Assembly (NCBI GenBank): GCA_022842305.1
Contig: JALHPY010000021.1
Coordinates: 1 to 45,160, forward strand
Direction of reading: 5' to 3'
Length of the DNA stretch: 45,160 nucleotides
From: Rubrivivax sp.
Lineage (GTDB): Bacteria > Pseudomonadota > Gammaproteobacteria > Burkholderiales > Burkholderiaceae_C
Below the pieces are notes generated by a model. The model was not told the DNA's origin. It saw only the letters and a list, made by a program, of their open reading frames with translations, and made no database searches. Both the position numbers and the translations under genes were made by a program. Shown here in pieces: positions 1 to 45,160 of this stretch; the stretch's first letter is position 1; every line of letters starts with the position of its first letter.

Positions 1-219
1 ACGGCGCGCAGCGCGCCGGCGCACGAACGCGCCATCCGCACGCTGATGGACTGGCGCATCGAGGTCGACGAGGCCATGTTCCTGGGCGGGCTGGCCAAGG
101 GCAGCTTTCTGCGCGAGTTTGAACCCGATTTCTTCTTCGACGACCAGACCGGCCACATCGCCGATGCTTCTGCGCACGTGCCAGCCGGGCACGTGGCCGC
201 CGGCATCAGCAACCCCTGA
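1..219 (+). CDS. 5'-nucleotidase, C-terminal end (gene runs off the left edge)
   Basis: The frame is open from the first base to TGA at 217-219 and gives the last 72 residues of a protein. The tail contains FLGGLAKGSFL, EPDFFFDDQ and a closing VPAGHVAAG stretch. I recognise this as the end of the cytosolic 5'-nucleotidase family (Pfam PF06189), which dephosphorylates nucleoside 5'-monophosphates. The FFFDDQ segment followed by a short VPxGHV tail near the C-terminus is typical of that family. The catalytic N-terminal part lies outside the window, so activity cannot be judged. The assignment is by remembered family pattern, not a search. Confidence 0.75.
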   Translation, partial: TARSAPAHERAIRTLMDWRIEVDEAMFLGGLAKGSFLREFEPDFFFDDQTGHIADASAHVPAGHVAAGISNP

Positions 220-243
220 CTTTTGACTGTTGACTTTCAAGAG

Positions 244-260
244 TGTCGAACTTTTTGACA
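244..260. promoter_or_regulatory. Possible upstream activator site for the sigma-54 promoter
   Basis: TGTC (244-247) and GACA (257-260) form an interrupted dyad with a 9-base spacer, about 110 bases upstream of the -24 element at 370. Sigma-54 promoters need an enhancer-binding activator that usually binds a dyad 80-200 bases upstream, so position and symmetry fit. In genomes with the PEP-CTERM/exosortase system the activator is usually PrsR. The dyad is short and could be chance. Confidence 0.3.
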
Positions 261-369
261 GCCGACCGATCGCGAGACGCCAGAGCGTCGGCAAGCACAT
301 TCGACTGCACGCGCCAAGTGCTTGGTACGAAAGGCCAAAGCTCTACTTAGAACAGAAAGCCAAGGTTGC

Positions 370-383
370 GGCACGACCCTTGC
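370..383 (+). promoter_or_regulatory. Sigma-54 (RpoN) -24/-12 promoter of the PEP-CTERM gene
   Basis: GGCAC starts at 370 and TTGC ends at 383. The invariant GG (370-371) and GC (382-383) are separated by exactly 10 bases, as RpoN promoters require (consensus TGGCAC-N5-TTGC). Transcription would start near 395, about 20 bases before the ATG at 415, leaving room for the Shine-Dalgarno-like caggaa. Sigma-54 control of PEP-CTERM genes through PrsK/PrsR is established in other exosortase-bearing bacteria. PrsR itself is not in this window. Confidence 0.75.
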
Positions 384-414
384 TTGGCTGTCGCATCAAC
401 TTATCAGGAACACC

Positions 415-1119
415 ATGCAAGCACTCAAGCTCTCGTTTCTGGCCTGCGCTGCTATGTTCGCGGTCTCCGGGGCTCAGGCCGCGGCAGTGACTGTCACCGC
501 GACGCTCACCGCCGACAACCATTACGGACTTTATGTTGGCAATAGCGATGCGAACCCCCTCAATTTTGTAGGGCGCAACGAAATTGGAAATGCCGCTAGT
601 GGCGGCGCCGGCTGCCCCAATAACTGGAGTTGTACCGAGTCCTTCACTTTCAACGCCGACACGACGACGGACTACATCTACGTTGTGGCCTGGGACGACG
701 GCGGCCCGCAGTCGTGGATCGGCAACTTCACTTGGGGCAGCTCCACGCTCGTGAGCAACAAGGCCTCCTGGGAATACCTGATCCCTGCCACCGCGGCCGG
801 CTTCACCACCAGCGGTGCGCCACCCGTTGCGCTCGCGACGTTGGACAGTCTCATCAACCCCTCGTCGGTTTGGTCGGCGTCGCAGGCCGAGGCCGCCAAC
901 GGCTCCGGCCCCTGGGGAACCATCGCGGGCTTGAACGCGAATGCCAAGTTCGTTTGGCACGACACACTGGGAAACAATTCGTCCAGCGACGGCAAATACG
1001 TGGTATTCCGCAGTGCGCTCGTGGCCAATGTGCCGGAGCCGACGGGTCTGGCATTGGTTGGCTTGGCGCTGACCGTGGCAGGCCTGGCTCGACGCCGCGC
1101 CAGCGCGATTCACGGCTGA
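415..1119 (+). CDS. PEP-CTERM sorted exoprotein of unknown function
   Basis: The 234-residue product has a Sec signal peptide (residues 1-22, cleavage after AQA) and a C-terminal sorting signal: VPEP at 206-209, a hydrophobic helix to about 224, then RRR. Such proteins are recognised by an exosortase (EpsH family), cleaved near the PEP motif and exported to the cell surface or extracellular matrix, often with exopolysaccharide or floc formation. The body is rich in Asn, Ser, Thr, Gly and Trp, contains one close Cys pair (67 and 73) and looks all-beta, but I recognise no named domain. The ATG at 415 is chosen because it opens the signal peptide; an upstream in-frame start at 322 would precede the sigma-54 promoter. 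Codon use is visibly more AT-rich than in neighbouring genes. The exosortase is not in this window. Confidence 0.88.
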   Translation: MQALKLSFLACAAMFAVSGAQAAAVTVTATLTADNHYGLYVGNSDANPLNFVGRNEIGNAASGGAGCPNNWSCTESFTFNADTTTDYIYVVAWDDGGPQSWIGNFTWGSSTLVSNKASWEYLIPATAAGFTTSGAPPVALATLDSLINPSSVWSASQAEAANGSGPWGTIAGLNANAKFVWHDTLGNNSSSDGKYVVFRSALVANVPEPTGLALVGLALTVAGLARRRASAIHG

Positions 1120-1138
1120 GCTCGCAACTTTGATTCTG

Positions 1139-1165
1139 GGGCGCCTCATTCGAGGCGCCCTTTTT
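1139..1165 (+). terminator. Intrinsic terminator after the PEP-CTERM gene
   Basis: A perfect 9-bp stem (1139-1147 with 1152-1160), a 4-base loop and a run of five T (1161-1165) begin 20 bases after the stop codon. The T-run lies on the plus strand, so it terminates the PEP-CTERM transcript. It also shields the convergent kinase gene that ends at 1183. Confidence 0.92.
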
Positions 1166-1182
1166 GCATGGAACGCCTGAAC

Positions 1183-2301
1183 TCAACGGCGCCAAGCAAA
1201 GATCAGGGCTGCGAGAGCCGCGATCAGTAGCGCGCCTGCGCCGAGAGCCAAGGGCCGCCGCCAGCCACTTGGGGACACACCGGCTGCGGCGGGCTTCTCA
1301 GGCGCACTGGCCGGGGCAGCACTGGGCGGCGCCGCCACCGGCGTGTCGAACAGCCGCCGCAGTTCGGCCATGGACTGCGGGCGCGCCTCGGGGCGCACCG
1401 ACAGGCCGGCGTCGATGGCGGCCAGGAAGCTGGCGCTGTAGCGCCCCTGCGCGGCCACGCTGGCCGGCACCAGTTCGTCCTTGACGGCGCGTGCGATGCT
1501 GGCCTTGGGCACCTTGCCCACAGCCGCGGCGTAGAGCACGGCGCAAAGCGCGTAGACATCGGTCCACGGGCCCTGGCGCATGCCTTCGTCGCTTTCGTAC
1601 TGCTCCACCGGCGAGTAGCCGCTCTTGAGGATGGCGGTGAGGTTCTGCGTGGCGTCACCGATGACGCGGCGCGCGGCGCCGAAGTCCAGCAGCACCGGGC
1701 GCGGCTTCTGCTCGAGGTAGCTGCCGCCCTGACGGTCATAGAGCATCAGGATGTTGTCGGGCGCCACGTCGCGGTGGTAGCAGTGCGCGTCGTGCATCAC
1801 CGACAGCGCCTCGATCAGCGGGTCGGACAGCTGGCGCAGCCAGGCCTCGCTGGGCTGCGCGCCCAGGTCGGTGAGCCACTTCTTGAGCGTGATGCCCTCG
1901 TAGTAGGGCATGACCATGTAGGCCGTGCCGTTCTCGGCCCAGAAGCGGTAGACCTTGACCAGCGAGGGGTGCTCGAAGGAGCCCAGCAAGCGCGCCTCGT
2001 TGATGAAGCTCTGCAGGCCCTTGTCGAAGTACGGCGCAAAGCGCGGCAGGCGTGGCACCACCTCGCCGGTGGGCGCGCGCATGGCCAGGGTGGCGGGCAC
2101 GTATTCCTTGAGCGCGACGCGGCGGTCCAGCCGCGTGTCGCGCGCCAGGTAGACGATGCTGTAGCCGCCCACGCCCAGCAGCCGCTCGACCACGAACTCC
2201 TGCAGCTTGTGGCCGGGCTTGAGCTCGCTGCCCTGGTCGCGCCGCGGCATCAGCAGCGTGCGCTGCTCGGCTCTTTCGCGTGCGCCGTCGTCGTCGGCCA
2301 T
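1183..2301 (-). CDS. Membrane-anchored Ser/Thr protein kinase (Hanks type)
   Basis: This 372-residue protein has a complete eukaryotic-type kinase domain, about residues 37-320. The glycine loop is GVGGYS (43-48), the ATP-binding lysine is K65 in ALKEY, its partner is E102, the catalytic loop is HRDVAPDN (176-183) and the metal-binding motif is DFG (206-208). After a Pro/Ala-rich linker, one transmembrane helix (about 349-369) ends in RR, so the kinase domain is probably cytoplasmic and tail-anchored, with nothing outside to sense a ligand. ATG at 2301 follows a gaggg ribosome site and lies 10 bases after the stop of the M16 peptidase gene, so the two are co-transcribed. Frames extending further upstream overlap the peptidase and look like shadow sequence. 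The substrate is unknown. No PP2C phosphatase or FHA protein is nearby. Confidence 0.9.
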   Translation of the reverse strand: MADDDGARERAEQRTLLMPRRDQGSELKPGHKLQEFVVERLLGVGGYSIVYLARDTRLDRRVALKEYVPATLAMRAPTGEVVPRLPRFAPYFDKGLQSFINEARLLGSFEHPSLVKVYRFWAENGTAYMVMPYYEGITLKKWLTDLGAQPSEAWLRQLSDPLIEALSVMHDAHCYHRDVAPDNILMLYDRQGGSYLEQKPRPVLLDFGAARRVIGDATQNLTAILKSGYSPVEQYESDEGMRQGPWTDVYALCAVLYAAAVGKVPKASIARAVKDELVPASVAAQGRYSASFLAAIDAGLSVRPEARPQSMAELRRLFDTPVAAPPSAAPASAPEKPAAAGVSPSGWRRPLALGAGALLIAALAALIFAWRR

Positions 2302-2311
2302 GGTGCTGCCC

Positions 2312-5059
2312 TCAGGGTTGCTTGAAGTCGCCACCCCAGGCGAACACGAGTCGCTTGGGGTCGATGTGGCGGCGCCAGGCGGCATTGACCTGCGCCAGCG
2401 TGAGCCCGGCGATGGCGTCGTCGACCTGCTGCGACACCGCGAAGCTGCGCCCCAGGAACAGGTTGCCCAGCAGCAGGCCGCTGAGCGCGGCGTCCTGCGC
2501 GCGCCCCAGCCGGCGGCCCGACAGTAGGCCGCTGCGGCCTTCGTCCAATTCGGCCTGGGTGAAGCCCTGCTCCAGCGCGCGCGCCAGTTCCTGCTGGAAC
2601 GCGGCCTCGACCTTGGGCTGGTTCTGCGGCGCGAAGATGGCGCTGAAGTTCCAGCGGCTGTTGTCGTCGATGGACGACCAGTCGACGCTGGAGCGCACGT
2701 CATAGCTCAGGCCGTCGGTTTCGCGGATGCGCTTCCACAGGCGCGAGCTGCCACCGCTGCCGAACAGGTGGTTGGCCATCAGCAGCGCCGGGTAGTCGGC
2801 GTGGCGGTCGGACAGCGGCAGCGCCAGCGTGCCACGCAGGTTGGCGTTGGCCTTGTCGGGGGTGACTTCGAAGAAGCGCTTGGGCGGCACCGGCACCAGC
2901 GGCTGCGGCACGCGCGTGTAGGCCATGGCGCCGGCGGCTGGCTGGCGCCAGTTGCCGAAGGCCGCCTCCACCGCGGCCTGCACGGCGGCGGCGTCGAAGT
3001 CGCCCACCGCGGCGAATTCGCCCTGGGCCGCGCTGTAGAAGCGGCGGTGGAAGGCCTGCACCTGGGCGATGTCCACGGCCTTGACGTCGGCCTCGAGCTC
3101 GTCGAATGTCTGGGTGTGGCGCAGGTCGCCGCGCGGGTAGGGGTTGCCGTGGCGTGCGATCAGGTTGCCGATCAGCGCATCGGGCTCCTTGCGCTGGCGT
3201 TCGATGCTGGTCAGCCATTGCCGGCGCGCCTCTTCCAGCGGCTCGGCCGGGAAGGCGGGTTCGCGCAGCAGCCGGCCCACCAGCGCGATGACGGCCGGCA
3301 GACGCTCGCGCTTGGTGGTGATGCCCACCGTGAGCGACTGCTCGCCGGCACCGAAGCTCACGTCGGCCTGCAGGCGGTCGAATTCGTCGGCGATCTGCTG
3401 GCGCGTGAGCCCGGCGCCGCCCTTGTCCAGCAGGCCCGCAGCCAGCGAGGCCACCATCTCCTGGCCCTTCAGACTGTGCTCGTCGCCGTAGTGCAGGCGC
3501 AGCCGGGCCTGCACCACGCGGCCGCGCGTGCCCTTGGGCAGCAGCGCCAGCTTCAGCCCGCCGGCCTGGGCCAGGCGGGTGCGCGCGTCCAGGTTGGCCG
3601 GGCTGGGGTCGAAGGCCTCGGCCTGGGCCGCGGTGGCGTCGCCCTTGTAGTCTTTCACCGCCGCGGCCACGTCCACGCGCTCGGCCTGCGGCGCGCGCTC
3701 GGGCTTGGCCACCGGTTGGTAGATGCCGACGCTGCGGTTGTCGGGCCGCAGCCAGGTGGTGGCGACGCGGTTCACGTCGGCCAGCGTGGCCTGGCGCACG
3801 CGGTCGCGCTGCAGGAAGTACAGGCGCCAGTCGCCCAGCGCCACGGCCTCGCTCATGGCCACGCCCACGCGCTCGGGGTCGGTGAAGCCCAGGTCCCAGT
3901 TGTTGAGCCAGGTGGTGCGGGCGCGCTCCAGCTCTTCGGCCGTGACCGGCTCGGCCGCCAGGCCGTCGACCACGGCGGCCATTTCGGCGCGCGCGCGCTC
4001 GACCTCCTGCCCCGGGGCGATGGCGGCACCCAGGATCAGCGGGCCGGGTTCGGCCAGGGTCCAGGCGCCGGCAAAGGCCTGCGCGGCCAGGCGCTTCTCG
4101 ACCAGGCGCTTGTGCAGGCGGCCGCCGGGGGTGTCGCCCAGCACCAGCGACAGCATCTGCACGCTGGCGTAATCGGGGTGCGGGCCGGCGGGCACGTGGT
4201 AGGTCATGTAGACCAGCGGCGCGCCGCCGACGCGGCGCACGGTGACCTGGCGTTCGCCGTCCTGCGGCGGGTCCAGCGTGTAGGTGGCGGGCAGGCTGCG
4301 CTGCGGCCGCGGCAGCGGGCCGAAGTACTGCGCCACCCAGGCCAGCACCCGGGCCGTGTCGAACTTGCCGCTGACGATGAGCGTGGCGTTGTCGGGCTGG
4401 TAATGCGTGCGGTAGAAGGCCTGCAGGCGCGGGATGTCGACGTTCTCGATGTCCGCGCGCGCGCCGATGGTGCTCTTGCCGTAGTTGTGCCACTGGTACA
4501 TGGCGGCGAACAGCTTTTGCAGCAGCACGCGCGAGGGGTTGTTCTCGCCCGATTCGAACTCGTTGCGCACCACCGTCATCTCGGTGTCCAGGTCGGCGCG
4601 CGCGATGAAGCTGTTGAGCATGATGTCGGCCTGCCAGCTCAGGTACCACTGCAGGTTGTCGTCGTTGGCGGCGAAGCTGGCGAAGTAGTTGGTGCGGTCG
4701 AACGAGGTCGTGCCGTTGGCCCGCAGACCGCGCTTGGTGAACTCGGCCCAGACGTTCCTGGTGGTTGGCGTGCCCTTGAACACCATGTGTTCCAGCAAGT
4801 GGGCCATGCCGGTTTCGCCGTAGTTCTCGTGCCGCGAACCCACGCGGTAGGTGACGTTGACGGTGGTGGTGGGCTTGGAATCGTCGGGCACCAGCAGCAG
4901 CTGCAGGCCGTTGGCCAGGCGGTACTCGGTGATGCCTTCGACGCTGGTGACGCGGCTGATGCCGGCAGGCAGCGCGGGGGTGGTCTGCGCCAGGGCGGCG
5001 CCGGCCTGCAGTGCTGCCATCAGGGCCAGCGACAGCGCGAGAAACCAGTTGCGAATCAT
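2312..5059 (-). CDS. Secreted M16-family zinc metallopeptidase (two fused M16 domains)
   Basis: The 915-residue product starts with a Sec signal peptide (about residues 1-24, ending ALAQ). The first M16 domain carries the inverted zinc motif HLLEH (87-91), with the third ligand E167 in VRNEFE exactly 76 residues after H91, as in pitrilysin and insulinase. The C-terminal half is a second M16 domain lacking the zinc motif, which in this family forms the other wall of the catalytic chamber. The protein probably degrades peptides in the periplasm. ATG at 5059 is chosen over an upstream frame to 5125 because it opens the signal peptide. It is co-directional with the kinase downstream (10-base gap). 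The Crp/Fnr gene upstream is 90 bases away with a hairpin between. Confidence 0.92.
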   Translation of the reverse strand: MIRNWFLALSLALMAALQAGAALAQTTPALPAGISRVTSVEGITEYRLANGLQLLLVPDDSKPTTTVNVTYRVGSRHENYGETGMAHLLEHMVFKGTPTTRNVWAEFTKRGLRANGTTSFDRTNYFASFAANDDNLQWYLSWQADIMLNSFIARADLDTEMTVVRNEFESGENNPSRVLLQKLFAAMYQWHNYGKSTIGARADIENVDIPRLQAFYRTHYQPDNATLIVSGKFDTARVLAWVAQYFGPLPRPQRSLPATYTLDPPQDGERQVTVRRVGGAPLVYMTYHVPAGPHPDYASVQMLSLVLGDTPGGRLHKRLVEKRLAAQAFAGAWTLAEPGPLILGAAIAPGQEVERARAEMAAVVDGLAAEPVTAEELERARTTWLNNWDLGFTDPERVGVAMSEAVALGDWRLYFLQRDRVRQATLADVNRVATTWLRPDNRSVGIYQPVAKPERAPQAERVDVAAAVKDYKGDATAAQAEAFDPSPANLDARTRLAQAGGLKLALLPKGTRGRVVQARLRLHYGDEHSLKGQEMVASLAAGLLDKGGAGLTRQQIADEFDRLQADVSFGAGEQSLTVGITTKRERLPAVIALVGRLLREPAFPAEPLEEARRQWLTSIERQRKEPDALIGNLIARHGNPYPRGDLRHTQTFDELEADVKAVDIAQVQAFHRRFYSAAQGEFAAVGDFDAAAVQAAVEAAFGNWRQPAAGAMAYTRVPQPLVPVPPKRFFEVTPDKANANLRGTLALPLSDRHADYPALLMANHLFGSGGSSRLWKRIRETDGLSYDVRSSVDWSSIDDNSRWNFSAIFAPQNQPKVEAAFQQELARALEQGFTQAELDEGRSGLLSGRRLGRAQDAALSGLLLGNLFLGRSFAVSQQVDDAIAGLTLAQVNAAWRRHIDPKRLVFAWGGDFKQP

Positions 5060-5123
5060 GGGCAGTGTGGGCCGGTGGCGGGGACAGGCCAGTGTAAGCA
5101 ATGCCCTGGCGCCGCGCCGCGGC

Positions 5124-5139
5124 AACGGGCAAGCCCGTT
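5124..5139 (-). terminator. Hairpin between the Crp/Fnr gene and the peptidase gene
   Basis: A perfect 7-bp stem (AACGGGC with GCCCGTT) and a 2-base loop begin 11 bases after the stop codon of the minus-strand Crp/Fnr gene. There is no T-run, so it is a weak terminator or an mRNA-end stabiliser rather than a canonical terminator. Confidence 0.4.
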
Positions 5140-5149
5140 CGGGGGGGTG

Positions 5150-5887
5150 TCAGGGGCTGCGATAGCGGCGCAGCGCGTCGAGCTGCAGCACGCGCACGCC
5201 GCCGTACTCCACCCGCACCACACCGGCCGCCTGCAGGGCCTCCAGCGCCTTGTTCACGCGCTGGCGCGACAGGCCCACCAGATAGCCCAGTTCCTGCTGG
5301 GTGATGCGCAGCATGTCACCCACGCCCGGGTACAGCAGCGGGTGGAACAGCGCGGCCAGGCTGCGCGCCACGCGCTCGTCGGGGTGCGACAGGCGGTCGA
5401 TCTCACGCGCCGCGATGAACTGGCCCAGGCGCTCGTTGAGCTGGTTCATGACGAAACGGTTGAAGCCGATGCTGCGGTCCAGCAGCCAGTGGAAGGTGGC
5501 GGCACTCATGCCGGCCACGTTGCTGGTGCGCAGCGCCTGGATGTTGTAGCGGTAGATCTCGCGCTTGAGCACCGTGCCCTCGCCGAACCAGCCACCCGGC
5601 CCCACGCCGGTGAAGGTGATGGGCACGCCCAGGGCGGTGTCGTTGCTCATCTTGAGCAGGCCGTCGATGACGCCGAACCAGTAGGTGACCGGCCGGCCGA
5701 CGCGGCACACCAGCTCGCCCGGCGCCACCGTGACCACGCGCAGGTCGGCGACGACGTGCTCGCGCTCTTCGGCGTCCAGCCGCTCCAGCCAGGGGATCTG
5801 CGCCAGTTCGGCGGCGCTGACCGCGCGCGAACGCGACAAGGGCACGCCCGCGGCGTGTGCGGCGGGTGGAAAGCTGGAAGTGGCCAC
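5150..5887 (-). CDS. Crp/Fnr-family transcriptional regulator
   Basis: The 245-residue protein has an N-terminal cyclic-nucleotide-binding-like beta-barrel (about residues 30-140), a long dimerisation helix and a C-terminal winged helix. The recognition region is TQQELGYLVGLSRQRVNKAL (about 191-210), the classic Crp/Fnr helix-turn-helix. There is no N-terminal cysteine cluster, so it is not an iron-sulfur FNR. The start is GTG at 5887; no in-frame ATG fits better. The gene is divergent from the acyl-CoA ligase, and the 112-base gap holds an 18-bp palindrome that suits a Crp/Fnr dimer. It therefore probably controls itself and the transport and ligase cluster. The effector is unknown; an acyl-CoA or aromatic ligand would fit the neighbours but is inference. 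Confidence 0.9.
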   Translation of the reverse strand: MATSSFPPAAHAAGVPLSRSRAVSAAELAQIPWLERLDAEEREHVVADLRVVTVAPGELVCRVGRPVTYWFGVIDGLLKMSNDTALGVPITFTGVGPGGWFGEGTVLKREIYRYNIQALRTSNVAGMSAATFHWLLDRSIGFNRFVMNQLNERLGQFIAAREIDRLSHPDERVARSLAALFHPLLYPGVGDMLRITQQELGYLVGLSRQRVNKALEALQAAGVVRVEYGGVRVLQLDALRRYRSP

Positions 5888-5926
5888 CGATGCCCCGGGA
5901 AATGCCTGTCAGTGCGAACCCTTGGA

Positions 5927-5944
5927 TTGTCGTCGTAACGACAA
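5927..5944. promoter_or_regulatory. 18-bp palindromic operator, Crp/Fnr type
   Basis: TTGTCGT (5927-5933) and ACGACAA (5938-5944) are perfect inverted 7-base arms around a 4-base centre. Crp/Fnr dimers bind sites of this geometry, with outer TTG and CAA as in the FNR site. The palindrome is in the only gap between the divergent regulator (start 5887) and ligase gene (start 6000), so it is the likely binding site for both. Confidence 0.7.
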
Positions 5945-5999
5945 CTTGGCGTCAAAGCATTGCCCAGAATGCGGCGCTCGCCCAGCTGAGGAGGTACCG

Positions 6000-7946
6000 G
6001 TGGAGTCCACGTTTCCGCGACTGATGCTCGACCACGCCCAGCGGCGCCCCCAGGCACCGGCGCTGCGCGAGAAGGTGTACGGCATTTGGCAGACCACCAC
6101 CTGGGCCGACCTGGCCCTGCTGGTGCGGCGCCTGGCCTGCGGCCTGGCCCACGCCGGCCTGAAGCGCGGCGACCACCTGGTGGTGGTGGGCGAGAACCGG
6201 CCGCGCCTGTACGCAGCCATGCTGGCAGCGCAGACGCTGGGCGCGGTGCCGGTGCCGCTGTACCAGGACGCGGTGTCGGCCGAATACAAGTTTCCGATCA
6301 ACAACGCCGAGGTCGGCTTTGCCATCGTCGAGGACCAGGAGCAGGTCGACAAGCTGCTTGAGCTGCGCGAAGAATGCCCCCAGCTCAAGCGCATCTGGTT
6401 CGACGACCCGCGCGGCCTGCGCAACTACGCCGAAGCTGGCCTGGACAGCCTGGACGCGCTGGTGGCCGCCGGCCAGGCGCACGACGCGGCCAACGCGCGC
6501 CTGTTCGAAGACGAGGTGGCGCGCTGCCAGCCGCAGGACGTGGCGGCCATGTTCTTCACCAGCGGCACCACCGGCAACCCCAAGGGCGTGGTGCACACGC
6601 ACTTCACGTTGCTAGACCGCGCCCAGGCGGGCAAGGACTTCGACCGCCTGACCGAGCGCGAGGAAGTGCTGGCCTACATGCCGCTGGCCTGGATCGGCCA
6701 GAACATCTTCAGCTTCGCACAGTGGCTGGCCTGCGGCTACGTCGTCAACTGCCCCGAGAGCGCGGCCACGGTGATGATCGACCTCAAGGAGATCGGCCCC
6801 ACCTACTACTTTGCGCCGCCACGCATCTTCGAAGGCCTGCTCACCAGCGTGATGATCCGCATGGAAGACGCCAGCAGCGGCAAGCGCTGGCTGTTCCACA
6901 AGGCCATGGAACTGGCGCGCCGCGTCGGCCCGGCGCTGATGGACGGCAAGCCGGTGGGCGCGCTGGACCGCCTGGCCTACAAGCTGGGCGCGTTCTCGGT
7001 CTACGGACCGCTGCGCAATGCGCTGGGCCTGAACCGCGTGCGCGTGGCCTACACCGCGGGCGAGGCCATCGGCCCCGACCTGTTTACCTTCTACCGCAGC
7101 ATCGGCATCAACCTGAAGCAGCTGTACGGCAGCACCGAAACCGCGGTCTTCGTGTGCCTGCAGCCCGACAACGCGGTCAGGGCCGACACCGTGGGCGTGC
7201 CCATCAACGGCGTCCAGATCCGCGTGGCCGACAACGGCGAGATCATGGTCAAGAGCCCGGGCCTGCTGAAGGAGTACTACAAGAACCCGGCCGCCACCGC
7301 CGAGGTGCTGACCGCCGACGGCTGGTACCACACCGGCGACGCCGGCTTCCTGGACGCCAGTGGCCACCTCAAGATCATCGACCGCGCCAAGGATGTAGGC
7401 CGGCTGATGGGTGGCGCCTGCGACGGCGCCATGTTCGCGCCCAAGTACGTCGAGAACAAGCTCAAGTTCTTCCCCTTCGTCAAGGAGGCGGTGGCCTTCG
7501 GCGACAAGCGCGAGAAGGTCTGCGCCTTCGTCAACATCGACTTCGAGGCCGTGGGCAACTGGGCCGAGCGGCGCAACCTGCCCTACGCCGGCTACACCGA
7601 CCTGGCCGGCAAGAAGGAAGTGCTCGAACTCATCCGCGACTGCGTCGAGAAGGTCAACGCCGACCTGTCCGCCGACGCCATGCTGGCCGGCAGCCAGATC
7701 AGCCGCTTCCTGGTGCTGCACAAGGAGCTCGACGCCGACGACGGCGAACTGACACGCACACGCAAGGTGCGCCGCGGCGCCATCGCCGACAAGTACGCGG
7801 TGCTGCTGGACGCGCTGTACGGCGGCCGCAGCGAACAGTTCATCGAGACCGCCGTCAAGTTCGAGGACGGCCGCAGCGGCAGCGTCAGCGCCACGCTGCC
7901 CATCGTCGATGCCAAGACCTTTCCCGCGATGAAGAAGGCGGCCTGA
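6000..7946 (+). CDS. AMP-forming acyl-CoA synthetase, long-chain-type
   Basis: The 648-residue protein belongs to the ANL adenylating superfamily: a carboxylic acid plus ATP gives an acyl-adenylate, then an acyl-CoA. Visible core motifs are the phosphate loop TSGTTGNPKG (about residues 187-196), YGSTET (about 376-381), GWYHTGD (A7), DRAKD (A8) and LTRTRKVRR (A10, with the catalytic lysine). The overall form resembles long-chain or bulky-substrate ligases. The start is GTG at 6000, preceded by a near-perfect ribosome site GAGGAGG (5988-5994). The gene leads a plus-strand cluster, with LivG starting 2 bases after its stop, so the ligase probably traps the acid imported by the Liv-type transporter. 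The substrate is not readable; aromatic or medium/long aliphatic acids are candidates. Confidence 0.9.
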   Translation: MESTFPRLMLDHAQRRPQAPALREKVYGIWQTTTWADLALLVRRLACGLAHAGLKRGDHLVVVGENRPRLYAAMLAAQTLGAVPVPLYQDAVSAEYKFPINNAEVGFAIVEDQEQVDKLLELREECPQLKRIWFDDPRGLRNYAEAGLDSLDALVAAGQAHDAANARLFEDEVARCQPQDVAAMFFTSGTTGNPKGVVHTHFTLLDRAQAGKDFDRLTEREEVLAYMPLAWIGQNIFSFAQWLACGYVVNCPESAATVMIDLKEIGPTYYFAPPRIFEGLLTSVMIRMEDASSGKRWLFHKAMELARRVGPALMDGKPVGALDRLAYKLGAFSVYGPLRNALGLNRVRVAYTAGEAIGPDLFTFYRSIGINLKQLYGSTETAVFVCLQPDNAVRADTVGVPINGVQIRVADNGEIMVKSPGLLKEYYKNPAATAEVLTADGWYHTGDAGFLDASGHLKIIDRAKDVGRLMGGACDGAMFAPKYVENKLKFFPFVKEAVAFGDKREKVCAFVNIDFEAVGNWAERRNLPYAGYTDLAGKKEVLELIRDCVEKVNADLSADAMLAGSQISRFLVLHKELDADDGELTRTRKVRRGAIADKYAVLLDALYGGRSEQFIETAVKFEDGRSGSVSATLPIVDAKTFPAMKKAA

Positions 7947-7948
7947 AC

Positions 7949-8734
7949 ATGTCCGAACGCAAGATCGGCGACGTCATCCTGGACGTCAAGAACATCAGCC
8001 TGCGCTTCGGTGGCGTGAAGGCGCTCACCGACATCAGCTTCAACGTGCGCGAGCACGAGGTGCGCGCCATCATCGGCCCCAACGGCGCGGGCAAGAGCAG
8101 CATGCTCAACTGCATCAACGGCGTGTACAGCCCGCAGGAAGGCAGCATCAGCTTCCGCGGCCAGACCTTCAGCCACATGAACAGCCGGCAGGTGGCCGAG
8201 ATGGGCGTGGCGCGCACCTTCCAGAACCTGGCGCTGTTCAAGGGCATGAGCGTCATCGACAACATCATGAGCGGGCGCAACCTGCACATGAAGACCAACC
8301 TGTTCCAGCAGGCGCTGCGCTGGGGGGCCGCCGAGCGCGAGGAAAGCCAGCACCGCGAGTTCGTCGAGAAGATCATCGACTTCCTGGAAATCCAGGCCTT
8401 CCGCAAGACGCCGGTGGGCCGGCTGCCCTACGGCCTGCAGAAGCGCGTGGACCTGGGCCGCGCGCTGGCCATGGAGCCGCAGGTGCTGCTGCTGGACGAG
8501 CCCATGGCCGGCATGAACGTCGAAGAGAAGCAGGACATGAGCCGCTTCATCCTGGACGTCAACGACGAGTACGGCACCACGGTGGTCCTGATCGAGCACG
8601 ACATGAGCGTGGTGATGGACATCAGCGACCGGGTCGTGGTGCTCGACTACGGCAAGAAGATCGGCGACGGCACTCCTGAGGAAGTGCGCGCCAACCCCGA
8701 AGTCATCAGTGCCTACCTCGGCACCAGCCACTGA
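7949..8734 (+). CDS. ABC transporter ATPase, LivG type
   Basis: This 261-residue cytoplasmic ATPase powers the HAAT (branched-chain amino acid type) importer encoded here. The Walker A motif is GPNGAGKS (43-50), the signature region LPYGLQKRVDLGRAL is of the LivG kind rather than strict LSGGQ, and Walker B is VLLLDEP, followed by a switch histidine in LIEHDM. LivG and LivF normally form a heterodimer on LivH/LivM. The ATG at 7949 is 2 bases after the ligase stop, so translation is probably coupled. Family members carry branched-chain amino acids, amides, urea or aromatic acids; the adjacent ligase argues for a carboxylic acid. Confidence 0.93.
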   Translation: MSERKIGDVILDVKNISLRFGGVKALTDISFNVREHEVRAIIGPNGAGKSSMLNCINGVYSPQEGSISFRGQTFSHMNSRQVAEMGVARTFQNLALFKGMSVIDNIMSGRNLHMKTNLFQQALRWGAAEREESQHREFVEKIIDFLEIQAFRKTPVGRLPYGLQKRVDLGRALAMEPQVLLLDEPMAGMNVEEKQDMSRFILDVNDEYGTTVVLIEHDMSVVMDISDRVVVLDYGKKIGDGTPEEVRANPEVISAYLGTSH

Positions 8735-8746
8735 GCGAGCACATCC

Positions 8747-9676
8747 ATGGGATCCTTCCTCGAAACCCTTTTCGGCGGCCTGATGACGGGCATGCTGTAT
8801 TCGCTGGTGGCGCTGGGCTTCGTGCTCATCTTCAAGGCCAGCGGCGTGTTCAACTTCGCGCAGGGCGCGATGGTGCTGTTCGCGGCGCTGGCGATGGCGC
8901 GCTTCTCCGAATGGTTCCCGGCGCTGCTGGGCTTCGACAACAAGCTGCTGGCCAACCTGATGGCCTTCGGCATGGCGCTGCTGCTGATGGTGGGCGTGGC
9001 CTGGCTGATCGAACGCCTGGTGCTGAGCAAGCTGGTCAACCAGGAGGGCATCACGTTGTTGATGGCCACGCTGGGCGTCACCTACTTCCTCGACGGCTTC
9101 GGCCAGACCTTGTTCGGCAGCGACATCTACAAGATCGACGTCGGCCTGCCCAAGGACCCGATCTTCCTGTTCGAGAGCACCTTCCAGGGCGGCATCCTGA
9201 TCAACAAGGAAGACCTCTACGCGGCCGTGATCGCGGCCGCGCTGGTGGCCGCTTTGAGCCTGTTCTTCCAGAAGACCAGCACCGGGCGCGCGCTGCGCGC
9301 GGTGGCCGACGACCACCAGGCGGCGCAGAGCATCGGCATCCCGCTGTCGCGCATCTGGGTCATCGTCTGGAGCGTGGCCGGCTTCGTGGCGCTGGTGGCC
9401 GGCATGATCTGGGGCAGCAAGCTGGGCGTGCAGTTCTCGCTCAGCCTGGTGGCGCTGAAGGCGCTGCCGGTGGTCATCCTGGGCGGCCTGACCAGCGTGC
9501 CCGGCGCCATCATCGGCGGGCTGATCATCGGCGTGGGCGAGAAGCTGTCCGAGGTCTACATCGGCCCCAGCCTGGGCGGCGGCATCGAGATCTGGTTCGG
9601 CTACGTGCTGGTGCTGTTCGTGCTGCTGGTACGGCCCCAGGGGCTGTTCGGCGAGAAGATCATCGATCGCGTCTGA
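8747..9676 (+). CDS. ABC transporter permease, LivH type
   Basis: The 309-residue membrane protein has about eight hydrophobic helices. Its N-terminus (GLMTGMLYSLVALGFVLIFK, about residues 10-29) and the FNFAQGAM segment are hallmarks of LivH permeases. GRALRAVADD corresponds to the cytoplasmic coupling loop that contacts the ATPase, and the C-terminal LVRPQGLFG motif is also typical. ATG at 8747 lies 12 bases after livG. It forms the transmembrane channel with the LivM product that follows. Confidence 0.93.
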   Translation: MGSFLETLFGGLMTGMLYSLVALGFVLIFKASGVFNFAQGAMVLFAALAMARFSEWFPALLGFDNKLLANLMAFGMALLLMVGVAWLIERLVLSKLVNQEGITLLMATLGVTYFLDGFGQTLFGSDIYKIDVGLPKDPIFLFESTFQGGILINKEDLYAAVIAAALVAALSLFFQKTSTGRALRAVADDHQAAQSIGIPLSRIWVIVWSVAGFVALVAGMIWGSKLGVQFSLSLVALKALPVVILGGLTSVPGAIIGGLIIGVGEKLSEVYIGPSLGGGIEIWFGYVLVLFVLLVRPQGLFGEKIIDRV

Positions 9677-9697
9677 GCCAGCAAAAGGAAGAACAAG

Positions 9698-10774
9698 ATG
9701 CTCTACCGCGAAAACGGTCAGTTCAAGACCAGCTACCAGTCAGACCAGCAGATCTTCCCGATCACGCAAGACCGCATCGGCATCTGGCTGCTCGTGGCCT
9801 TTGCCGCGTTCGTCGTGCCGCTGCTGGTGGACGAGTACATGTTCCGCGCCATCCTCATCCCCTTCCTGATCCTGTCGCTGGCGGCGTTGGGGCTGAACAT
9901 CCTGGTCGGCTACTGCGGCCAGATCTCGCTGGGCACCGGCGCCTTCATGGCAGTGGGTGCCTACGCGGCCTACAACTTCCATGTGCGCATCGAAGGCATG
10001 CCGCTGCTGGCATCGCTGCTGCTGGGCGGCGTCTGCGCCACCGCGGTGGGCGTGGTGTTCGGCATCCCCAGCCTGCGCATCAAGGGCCTGTACCTGGCGG
10101 TGGCCACGCTGGCGGCGCAGTTCTTCGTCGACTGGAGCTTCCTGCGCATCAAGTGGTTCACCAACGATTCGGCCTCGGGCTCGGTGTCGGTCAGCAACCT
10201 CAGCGTGTTCGGCATCTCCATCAACACGCCGGCGGAGAAGTACCTGCTGTGCCTGGTGATCCTGGTGCTGTTTGCCACCGCCGCCAAGAACCTGGTGCGC
10301 AGCCACATCGGCCGCGAGTGGATGGCCATCCGCGACATGGACGTGGCCGCCGCGGTGATCGGCATCCGCCCGGTGTACGCCAAGCTCACGGCCTTTGCCG
10401 TCAGCAGCTTCATCGTCGGCGTGGCCGGTGCGCTGTGGGGCTTCGTCCACCTGGGCGCGTGGGAGCCGGCGGCGTTCTCCATCGACCGCAGCTTCCAGTT
10501 GCTGTTCATGGTGATCATCGGCGGCCTGGGCTCGATCATGGGCAGCTTCTTCGGCGCCGCCTTCATCGTGATCCTGCCGATCTTCCTGAACCAGGCACTG
10601 CCGGCGCTGGGTCTGGCCGTCGGGGTCACCATCAACACCGCCACGGTGGCGCACACCGAGCTGATGATCTTCGGCGCGCTGATCGTGTTCTTCCTCATCG
10701 TCGAGCCGCACGGGCTGGCTCGGCTGTGGTCCACCGCCAAGGAAAAGATGCGGCTGTGGCCTTTCCCGCACTGA
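9698..10774 (+). CDS. ABC transporter permease, LivM type
   Basis: The 358-residue integral membrane protein is the second HAAT permease. Diagnostic segments are the hydrophobic start after a short hydrophilic leader (about residues 1-28), LNILVGYCGQISLGTGAFMAVGAY (LivM signature around residues 67-90), the coupling loop GREWMAIRDMDVAAAVIGI and the terminal IVEPHGLARL. A good ribosome site (aaaagga) precedes ATG at 9698. The spacing from livH is 21 bases, consistent with one operon. Confidence 0.93.
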   Translation: MLYRENGQFKTSYQSDQQIFPITQDRIGIWLLVAFAAFVVPLLVDEYMFRAILIPFLILSLAALGLNILVGYCGQISLGTGAFMAVGAYAAYNFHVRIEGMPLLASLLLGGVCATAVGVVFGIPSLRIKGLYLAVATLAAQFFVDWSFLRIKWFTNDSASGSVSVSNLSVFGISINTPAEKYLLCLVILVLFATAAKNLVRSHIGREWMAIRDMDVAAAVIGIRPVYAKLTAFAVSSFIVGVAGALWGFVHLGAWEPAAFSIDRSFQLLFMVIIGGLGSIMGSFFGAAFIVILPIFLNQALPALGLAVGVTINTATVAHTELMIFGALIVFFLIVEPHGLARLWSTAKEKMRLWPFPH

Positions 10775-10859
10775 GTTTTCGGCTGGCCGACGGGCCTTTC
10801 ACCTCTTCTGGCGCTGACGAGTGCATTCCGATGACGACGATCCACCTCTGGAGGCAGAC

Positions 10860-12197
10860 ATGAAATTCAAGAATCTAGCCCTGGGCGCCGCCGTGGCAGC
10901 CGCCGCGGCAAGCACCCTGCTGACTTCTACGCTGGCGTTCGCGCAAGCCAAGGAGCAGTTCTTCCCGGCCCTGGTCTTCCGTACCGGCGCCTACGCGCCC
11001 AACGGTGTGCCCTTCGCCAACGGCTACGTCGACTACTTCAAGCTCGTCAACGCGCGCGGCGGCATGAACGGCGTCAAGCTGATCTGGGAAGAGTGCGAGA
11101 CCGGCTACGCCACCGACCGCGGCGTGGAGTGCTACGAGCGCCTGAAGGGCAAGCACGGCGGGGCCACGGTGTTTCAGCCGCTGTCCACCGGCATCACCTT
11201 CGCCCTGACCGAAAAGGCGCCGGGCGACAAGATCCCGCTCATCACCGGCGGCTACGGCCGCAGCGAAAGCACCGACGGCATGGTGTTCAAGTGGAACTTC
11301 CCCCTCACCGGCACCTACTGGGACGCGGCCGACATCCTGATCCAGCACATCGCCAAGAAGGAAGGCGGCTTCGACAAGCTCAAGGGCAAGAAGATCGCCC
11401 TGGTCTATCACGACAGCCCCTACGGCAAGGAGCCGATCCCGCTGCTCACCGAGCGCAGCAAGATGCATGACTTCGTGCTCAACACCATTCCCGTCACCCA
11501 CCCCGGGGTGGAGCAGAAGGCCGCCTGGCTGCAGATCCGCCAGAACCGGCCCGACTACGTGCTGCTGTGGGGCTGGGGCGTGATGAACTCCACCGCGCTG
11601 AAAGAGGCGCAGGCCACGGGCTTCCCGCGCGACAAGATGTACGGTGTGTGGTGGGCCGCGGCCGAACCCGATGTCAAGGACGTCGGCGAAGGCGCCAAGG
11701 GCTACAGCGGCCTGGCGCTGCAGCACGGCGCCGAGCCCAACGCCAAGGTGGTCAAGGACGTCCTTGACCTGGTGCATGCCAAGGGCCAGGGCACCGGGCC
11801 CAAGGAAGAAGTGGGCGAAGTGCTGTACATGCGCGGCCTCATTGCCGGCATGCTGGCCGTCGAGGGCGTCAAGCGCGCGCAAGAGCGCTTCGGCAAGGGC
11901 AAGGTCATGACCGGCGAGCAGGCCCGCTGGGGCTACGAGAACCTGGCGCTGGACCAGAAGAAACTCGACGCGCTGGGCTTCGCCGGCGTGATGCGCCCGA
12001 TCAGCACCAGTTGCGCCGACCACCGCGGCAGCACCTGGGCGCGTGTGCACACCTGGGACGGCAAGAAGTGGAACTTCAGCTCCGACTGGTACGAGTCCGA
12101 CAGCGCCATCATCAAGCCGATGATCAAGGCTGCCGCCGACAAGTACGCGGCCGAGAAGAAGATCCCGCGCCGCACGCCTGAGGACTGCCAGAGCTGA
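10860..12197 (+). CDS. Periplasmic substrate-binding protein of the Liv-type ABC transporter
   Basis: The 445-residue protein has a Sec signal peptide (about residues 1-28, ending AFAQA) and a type I periplasmic-binding fold (PF13458). It captures the substrate and delivers it to LivH/LivM. ATG at 10860 follows GGAGG at 10850-10854. It is longer than typical LivJ (about 370 residues) and lies nearer the long variants seen beside acyl-CoA ligases in Burkholderiales. The late segment RPISTSCADHRG and a C-terminal CQS are notable cysteines that might form a disulfide. Ligand identity cannot be read. Confidence 0.9.
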   Translation: MKFKNLALGAAVAAAAASTLLTSTLAFAQAKEQFFPALVFRTGAYAPNGVPFANGYVDYFKLVNARGGMNGVKLIWEECETGYATDRGVECYERLKGKHGGATVFQPLSTGITFALTEKAPGDKIPLITGGYGRSESTDGMVFKWNFPLTGTYWDAADILIQHIAKKEGGFDKLKGKKIALVYHDSPYGKEPIPLLTERSKMHDFVLNTIPVTHPGVEQKAAWLQIRQNRPDYVLLWGWGVMNSTALKEAQATGFPRDKMYGVWWAAAEPDVKDVGEGAKGYSGLALQHGAEPNAKVVKDVLDLVHAKGQGTGPKEEVGEVLYMRGLIAGMLAVEGVKRAQERFGKGKVMTGEQARWGYENLALDQKKLDALGFAGVMRPISTSCADHRGSTWARVHTWDGKKWNFSSDWYESDSAIIKPMIKAAADKYAAEKKIPRRTPEDCQS

Positions 12198-12293
12198 CCA
12201 CCCCCGAGGCGCCTGTCGGCGCCTCCCCCTCAAGGGGACGCCGCCAGCGGCCCGGCGAAGCCGGTTCCGCGGCGGCTGCTCGATGACATCTCA
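12198..12293. repeat. Intergenic structured repeat, copy A
   Basis: The repeat starts directly after the stop codon at 12197 and ends just before the next ribosome site. Its parts in order are a perfect 8-bp hairpin (12206-12213 with 12218-12225), the palindrome CCCCTCAAGGGG (12226-12237), a GCCAGCGG block, a CCGGC-GAA-GCCGG hairpin and TTCCGCGG. Copy B (13113-13206) has the same order. The first hairpin differs in sequence but keeps its pairing, a sign of selection on RNA or DNA structure. Confidence 0.8.
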
Positions 12294-12305
12294 GCAGGGT
12301 CCACC

Positions 12306-13112
12306 ATGTCCAACATCCTTCTCAACGTCAACGGCATCGAAGTCATCTACAACCACGTCATCCTGGTGCTCAAGGGCGTGAGCCTGACGGTGCCCGAAGG
12401 CAAGGTCGTGGCGCTGCTGGGTGGCAACGGCGCCGGCAAGACGACCACGCTGCGCGCGGTGAGCAACCTGCTCGCCGGCGAGCGCGGCGAGGTCACCAAG
12501 GGCAGCATCGAACTGCGCGGCGAGCGCATCGAGAAGCTCAGCACCTCCGAGATGGTCAACCGCGGCGTGATCCAGGTGATGGAGGGCCGGCACTGCTTTG
12601 CCCACCTGTCCATCGAGGACAACCTGATGACCGGCGCCTACACGCGCAAGGACGGCAAGGCAGCGGTGGCGGCCACGCTGGAGAAGGTCTACAACTACTT
12701 TCCGCGCCTGAAGACGCGGCGCACCAGCCAGGCCGCCTACACCAGCGGCGGCGAGCAGCAGATGTGCGCCATCGGCCGCGCGCTCATGGCCAACCCGAAC
12801 ATGGTGCTGCTGGACGAACCCAGCATGGGCCTGGCGCCGCAGATCGTCGAAGAGGTGTTCGAGATCGTCAAGGATCTCAACCAGCGCGAGAAGGTGACCT
12901 TCCTGCTGGCCGAACAGAACACCAACATGGCGCTGCGCTACGCCGACTACGGCTACATCCTGGAAAACGGCCGCATCGTCATGGACGGCGAGGCCAAGGC
13001 CCTGCGCGAGAACGAGGACGTGAAGGAGTTCTACCTGGGCATGGGCGGCGGCGACCGCAAGAGCTTCAAGGGTGGCAAGAGTTACAAGCGCAGGAAGCGT
13101 TGGCTTTCATGA
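12306..13112 (+). CDS. ABC transporter ATPase, LivF type
   Basis: The 268-residue ATPase is the second nucleotide-binding subunit of the importer. The Walker A motif is GGNGAGKTT (about 39-47), the signature is YTSGGEQQM and Walker B is MVLLDEPSMGLAP. LLAEQN carries Gln at the switch-histidine region, as usual for LivF. The C-terminus has a basic extension after the usual end, GGDRKSFKGGKSYKRRKRW, longer than E. coli LivF (237 residues). The gene is separated from the binding-protein gene by repeat A and from the next gene by repeat B, which may uncouple their expression. Confidence 0.93.
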   Translation: MSNILLNVNGIEVIYNHVILVLKGVSLTVPEGKVVALLGGNGAGKTTTLRAVSNLLAGERGEVTKGSIELRGERIEKLSTSEMVNRGVIQVMEGRHCFAHLSIEDNLMTGAYTRKDGKAAVAATLEKVYNYFPRLKTRRTSQAAYTSGGEQQMCAIGRALMANPNMVLLDEPSMGLAPQIVEEVFEIVKDLNQREKVTFLLAEQNTNMALRYADYGYILENGRIVMDGEAKALRENEDVKEFYLGMGGGDRKSFKGGKSYKRRKRWLS

Positions 13113-13206
13113 CCACCCCGGAGCGGCTGCGCCGCTGCCCCTCAAGGGGCGACGCCAGCGGCCCGGCAAAGCCGGTTCCGCGGCGTCCGCTCGATAACGC
13201 ATCTCA
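13113..13206. repeat. Intergenic structured repeat, copy B
   Basis: Same architecture as copy A: a hairpin (AGCGGC 13122-13127 with GCCGCT 13131-13136), CCCCTCAAGGGG (13138-13149), a CCGGC-AAA-GCCGG hairpin and TTCCGCGG. It starts right after a stop codon and ends 2 bases before the next ATG. The two copies are close to identical from the CCCCTCAAGGGG palindrome onward. Confidence 0.8.
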
Positions 13207-13208
13207 CC

Positions 13209-13508
13209 ATGGCTGACGATGAACTGGGCGGCTTCGCGCCGCCCCCCTTCAAGGCCGAAGAGGCCCTGCTGCAACTCAAGCGCAGCCTGCGCGACTTGAA
13301 ACTGGCCGAGCGCGGCAACGGCTTCGAGCTGCGCGGCAAGCGCGTGCTCGAGCTGGTTTCCGAGGTCGGCGCCATCAACGTGCGCATCGCGCGCAAGCTG
13401 GCGCTCACGCCCGAATGGGACCGCCTGGCCGTGCGCTCGGCGCCCGAGCAACGCAAGCTCCTCGATGAACTGAAGCGGCGCCTCGAGCGCTGGGAACGCG
13501 AAGAATGA
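13209..13508 (+). CDS. Small conserved-looking helical protein of unknown function
   Basis: The 99-residue product is soluble and mostly helical. It has alternating charged and leucine positions (ALLQLKRSLRDLKLAERG; LLDELKRRLERWEREE), no signal peptide and no cysteine. I do not recognise a domain. Its stop overlaps the start of the downstream ligase gene by ATGA, so the two are translationally coupled and the protein may be a partner or chaperone of that ligase. The coding frame is supported by the coupled overlap and by clean charge patterning. The C-terminal helix could form a coiled coil. Confidence 0.75.
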   Translation: MADDELGGFAPPPFKAEEALLQLKRSLRDLKLAERGNGFELRGKRVLELVSEVGAINVRIARKLALTPEWDRLAVRSAPEQRKLLDELKRRLERWEREE

Positions 13509-14767
13509 ACATGCAAGCTCTCGCCGCGCTGGAAACGCGCGACCCCGCGGTGCGCGAATCCGCACTCATGGCCGCCCTGCCCGCGCAGGTGCGCGCAGCG
13601 CTGGCCGTGCCGGCCATGGCCGAGCGCCTGGCGGGCGTGGACCCCGACACGGTGAACTCGCGCGCCGCCTTGGCGCTGCTGCCGGTCACGCGCAAGCATG
13701 AACTGCTCGAGCGCCAGCAGGCGCAGCGCGCCAGCAGCAGCTTCGGCGGCTACTCCGCCCTGGGCTGGAACGCGCAGCGTGCGCTGCGCCCGGCACGCCG
13801 CGTGTTCCAGTCGCCCGGCCCCATCTATGAACCCGAGGGCTTTGCCGACGACTACTGGCGCAGCGCCCGCGCCCTGCGCGCCGCCGGCTTCCACGCCGGC
13901 GATCTGGTGCACAACAGCTTCAGCTACCACCTCACGCCCGGCGCCTGGATCATGGAAAGCGGCGCGCTGGCCCTGGGCTGCACCGTCTTCCCCGGCGGCG
14001 TGGGCAACACCGAGCTGCAGCTGCAAGCCATCGAACACCTGCGCCCCGACGCCTATTGCGGCACGCCCAGCTTCCTGCGCATCCTGCTCGAGAAAGCGGC
14101 CGAGACCGGCATCGCCCTGCCCAGCCTGAAGAAGGCCCTGGTCAGCGGCGAAGCCTTCCCGCCCAGCCTGCGCGACTGGCTGGCCACGCGCGGCGTGCAG
14201 GGCTTCCAGGCCTACGCCACGGCCGAGGCCGGCGTCATCGCCTACGAGACCGCGGCGCGCGAGGGCCTGGTGCTGGACGAAGGCGTGATCCTGGAAATCG
14301 TGCGTCCCGGCACCGACGACCCCTTGCCCGCGGGCGAGGTGGGCGAAGTCGTGGTCACCGTGCTCAACCCCGACTACCCCTTGCTGCGCCTGGGCACCGG
14401 CGACCTGAGCGCGGTGCTGCCCGGCATCTGCCCCACCGGGCGCAGCAACACGCGCATCAAGGGCTGGATGGGCCGCGCCGACCAGACGGCCAAGGTACGC
14501 GGCATGTTCGTGCACCCCAGCCAGGTGGCCGACGTGCTCAAGCGTCACCCCGAGATCGTCAAGGCGCGCCTGGTGATCGAGGGCGAGATGGCCAACGACC
14601 GCATGACGTTGCGTGTCGAATGTGCCGCGCCGCCCGCCGGCCTGGCCAACGCCGTGGCCGCCAGCGTGCGCGACATCACCAAGCTGCGCGCGGACGTGGA
14701 ACTGAGCGCGCCCGGCAGCCTGCCCAACGACGGCAAGGTGATCGAGGACAAGCGCAGCTACGCCTGA
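13505..14767 (+). CDS. Phenylacetate-CoA-ligase-like adenylating enzyme with an unusual phosphate loop
   Basis: The 420-residue protein has the PaaK-like form of the ANL superfamily. Late motifs are present: ATAEAG in the A5 position (about residues 239-244), GTGDLSAV (A7), GRADQTAKVRG (A8) and a C-terminal PNDGKVIEDKR with a probable catalytic lysine. The A3 loop, SSGTTG in normal PaaK, is replaced by QSPGPIYEPEG (about 101-111), so the Ser/Thr/Gly-rich ATP loop is missing. A relaxed loop may be normal for this subfamily, but activity as a CoA ligase is not certain. ATG at 13505 overlaps the small gene upstream; ATG at 13511 is an alternative. Being at the end of the Liv cluster suggests activation of the transported acid. 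Confidence 0.82.
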   Translation: MNMQALAALETRDPAVRESALMAALPAQVRAALAVPAMAERLAGVDPDTVNSRAALALLPVTRKHELLERQQAQRASSSFGGYSALGWNAQRALRPARRVFQSPGPIYEPEGFADDYWRSARALRAAGFHAGDLVHNSFSYHLTPGAWIMESGALALGCTVFPGGVGNTELQLQAIEHLRPDAYCGTPSFLRILLEKAAETGIALPSLKKALVSGEAFPPSLRDWLATRGVQGFQAYATAEAGVIAYETAAREGLVLDEGVILEIVRPGTDDPLPAGEVGEVVVTVLNPDYPLLRLGTGDLSAVLPGICPTGRSNTRIKGWMGRADQTAKVRGMFVHPSQVADVLKRHPEIVKARLVIEGEMANDRMTLRVECAAPPAGLANAVAASVRDITKLRADVELSAPGSLPNDGKVIEDKRSYA

Positions 14768-14799
14768 AGGCGGCGGCGCAGCGGCCGCCGGGGGCCGAT

Positions 14800-14815
14800 G
14801 CCTCTGGCCAGAGGC
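14800..14815. promoter_or_regulatory. Perfect 16-bp palindrome between ligase and Bug genes
   Basis: GCCTCTGG and CCAGAGGC are directly abutted, giving a symmetric site 33 bases after the ligase stop and 125 bases before the Bug gene. It could be an operator or a cruciform or terminator element. There is no T-run. A GC-rich imperfect hairpin at about 14769-14790 precedes it. Confidence 0.35.
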
Positions 14816-14939
14816 CGTCACATGGCCGTCACGATCACGTGGGCTTACACGCAGCGAGGCCTAAGTAGTTCCCACGCCTTCGTGCAATACAGGAGCCGGT
14901 ACGATGCCGCCCCAGCCCATAACAGCCTGGAGACAAGAC

Positions 14940-15911
14940 ATGCACAAGACCCTGCTCGCCCTTGCGGCCCTGACGGCGACAGGCGCCGCGCTGGCGGCGT
15001 ATCCCGAAAAGCCCGTCACCTTCGTCGTGCCCTTCACGGCCGGCGGCCCCACCGACAAGGTGGCGCGCGATCTGGCCGAGGTGATGCGCAAGCACCTCAA
15101 CAACCAGACCATCCTGATTGAAAACGTCGGCGGCGCCGGCGGCACGCTGGGCGCCGGCAAGGTGGCCAAGGCCGCGCCCGACGGCTACACCTTCCTGCTG
15201 CACCACATCGGCATGGCCACCGCGCCGGCGCTGTACCGCACCCTGCCCTACAAGGTGCTGGACGACTTCGAGTACGTCGGCATGGTGAATGAGGTGCCGA
15301 TGACGCTGATCGGCCGCCCCAGCCTGCCGGCCAGCAACTACGCCGAGCTCGTCAAGTGGCTGGAAGCCAACAAGGGCAAGGTCAACCTGGCCAACGCCGG
15401 CCTGGGCGCGGCCTCGCACCTGTGCGGCCTGCTGTTCCAGCAAAGCATCAAGCTGGACATGACCACGGTGCCCTACAAGGGCACGGCGCCGGCCATGTCC
15501 GACCTGCTGGGTGGCCAGGTCGACATCATGTGCGACCAGACCACCAACACCAGCGCGCAGATCGAGGGTGGCAAGGTCAAGGCCTATGCCGTGACCACGA
15601 GCAAGCCGCTCAGCACGCCCGCGCTGTCCAAGCTGCCGACGCTGGATTCGCAAGGCCTGAAGGGCTTCAATGTTGCCGTCTGGCACGGCCTGTACGCGCC
15701 CAAAGGCACGCCCAAGGCCATCGTCGATCAGGTCAATGGCGCGCTGCGCAATGCGCTCAAGGACCCCGAGTTCATCAAGCGCCAGGAAGCCCTGGGCGCG
15801 GTGGTCATCACCGACGCCCGCCTGAGCCCGGTCGAGCACAAGAAGTTCGTCGAGGCCGAGATCGCCAAGTGGGGCCCGGCCATCAAGGCGGCAGGCCAGT
15901 ACGCCGACTGA
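14940..15911 (+). CDS. Bug-family tripartite tricarboxylate transporter substrate receptor
   Basis: This 323-residue periplasmic receptor has a short signal peptide (about residues 1-20, ending ALAA). The mature start PEKPVTFVVPFTAGGPTDKV matches the TctC/Bug family (PF03401), whose aspartate in GGPTD helps bind carboxylate ligands. Bug proteins are greatly expanded in Burkholderiales and often lack adjacent TctA/TctB membrane partners, as here. ATG at 14940 follows ggaga. The ligand is probably an organic or aromatic acid, in line with the preceding ligases and transporter, but this is inference. It is separated from the ligase gene by 172 bases and may have its own promoter. Confidence 0.9.
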   Translation: MHKTLLALAALTATGAALAAYPEKPVTFVVPFTAGGPTDKVARDLAEVMRKHLNNQTILIENVGGAGGTLGAGKVAKAAPDGYTFLLHHIGMATAPALYRTLPYKVLDDFEYVGMVNEVPMTLIGRPSLPASNYAELVKWLEANKGKVNLANAGLGAASHLCGLLFQQSIKLDMTTVPYKGTAPAMSDLLGGQVDIMCDQTTNTSAQIEGGKVKAYAVTTSKPLSTPALSKLPTLDSQGLKGFNVAVWHGLYAPKGTPKAIVDQVNGALRNALKDPEFIKRQEALGAVVITDARLSPVEHKKFVEAEIAKWGPAIKAAGQYAD

Positions 15912-15960
15912 GCTGGCGAATCTTTCTGCTGCGCGACCCAATCTCAGGCCTGCGCTGCTC

Positions 15961-16066
15961 GCCGTACGGGTGTACGGCTGCGCCCGGGCGCAGAGGCCCG
16001 GCCCTTCGCCAGGCACAAACAGTCCTCAGGACTGTTTGTGTCCGGGCTCAGCTGCTCGACCTGAGC
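15961..16066. repeat. Cluster of inverted repeats in a convergent intergenic gap
   Basis: Three clean dyads occupy the gap between the Bug gene (ends 15911) and dtd (ends 16098). They are a 7-bp stem GCCGTAC/GTACGGC (15961-15978), a perfect 12-bp stem with a 3-base loop (16014-16025 with 16029-16040) and GCTCAG/CTGAGC (16046-16066). The 12-bp hairpin probably stops transcription from both sides, though no T-run follows on either strand. Confidence 0.6.
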
Positions 16067-16097
16067 TTGGGCCGCTCGCGACGAAAGCTTCACCAGC

Positions 16098-16538
16098 TCA
16101 ACGCACGGTCAAAGGGATGGTCACCGGCCCATCGTTGACCAGGTGGACCTGCATGTCGGCGCCAAAGCGGCCGGCCTGCACCAGCGGGTGGCGCGCGCGG
16201 GCCAGACGCAGCAGTTCCTCGTACAGCGCCAGCCCCTGTGCCGGTGGCGCGGCGGCACTGAAGCCGGGACGGTTGCCGCTGCTGCAATCGGCCGCCAGCG
16301 TGAATTGCGACACCAGCAGCAGCCCGCCGCCCACGTCCTGAAGGCTGCGGTTCATCTTGCCGGCGGCGTCGGCAAACACGCGCAGCTTGAGCAGCTTGTC
16401 CACCAGCTTTTCAGCCAGCGCCGGGCTATCGGCCGGCTCGGCGCACACCAGCACCAGCAGCCCGGCGTCGATGGCGCCCACCACCTGGCCGTCCACCTCC
16501 ACCCGCGCCTGACGCACGCGCTGCAGCAGCGCCAGCAT
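16098..16538 (-). CDS. dtd: D-aminoacyl-tRNA deacylase
   Basis: The 146-residue cytoplasmic enzyme hydrolyses D-amino acids (and glycine mischarged on tRNA-Ala) from tRNA, a chiral proofreading step. The family motifs SQFTLAAD (77-84) and the Gly-cisPro motif in NDGPVT (135-140) are both present, and the length is normal (145 in E. coli). ATG at 16538 directly follows the stop of the upstream cation exporter gene, so the two are co-translated. The tyrS gene lies further upstream in the same run; a tyrosyl-tRNA synthetase with DTD is sensible because D-Tyr-tRNA is a classic DTD substrate. Confidence 0.95.
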
Positions 16539-17429
16539 CTACAGCGGGTCCCGCTGGTCGTTGAAGTGCGCTTCCACGTCCAGCGGCAGCAACTGGATGG
16601 TGGCGCGCAGGCCCGGCACGGCGCTCATCAGCGCCTGCTCGACCTCGCCCCGCACCGCCGCCGCGCGGCCCAGGGTCCAGGCCGCGGGCATGTGCATGTG
16701 CAGGTCGACGAAGCGGCGCTGGCCGGCGCGGCGCGTCACCACGTGGTCGAAGCGGATGGTCTGGTGGTCGAAACCTTCGAGCACCTGCTTGATCTGCGCC
16801 TGGCCCTCGGGCTCGATGGCGCGATCCATCAGCGCGTCGGCCGAACCGGCGACCAGCGACCAACCTTCGCGCAGGATGTTCAGCGCCACGGCGATGGCGA
16901 TCACCGGGTCCAGCCATTGCCAGCCCGTGGCCCCCACCGCCAGCAGGCCGGCGATGACGCCGGCCGAAGTCCAGACATCGGTGAACAGGTGGCGCGCGTC
17001 GGCCTGCAAGGCCATCGAGCGCGCGGCGCGGCCCTTGCGCAGCATCGACCAGGCCAGCGCGCCATTGAGCGTGGAGCTCACCACCGACAGCATGATGCCC
17101 AGGCCCACGGCCTGCAGGGGCTGCGGATCCAGCAGCCTGTCGACCGCGGCCCAGATGATGCCCAGCGCGGCGGCGAAGATCAGCACGCCCTCGAAGCCGC
17201 TGGAGAAGTACTCGGCCTTGTGGTGGCCGTAGGGGTGGTCTTCGTCGGGCGGGCGCGCGGCGATGGTCACCATCATCAGCGCGAACATCGCCCCGGCCAG
17301 GTTGACCAGCGACTCCATCGCGTCGGACAGCAGGCTCACGCTGTCGCTCACCCACCAGGCGCCGGTCTTCAGCGTGATGGTGGCCAGCGCCACGCCGACC
17401 GATATCTTGAGGTAGGTGCGGATCTCCAA
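16539..17429 (-). CDS. Cation diffusion facilitator (CDF) metal exporter
   Basis: The 296-residue protein has six predicted transmembrane helices and a cytoplasmic C-terminal domain, so it exports divalent metal by proton antiport. HPYGHHKAEYFSSG is the typical loop after helix 2. The metal site is unusual: helix 2 has E39 and N43 (in MESLVN) where E. coli FieF has Asp45 and Asp49, while helix 5 keeps the His and Asp (ARHLFTD). This E/N/H/D set may shift specificity. No ATG or GTG fits the start. TTG at 17429 is chosen because the family-conserved EIRTYLKIS begins there; CTG slightly upstream is possible. Translation may depend on tyrS, whose stop is 17 bases upstream. Confidence 0.85.
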   Translation of the reverse strand: MEIRTYLKISVGVALATITLKTGAWWVSDSVSLLSDAMESLVNLAGAMFALMMVTIAARPPDEDHPYGHHKAEYFSSGFEGVLIFAAALGIIWAAVDRLLDPQPLQAVGLGIMLSVVSSTLNGALAWSMLRKGRAARSMALQADARHLFTDVWTSAGVIAGLLAVGATGWQWLDPVIAIAVALNILREGWSLVAGSADALMDRAIEPEGQAQIKQVLEGFDHQTIRFDHVVTRRAGQRRFVDLHMHMPAAWTLGRAAAVRGEVEQALMSAVPGLRATIQLLPLDVEAHFNDQRDPL

Positions 17430-17446
17430 CGGGATCGCGTCGCTGG

Positions 17447-18694
17447 TCAGGCGCCCAGGTGCACGCGCGCGAACTTGCGCTTGCCCACCTGCACCACCAG
17501 CGTGCCGGCGGCCACCTTGAGCGCCTTGTCGCTGACCACGGTGCCGTCGATGCGCACGCCGCCTTGTTCGATCATGCGCATGGCCTCGCTGGTGGACGGC
17601 ACCAGCCCGGCCTGCTTGAGCAGGTTGGCGATGGCCAGCGGCGCGCCGCCCAGCGTGCACTCGGGCACCTCGTCGGGCACGCCACCGGCGGCGCGGCGCT
17701 GGAAGTCCTGCTCGGCCGCATCGGCCGCGGCCGCGCCGTGGAAGCGCGTGGTGATCTCCTTGGCCAGCAGCACCTTGGCGTCCTTGGGGTTGCGCCCGCC
17801 CTCGACCTCGGCCTTGAGCCGCGCGATCGCCGCCTCGGGCAGGAAGGACAGCAGGGTGAAGTACTTCCACATCAGCGTGTCGCTGATGGACAGCAGCTTG
17901 GCGAACATGGTGTTGGCCGGCTCGGTGATGCCGATGTAGTTGCCCTTGCTCTTGGACATCTTCTCGACGCCGTCCAGGCCCTCGAGCAGCGGCATGGTCA
18001 GGATGCACTGCGGCTCTTGCCCGTACTCGCCCTGCAGCGCGCGGCCGACCAGCAGGTTGAACTTCTGGTCGGTACCGCCGAGTTCGAGGTCGCTCTTCAG
18101 AGCGACCGAGTCGTAGCCCTGCATCAGCGGGTACAGCAACTCGTGCACCGAGATCGGCGTGCCCGACTTGAAACGCTTGGTGAAGTCGTCGCGCTCGAGC
18201 ATGCGCGCCAGCGTGTACTTGGCAGCCAGCTCGATCATGCCGCGCGCGCCCAGCGGGTCGCTCCACTCACTGTTGTAACGAATCTCGGTGCGCGCCGGGT
18301 CCAGCACCAGGCTGGCCTGCCGATAGTAGGTCTGTGCGTTGGCCTCGATCTGCTCTCGTGTGAGCGGCGGCCGCGTCGCGTTGCGGCCCGAGGGGTCGCC
18401 GATCATCGAGGTGAAATCGCCGATGAGAAAGATCACCTGGTGCCCCAGATCCTGCAACTGGCGCATCTTGTTGAGCACCACCGTGTGGCCGATGTGGATG
18501 TCGGGCGCGGTGGGGTCCAGGCCGAGCTTGATGCGCAGCGGCACGCCACTGGCTTGGCTGCGTGCCAGCTTGCGCAGCCAATCGGCCTGGGGCAGCAGTT
18601 CCTCGCAACCGCGCAGCGACACCGCCATCGCTTCGTGCACGCGATCGGTGACGGGCCAGTCTGCGGCCGCCGGCTCGTTGTGGGGCTCGGTCAT
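17447..18694 (-). CDS. tyrS: Tyrosyl-tRNA synthetase
   Basis: The 415-residue class I synthetase charges tRNA-Tyr. Class I signatures are HIGH (67-70) and KMSKS (245-249). The C-terminal part (about 345-412) is an S4 RNA-binding domain ending [10 protein letters not shown]. The N-terminal extension before the catalytic fold and the overall sequence fit the TyrRS form found in Betaproteobacteria. ATG at 18694 is the first good start. It is divergent from the M23 peptidase gene, and downstream it is followed by the cation exporter and dtd. Confidence 0.97.
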
Positions 18695-18953
18695 GGGCTG
18701 TTACATCAGGGGGTTTTTGAGGGGCACCGCACAGAGTGCGCCCGGTATACTTGGCATTCCCATGGCACGCTCATGGGCTATGCGACTGAGCACCGCGCCG
18801 CGGTCCTCAGGCAAACGGATTCTAGGGGACGGCCCGCCGGCGGTCCGTGCGCCAAGCCCCACAGGGGCCGGCGCCGACAGGCGGTCTTCCACATCATCAA
18901 CGGATGCAGCTGCCCGCCAGGGGCGGCTGGGTCCAAGAAGCGTCGATTCGGGC

Positions 18954-20324
18954 TTGAACACATCCACCCATAGCAGCCTGCAAGGGCTCGTGCGCATCGC
19001 CAGCCAGCACCGTCGCAGCATCGTCGCGTCGGCCGTGGTGGCGATGGCGGGCTTTGCGGTCACCGCCGTGGCCGTGGCCCCGCTCGTGCCCGACGCCAGC
19101 CAGCTGCCGCAGCGCCTGGTCACCGAAGTGGTAGAGCCTGCCGGGCTCCTGTCGCAACTGGATGAGTTGGCGGCGCAGCAGATCACCCTCACGCGCAGCG
19201 ACACCACGCGCGCTGTCGACACCGCTGAATCCCTGCTGTCCCGCCTGGGCGTGCGCGACGCCGCCGCCGCCGCCTTCGTGCGCGGCAACCACAACGCCCG
19301 CCAGTTGATCAGCGGTCGTGCCGGCAAGATGGTGCAGGCGCGCACCGCCGACGACGGCAGCCTGACCGAGTTGGTGGCACGTTTTCCTTCCGAACGCAGC
19401 GACCTGGCGCGCACGCATTTCACGCGCCTCACCCTGGCGCTGGTCGACGGCCACTGGACCGCCCGTTCCGAGACCGTGCCCCTGGCATCGCGCAAGCGCC
19501 TGGCCAGCGGCAGCATCCGCCAGTCGCTGTTCGCCGCCACCGACGAAGCCGGCCTGCCCGACGCGGTGGCCGAGCAACTGGCCGACATCTTCTCCACCGA
19601 CATCGACTTCCACCGCCAACTCCGCCGCGGCGACACCTTCAGCGTGGTCTACGAGTCGCTCACCGCCGACGGCGAACCCGTCAGCTGGAACGAAGGCGCC
19701 GGCCGCGTGCTGTCGGCCGAGTTCGTCAACGGCAACAAGACCTACCAGGCCGTGTGGTTTGCCGGCGCCGACGGGCGCGGCGCCTACTACAGCCCCGACG
19801 GCAGCAGCCGTCAGCGCAGCTTCCTGGCCAGCCCGATGGAGTTCTCGCGCATCACCAGCGGATTTGCCATGCGCATCCACCCGCTGTTGCAGCGCTCGCG
19901 GGCGCATTTGGGCGTGGACTACGGCGCCCCCATCGGCACCCCGGTGCGCAGCGTGGGCGAAGGCGTGGTCGAATTTGCCGGCAGCCAGAACGGCTACGGC
20001 AACGTGGTCCAGATCGACCACGGCAAGGACCGCAGCACGCTGTACGCGCACCTCAGCCGTATCGACGTGCGCAAGGGCCAGCGCATCGAGCAAGGCCAAC
20101 GCGTGGGTGCCGTGGGCATGACCGGCTGGACCACCGGCCCGCACCTGCACTTCGAGTTTCGCGTCAACGGTCGCCACCTCGACCCGGTAAGCGTGGCCGA
20201 GTCATCGGACCGGCTGCACCTCGACGCCGCGTCGCGGCCGCAGTTCGCGGACCTGGCGCGCAGCGTGCGCTCCGACCTGGACCTGGCCCAGACCGTCACC
20301 AGCCAGCGCGCCGCCTTCGAGTAG
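18954..20324 (+). CDS. M23-family peptidoglycan endopeptidase
   Basis: The product (about 456 residues) has one N-terminal membrane anchor (about residues 24-46), an OapA/LysM-like middle region and a C-terminal LytM (M23) domain. Zinc ligands are H318 and D322 in HLGVD and H399 in HLH, with H397 catalytic. It resembles MepM, which cuts peptide cross-links during wall growth. The start is uncertain. TTG at 18954 gives the usual short cytoplasmic tail before the anchor, GTG at 18990 is an alternative, and ATG at 18762 or 18780 would add a basic low-complexity leader that looks non-coding. anmK follows after 13 bases, joining wall cutting and wall recycling in one transcript. Confidence 0.88.
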   Translation: MNTSTHSSLQGLVRIASQHRRSIVASAVVAMAGFAVTAVAVAPLVPDASQLPQRLVTEVVEPAGLLSQLDELAAQQITLTRSDTTRAVDTAESLLSRLGVRDAAAAAFVRGNHNARQLISGRAGKMVQARTADDGSLTELVARFPSERSDLARTHFTRLTLALVDGHWTARSETVPLASRKRLASGSIRQSLFAATDEAGLPDAVAEQLADIFSTDIDFHRQLRRGDTFSVVYESLTADGEPVSWNEGAGRVLSAEFVNGNKTYQAVWFAGADGRGAYYSPDGSSRQRSFLASPMEFSRITSGFAMRIHPLLQRSRAHLGVDYGAPIGTPVRSVGEGVVEFAGSQNGYGNVVQIDHGKDRSTLYAHLSRIDVRKGQRIEQGQRVGAVGMTGWTTGPHLHFEFRVNGRHLDPVSVAESSDRLHLDAASRPQFADLARSVRSDLDLAQTVTSQRAAFE

Positions 20325-20337
20325 GCGCCACTGCCCC

Positions 20338-21450
20338 GTGGTCTGGACCATCGGGCTGATGTCGGGCACCTCGCTCGACGGCGTCGATGCAGTGCTGGCG
20401 CAGACCGACGCCTCGGGCCGGCTGCGCACCCACCGGCATCTGCACCGCCCGCTGCCCGCGCCACTGCGCGAGACCCTGCTGGCGCTCAACCGCCCGGGGC
20501 CCGACGAACTGCACGCCGCGGCGCTGGCGGGCAATGGGCTGAGCCGGCTCTATGCCGAGGCGGTGGCGGCGCTGCTCTCTGCCGCCGGGTTGGCCGCGGA
20601 CCAGGTCCGCGTGGTGGGCGCCCACGGCCAGACGGTTCGCCACCGGCCCCAAGAGTTCGATGGCTGCGGCTACACGCTGCAACTACTCAACGGCGCCTTG
20701 CTGGCCGAGCTGTGCGGCATCGCCGTGGTGTGCGACTTCCGCAGCCGCGACCTGGCGGCCGGCGGCGAAGGCGCCCCCTTGGTGCCGGCCTTCCACGCCG
20801 CAACCTTCGGCCAGCCTGGGCGCGATCTGGCGGTGCTGAACCTGGGCGGCATCGCCAACCTGACCCTGTTGCCGGCCGGCGGCGCCGTCAGCGGTTTCGA
20901 CTGCGGTCCGGCCAACCTGCTGATGGACGCTTGGTGCCAGCGCCACCTGCAGCAGGCCTTCGATGCCGATGGCGAGTGGGCCCGCGGCGGTCGCGTGGAC
21001 GACGCCCTGCTGCAGCGCCTGCTGTCCGACCCCTACTTCGAGCGGCAACCGCCCAAGAGCACGGGCCGCGACCTGTTCAATGCCGCCTGGCTGGAAGCCC
21101 GCGTGGCGGCTGGCGGCAGCCCTGCGCGCGACGTGATGGCCACGCTGGCAGAGCTGACCGCCTGCAGCGCCGCCGATGCGCTGCTGCGCCACGCACCGTC
21201 GACAGGCCAGGTGTTGGTCTGCGGTGGCGGCGCCTTCAACGCGCACCTGATGGCGCGGCTGGCGGCGCGGCTGGGCGCGGGCGTACAGGTGGTCAGCAGC
21301 GCTGCGGCGGGCGTGCCGCCCGACCAGGTCGAGGCGCTGGCGTTTGCCTGGCTGGCGCTGGCGCATGTGCAGCACAAGCCGGGCAACCTGCCGGCCGTCA
21401 CCGGCGCGCGCGGGCCGCGGGTGCTGGGGGCGCTCTACCCCGCGGCCTGA
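20338..21450 (+). CDS. anmK: Anhydro-N-acetylmuramic acid kinase
   Basis: The 370-residue enzyme phosphorylates and opens 1,6-anhydro-MurNAc to MurNAc-6-phosphate in peptidoglycan recycling. The N-terminal GLMSGTSLDGVD is the family fingerprint (ATP and substrate site), and GAHGQTVRH, LNLGGIANLT and CGGGAFN are further conserved blocks. The length matches E. coli AnmK (369). The start is GTG at 20338, 13 bases after the M23 gene, which supplies functional context. No MurQ is visible in the window. Confidence 0.95.
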   Translation: MVWTIGLMSGTSLDGVDAVLAQTDASGRLRTHRHLHRPLPAPLRETLLALNRPGPDELHAAALAGNGLSRLYAEAVAALLSAAGLAADQVRVVGAHGQTVRHRPQEFDGCGYTLQLLNGALLAELCGIAVVCDFRSRDLAAGGEGAPLVPAFHAATFGQPGRDLAVLNLGGIANLTLLPAGGAVSGFDCGPANLLMDAWCQRHLQQAFDADGEWARGGRVDDALLQRLLSDPYFERQPPKSTGRDLFNAAWLEARVAAGGSPARDVMATLAELTACSAADALLRHAPSTGQVLVCGGGAFNAHLMARLAARLGAGVQVVSSAAAGVPPDQVEALAFAWLALAHVQHKPGNLPAVTGARGPRVLGALYPAA

Positions 21451-21472
21451 AGCGCGGGGTCCCGAATCGTTG

Positions 21473-21850
21473 TCAGACCGTGAAGGACGAGCCGCAGCCG
21501 CAGGTGGTCGTGGCGTTCGGATTCTTGATCACGAACTGCGCCCCCTGCAGGTCTTCCTTGTAGTCGATCTCGGCGCCGGCCAGGTATTGCAGGCTCATGG
21601 CGTCGATGAGCAGCGTGACGCCGTTCTTGGCCATCTGCGTGTCGTCTTCGTTGACGACCTCGTCGAAGGTGAAACCGTACTGGAAGCCGGAACAGCCGCC
21701 GCCCTGCACGAACACGCGCAGCTTCAGGTCGGGGTTGCCCTCTTCGTCGACGAGTTGCCGAACCTTGTCGGCGGCGCTGTCGGTGAAGATCAGCGGAACC
21801 GGCGGCAGGTCTTCGGCCACGGGGGAAAGGGCTTCGGCAAGGGCGTTCAT
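21473..21850 (-). CDS. erpA: Iron-sulfur cluster insertion protein
   Basis: This 125-residue A-type carrier transfers Fe-S clusters to apoproteins. The three conserved cysteines are C53 (GGGCSGF), C117 and C119 (CGCGSSF at the C-terminus). The N-terminal extension before the A-type fold ([15 protein letters not shown]) and placement downstream of rplM-rpsI are the usual betaproteobacterial arrangement for ErpA. ATG at 21850 is chosen; an upstream frame to 21964 lacks similarity to the family. It is convergent with anmK, with 22 bases between the stops. Confidence 0.94.
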
Positions 21851-21972
21851 CGCGGACTCCGGTGAAAGATTCGACGGCGGGGACCAAGACCGCCCCCGTT
21901 CAGAGAGCACCCCACCACTCCGCATGATCCCACGGGCGGCATCGCCTTGCAAAGGCGCGGACATTCGGGGTG

Positions 21973-21997
21973 GCGGGCGGCCTGCAAGGCCACCCGC
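21973..21997 (-). terminator. Hairpin downstream of rpsI
   Basis: GCGGGCGGCC (21973-21982) pairs with GGCCACCCGC (21988-21997) with one mismatch and a 5-base loop, beginning 8 bases after the rpsI stop on the minus strand. There is no T-run, so it is a weak or Rho-assisted terminator, or it allows read-through into erpA. Confidence 0.4.
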
Positions 21998-22005
21998 GGC
22001 CGTGA

Positions 22006-22398
22006 TCAGCGCTTGCTGAACTGCTTGCGACGGCGGGCGCCGTGCAGGCCGACCTTCTTGCGCTCGACCTCGCGCGCGTCGCGCGTCACGAAGCCGGCCC
22101 GGCTGAGGTCGGGCTTGAGCGCGGTGTCGTAGTCGATCAGCGCGCGGGTGATGCCGTGGCGCACGGCACCGGCCTGGCCGGACTCGCCGCCGCCGTGCAC
22201 GTTGATCTTGATGTCGAAGGCCTCGTTGTTGCCCGTGAGCAGCAAGGGCTGGCGCACGATCATGATCGAGGTCTGCCGACCGAAATAGTCATCGATGGTC
22301 TTGCCGTTGATGACGATCTGGCCGCTGCCCTTCTTGATGAAGACGCGAGCCACGCTCGATTTGCGGCGGCCGGTGCCGTAGTTCCAAAGTCCGATCAT
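22006..22398 (-). CDS. rpsI: 30S ribosomal protein S9
   Basis: The 130-residue protein has the family start [15 protein letters not shown] and the conserved C-terminal tail [10 protein letters not shown], whose final Lys-Arg reaches the P-site tRNA. The length equals E. coli S9. ATG at 22398 is 10 bases after the rplM stop, the universal L13-S9 operon. An upstream in-frame start at 22464 would overlap rplM and is rejected. Confidence 0.98.
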
Positions 22399-22408
22399 CG
22401 CTGCGTCC

Positions 22409-22837
22409 TCAAATCTCGAGCGGCTTGGGCTGCTGGGCGGTGTGCGGGTGGGTGTCACCGGCATAAACCTTCAGCTTCTTGACCATCGCGTAACCGAGCG
22501 GGCCCTTGGGCAGCATGCCCTTGACGGCCTTCTCGAGCGCACGACCCGGGTGCTTGGCCTGCATGTCCTTGAACGCGGTGGCATAGATGCCGCCCGGGTA
22601 GCCGGAATGCCGGTAATACATCTTGTCCGTGGCCTTGGCCCCGGTGACGCGGATCTTGTCGGCGTTGACGACGATGATGAAATCGCCGGTATCGACGTGA
22701 GGCGTGTAAATGGCCTTGTGCTTGCCGCGTAAACGGCGTGCTGCTTCGCTGGCAACACGTCCGAGCACCTTGTCGGTGGCGTCAATCACAAACCACTCGT
22801 GCGTCACCTCGGCCGGCTTGGCGCTGAAGGTCTTCAT
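22409..22837 (-). CDS. rplM: 50S ribosomal protein L13
   Basis: The 142-residue protein matches E. coli L13 in length and in motifs such as [30 protein letters not shown] and GMLPKGPLG. It is an early-assembly 23S rRNA-binding protein. ATG at 22837 is preceded by a modest ggaag site. The transcript begins at a sigma-70 promoter near 23060-23089, leaving a leader of about 215 bases that could hold autoregulatory structure, as is common for ribosomal protein operons. Confidence 0.98.
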
Positions 22838-23053
22838 GAGGGTCTTCCGGAAAAGCGCACGCCGAAAGCAGCGGGCGCAGGTCTGTCGGCATCGAATCGG
22901 CCCTGAGGCCTGACCTGCCCGCTCCTCGGCGCCGCTTGTGCTTTTGCTGATGCAAGGCGGCCTCTCGGGCGTACCGGGCACTGCGTCCCTTGTGAAGAGC
23001 CCGCTACATGACCGGTTGGCTGGTCTTCCCCCAGCCGAACATCTTGGGGAAAG
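22838..23053 (-). promoter_or_regulatory. Long 5' leader of the rplM-rpsI transcript
   Basis: About 215 untranslated bases separate the predicted transcription start from the rplM ATG. On the minus strand it contains a GGCTGG...CCAGCC hairpin and complementary GGGCAGGT and ACCTGCGCCC segments that could pair around a smaller structure. No coding frame is convincing. Ribosomal protein operons are often autoregulated through such leaders; a link to L13 binding here is inference. Confidence 0.4.
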
Positions 23054-23059
23054 CCGAGC

Positions 23060-23089
23060 AGTATACATCGCGACCCTTGGCGGTCGCAA
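23060..23089 (-). promoter_or_regulatory. Sigma-70 promoter for rplM-rpsI
   Basis: Reading the minus strand, TTGCGA (23089-23084) is followed after 18 bases by TATACT (23065-23060). Both hexamers are close to consensus (TTGACA, TATAAT). It is the only strong promoter-like pair in the 338-base gap between rplM and the divergent acetyltransferase gene. Confidence 0.7.
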
Positions 23090-23175
23090 TTGGCACCATA
23101 GGGGTAAAGCGTTGTTGTCTGAGGGTTAACCCTAGATCAATCGACTACCATGGTGACGAAGACAGGGAAACCATC

Positions 23176-23847
23176 ATGAACACGCTGAGCACCTCGACCA
23201 CCGCCGCCGACGCGCCTCAGAGCGCCGTCGCCAAGGGCAACTGGGTCCCCATACGCACGCTCGGGCCGCGTCACAGCGAGCGTGTGCGCGCGCACCTGTT
23301 GGCACTGGACGAGCAGGCGCGGCTGTTGCGCTTCGGCCATGTCGCCAGCGACGAGCAGATCGGCCTGTACGTGGACCAGATGGATTTCGGCCGCGACGAG
23401 CTCTACGGCGTCTTCGATCGCCGTCTGCGCCTGGTGGCCATGGCCCATCTGGCCTTCGAGAACGAGGGCCTGGAGGCCGAGTTCGGGGTGTCCGTGCTGC
23501 CGCGCACGCGCGGCAAGGGTCTGGGCACGCGCCTGTTCGAGCACGCGGTGATGCATGCGCGCAACCGGGGCGTGGGCTTGATGGTGATCTACGTGGCGCG
23601 CGAGAACGTGGCCATGCTGGCGATCGTGCGCCGTGCCGGTGCGCAGATCAGCTTCGATGGCGCCCAGGCCGTTGCGAAACTGCAACTGCCGGCCGACACC
23701 CTGGGCACGCAGATCGGCGCGCTGCTCGACGGCCGCGCGGCGGAATTCGACTACCAGGTCAAGCTGCAGGTACTGCGCCTGGACGACCTCTGGCCAGCCT
23801 GGACCGGCAAACGGCACGGCCCGAGCAGTTTTCGCAGCACTTCGTGA
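23176..23847 (+). CDS. GNAT-family N-acetyltransferase
   Basis: The 223-residue protein has a GNAT core (about residues 25-165). The acetyl-CoA pyrophosphate loop is RTRGKGLGT (110-118), preceded by a beta strand FGVSVLP and followed by a helix. The N-terminal 20 residues are disordered, and a C-terminal extension (about 170-223) lies beyond the fold. The acceptor (protein, small amine or antibiotic) is not readable. ATG at 23176 is chosen over an upstream frame to 23008, which runs into the rplM promoter region. Confidence 0.85.
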   Translation: MNTLSTSTTAADAPQSAVAKGNWVPIRTLGPRHSERVRAHLLALDEQARLLRFGHVASDEQIGLYVDQMDFGRDELYGVFDRRLRLVAMAHLAFENEGLEAEFGVSVLPRTRGKGLGTRLFEHAVMHARNRGVGLMVIYVARENVAMLAIVRRAGAQISFDGAQAVAKLQLPADTLGTQIGALLDGRAAEFDYQVKLQVLRLDDLWPAWTGKRHGPSSFRSTS

Positions 23848-23938
23848 AGTCCGAGGCGGATCGGGGGCGTAGCCACCGATTCAGGGCTCGGCGTGATAGT
23901 TTCCACGGTCTGGCGACACTTCTCGCCGCCGGCAAACC

Positions 23939-24691
23939 ATGCACGCCATCCTGCCCTGGGTTATTGCCAGCCTGTCCGTCGCGCTCTTGCTGAGCGCCGG
24001 CGTCTTGTGGCTGCTGCAGCAGCGGCGGCATGAGTCGCAGCAGCTGCCCACCGAATGGACGCTCACGCCGCGGCCGGTCTTCAGCACCGAGGAGCGGCGC
24101 GTCTACCGTCAGCTGCGCGAGGCTCTGCCCCACCACATCGTGCTGTCCAAGCTGCCGCTGGTGCGTTTCTGCCAGCCCAGTGACCCGCAGCAGGTGAACT
24201 ACTGGTACCGCCTGCTGGGCGCGCTGCACGTCACCTTTGCCGTGTGCAGCGCCAATGGTCGCGTGCTGGTGGCCATGGACCTGGAAAGCGACCGCACCGG
24301 GTCGATGCGTTCGACACGCATCAAGCAGTCGGTGCTGGCCGCCTGCCGCGTGCGTTACCTGCATTGCGCCGCCGACCAACTGCCCTCCGTCGCCGAGCTG
24401 CAGCTGCTGTTGCCTCAGCACGGTGAAGCCGCACGCAGCCCGCAGCCGGCGCCCGTGCCGGCCGACGCGCGCACCAGCGCATCGACGCGGCGGCGCGAGC
24501 AGGCCACGCTGTGGCGCGAGTCCAGCTACATGCACGATTCCTTCTTCAGCCCGGACAGCGGCAACGACCCGAACGCGCCCAGCGGTTTCGGGTTGCTGCG
24601 CAGCGGCTTCGGCACGCGCGCCATGGCACCACTCACTGACGATGCGCGCCCGGCCGCGGCCGACCCCGCCGCGGCAAAGCTCAGGCACTGA
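23939..24691 (+). CDS. Membrane-anchored DUF2726 protein
   Basis: The 250-residue protein has one N-terminal membrane helix (about residues 5-26) followed by a DUF2726 domain (about 40-160). It is recognised by TPRPVFSTEERRVYRQLREA and the IVLSKLPLVRFC strand, a fold compared with nuclease-like domains in other proteins. I see no clear nuclease active site. The last 90 residues are low-complexity (Ala, Pro, Arg, Ser). Its stop is directly followed by the GTG of the kinase gene, so the two are coupled. Function unknown. Confidence 0.75.
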   Translation: MHAILPWVIASLSVALLLSAGVLWLLQQRRHESQQLPTEWTLTPRPVFSTEERRVYRQLREALPHHIVLSKLPLVRFCQPSDPQQVNYWYRLLGALHVTFAVCSANGRVLVAMDLESDRTGSMRSTRIKQSVLAACRVRYLHCAADQLPSVAELQLLLPQHGEAARSPQPAPVPADARTSASTRRREQATLWRESSYMHDSFFSPDSGNDPNAPSGFGLLRSGFGTRAMAPLTDDARPAAADPAAAKLRH

Positions 24692-25699
24692 GTGAACTTC
24701 AGCGGCCTGGACCCGCAGCAGGTGCTGGACGCGCTGGCCGCCGTGGAGCTGCACGGCGACGGGCGTGTGCTGCAGCTCAATTCCTACGAAAACCGCGTGT
24801 TCCAGGTATTTCTGGAGGACGGCAGCGCGGTCGTGGCCAAGTTCTACCGGCCGGGGCGCTGGAGCGACGCGCAGATCGTCGAGGAACACGGCTTCGCGCT
24901 CGAACTCGCCGCGGCCGAGGTGCCCGTGGTGCCGCCCCTGGTGCTGACTGCCGCGCCCGCAGCCATGGGCCTGAGCCTGGCGGGCACGCCCCCCACCCTG
25001 GCCTGCCTGACGCTGCAGGGCTCGGCGCTGCGCTACACCGCGGCCGCGCGCTGCGCCGGCCGCGAGCCCGAGCTGGAAGACCCGGCCGCCCTGCGTCAGC
25101 TGGGCCGCTTCATCGGCCGCCTGCACGCCGTGGGCAGGCGCCAGCCCTTCGCCCACCGCCACCGCCTGGACGCGCGCGCCGACGGCCAGCGCGCGGTGAC
25201 GCTGCTGCTGGACGGCGGCTTCGTGCCCGACACCGAACGTGCCGCCTGGCAGCAGGCTGCGCAACAGGCGCTGGCGCGGGTGGTGGACGCCTTCGATGCC
25301 CTGCAGCCCCTGGCGACGTTGCGCCTGCACGGTGACTGCCACCTCGGTAACGTGCTCTGGCGCGACGGCGCGCCGCACGTGGTTGACCTGGACGACGCGA
25401 TGCAGGGCCCGGCGGTGCAGGACCTGTGGATGCTGGTCTCGGGCGACCCGTCGACCATGGCGCAGCAACTCAACACACTGCTGGCCGGCTACGAGCAGTT
25501 CTGCGATTTCGACGACCGCGAGCGCGCCCTGATCGAGCCGCTGCGCACGCTGCGCATGCTGCGCCACAGCGCCTGGCTGGCCGCGCGCTGGGGCGACCCG
25601 ACCTTCCCGATCAACTTTCCGTTCTTCGGCAGCGCCGCCTACTGGAGCCAGCAGACCGCGCAGCTGCGCGAGCAGACCGAACTGATGCGCCCGGCCTGA
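24692..25699 (+). CDS. srkA: Stress-response Ser/Thr kinase of the SrkA/RdoA (YihE) family
   Basis: The 335-residue protein resembles E. coli SrkA (328), an aminoglycoside-phosphotransferase-fold kinase that protects cells from envelope and redox stress. The catalytic loop is HGDCHLGN (213-220) with base D215, and metal ligands are in VDLDD (231-235). LNSYENRVFQV (29-39) is the family nucleotide loop and AKFYRPGRW carries the ATP-binding lysine K50. The start is GTG at 24692, immediately after the DUF2726 stop. In E. coli srkA is followed by dsbA; no dsbA is present here. Confidence 0.9.
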   Translation: MNFSGLDPQQVLDALAAVELHGDGRVLQLNSYENRVFQVFLEDGSAVVAKFYRPGRWSDAQIVEEHGFALELAAAEVPVVPPLVLTAAPAAMGLSLAGTPPTLACLTLQGSALRYTAAARCAGREPELEDPAALRQLGRFIGRLHAVGRRQPFAHRHRLDARADGQRAVTLLLDGGFVPDTERAAWQQAAQQALARVVDAFDALQPLATLRLHGDCHLGNVLWRDGAPHVVDLDDAMQGPAVQDLWMLVSGDPSTMAQQLNTLLAGYEQFCDFDDRERALIEPLRTLRMLRHSAWLAARWGDPTFPINFPFFGSAAYWSQQTAQLREQTELMRPA

Positions 25700-25705
25700 T
25701 CCGCA

Positions 25706-26758
25706 CTACGGCAGCGGCACTGGCGGCGCGTAGGTCGGCGCACCGCCGCCGGCGGGATAGGTGGCGGTGACGCGGAATCTCAGCGTCACGCCGCCGGCCG
25801 TCAGGGCGACCACGTAATCTATGTTCGGTGCCGTGTTGAAGGTGGCCCGGATGGAGATGGAGCTGCCCGCACCGGAGCTGATGGTCACCGTCGAGCCGTC
25901 CACCGGCTGCCCGTTGACCATTTGCCAGTTGCTGTAGCCCACGTCGACGTAGCCGCCCGAGACACCCCAGTAGGGGATGCGCACGGTGCCACTGCCAATG
26001 CGGTAGTTGGCCGCGTCGGTCACCGTCACGGAGCCGAGGCCGGTGAAGGACCTGCCGTCCGCGACCATCGTCGTCACGCCCTGGGCGCTGATCTTCAGCT
26101 CACCGACGTCGTTGATGGGACCGAATGCGTAGCCGTTGATCGTGCCACCCAGCTGGTCGCTCGTCACGATCACGTCCAGTCCGGTGAAGTTCGTGGCATC
26201 CGTCAAGCTCAGATCGAAGCCGGTGACGAATTCCAGCCGGAAGCGCCCGCTGAGCGTCACGCTCTGGCCGGACATGGGGCCGCTGACGGTGTTGAAGCGT
26301 ACGTCGACGAAGCTGCCCGCCGGAACGAAGCGCGCGTTGTCGGCCACATTGGTGTCTAGCGTCACGCTGCCGGTACACGGGCCGGCGAAGAAGTCACTGC
26401 AACTCGCGGTCTCCACCGCCAGCGGCTGCTTGAGGCCGGCCACGCCATCGGGGCCCATACCGATCGGGCCGCCGAGCAACAGCCCCAGGCCACTGAGTGA
26501 GCTCGAACGCGCGACGGTGGCGTCGGAGGTCGCAAGCGCGGCCTTCACCGCCTCGGTGGCCTCGGTGCCCGAACTGCTGAGCGTGGCCGGCGTGCTTGGC
26601 GGTCCCTGCACCTGGGTCGGCTGAGGGCCGGAATCCCCACCACCGCCACCGCAGGCAACCAGCCCGAGCACGAGCCCGGCCAGCAACGCCCGGCGCACGT
26701 CGCGCACCCATGCACGGGGCACCAGCGCCAAGGACCGCATTTCAGCCAATGACTTCAT
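25706..26758 (-). CDS. Probable lipoprotein of unknown function
   Basis: The 350-residue protein has a lipoprotein signal: a twin-arginine-containing basic start, a hydrophobic stretch and the lipobox LVAC followed by six glycines (near residue 36). The mature part is rich in Thr, Ser, Val and Gly, with alternating beta-strand patterns (about residues 110-340) and one Cys pair (SCSDFFAGPC), suggesting an all-beta secreted domain. No family is recognised. ATG at 26758 follows a strong GGGAGGA site. The gene is convergent with the srkA-like gene (6 bases between stops) and downstream of htpG in the same direction. Confidence 0.75.
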   Translation of the reverse strand: MKSLAEMRSLALVPRAWVRDVRRALLAGLVLGLVACGGGGGDSGPQPTQVQGPPSTPATLSSSGTEATEAVKAALATSDATVARSSSLSGLGLLLGGPIGMGPDGVAGLKQPLAVETASCSDFFAGPCTGSVTLDTNVADNARFVPAGSFVDVRFNTVSGPMSGQSVTLSGRFRLEFVTGFDLSLTDATNFTGLDVIVTSDQLGGTINGYAFGPINDVGELKISAQGVTTMVADGRSFTGLGSVTVTDAANYRIGSGTVRIPYWGVSGGYVDVGYSNWQMVNGQPVDGSTVTISSGAGSSISIRATFNTAPNIDYVVALTAGGVTLRFRVTATYPAGGGAPTYAPPVPLP

Positions 26759-26833
26759 AGATCCTCCCGTCGGTTGGTGGGCCATGAAATCAACTTAGGC
26801 CAGGCGCTGGCGGGCGTCACGCCCCGGCGATGG

Positions 26834-26849
26834 CGTGGCCGCCGCCACG
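26834..26849 (-). terminator. Hairpin after htpG
   Basis: CGTGGC (26834-26839) pairs with GCCACG (26844-26849) around a 4-base loop, starting about 11 bases beyond the htpG stop on the minus strand. There is no T-run, so termination here is plausible but not certain. Confidence 0.35.
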
Positions 26850-26859
26850 TTGATTCACA

Positions 26860-28746
<1,887 letters not shown>

Positions 28747-28804
28747 GGGTCTGTTCTTCTCGGGATGGTGGCGGCGATGGTCCGGCGACAGCCGGAAGCG
28801 CGGG

Positions 28805-28832
28805 ATTTTGGGGCCGAAGGCCGGAATTCAAG
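28805..28832 (-). promoter_or_regulatory. Sigma-32 (RpoH) heat-shock promoter of htpG
   Basis: On the minus strand CTTGAA (28832-28827) is followed after 13 bases by CCCCAAAAT (28813-28805). The consensus is CTTGAAA-N11-16-CCCCATNT. Both boxes and the spacing fit, and the downstream gene is a classic RpoH target. Confidence 0.85.
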
Positions 28833-28884
28833 CGGGTGATGCGCAGCACGGCGCCGGGCCCCGTGTGTGCAGAGGCCAGCCCGC

Positions 28885-30078
28885 TCAGACCGCCTGGTCG
28901 GCGCGCAGCGCGGCGATCTCGGCCGCGCTCACGCCCAGCTCGGCCAGCAGCGCGTCGGTGTGCTGGCCCAGAGCCGGCACGGCGCGCAGCTGCGGGTCGC
29001 CGTCGTCCCAGCTGCCGGGCGGCAGCAGCGCGGGCACGGGGCCGGCGGGTGTGTCCACCTCGCGCCAGCGGCCGCGCGCCGCCAGCTGCTCGTGCTGCCA
29101 CAGGCCGGACAGGTCGCGCAGCTCGGCGTTGGCGATCTGGGCGTCCTCGAGCCGCTGCACCACCTGGGCGTAGCCAAGCGCGGAAAAGGTCTGCACGATG
29201 ATGTCCCGAAGCACGTCTCGCTGCGCCGAGCGCTGCGCGCTGCCGGCAAAGCGCGGGTCTTGCGCCAGTTGCGGCTGCAGCAGCACCTTGCTGCAGAACT
29301 GCTGCCACTCGCGCTCGTTCTGCAGGCCCAGCATCACGGTCTTGCCGTCACCCGTGGGGAAGGGACCATACGGATAGATCGTGGCGTGGGCGGCGCCCGC
29401 GCGCGGCGGCGGCGGCGCACCGTCGAAGGCGTAGTACAGCGGAAAACCCATCCATTCGCCCATGGCCTCGAGCATGCTCAGGTCGATGCGGCGGCCCCGG
29501 CCGTCGAGGTTGCGCTGCAGCAGCGCCGCCAGGATGTTGCTGTAGGCGTACATGCCGGCGGCGATGTCGGCGATGGAAACGCCGGCCTTGCAGGGTTCTT
29601 CGGGCGTGCCGGTGAGGCTGACGAAGCCGCTCTCGCTCTGGATCAGCAGGTCGTAGGCCTTCTTGTCGCGGTACGGACCGGGCGCGACCGGGTCGTCGCC
29701 GTAGCCGGAGATGTCGCACAGGATCAGGTCGGGCCGGCGGTCCTTGAGCGCCGGCCAGGACACGCCCAGCCGCGCCGCCGCGCCCGGCGCCAGGTTCTGC
29801 ACCACGCAGTCGGCCTTGTCGACGATCAGCCTTTGCAGCAGTTCGACGGCGCGCGGGTGCTTCAGGTCCAGCGTCAGGCTTTCCTTGCTGCGGTTGGTCC
29901 AGACGAAGTGCGAGGCCAAGCCGCGCACGCGCTGGTCGTAGCCGCGCGCGAAGTCGCCCGTGCCGGGGCGCTCGATCTTGATCACGCGCGCGCCCAGGTC
30001 GGCCAGCTGGCGCGTGGCGAAGGGCGCCGCGATGGCATGTTCCAGCGCGACGACGGTGAGCCCTTTCAGCGGCTGCAT
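28885..30078 (-). CDS. CaiB/BaiF-family CoA-transferase (class III)
   Basis: The 397-residue cytoplasmic enzyme moves CoA between carboxylic acids. The class III catalytic aspartate is D171 in VSIADIAAG, and the N-terminal LADLGARVIKIERPGTGDFAR segment is a CoA-site hallmark. ATG at 30078 lies 5 bases after the stop of the upstream MaoC-like hydratase gene, so they form a two-gene operon. In the 3-hydroxypropionate bicycle, mesaconyl-CoA transferase (CaiB type) and mesaconyl-C4-CoA hydratase form the same enzyme pair, which suggests a C5 or similar dicarboxyl-CoA substrate. That is inference. A frame extending to 30792 is an artefact of overlap with the neighbour. Confidence 0.9.
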   Translation of the reverse strand: MQPLKGLTVVALEHAIAAPFATRQLADLGARVIKIERPGTGDFARGYDQRVRGLASHFVWTNRSKESLTLDLKHPRAVELLQRLIVDKADCVVQNLAPGAAARLGVSWPALKDRRPDLILCDISGYGDDPVAPGPYRDKKAYDLLIQSESGFVSLTGTPEEPCKAGVSIADIAAGMYAYSNILAALLQRNLDGRGRRIDLSMLEAMGEWMGFPLYYAFDGAPPPPRAGAAHATIYPYGPFPTGDGKTVMLGLQNEREWQQFCSKVLLQPQLAQDPRFAGSAQRSAQRDVLRDIIVQTFSALGYAQVVQRLEDAQIANAELRDLSGLWQHEQLAARGRWREVDTPAGPVPALLPPGSWDDGDPQLRAVPALGQHTDALLAELGVSAAEIAALRADQAV

Positions 30079-30083
30079 GCGGA

Positions 30084-30929
30084 TCAGCCCTGCAGCGTGG
30101 CGACGGCGTCCATGGTCAGCCAACCTTCGTGGTCCTGGGCCCACAGCCGCACCGTGTTGCCCTCGCGCCGGCCGTTGAGCCTGAAAGCGTGCAGGTCGAA
30201 GGTCGGCCGCAGCGCCTTGAAGTGGAAGTGGGCCACCTGGGCCGCGGGTTCGTGCCTGTGCAGCAGGTCCAGCAGCAGCGTGGCGATGAGCGGGCCGTGC
30301 ACCACCAGCCCGGGGTAGCCCTCGACCTCGGTGACGTAGCGCCGGTCGTAGTGGATGCGGTGGCCGTTGAAGGTGAGCGCGCTGTAGCGGAACAGCAGCA
30401 CATCGTCGGGCACGATCTCGCGCTGCCATGCAGCACCCGTGGGCGCGGCCTGCGGCGGGGGTTCGGCGTCGCCGGGCTGGCGCGCTTCGCGGTAGACGAT
30501 GTCGTGGAACTCCACCAGCGCCGGTTCGGGCGCACCGTTGGCGTGCAGTTCGTGGCGCACCTTGACGAAGACCAGCGGGCCGCTGCGGCCCTGCTTGCAG
30601 CGGACGTCGGCGATGGTGCTGGTGCGCGCCACGGTGTCGCCCACGCGCAGCGGGGCGCGAAACTCGAACTGGCTGCCGGCCCACATGCGCCGTGGCAGCG
30701 GCACCGGCGGCAGGAAGCCGCCGCGCCGGGCGTGGCCGTCGGCGCCGATCTCGCTTTGCCGGTGAAGCGGCAGAAAATACAGCCAGTGCCACAGCGGCGG
30801 CAGCGGCGTGCCGGCGGGCACCGGCTCTGGCGGGTGGTCCAGCGTGGCGGCCAGGGCCATCAGCGGCGTGGCGTGCAGGCTGTCCTGGGCGGTTTCGCTG
30901 CGGCCGATCCAGGCGCTGTGCTCATCCAT
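30084..30929 (-). CDS. MaoC-like (hot-dog) acyl-CoA hydratase, mesaconyl-C4-CoA hydratase type
   Basis: The 281-residue protein is a double hot-dog hydratase. The N-terminal half is the FAS1-dehydratase-like domain (FLPPVPLPRRMWAGSQFEF). The C-terminal half carries the hydratase motif FRYSALTFNGHRIHYD, then GYPGLVVHGPL, where Asp/His of the R-specific hydratase site normally lie. This matches the family containing mesaconyl-C4-CoA and 3-methylfumaryl-CoA hydratases. It is paired with a CaiB transferase, 5 bases away. No citramalyl- or malyl-CoA lyase is nearby, so the pathway is unresolved. ATG at 30929. Confidence 0.85.
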   Translation of the reverse strand: MDEHSAWIGRSETAQDSLHATPLMALAATLDHPPEPVPAGTPLPPLWHWLYFLPLHRQSEIGADGHARRGGFLPPVPLPRRMWAGSQFEFRAPLRVGDTVARTSTIADVRCKQGRSGPLVFVKVRHELHANGAPEPALVEFHDIVYREARQPGDAEPPPQAAPTGAAWQREIVPDDVLLFRYSALTFNGHRIHYDRRYVTEVEGYPGLVVHGPLIATLLLDLLHRHEPAAQVAHFHFKALRPTFDLHAFRLNGRREGNTVRLWAQDHEGWLTMDAVATLQG

Positions 30930-30988
30930 GCGGCATTGTCACCGTGCCGTGCGACCTGCCGCCTCGCGGACAGCGAGGCGGTGGTGCT

Positions 30989-32296
30989 TCAGCGGCAGGC
31001 CCCTGCCGGAGCCGCCGTGTTGCTGACTGCGGCCAGCGCGTCGACGCGCACCTGCGCCACCTTGCCGCAGATGTCGCCGGCGGTGCGTTCGATACGGTCG
31101 GCCACTTCGCGCGGGGTCAGGCCAGGGTTGGCCGCACGCACCAGCGCCACCACGCCCGCCACCAGGGGCGAGGCCATCGAGGTGCCGCTCCAGGTGGCGT
31201 AGCCGCCGCCGGGCACGGTGCTGGTGATGCCTTCGCCGGGGGCGGCCACCTCGATCCAGTTGCCGTAGTTGCTGAAGGCGGCCAACTGTCCGTCGGCGCG
31301 CGTGGCAGCCACCGGGATCAGGCCGTAGACGCTCTCGGCGGCAGGGTACTGCTTGACATGCTTGCTGCCGTCGTTGCCGGCCGCGGCCACGATCACCGCA
31401 CCCACGCTGGCGTTGGCGCAGCGCGCCAGATCGTCGGCGTAGCCGGGGTCGCTGAGGTCGGCGATGGGGTCGCCGGCCACCGGCGTGCTGCAGGTGGCGA
31501 TGAACTCGATGGTCTTGAGGATGCCGGTGCGCGCCATGCTGCCCAGGCTCATGTTGACGACGTGGGCGCCGTCGGCGGTGGTCGGGTTGAGGTCGGGGTC
31601 GATGGCGTAAAGCAGTGCCTCGGCCAGCACCCAGGCGTTGCCCACGCCGTCGGCGTCCAACACGCGCAGTGGCACGATCTTCGCGCCCGGGGCCACCTGG
31701 GCCACCAGGCCGGCCACGTGGGTGCCATGGCCGAAGCCCGCGCCGCCGGCCACCTCGGACGGCAGGGGGCGGGAATCGACGAAGTCCTTGCCCGGCAGCA
31801 CGTGATCCCTCAACTCCAGATGGTCGGCATCGATGCCGGTGTCGAGCACGGCCACACGGATGCCGACGCCCGTGCTCAGCTCGTGCGCCGGAGCCAGGCT
31901 GAGCGCCTGAGGCGCCCACGAAGCCTCTTTGTCGGCCTTCGTGCCGATGGCCCAAGGCATGTTGCCCCTCGCCTCGGGGCTGCGCTGCACGGGGTTGGTC
32001 TCGGCCAGCATGACTTCGGGCTCGCGCAGCAGCAGCCGGATCACGTCTTGCGGCGCAACGCCGGCGCCCACCTGCAGTCGGTAGATGGGCCGCGCGCCGA
32101 AGCGGCTGACCAGGGTCAGCCTGTGCTTGAGCAGCAGCGGCTGCAGCCCCGCCGTGCTGCGCAGCTTGACCAGCACCTCGCCCGGCATGTCGGGTTCTGC
32201 CTTGGCCTGCCCGCGCGCCGACACCGTGCTGGCGCACAGGACGGCAAGCAGGGCCACGAGGGGCCAGCGGCGCAGGACTTTGGAGATCAGGTTCAT
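30989..32296 (-). CDS. Secreted subtilisin-like serine protease (S8)
   Basis: The 435-residue product has a Sec signal (about residues 1-28, ending VSARG) and an inhibitor-I9-like propeptide (about 38-103). The S8 catalytic domain has an intact triad: D152 (LDTGID), H193 (HGTHVAG) and S373 (GTSMASP), with oxyanion N308 (AAAGND). Cysteines at 269, 293, 410 and 434 could form two disulfides. ATG at 32296 is chosen because it opens the signal peptide. The gene is 141 bases downstream of the TPR-CHAT gene on the same strand and probably belongs to the sigma-factor-led cluster, though it may have its own promoter. Confidence 0.93.
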   Translation of the reverse strand: MNLISKVLRRWPLVALLAVLCASTVSARGQAKAEPDMPGEVLVKLRSTAGLQPLLLKHRLTLVSRFGARPIYRLQVGAGVAPQDVIRLLLREPEVMLAETNPVQRSPEARGNMPWAIGTKADKEASWAPQALSLAPAHELSTGVGIRVAVLDTGIDADHLELRDHVLPGKDFVDSRPLPSEVAGGAGFGHGTHVAGLVAQVAPGAKIVPLRVLDADGVGNAWVLAEALLYAIDPDLNPTTADGAHVVNMSLGSMARTGILKTIEFIATCSTPVAGDPIADLSDPGYADDLARCANASVGAVIVAAAGNDGSKHVKQYPAAESVYGLIPVAATRADGQLAAFSNYGNWIEVAAPGEGITSTVPGGGYATWSGTSMASPLVAGVVALVRAANPGLTPREVADRIERTAGDICGKVAQVRVDALAAVSNTAAPAGACR

Positions 32297-32437
32297 GGTC
32301 GGTCTCACTGGGGCACGGACGGATCCGTTTAACAGAGGGGGCAATCGTGCACGAGATACATGCCGATTCCAGCTACCCACCGCTCACCTGAGGGGTGCCC
32401 GGGGGCGGCCGCTAAAAGTGCATTGTGCCCATTTTTA

Positions 32438-35236
32438 TCACCAACCACCATACAAGGCAAATGCGGCCCACATGTAGGGATGAGGGTGCTCGGCCCGCGT
32501 CGCCAGTTGCGCGTTGCGCAAGGCCTTGGCCGGAGGCTCGCCGGCGCGCAGCCTGCCGTAGAAGCGCGCCATGAAGTCGGCGGTGATCCGGTCGTCCACC
32601 GGCCACAGGCTGGCCAGCACGCGCGAGGCTCCGGCCACGAGGAAGGCGCGCACCAGGCCCACCATCTCGTCGCCCGTGTCCTGCTCGGCCAGGCCGGTCT
32701 CGCAGGCGCTCAGCACCACGGTGCAGGCCTTCAGCCCCAGAGCCTCGGCCTGGTCGACGGTGAACGCCCCGTCGTGCAGGTGCAGCGCCGAAAAGCGCGG
32801 GTTGTCGCTGCGGAACTGGGCATGGCAGGCCAGATGCAGCACGTCGGCCTGTGCAGCATGTGCTTGCAGCTGTTGCACCGTGGCCTGCTCGCCGACCAGG
32901 CTGCAGCCGACGTCGAACAGCCCGGCCACGCGGCGTGCCTCATCGGCCGCGTGCGGCAGGCGGCTGGATTCACCCAGCGCCAGCGCCTGCCTCGCCGCCA
33001 CCGGGGGGCGCTGCAGGCCGCGCAGGGCGGCACGCGCACTGGGGACCAGCGCGATCTCGTGGCGTTCGCCCAGCACGTGGCTGCCGTCCCCCAGGGCCGC
33101 GAAAGGCAAGGAACCCAGCTGCGCATGGGGCACGACCAGCACGCGCGCGCTGTCGCCCACCACCTGAGTCAGCGGCGCCCAGATCAGGGTGTAGAGCCTG
33201 GCCAGGCGCTGCTGCGAGCGGCGCATCAGGATCTCGAGGTACTGCTGCACCGGCGCGATGCCGTGGCGCAGGGTCTCGAGCTGAAAGCGCAGCGAGCGCA
33301 CCGCCTCGGCCACCTCGGCCCAGGGCGCGAGCGCGCGCACCAGGTGCACCGCCGTGGGCGTGGCGACGCAGGCGAAGAGTTCGCCGTCGAGCACGCCGTA
33401 TTCCACCAGCGCATCGCCCGGCTGCAACGCGGCCTGCAACGCGGTCACGCTGAAGCCCTGCTGGGCACTGCCCTGCAGCGCCGGCGCGGCCAGGCGGTGG
33501 CGGCGCGCACGCTCCAGCAGGTCGCGCTCGGTGCGCAGCAACTCCTCATTCAGCGTGGCCGAGACGCTGGCCTCGTCGGCCTGCTGCTGCACGCGCCGGT
33601 ACAGCCAGTTCAGGCGGTCGCGCAGCGGCTGCACTTCTGCCTGCAGCGCCGGCTCGGCGCCCTCGGCCAGACGCTCGTCCAGCGCGCGCGCGCGAAAACG
33701 GTCCAGTTGCGACAGCGCCTCGGTACCTTCGCCCGCGGCCACCGCCATGCGCAGACGCTCTTGATAAGGCCGCAGGTGGTCGGCCAGGAATGCGCTGCGC
33801 AGATCGTCGCCGGGCAGCGTGCGGCGCTGGTCCTCGAACAGCTCGATGGCCGCTTCGAAGGCGCTGCTGGCGGCCTCGATCTGGCCCGCCGCCTGCGCTG
33901 CCAGACCCAGCCCGGTGAGACAGCGCACCTGCACCTGAACCTGCTGCAAGCCGAGCGCCGAATCCAGCGTGGACTGGAAGCGCCGGCGCGCCGCATCCGC
34001 CTGGCCGGTCTGCAGCAGTGCCTGCGCGTAGGTCACGGCAGCGCGCGCGCGACCGTCGGCCTGGCCGGCCCGGGCATAGCCCTCTTCGGCCAGCACCGAC
34101 CAGCTCAGCGCCGCCGGGGTGTCGCCCTCCGCCAGGGCCAGGTCGGCGCGCGCCAGCGTCACCGTGCTCTGGCCGACGGCATTGCCCTGCGCCGAGAACA
34201 GGGCCGACGCGGCGGCAAAGCTTCCGCCAGCCTCTGTCGGCCTGCCCAGCAGCGCCTGGGTGCGCCCGCGCTGTGCCAGCGCCCAGGCCTGCTCGTCGGG
34301 CAGGTCCAGGCCGGCAAAGCGCTCGACCGCGGCATTGAACAGCGCCAGCGCCTCGGGCAGCAGCCGCAGTTCGAGGTAGGCGTCGCCGAGCTGCTTTTCG
34401 GCAATGGCCAGATACTGCGGCACGGCCAGCGCCTCGTAGCGCCGACGCGCCGACTCGAAGGCCGCCAGCGCCGGCCGGTAATGGCCGCGCGCCAACTCGA
34501 CCAGCCCGACCCATTCGTCCACCAGCGCCAGCTGCATCGCCAGGCCACGGTTCTTGGCGCGCATGCCGGCCCGTGCGTAGATGCGCAGCGCCTCGTCGAA
34601 GTCGCCCATCGCGGAGAGTTGCGACGCCAGGCCGATGTCGGCCAGCACCGAGTACTCATGGTTGCCCAACCGCGCGAACAGCACCGCCGCCTCTCGGAAG
34701 TGACCGGCGGCCTCGGCGTACTCGTCCTGGCGCCCGAGCAGGTTGCCCAGGTTCAGGCTCACGCGGCTGGCGGCGGCCACGTTGCCCAGCGCCAGCAATT
34801 CGCGCTGCGCCACGCGCGCACAGGCCGCCGCCGCCTTGTGATGGCCCAGCATCGACAAGGCCATGATCTTGGGCACCTGGGTCTGCGCCGCCGGGTCGGG
34901 GCGGCCGGCCTGGCGCAGCGCGGCGGCGGCATCGTCCAGCGCCTGCACACCGTCGATCATCTGACCGCGCGTGAGGCAGGCGATGCCCTCGGTCCAGCGC
35001 GCCAGGCCCTCGATCTCGGCAGCGTCGGCCGCCGGCACGCCGGCATCGCGCAACGCGCGCAGCGCCTCGGCCGCGCGCGCCGCGCGCGGCGGCTCGCTGT
35101 TCCAGGCCTCGTAGCAAAGGTCCTTCAGGGCCCAGGCCAGCGCCAGGCAATCTTCTTGCGCCACCTCGGGCAGGGGCGTGCCGGCCTCGAGCAGGCGCCG
35201 GGCCTGCGCTTGCGCTTCTTCAGCGCTGGCACTCAA
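32438..35236 (-). CDS. TPR-CHAT caspase-like protease
   Basis: The 932-residue protein has an N-terminal helical and TPR array (about residues 60-470) followed by a CHAT domain (about 640-932). CHAT is a caspase-fold cysteine peptidase related to separase. The His/Cys dyad is intact: H805 in HLACHAQF and C845 in VVLSACETG, 40 residues apart. The C-terminal ALRNAQL and HPYMWAAFALYG segments are usual for CHAT. There is no signal peptide, so it acts in the cytoplasm, and the TPRs presumably bind a regulator or target. Its start overlaps the stop of the 173-residue gene by ATGA, and an ECF sigma gene lies just upstream. Relatives include the TPR-CHAT subunit of Craspase, but no CRISPR genes are here. 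Confidence 0.92.
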   Translation of the reverse strand: MSASAEEAQAQARRLLEAGTPLPEVAQEDCLALAWALKDLCYEAWNSEPPRAARAAEALRALRDAGVPAADAAEIEGLARWTEGIACLTRGQMIDGVQALDDAAAALRQAGRPDPAAQTQVPKIMALSMLGHHKAAAACARVAQRELLALGNVAAASRVSLNLGNLLGRQDEYAEAAGHFREAAVLFARLGNHEYSVLADIGLASQLSAMGDFDEALRIYARAGMRAKNRGLAMQLALVDEWVGLVELARGHYRPALAAFESARRRYEALAVPQYLAIAEKQLGDAYLELRLLPEALALFNAAVERFAGLDLPDEQAWALAQRGRTQALLGRPTEAGGSFAAASALFSAQGNAVGQSTVTLARADLALAEGDTPAALSWSVLAEEGYARAGQADGRARAAVTYAQALLQTGQADAARRRFQSTLDSALGLQQVQVQVRCLTGLGLAAQAAGQIEAASSAFEAAIELFEDQRRTLPGDDLRSAFLADHLRPYQERLRMAVAAGEGTEALSQLDRFRARALDERLAEGAEPALQAEVQPLRDRLNWLYRRVQQQADEASVSATLNEELLRTERDLLERARRHRLAAPALQGSAQQGFSVTALQAALQPGDALVEYGVLDGELFACVATPTAVHLVRALAPWAEVAEAVRSLRFQLETLRHGIAPVQQYLEILMRRSQQRLARLYTLIWAPLTQVVGDSARVLVVPHAQLGSLPFAALGDGSHVLGERHEIALVPSARAALRGLQRPPVAARQALALGESSRLPHAADEARRVAGLFDVGCSLVGEQATVQQLQAHAAQADVLHLACHAQFRSDNPRFSALHLHDGAFTVDQAEALGLKACTVVLSACETGLAEQDTGDEMVGLVRAFLVAGASRVLASLWPVDDRITADFMARFYGRLRAGEPPAKALRNAQLATRAEHPHPYMWAAFALYGGW

Positions 35237-35754
35237 TTGGGCCGCTCGCCCACCTCGACTGCGGGCAAGACGATCTCGTCAGAGCCCATGCGCAGGGTCA
35301 GCACGTAGGTGCCACCGCGCAAGCCATCGATACGGAATTCGCCCAGTGCGTCCAGGTGCGTGACATGAGCGGCGCGGTCTTCACCGTGCTGCACCGCCAG
35401 CTCGATGCTGCCGACGTCATCGGGGCCCAGGATCTGGCCGGCCACCGTGTAGGTTTCGGAGGCCGCGGCGATGCGCAGGTCGATGTCGCGCCCCTGCGCC
35501 GTGAACAGCAGGTGGCGGGTGGGCGACCGCAAGGACCGCATGCCGTGGGCCAGCGCCGGTGCCGCCCAGCTGTCGAAGGTGAGCACGGCCGCGACGCGCC
35601 GCATCACCGCCTGCACGGCGTTCTTCAGCGCCGCGCCGGCCCACAGGCCCTGGGCCGCACGCTGCCAGCTGGCCGGCGCGTCGGGCAGGCCTCGCACGGC
35701 CTGGGCCACCTGCTGGGCGAATTCTTCGTCGGAGAGGAAATCAAGAGATTTCAT
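35233..35754 (-). CDS. 173-residue protein of unknown function between the sigma factor and the TPR-CHAT gene
   Basis: The N-terminal 30 residues (FLSDEEFAQQVAQAVRGLPD) look like a helical interaction segment. A helical middle contains a moderately hydrophobic stretch (about 40-70), too weak to be a sure membrane helix. The last 70 residues look like a small beta-sandwich (GSIELAVQHGE, DALGEFRIDGLRGGTYVLTL) of the carboxypeptidase-regulatory-like type. No cysteine or zinc motif of classical anti-sigma factors is present. Position makes it a candidate sigma regulator or CHAT target, but nothing in the sequence proves either. ATG at 35754; ATGA overlap with the CHAT gene shows coupled translation. 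Confidence 0.75.
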   Translation of the reverse strand: MKSLDFLSDEEFAQQVAQAVRGLPDAPASWQRAAQGLWAGAALKNAVQAVMRRVAAVLTFDSWAAPALAHGMRSLRSPTRHLLFTAQGRDIDLRIAAASETYTVAGQILGPDDVGSIELAVQHGEDRAAHVTHLDALGEFRIDGLRGGTYVLTLRMGSDEIVLPAVEVGERPN

Positions 35755-35826
35755 GGCTGGGGCGCTCGTCGGGATGCCACACAGAGCGTGCGCAGGGCGC
35801 GCAAATACATTGCCTTACCGATTTTG

Positions 35827-36417
35827 TCAGGAAGTGCCGACCAGCTTGCGCAATTTGTCCAGGCAGCGCCCCCGCGTCGGCCCGATGCTGCCCTGGGGGA
35901 TGCCCAGGCGGCGCGCCACTTCGTCATAGGGAATGTGCTCGTCCTCGTCGCGAAAGACCAGCAGCAGCAGGTCGCGGCAGCGCGCATCCAGGCGGTCCAG
36001 GCCGTTGCGCAGCAAGTTGAGTTGCTGCAGCTCGGACAGGGCTTCCTCGGCCAGCGGCGCAGCGTCGGCCAGCGTGTCCTCGATATCGTCGCCCTGGGCA
36101 ATGCCGTCGTCGTCATGGCGCGTCATCGACACCGTCCGCCGCCCGATTTCACGCGCGCGCAGGGCCTCGCGCTTGGCCGTGGTCACCACCCAGGCCTGCA
36201 GCCGATCCGGCTGCGTCAGGCGGGGCAGGTGGTCGATGAGACGCGCGAACACGGTCTGGAAGACATCGGCGGCCGCATGCTCGTCCAGGCCGACGCGCAT
36301 GACGATGGCGTAGACCAGGCGCTGGTAGCGCCTGACGAGCAACTGCCATGCAGCCGCCTCGCCCTGGCGGCAGCGGGCGACCAGGGCAGCATCGTCTTGG
36401 GGGTCTGGCGCACTCAT
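35827..36417 (-). CDS. ECF-family RNA polymerase sigma factor
   Basis: The 196-residue protein has region 2 (about residues 20-90: LVRRYQRLVYAIVMR, AADVFQTVFARL, QAWVVTTAKREAL) and region 4 (about 135-190: LDARCRDLLLLVF, IPYDEVARRLGIPQGSIGPTRGRCLDKLR). The two are joined by an acidic linker of about 30 residues. It directs transcription of a small regulon, most likely the genes downstream. ATG at 36417. It lies 72 bases upstream of the 173-residue gene. No recognisable transmembrane anti-sigma gene is adjacent, so control must be unusual or encoded elsewhere. The 157 bases upstream hold GC-rich inverted repeats and no recognisable gene. Confidence 0.92.
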   Translation of the reverse strand: MSAPDPQDDAALVARCRQGEAAAWQLLVRRYQRLVYAIVMRVGLDEHAAADVFQTVFARLIDHLPRLTQPDRLQAWVVTTAKREALRAREIGRRTVSMTRHDDDGIAQGDDIEDTLADAAPLAEEALSELQQLNLLRNGLDRLDARCRDLLLLVFRDEDEHIPYDEVARRLGIPQGSIGPTRGRCLDKLRKLVGTS

Positions 36418-36574
36418 GGCAAGCCGGGCATGGTAGCCCCTGGCCGCAGGCCCGCCCTGGACAAACTGCTCGCGGATCGCCTTGCGCGCGCAGCGCGCGA
36501 CGCCAGCGGTGGCGGCAAGCGTGCGTTGCTTGGCGCGCGCCGAGCAGCAGGGGGCCGCCCCGGAGCGGCGCGCG

Positions 36575-38397
<1,823 letters not shown>

Positions 38398-38787
38398 TCA
38401 GCGGTCCTCGCCGACGAAACGGTTGCCTTCGATGGGGCGGCCGCCGGCCAGCATCATCTGGCGGTACTGCTCCTCGCTCAGGCCGGTCATGCTGCCGGCC
38501 ATCTGCTGGAAGCTCTTGCCGTCGGTGGCGCCGATCTTGGCCAGGAAGTAGATGTTGCCGCCGGCAGCGATGCAGCGGTTGAGGTCGCGCGCCAGCACCG
38601 CCTGCTTCTGCTCCTCGGTCATGGGCCATTCGTCCAGGTAGGCGCGCTCGTCGGCCTTGAAGCGCGCGCGATTGGCGGCCTGCATCAGGCTCATGCAGAA
38701 CTGGTTGAGGTGATACCCCTTACGGCTCTGCTCGGCGTCGAAGATGGTGGTGCCGGGGATGTCTTTGTAGGGCTTGTCCAGGGCCAT
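38398..38787 (-). CDS. ligA: Protocatechuate 4,5-dioxygenase, alpha subunit
   Basis: The 129-residue helical subunit packs over the active site of LigB. The start DKPYKDIPGTTIFDAEQSRKGYHLN and the later DWN-type contact region DLNRCIAAGGNIYFLAKIG are typical. It is slightly shorter than Sphingobium LigA (139). It is separated from ligI upstream by 75 bases that contain a GC-rich repeat. Confidence 0.95.
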   Translation of the reverse strand: MALDKPYKDIPGTTIFDAEQSRKGYHLNQFCMSLMQAANRARFKADERAYLDEWPMTEEQKQAVLARDLNRCIAAGGNIYFLAKIGATDGKSFQQMAGSMTGLSEEQYRQMMLAGGRPIEGNRFVGEDR

Positions 38788-38794
38788 GTCAGTA

Positions 38795-38862
38795 CCGCAC
38801 GGCCGTTCCGAAGGTACTGACCGCCCCCTCGGGGGGCAGCGAGCGCAGCGAGCGTGGGAGCA
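38795..38862 (+). repeat. Intergenic repeat, copy C (inverted relative to copy D)
   Basis: It holds CCGCACGGCCGTTCCG (38795-38810), then AAGGTACTGAC, a CCCCCTCGGGGGG palindrome and a GCGAGCGCAGCGAGCG tail. The first block and the palindrome recur in inverted orientation at 39787-39853, so the two copies bracket ligI. The CCCCCTCGGGGGG palindrome with its tail is a motif I know from Comamonadaceae intergenic regions. Confidence 0.75.
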
Positions 38863-39786
38863 TCATTTCAATTCCTCGGGCCAGTACAGGCGCATCGGGT
38901 TGGCTACGAGCAGTTTGTATTGCAGCTCGGCCGTTGCCGCAATGTGCGGGATGAAGTCCACCAGCAGCCCATCGTCGGGCATGTGGTCCTTGAGGTTGGG
39001 GTGCGGCCAATCGCTGCCCCACAACACGCGGTCGGGGAAGCTCTCGACGATGCGCCGCGCAAACGGCACGACGTCGCGGTAGGCCGCCTGCTCGTCGCGC
39101 AGCGCCGGCGGGCCGGTCAGGCTCAGGCGTTCGGGGCAGCTGACCTTGCTCCACACATTGGCGTGCTCGCGCATGAAGCGCACGAAAAGCTCGAACTGCG
39201 GGCCGTCCACCGGCAGGCTGACGTCGGGCCGGCCCATGTGGTCCACCACCACCGGCGTGGGCAGGGCGCTGAAGAAGTCCCACAGCTCGGGCAGGTCCAC
39301 CGCCTCGAAGTACACCACCACGTGCCAGCCTAAAGCGCCGATGCGCTGGGCGATCTCCAGCAACTCGTCGCGCGGCGTGAAGTCGACCAGGCGACGCACG
39401 AAGTTGAAGCGCACGCCGCGCACGCCGGCCGCATGCAGGGCCTGCAGTTCTTCGTCGCTGACGCTGCGCTTTACCGTGGCCACGCCGCGCGCGCGGCCCA
39501 GGGCGGCCCGGCAGGCGTCGGCCAGCGCGCGGTTGTCGGCACCGTGGCAGGTGGCCTGCACGATGACGTTGCGCGCAACGCCCAGGTGATCGCGCAGTGC
39601 GAACAGCTGCGCCTTGCCCGCGTCACAGGGCGTGTACTTGCGCTCCGGCGCGTAGGGAAACTGGTCACCGGGTCCGAACACATGGCAGTGCGCGTCCACG
39701 CTGCCCGGTGGCAGCACGAAGCGCGGACGGCTGGGGGCCGGGTGCCAGTCCAGCCAGCCGGGCGTCTTGGTGAAGGCTGCGCTCAT
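38863..39786 (-). CDS. ligI: 2-pyrone-4,6-dicarboxylate hydrolase
   Basis: The 307-residue amidohydrolase opens the PDC lactone to 4-oxalomesaconate. The HxH motif is VDAHCH (residues 30-35), H183 is in VVDHMGRPD and D259 is the conserved aspartate in WGSDWPHPN. The length is a little above Sphingobium LigI (293). ATG at 39786. It is flanked on both sides by related repeats in opposite orientation. Confidence 0.95.
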   Translation of the reverse strand: MSAAFTKTPGWLDWHPAPSRPRFVLPPGSVDAHCHVFGPGDQFPYAPERKYTPCDAGKAQLFALRDHLGVARNVIVQATCHGADNRALADACRAALGRARGVATVKRSVSDEELQALHAAGVRGVRFNFVRRLVDFTPRDELLEIAQRIGALGWHVVVYFEAVDLPELWDFFSALPTPVVVDHMGRPDVSLPVDGPQFELFVRFMREHANVWSKVSCPERLSLTGPPALRDEQAAYRDVVPFARRIVESFPDRVLWGSDWPHPNLKDHMPDDGLLVDFIPHIAATAELQYKLLVANPMRLYWPEELK

Positions 39787-39853
39787 GTAGCCCCCTTGGC
39801 GCTGCGCGCCGTCCCCCCGAGGGGGAGTGAGCGCCTTCGGAACGGCCGTGCGG
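39787..39853 (-). repeat. Intergenic repeat, copy D
   Basis: On the minus strand it reads CCGCACGGCCGTTCCGAAGG, then a CCCCCTCGGGGGG palindrome and a GC-rich tail, related to copy C. It fills the 70-base gap between pobA and ligI. Confidence 0.75.
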
Positions 39854-39856
39854 CGC

Positions 39857-41035
39857 TCATGCCGGCTCGAAAGGCATGCCGGCGTACTGCTCGGCCAGGG
39901 AGGCCTGGGCGTGCGGCGATGACTTGAGGTAGTCGAGTTCGCTTTCCTGCGCGCGCTGGTCGAAATCGCTGTCGCCCGGAAAGCGGTGCAGCAGCTTGGT
40001 CAGATACCAGGAGGTGCGCTCCGAACTCCACACGCGCCGCAGCGCGGTGGCGCTGTAAGCGTCTATCAACGCGCTGCTGCCGCTGGCGTAGAACGCCGCC
40101 AGCGCGCGCTGCAGGTAGAACACGTCGGACACCGCCAGGTTGATGCCCTTGGCCCCCGTGGGCGGCACGATGTGGGCCGCGTCACCGCACAGGAACAAAT
40201 GGCCGTGGCGCATGGGCTCGGCGACAAAGCTGCGCAGGGGCGCGATCGACTTTTCGATGCTAGCGCCGGTGACGATCTGCCGCGCCATCTCGGACGGGAA
40301 GCGCGCCGCCAGCTCGGCCCAGAAGCGGTCATCGCTCCAGTCGTCCACCGTGTCGGCCAGCGGCACCTGGATGTACCAGCGGCTGAGCATCGGGCTGCGC
40401 TGCGAGCCTAAAGCGAAGCCGCGCGGGTGGTTGACGTAGGTGATGTCGGGCAGCGGCGGCGTGCGCGACAGGATGCCCAGCCAGCCGAAGGGGTAGGCCT
40501 TCTCAAACTCGCGCCGCAGCGTCGCCGGAATGGCCTGACGGCTGACGCCGTGGAAGCCGTCGCAGCCGGCGATGAAGTCGCAGTCCAGGCGGAAATCCTC
40601 GCCGCGGTGGCGAAAGCTCACCCAAGGCTGCTCACCCGCCACGTCGTGCGGCTGCACGGCGTCGCACTCGGTCAGCACCTGGGCGCTGCGGCGGTCAGCG
40701 GCGGCGAACAGGTCTTCCTGGATCTGCGACTGGCCGTAGGCCATGAAGCGCTTGCCCAGGTGCTTGTGGCAGTCGATGTAGAAGCTGTCGCGCCCGGCCC
40801 AGACGATGCGCATGCCGTCGTGCACATGGCCCAGTGCGTCCATGCGCGCGCCCAGGCCGGCGGCGCGCAGGACATCCACCGTGGTCTGCTCAAGCACGCC
40901 GGCACGGATGCGCGCGATCACGTGCTCGCGGCTGTGCTTCTCGAGCACCACGCTGTCTATGCCCTGGCGGTGCAGCAGTTCGGCCAGCAGCAGCCCGGCC
41001 GGGCCACCGCCGATGATGGCGACCTGGGTCTTCAT
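39857..41035 (-). CDS. pobA: 4-hydroxybenzoate 3-monooxygenase
   Basis: This 392-residue flavoprotein hydroxylates 4-hydroxybenzoate to protocatechuate using FAD, NAD(P)H and O2. The FAD dinucleotide motif is GGGPAG (9-14), RIRAGVLEQ is the signature near residue 42, and GDAAHIVPPTGAKGIN is the second FAD/substrate motif. The length matches PobA of Pseudomonas (394). Residues 33-40 (KHSREHVI) differ from the NADPH-type RQTPDYVL of P. fluorescens, so NADH may be preferred; that is inference. The start overlaps the stop of the DUF1932 gene by 4 bases. The gene feeds the ring-cleavage genes that follow. Confidence 0.96.
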   Translation of the reverse strand: MKTQVAIIGGGPAGLLLAELLHRQGIDSVVLEKHSREHVIARIRAGVLEQTTVDVLRAAGLGARMDALGHVHDGMRIVWAGRDSFYIDCHKHLGKRFMAYGQSQIQEDLFAAADRRSAQVLTECDAVQPHDVAGEQPWVSFRHRGEDFRLDCDFIAGCDGFHGVSRQAIPATLRREFEKAYPFGWLGILSRTPPLPDITYVNHPRGFALGSQRSPMLSRWYIQVPLADTVDDWSDDRFWAELAARFPSEMARQIVTGASIEKSIAPLRSFVAEPMRHGHLFLCGDAAHIVPPTGAKGINLAVSDVFYLQRALAAFYASGSSALIDAYSATALRRVWSSERTSWYLTKLLHRFPGDSDFDQRAQESELDYLKSSPHAQASLAEQYAGMPFEPA

Positions 41036-41940
41036 GCTTGTCCTTCACTGGCGATGGCGGCCAGCAGCCGGTCGGCCTCGACGCGCCAGTCGGCGCTGCG
41101 CGCAAAGCCCGGCGTGCCGCGCACGCCGAAGACGCCGAGATCGGCCAGATCGGCCATGGCCGCCTGGCGGTCGGCGGTGGCATCGGCGGCGTAGGGCGCC
41201 AGCCCGGCCTCGGCCACGGTGACGGCGGCCTCGCGCACTTCTTCGCTGCGGCGCCGGCCGTGTTCGATGACGCGCTGGAAGAAGTAGGCGCCTTGCCTTT
41301 CCCAGTCTATGGACGGAAAGCTCTCCTGCAGCGACGCGATCACCGCGTCTTCCACGCCGTAGTGGCGCGCGCTGGTGAAGCTTTCGATCACCAGCGCCTC
41401 CAGGCCCTTGATCATGATGCTGCGGCACATCTTGGTGGCGCTGGCCACGCCCAGGCGCTCACTCGCCACGCGCGCGGCAAAGCCCAGCGCCGCCAATTGC
41501 GGCAGCAGCGCCGCGGCGTCGGGGCCGCCCAGCAGCAGCGGCACCTGGATGCGGTAGGGCGGCACCGAGGTCATCACCGCGCCCTCGACGTAGCGCCCGC
41601 CCGCCGCGTTGACGATCTCAGCGGCGCGGATCTTGGCGCCGGGCGAGGCCGAGTTGAAGTCCAGGAAGAAGGCGCCGGCCGCCAGCCCGGCGGCACAGGC
41701 CTGCGCCACCGCCACGGCCTGGCTGGCGGTGACGGCGCTGATCACCAGTTCAGCGCCGCGCACCGCACCGGCGTGGTCGGCCGCCAGCACCACGCCTTGC
41801 ACCGCGGCGTGGGCACGCATCGCGTCGCCTGCGGCGCTGGCCAGCTTGAGGTCGTACGCGCTGACCGCCAGCCCTTGCGCGCGCAAGTCCTCGGCCAGGA
41901 TGGCACCGACCTCGCCGTAGCCGATGAGGGCGATCTTCAT
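41032..41940 (-). CDS. 6-phosphogluconate-dehydrogenase-like NAD(P)-dependent oxidoreductase with DUF1932 domain
   Basis: The 302-residue protein has an N-terminal NAD(P)-binding Rossmann domain (IALIGYGEVGAILAEDL, residues 3-19) and a C-terminal DUF1932 domain (KMCRSIMIKGLEALVIES, then an all-helical tail). It belongs to the beta-hydroxyacid dehydrogenase superfamily. It sits inside the 4-hydroxybenzoate operon between ligK (1-base gap) and pobA (4-base overlap), so it must have a related role, yet none of the known pathway steps needs it. Options are a side-chain dehydrogenase for a related aromatic or an unassigned step. ATG at 41940. Confidence 0.88.
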   Translation of the reverse strand: MKIALIGYGEVGAILAEDLRAQGLAVSAYDLKLASAAGDAMRAHAAVQGVVLAADHAGAVRGAELVISAVTASQAVAVAQACAAGLAAGAFFLDFNSASPGAKIRAAEIVNAAGGRYVEGAVMTSVPPYRIQVPLLLGGPDAAALLPQLAALGFAARVASERLGVASATKMCRSIMIKGLEALVIESFTSARHYGVEDAVIASLQESFPSIDWERQGAYFFQRVIEHGRRRSEEVREAAVTVAEAGLAPYAADATADRQAAMADLADLGVFGVRGTPGFARSADWRVEADRLLAAIASEGQA

Positions 41941-41941
41941 T

Positions 41942-42625
41942 TCAGTCGATGTAGCGCAAGCCGGCCTTGGCCAGCGTGCCGCGCATGTCGTACAAGTCCA
42001 GCCCCAGCACACCGGCGGCGAACTTGGCGCGCTTGTCGGCTTCCAGCGCCTCGCGCCGGGCGGCGGCCTCGGCCACGGCCGGCGCGCGCGCCGCGGGCAC
42101 GACCACCACGCCGTCGTCGTCGGCCACGATCACGTCGCCCGGGGTCACCAGCATGCCGGCGCAGACCACGGGGATGTTGACCGAGCCCAGCGTGGCCTTG
42201 ATCGTGCCCTTGCTGCTGACCGCCCGGCTCCACACCGGGAATCCCATCTGCTGCAGCGACTTCACGTCGCGCACCCCCGCGTCGATGACCAGCGCGCGTG
42301 CGCCCCGGGCCTGGAACGAGGTGGCCAGCAGGTCGCCGAAATAGCCGTCGGTGCAGGGCGCGGTGACGGCGGCGACGACGATGTCGCCCGGGCGGATCTG
42401 CTCGGCCGCCACGTGCAGCATCCAGTTGTCGCCCGGCTGCAGCAGCACGGTGACTGCCGTGCCCGAGACCTGCGCGCCGGGGTAGATGGGCCGCATGCAG
42501 GGCTGCATCAGGCCCACGCGGCCCTGGGCCTCGTGCACGGTGGCGCAGCCGAAGGCCGCCAGCGCGTCGGCCGCCGCGCGCTCGGCGCGGACGATGTTGC
42601 GATAGACCACACCCAACTCGAACAT
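41942..42625 (-). CDS. ligK: 4-carboxy-4-hydroxy-2-oxoadipate aldolase
   Basis: The 227-residue RraA-fold class II aldolase splits CHA to pyruvate and oxaloacetate. The divalent-metal and substrate motif is [12 protein letters not shown], with Arg-Asp of the family, and GDIVVAAV is the first conserved loop. The length equals PmdF/LigK (227-228). ATG at 42625 lies 1 base after the ligJ stop. It is the last step of the protocatechuate 4,5-cleavage pathway. Confidence 0.95.
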
Positions 42626-42626
42626 C

Positions 42627-43652
42627 TCACTGCCCCCTTTGCCGCAACACCGCGTCCAGCCTTGGGTAGACCCGGCGCGCATTGCCTTCGTAGATCTGCC
42701 GGCGCTCGGCCGGCGACAGCACGCTGGCCTCTATGTAGCGCCGCGTGTCGTCGTAGTGGAAGCCGGTCTCGGGGTCGATGCCGCGCACGGCGCCGATCAT
42801 CTCGCTGGCGAACAGGATGTTGTCCACCGGGATCACGCGCGTCAGCAGGTCCACGCCCGGCTGGTGGTAGACGCAGGTGTCGAAGAAGATGTTCTTCAGC
42901 AGATGCTCCTGCAGCAGCGGCTTCTTCAGCTCTTGCGCCAGCCCGCGAAACCGCCCCCAGTGGTAAGGCACGGCGCCGCCGCCGTGCGGGATGACGAAAC
43001 GCAGCGTCGGGAAGTCGCGGAACAGGTCGCCCGCCAGGCACTGCATGAAGGCCGTGGTGTCGGCGTTGAGGTAGTGCGCGCCGGTGGTGTGGAAGCAGGC
43101 GTTGCAGCTGGTGCTGACATGCACCATGGCCGGGATGTCGTACTCGACCATCTTCTCGTACACCGGGTACCAGTGGCGGTCGGTCAGCGGCGGGCTGGTC
43201 CAGTGGCCGCCTGAGGGGTCGGGGTTCAGGTTGACGGCCACACAACCATAGTGCTCCACGCACTTCACGAGTTCGGGGATGCAGCTGGCCGGGTCCACAC
43301 CCGGGCTTTGCGGCAGCATGGCCGCAGGGATGAAGTGATCCGGAAACAGCAGCGCCACGCGAAAGCACAGCTCATTGCAGATCGCCGCCCAGGTGCTGCT
43401 GACCTGGAAATCGCCGATGTGGTGCGCCATGAAGCTGGCGCGCGGGCTGAAGATGGTCAGGTCGCTGCCGCGCTCGCGCATCAGGCGCAGTTGGTTGGCC
43501 TCGATGCTCTCGCGCAGTTCGTCGTCGCCGATGTGCAGGTCAGCCGCACGCGGCATGGCCGCCGGGTTCTGGATGCCGGCGATCTGCGCGTGGCGCCAGT
43601 GTTCCAGCGCCTTGGGCGCGGTGGTGTAGTGGCCGTGGCAGTCGATGATCAT
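42627..43652 (-). CDS. ligJ: 4-oxalomesaconate hydratase
   Basis: The 341-residue amidohydrolase-superfamily hydratase (zinc-dependent) converts 4-oxalomesaconate to CHA. Residues H6 and H8 (CHGH), H178 (MVHV), H223 (IPHGG) and E284 (FASEM) occupy the positions of the LigJ active site. The length equals LigJ (341). ATG at 43652. It lies 10 bases after the ModA-like gene and 1 base before ligK. Confidence 0.95.
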
Positions 43653-43662
43653 GGTCGTTCTT

Positions 43663-44394
43663 TCAGGCGGCTTCCATGCCGTGGCGGCGCCGGGCTGCTT
43701 CGGCCTGCGGCGAGCGTATGAAGTCCAGGAAGGCGCGCGCCTGCGCGCCGCGTGCCGTCGTCAGCCCCAGACCGGCGGCAAAGGTGGTGGTGTGCGCGAC
43801 TTCTGCGGGCAGCGGGCCCAGCAGCGCGATGCCGTCCAGGTGCAGCAGCTCGCTCAGCTGCTGGAAGGCGATATCCACTTCGCCGCGCGCCAGCAGTTGC
43901 CCCACCGGTACGCCGGGCGGTGCCTGCACCAGTCGTTCGGCCAGGCCCCAGCGCGTGCACAGCGCGGCCATGTAGCTGCCGCTGGGGCCGGTGGAGTGGC
44001 CGATGCGCAGCGCCGCTTGCAGCGCCTGGCGCAAGGCGTCGGCCGTGTCGATGCCAGGCCGCGGCGAGCCGGCGCGCACGGCCACGGCCACGGGCGAGCG
44101 CAGCAGGTCGACGCGGCTGCCCGCGGCCAGATGGCCATCGCCGATCAGGCCTTCGATCGCGTCCGCCGCCAGCAGCACCCAGTCGAAGGCCTCGCCCGCC
44201 CGCACGCGGCGTGCGGCGTCGACGCCACCCATCGAAATGATGTGCTGTGCGACCCCGCCCTGCTGCTGCCACTGCGCGGCCAGTTCGGCCAGCAACGCGC
44301 GCGTGGCCATCGACGACAGGCCGCTGAGCGGCTCCGGGGGCGAAGGGCTGCTGGACTGGGCGCTCACCGGACATTCTTGAGCAGTGGCTTCCAT
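43663..44394 (-). CDS. ModA-like solute-binding protein without a signal peptide
   Basis: The 243-residue protein has the type II periplasmic-binding fold of molybdate-type binding proteins (LSGLSSMATRALLAEL opening, ATGPSGSYMAA-like STGPSGSYMA ligand loop, GVPVGQLLARGEVDIAFQQLSEL). It lacks a signal peptide: the N-terminus is polar and Ser/Pro-rich. So it may be cytoplasmic, or it may be secreted differently. It leads the 4-hydroxybenzoate operon and is divergent from the LysR gene. ATG at 44394 is the most natural start; GTG at 44415 or 44349 are possible. The ligand may be an aromatic acid or pathway intermediate rather than molybdate; this is inference. Confidence 0.75.
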   Translation of the reverse strand: MEATAQECPVSAQSSSPSPPEPLSGLSSMATRALLAELAAQWQQQGGVAQHIISMGGVDAARRVRAGEAFDWVLLAADAIEGLIGDGHLAAGSRVDLLRSPVAVAVRAGSPRPGIDTADALRQALQAALRIGHSTGPSGSYMAALCTRWGLAERLVQAPPGVPVGQLLARGEVDIAFQQLSELLHLDGIALLGPLPAEVAHTTTFAAGLGLTTARGAQARAFLDFIRSPQAEAARRRHGMEAA

Positions 44395-44396
44395 GC

Positions 44397-44411
44397 TGCA
44401 ACGCGATTGCA
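44397..44411. promoter_or_regulatory. Second dyad in the LysR/operon gap
   Basis: TGCAA (44397-44401) and TTGCA (44407-44411) are inverted arms around a 5-base centre, just upstream of the ModA-like start. LysR proteins often bind a strong site and a weaker one near the target promoter. This is the candidate second site; it is short. Confidence 0.4.
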
Positions 44412-44423
44412 ACACTAGCTGCC

Positions 44424-44438
44424 ATGCCGCTGCGGCAT
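44424..44438. promoter_or_regulatory. LysR-type operator (T-N11-A palindrome)
   Basis: ATGCCGC and GCGGCAT flank a single T, a perfect 15-bp palindrome containing T-N11-A, the LysR box. It lies 13 bases before the LysR ATG and 30 bases before the ModA-like start, in the gap of the divergent pair. It is the likely autoregulatory and activation site for the 4-hydroxybenzoate operon. Confidence 0.65.
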
Positions 44439-44450
44439 ATCATGCCCGGC

Positions 44451-45160
44451 ATGGACCTGAAGCAGTTGCAGACCTTCGTGCAGGTGGCCGAGCTGGGCAG
44501 CTTCACCCAGGCGGCCGTCGTGCTGCGCGTGGCCCAGCCGGCGCTGAGCCGGCAGGTGCGCGCGCTGGAAGTCGAACTGCGCCAGCCGCTGTTTCACCGC
44601 AACGGCCGCGGCGTCACGCTCACCGAATCGGGGCGGCGCCTGCTGGCGCATGGCCGCGGCATCCTGCAGCAGGTAGAGCGCGCGCGGCAGGATCTGCTGG
44701 GCGCGGCGGGCGCGGCCTCGGGCCTGGTCAACGTGGCGCTGCCGCCCAGCCTGAGCCGCACCCTCACCGCGCCGCTGGTGGGTGCCTTCCGCGAGCGCTT
44801 TCCGCAGGCGCGCCTGGGCGTCATCGAAGGCTTGTCGACCTACGCGCTGGAGTGGCTGGCGCAGGGCCGCGTGGACTGCGCCGTGGTCTACAACGCCACG
44901 CCGGCCGCCGCCTTCGAGCTGCTGCCGGTGCTGGAAGAAGGCCTGTACCTGGTGTCGGCCCGGGCCCCCAGTGAAGCGCTGCTGGCGCCGCCGGTGACGC
45001 TGGAGGCGCTGGCGGCGCACGAGCTGGTGATGCCCAGCCGCCCGCACGCCATCCGCATGCGCCTGGAGACGGCCCTGGCCGAGGCCGGCCTGAAGCCGCG
45101 CGTGGCGCTGGAAATCGAAAGCGTGCCGGCCATCCTGGACCTGGTGCGCCAGCAGGGCAT
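44451..45160 (+). CDS. LysR-family regulator of the 4-hydroxybenzoate operon (right end cut off)
   Basis: The visible 236 residues contain an N-terminal winged helix-turn-helix (MDLKQLQTFVQVAELGSFTQ through about residue 60, with VAQPALSRQVRALE as the recognition helix) and most of the inducer-binding domain. The end lies beyond the window. It is divergent from the operon, as LigR-like activators of protocatechuate 4,5-cleavage genes are. The effector is probably an aromatic substrate or early intermediate. ATG at 44451 is the usual LysR start; in-frame ATGs at 44424 and 44442 are alternatives, and the first overlaps the operator. Confidence 0.9.
   Translation, partial: MDLKQLQTFVQVAELGSFTQAAVVLRVAQPALSRQVRALEVELRQPLFHRNGRGVTLTESGRRLLAHGRGILQQVERARQDLLGAAGAASGLVNVALPPSLSRTLTAPLVGAFRERFPQARLGVIEGLSTYALEWLAQGRVDCAVVYNATPAAAFELLPVLEEGLYLVSARAPSEALLAPPVTLEALAAHELVMPSRPHAIRMRLETALAEAGLKPRVALEIESVPAILDLVRQQG

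Follow-up and report, generated by a model that had tools for sequence, protein, structure and literature searches.

An ECF sigma factor gene of Rubrivivax sp. is followed on the minus strand by genes for a 173-residue protein (P173), a TPR-CHAT cysteine peptidase and an S8 serine peptidase (subtilisin), in that order and with all frames open, in the 45,160-nucleotide stretch of DNA that was analyzed (the window). Neighborhood counts show that these genes cluster more than chance would bring about. A tentative explanation, short of probable but the best that we can offer, is that the locus is the Burkholderiales version of an actinobacterial ECF54-type module, in which P173 would inhibit the sigma factor, TPR-CHAT would cut P173 and the S8 peptidase would be the output.

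Gene content of the cluster

The four genes lie where the original prediction placed them, intact and colinear (Table 1). The overlap between the P173 and TPR-CHAT genes had been given as ATGA; the actual letters are TTGA, and TPR-CHAT starts with TTG. This 4-base overlap likely couples the translation of P173 and TPR-CHAT. The sigma and P173 genes are 72 bases apart, and 141 bases separate the TPR-CHAT gene from the inner ATG of the S8 gene. The three flanking genes scanned by Pfam are metabolic: a Gfo/Idh oxidoreductase gene upstream, and MaoC-like and CoA-transferase genes downstream.

Table 1. Features of the sigma-P173-TPR-CHAT-S8 cluster (positions in the window)
Feature	Position	Strand	Basis or remark
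ECF sigma factor of 196 aa, with regions 2 and 4 and without any extension	35827..36417	-	Pfam Sigma70_r2/r4, NCBIfam sigma70-ECF
P173, 173 aa, two-part soluble protein; proposed sigma inhibitor and TPR-CHAT substrate	35233..35754	-	Weak CarboxypepD_reg match; predicted model
TPR-CHAT cysteine peptidase of 932 aa with dyad H805/C845; starts with TTG	32438..35236	-	Pfam CHAT E 2e-63, TPRs
S8 serine peptidase, predicted signal peptide and prodomain	30989..32296 (longest ORF from 32380)	-	Peptidase_S8 E 1e-43, Fervidolysin_NPro-like
TTGA stop/start overlap of the P173 and TPR-CHAT genes	35233..35236	-	Read from the sequence
-10-like element GCTACCAT	36430..36437	-	12 bases ahead of the sigma start codon

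The sigma factor matches Sigma70_r2 (E 8e-13) and Sigma70_r4 (E 4e-7) and lacks a membrane segment (best 19-residue hydropathy 0.95). A -10-like element, GGCATCAT/CTATCAT, recurs ahead of sigma genes, with a motif log-likelihood of 47.8 versus 21.8-26.1 in five shuffled sets (150 seeds for the real set, 60 for the shuffled sets). Neither an ECF-type -35/-10 pair upstream of the cluster nor a conserved -35 partner turned up in a search for spaced 4-mers or in a motif search, which does not bear out the earlier suggestion that the sigma factor turns on the cluster. The lack of a conserved ECF-type promoter ahead of the cluster in these searches also speaks against our own explanation.

P173 had been described as a protein of no known kind, which stands only in part. 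The protein has no NCBIfam match, but it is not featureless: residues 104-156 give a sub-threshold Pfam match to CarboxypepD_reg (E 7e-4). Structure prediction of P173 alone, one of the checks suggested earlier, gave a model (pLDDT 88.9) with N-terminal helices at residues 9-51 and a beta sandwich at residues 52-171 that is Ig/FN3-like by fold comparison. The model has no Foldseek match at E<=1e-3, and no anti-sigma domain was among the best 50 matches listed per list, a search that hardly probed the helical N-terminus because the sandwich filled the match list. A role for P173 as a peptidase or carboxypeptidase was rejected, since nothing but a regulatory-like domain gives a match worth noting and the predicted fold is an Ig/FN3-like sandwich. 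A relative named Rubrivivax sp. A210 is 87% identical, and the family counts 743 protein clusters at E<=1e-3 among 7998 candidates scored. Arg73 is present in 83/83 rows of one alignment and in 79/81 of another. P173 has neither a membrane segment (best 19-residue hydropathy 1.07) nor an anti-sigma Pfam match, in agreement with the earlier remark that no classical transmembrane anti-sigma gene is present. P173, soluble by prediction and encoded directly after the sigma factor, is the strongest candidate to fill the place of the absent anti-sigma factor, one of the roles suggested earlier.

The CHAT dyad H805/C845, called intact from the start, consists of the right residues and is identical in 12/12 same-order relatives and in 31/31 rows of a mixed alignment, both sets including the window. 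The predicted model of TPR-CHAT has a fold with a His-Cys dyad that matches separase and Csx29. Separase gives the best Foldseek matches, and the Pfam separase family C50 matches weakly (E 0.024). The separase S1 aspartate D2151 aligns to A886 when counted from the catalytic cysteine, for which we presume the separase residue number. A886 is not conserved; D882 nearby is identical in 31/31 rows. In the text available from PMC9729208, D2151 is the S1 aspartate for a P1 arginine (P1 specificity: PMC4626109, likewise in part). Since A886 is not an acid, specificity for arginine is not predicted for TPR-CHAT. For the same reason the attractive idea of Arg73 of P173 serving as P1 in a cut like that of separase was set aside and is kept only as a lead.

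The S8 triad motifs are DTGID, GHGTHV and GTSMASP. D152 and S373 (longest-ORF numbering) are as originally assigned; the histidine is H190, since H193 is the second histidine of HGTHV and we take the first to be the catalytic one. A signal peptide, its type judged by eye, begins at the inner ATG at 32296, 28 codons into the longest ORF. The claim that the subtilisin is secreted fits the Burkholderiales, where 28/29 S8 peptidases have a predicted Sec-type or lipoprotein-type signal, and does not extend to the actinobacterial loci, whose S8 ORFs mostly have no evident signal.

Conservation and distribution of the gene set

The gene set is patchily distributed in the Burkholderiales. A first search for P173 found it in 12/41 genomes, namely its own, 11/24 of the same genus and 0/16 of other families. 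The sigma-P173-CHAT-S8 order was already visible in the 14 stretches fetched in this round, which cover 15 P173 genes other than that of the window. A wider search at the family level had matches in 18/399 genomes and 12/141 genera; at the order level there were matches in 2/300 genomes, including its own, and at the class level only in its own genome among 229. Seventeen stretches were fetched in a second round, representing 16 of 20 new family-level places and genome G062, with G927, both places in G788, and G712 left out.

Co-occurrence of the four genes in other genomes, which the original prediction had named as a check, was borne out: the complete one-strand order is present in 26/31 Burkholderiales loci fetched, and S8 is the last gene in 26/26 complete cassettes. 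One complete locus, L168, has a CHAT frame split in two. Contig ends truncate two cassettes (L158 and L161), and L024 has only sigma and P173. A profile of the CHAT domain alone finds CHAT in 28/31 loci, all except L024, L158 and L164. Some loci run against the mechanism that we favor. L019 keeps P173, CHAT and S8 with no sigma factor found in 17 kb, the first cassette of a tandem pair (L027) lacks its own sigma factor, and L164 has P173 and S8 without CHAT, the nearby ECF being only a distant one.

The identified flank families common to at least three loci are histidine kinases, glycosyltransferases, DUF4956, VTC and a repeat protein. No recurrent defense gene was found among the five of nine shared families scanned. 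These flanks bear on a reading close to the original prediction, in which the sigma factor would turn on both proteases as end effectors that kill cells or attack outside them, and P173 would be the sensor. That the four genes share a strand and lie a short distance apart or overlap is consistent with this reading, as are the predicted export signal of S8 and its match to the generic PADLOC "subtilase" model (E 9e-17). Glycosyltransferases flanking two cassettes match Pfam GT4-conflict, scoring below generic glycosyltransferase models, and the accessible part of PMC9729208 refers to anti-phage defense in which gasdermin is cut by a TPR-CHAT protease. However, the remaining PADLOC matches are partial (BovA and IetS), and the lack of a recurrent defense gene in the scanned flank families and of a shared ECF promoter also weighs against it. 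We regard end effectors as unlikely. PADLOC profiles and flanking genes provided no evidence for the conflict or anti-phage role suggested earlier, and an anti-phage defense system was rejected since PADLOC gave only the generic subtilase match on S8 and the two partial ones.

Outside the Burkholderiales, a search of 72,556 plasmid records with the sigma factor gave five matches at E<=1e-5, all of them actinobacterial. In a Nonomuraea gerenzanensis locus (L048), a P173 relative (profile E 7.6e-9) lies directly after the sigma gene, with S8 before it and CHAT on the opposite strand. A second N. gerenzanensis locus (L044) has S8, sigma and CHAT in a row; the frame between sigma and CHAT is P173-like by eye only and has no P173 profile match at E 0.01. 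Six plasmid records with CHAT matches were inspected. The four annotated ones have no sigma gene beside CHAT, and of the two unannotated ones only Nonomuraea L044 does. A CHAT match by itself says little about whether the module is present.

A genome collection was scanned with an alignment of sigma factors as query, the L048 sequence first, and the best 80 of at least 584 relatives (at least 595 stretches) were analyzed. As the scan was by sigma sequence alone, neighboring genes played no part in choosing the 80 loci. All but four are titled actinobacteria, the exceptions being a Chloroflexi, an Acidobacteriota and a Betaproteobacteria MAG and one further bacterium. With a rebuilt profile, a P173 relative lies directly downstream of sigma in 66 of the best 80 loci, a count that is partly by construction because 65 profile rows come from the same loci; a profile from the window relatives alone (iteration 0) finds P173 in 49. 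By the CHAT-domain profile, 43 of the 66 P173-positive loci have CHAT and S8, 5 have CHAT only, 3 have S8 only and 15 have neither. Thus CHAT and/or S8 are near in 51/66 P173-positive versus 0/14 P173-negative loci. Among the 45 loci with more than 6 kb on both sides, 26 of 37 P173-positive loci have both, 3 have CHAT only, none has S8 only and 8 have neither; 8/8 P173-negative loci have neither.

An earlier count with full-length profiles gave 42 loci with CHAT and S8, 7 with CHAT only, 1 with S8 only and 16 with neither among the 66, and 1 with CHAT among the 14. The loci were recounted because the full-length CHAT profile also catches TPR proteins; the recount no longer includes L122, nor L057 and L129 (both at contig ends), and it gains L080. 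The CHAT call in L122, a P173-negative locus, was rejected, the protein being a BTAD/NB-ARC/TPR regulator by Pfam. When 20 neighbor genes selected from P173-positive loci were scanned with Pfam, S8 also came to light in L067, L084 and L092, as did a CHAT-CBM9 fusion in L080. In 13 of the 14 loci without P173, the 19 neighbor genes scanned include neither CHAT nor S8; six of these loci have large AAA/BTAD-type regulators instead. The same gene set is found in Nonomuraea, Catellatospora, Saccharopolyspora and others. S8 often precedes sigma in actinobacterial loci, and the strand and order of CHAT vary.

In a tree of 115 sigma factors, the window sigma groups with those of actinobacterial loci, apart from five other ECFs of its own genome (support 95/97), in a tree with long outgroup branches whose bootstrap had not settled. 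These five are the ones among 11 other own-genome ECFs above the family cut-off that passed a length and profile filter. The Burkholderiales sigma factors were not recovered as one clade in this tree. The actinobacterial members of the grouping include Geodermatophilus siccatus (L071), with P173 only, and a Geodermatophilaceae MAG (L066), in which all four genes are present.

Possible control of the sigma factor

The presence of P173 beside sigma in more loci than the proteases forms a nested pattern (sigma, then P173, then the proteases), which suggests that P173 belongs to the sigma factor first. In the proposed mechanism, soluble P173 would bind the ECF sigma factor and keep it inactive, probably through its helical N-terminus. 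TPR-CHAT, a putative separase/Csx29-like protease, would be inactive until its TPR superhelix bound a cue, in the place of Cas7-11. Once activated, it would cut P173 and free the sigma factor, which would transcribe a regulon that probably includes its own cluster. Exported S8 would be the output, or would mature outputs, in the envelope or outside the cell. We infer each of these points, from sigma inhibition and cleavage of P173 to the cue, co-transcription, autoregulation and the role of S8.

Mirror-tree residual correlations across 26 cassettes are 0.70 for sigma-CHAT, 0.27 for CHAT-S8, 0.26 for sigma-P173, 0.12 for sigma-S8, 0.10 for P173-CHAT and 0.03 for P173-S8. The observed value was reached in 0/500 permutations for sigma-CHAT, 1/500 for sigma-P173 and 100/500 for P173-CHAT. 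The analysis favors a sigma-CHAT over a P173-CHAT link, and the value of 0.10 goes against P173 as a plain substrate of CHAT, with the caveat that distances are noisy for a protein of 173 residues. It is because of this weak link that the mechanism is held tentatively and that direct action of CHAT on sigma is kept as a strong rival.

In this rival, TPR-CHAT would bind or degrade the sigma factor itself, with P173 as an adaptor or delivery factor. The sigma-CHAT co-variation is the strongest observed, and proteolytic control has been put forward for ECF54 from the same kinds of neighbors (PMC8999054, available in part). However, P173 stays with sigma where no CHAT domain was found in 18/66 loci of the best 80, eight of them with more than 6 kb on both sides (Pfam covered some of the neighbors), and L024 in the Burkholderiales likewise keeps sigma and P173 without CHAT. 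Moreover, the characterized TPR-CHAT/sigma circuit cuts an inhibitor: as far as the available text of PMC10028731 and PMC9729208 goes, only Csx30 of Csx30-RpoE is cut. Direct action on sigma is considered doubtful, and cleavage of P173 is retained as the preferred route.

The Burkholderiales S8 peptidase is likelier an output than a sigma regulator, because the sigma factor, being cytoplasmic, would be out of reach of an enzyme in the periplasm or outside the cell. It could instead start the signal path, sensing damage or prey outside the cell, with its products reaching the TPR domain. The constant last position of S8 and the nearly constant export signal in Burkholderiales, mostly not evident in the actinobacterial ORFs, would fit such a sensor. 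We nevertheless consider it very improbable, given that the cassette holds no transporter or membrane receptor, that the CHAT-S8 residual correlation is low and that S8 was not found in five P173-CHAT loci of the best 80. The same modest correlation, and an export signal that is mostly not evident in the actinobacterial loci, lend no support to the earlier idea that CHAT within the cell and subtilisin beyond it form a chain of proteolysis.

Relation to known systems and significance

PMC8999054, in the part available, relays a proposal of proteolytic control without an anti-sigma factor for ECF54 (model protein SFT86700.1 of Geodermatophilus amargosae), whose neighbors hold carboxypeptidase, subtilase and CHAT domains. 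The window resembles ECF54 by gene neighborhood, having a sigma factor without a classical anti-sigma factor next to subtilase, CHAT and carboxypeptidase(-regulatory) neighbors, the last only as the sub-threshold CarboxypepD_reg match in P173. This match and the precomputed PF13620 on 4/120 P173 relatives listed suggest that the "carboxypeptidase" neighbor of ECF54 may be the P173 family, although Pfam finds nothing at E<=0.05 in the two Nonomuraea proteins that resemble P173. As to the anti-sigma factor that ECF54 lacks in the published proposal, P173 offers no transmembrane candidate but may itself be a soluble one. Unlike the ECF54-type actinobacterial loci, the relatives of the window have a fixed order, with S8 last and a predicted export signal.

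The original comparison with Craspase as a gated protease can be kept in part; the closer parallel is the whole CASP relay, not gating alone. In type III-E CASP, Csx30 binds and inhibits the ECF factor CASP-sigma, and the target RNA-activated TPR-CHAT protein Csx29 cuts Csx30 (PMC10028731, available in part); the accessible text of PMC9729208 likens TPR-CHAT to separase. Both systems combine an ECF sigma factor, a neighbor protein and a TPR-CHAT protein with a similar predicted fold and a His-Cys dyad. They differ in that P173 falls far short of the length of Csx30 (the part of PMC10028731 available has Csx30 fragments reaching residue 565) and that TPR-CHAT scores 47.9 bits with the Csx29 model NF041237, far below the cut-off of 300. 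P173 has no NCBIfam match, and this search gives no sequence tie to Csx30. A direct-repeat search found no CRISPR-like array at positions 26000-45160 of the window, and no Cas gene is among the three flanking genes scanned.

DdvA (PDB 8rot and 8rw5) is likewise a CHAT-domain protein tied to sigma control, matching the full-length TPR-CHAT model by Foldseek (E 1e-13) and its CHAT part by sequence profile (E 4e-15). It is deposited as a single transmembrane anti-sigma factor, whereas here TPR-CHAT is separate and the candidate inhibitor is small and soluble. No paper bearing the name DdvA was among the literature matches listed. The predicted model of TPR-CHAT shares a long helical repeat and a caspase-like domain with separase (Peptidase C50), but the S1 aspartate position is non-acidic. 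Other neighborhoods of caspases and ECF sigma factors, with different parts, are described in the available portion of PMC8195603. No paper treating P173 or the cluster was recognized among the matches listed, in a search whose coverage lay outside most subscription journals.

According to the available part of the ECF54 literature, this kind of neighborhood is already recognized for actinobacteria, and the combination is not new. What is new is that P173 is identified as the constant partner of the sigma factor across phyla, together with a link to the CASP relay that can be tested. Proteolysis is only proposed for ECF54-type sigma control in the accessible text of PMC8999054; P173 and the CASP link turn a list of neighbors into an experiment. 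On a bolder and doubtful view, the cluster would be a widespread, CRISPR-free sigma-release relay in which a separase-like TPR-CHAT cuts a small Ig-domain inhibitor, P173, perhaps the wider kind behind the CASP relay and the DdvA anti-sigma factor; the Burkholderiales would have acquired it across phyla and re-routed the subtilase out of the cytoplasm. If true, caspase/separase-like proteases would be general sigma-release devices of bacteria and not a CRISPR curiosity, with many uncharacterized examples.

Flanks of the cassette and the gene after S8

The cassettes of the Burkholderiales relatives share some of their neighbors. The commonest flanking family occurs in seven of the 31 cassette loci, and its member in L021 is of the histidine-kinase type. 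A pair of related flanking genes is common to five of the 31 (L025, L027, L031, L167, and L168), the L025 copies encoding a DUF4956 protein and a VTC-domain protein. Mutually related glycosyltransferase-type genes lie near the cassette in four loci (L021, L022, L024, and L155); a Pfam scan of the L021 and L024 copies also matched GT4-conflict, more weakly. In three loci (L020, L154, and L169), a related gene lies directly 3' of S8 on the same strand, and the L154 copy encodes a divergent InlB B-repeat domain. This gene is possibly a fifth cassette gene and a surface substrate.

Shortly before the sigma start, a GGCATCAT/CTATCAT element recurs in the same region of the window and other loci, without a conserved -35 element. 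In the genome of the window, five matches to CHAT exceed the Pfam cut-off, one of them being the CHAT of the window; three of the other four lie within 10 kb on a single contig (C1).

Variant architectures

Cassette architecture varies among the loci (see table). The L080 fusion protein has no TPR match, and neither P173 nor CHAT was detected at the plasmid locus L050.

Coordinates of the element before sigma and of variant loci
Locus	Position	Feature	Source
Window	36430-36437	GGCATCAT/CTATCAT element	
L027	6687-16968	Tandem duplication, P173-CHAT-S8-sigma-P173-CHAT-S8	
L080	8058-10490	810-residue CHAT + CBM9 fusion following P173	Acidimicrobiia MAG
L050	8947-10367	Short S8 gene directly after sigma gene	Miltoncostaea oceani plasmid

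Related sigma factors without P173

Two loci found by sigma sequence, L104 from an Acidobacteriota MAG and L099 from an Actinomycetes MAG, have nearly identical sigma genes, which would reflect either a binning error or recent transfer.

Among the best 80 loci of the scan by sigma sequence, CHAT and S8 were both not found at the 14 related-sigma loci without P173 (L064, L074, L075, L076, L089, L095, L101, L102, L105, L112, L118, L121, L122, and L131). In six of these loci (L074, L075, L095, L118, L121, and L122), sigma has large regulators of the AAA_16 or NB-ARC type next to it, and several of these proteins also contain LuxR or BTAD parts. The sigma factors without P173 represent a separate sigma context of their own.
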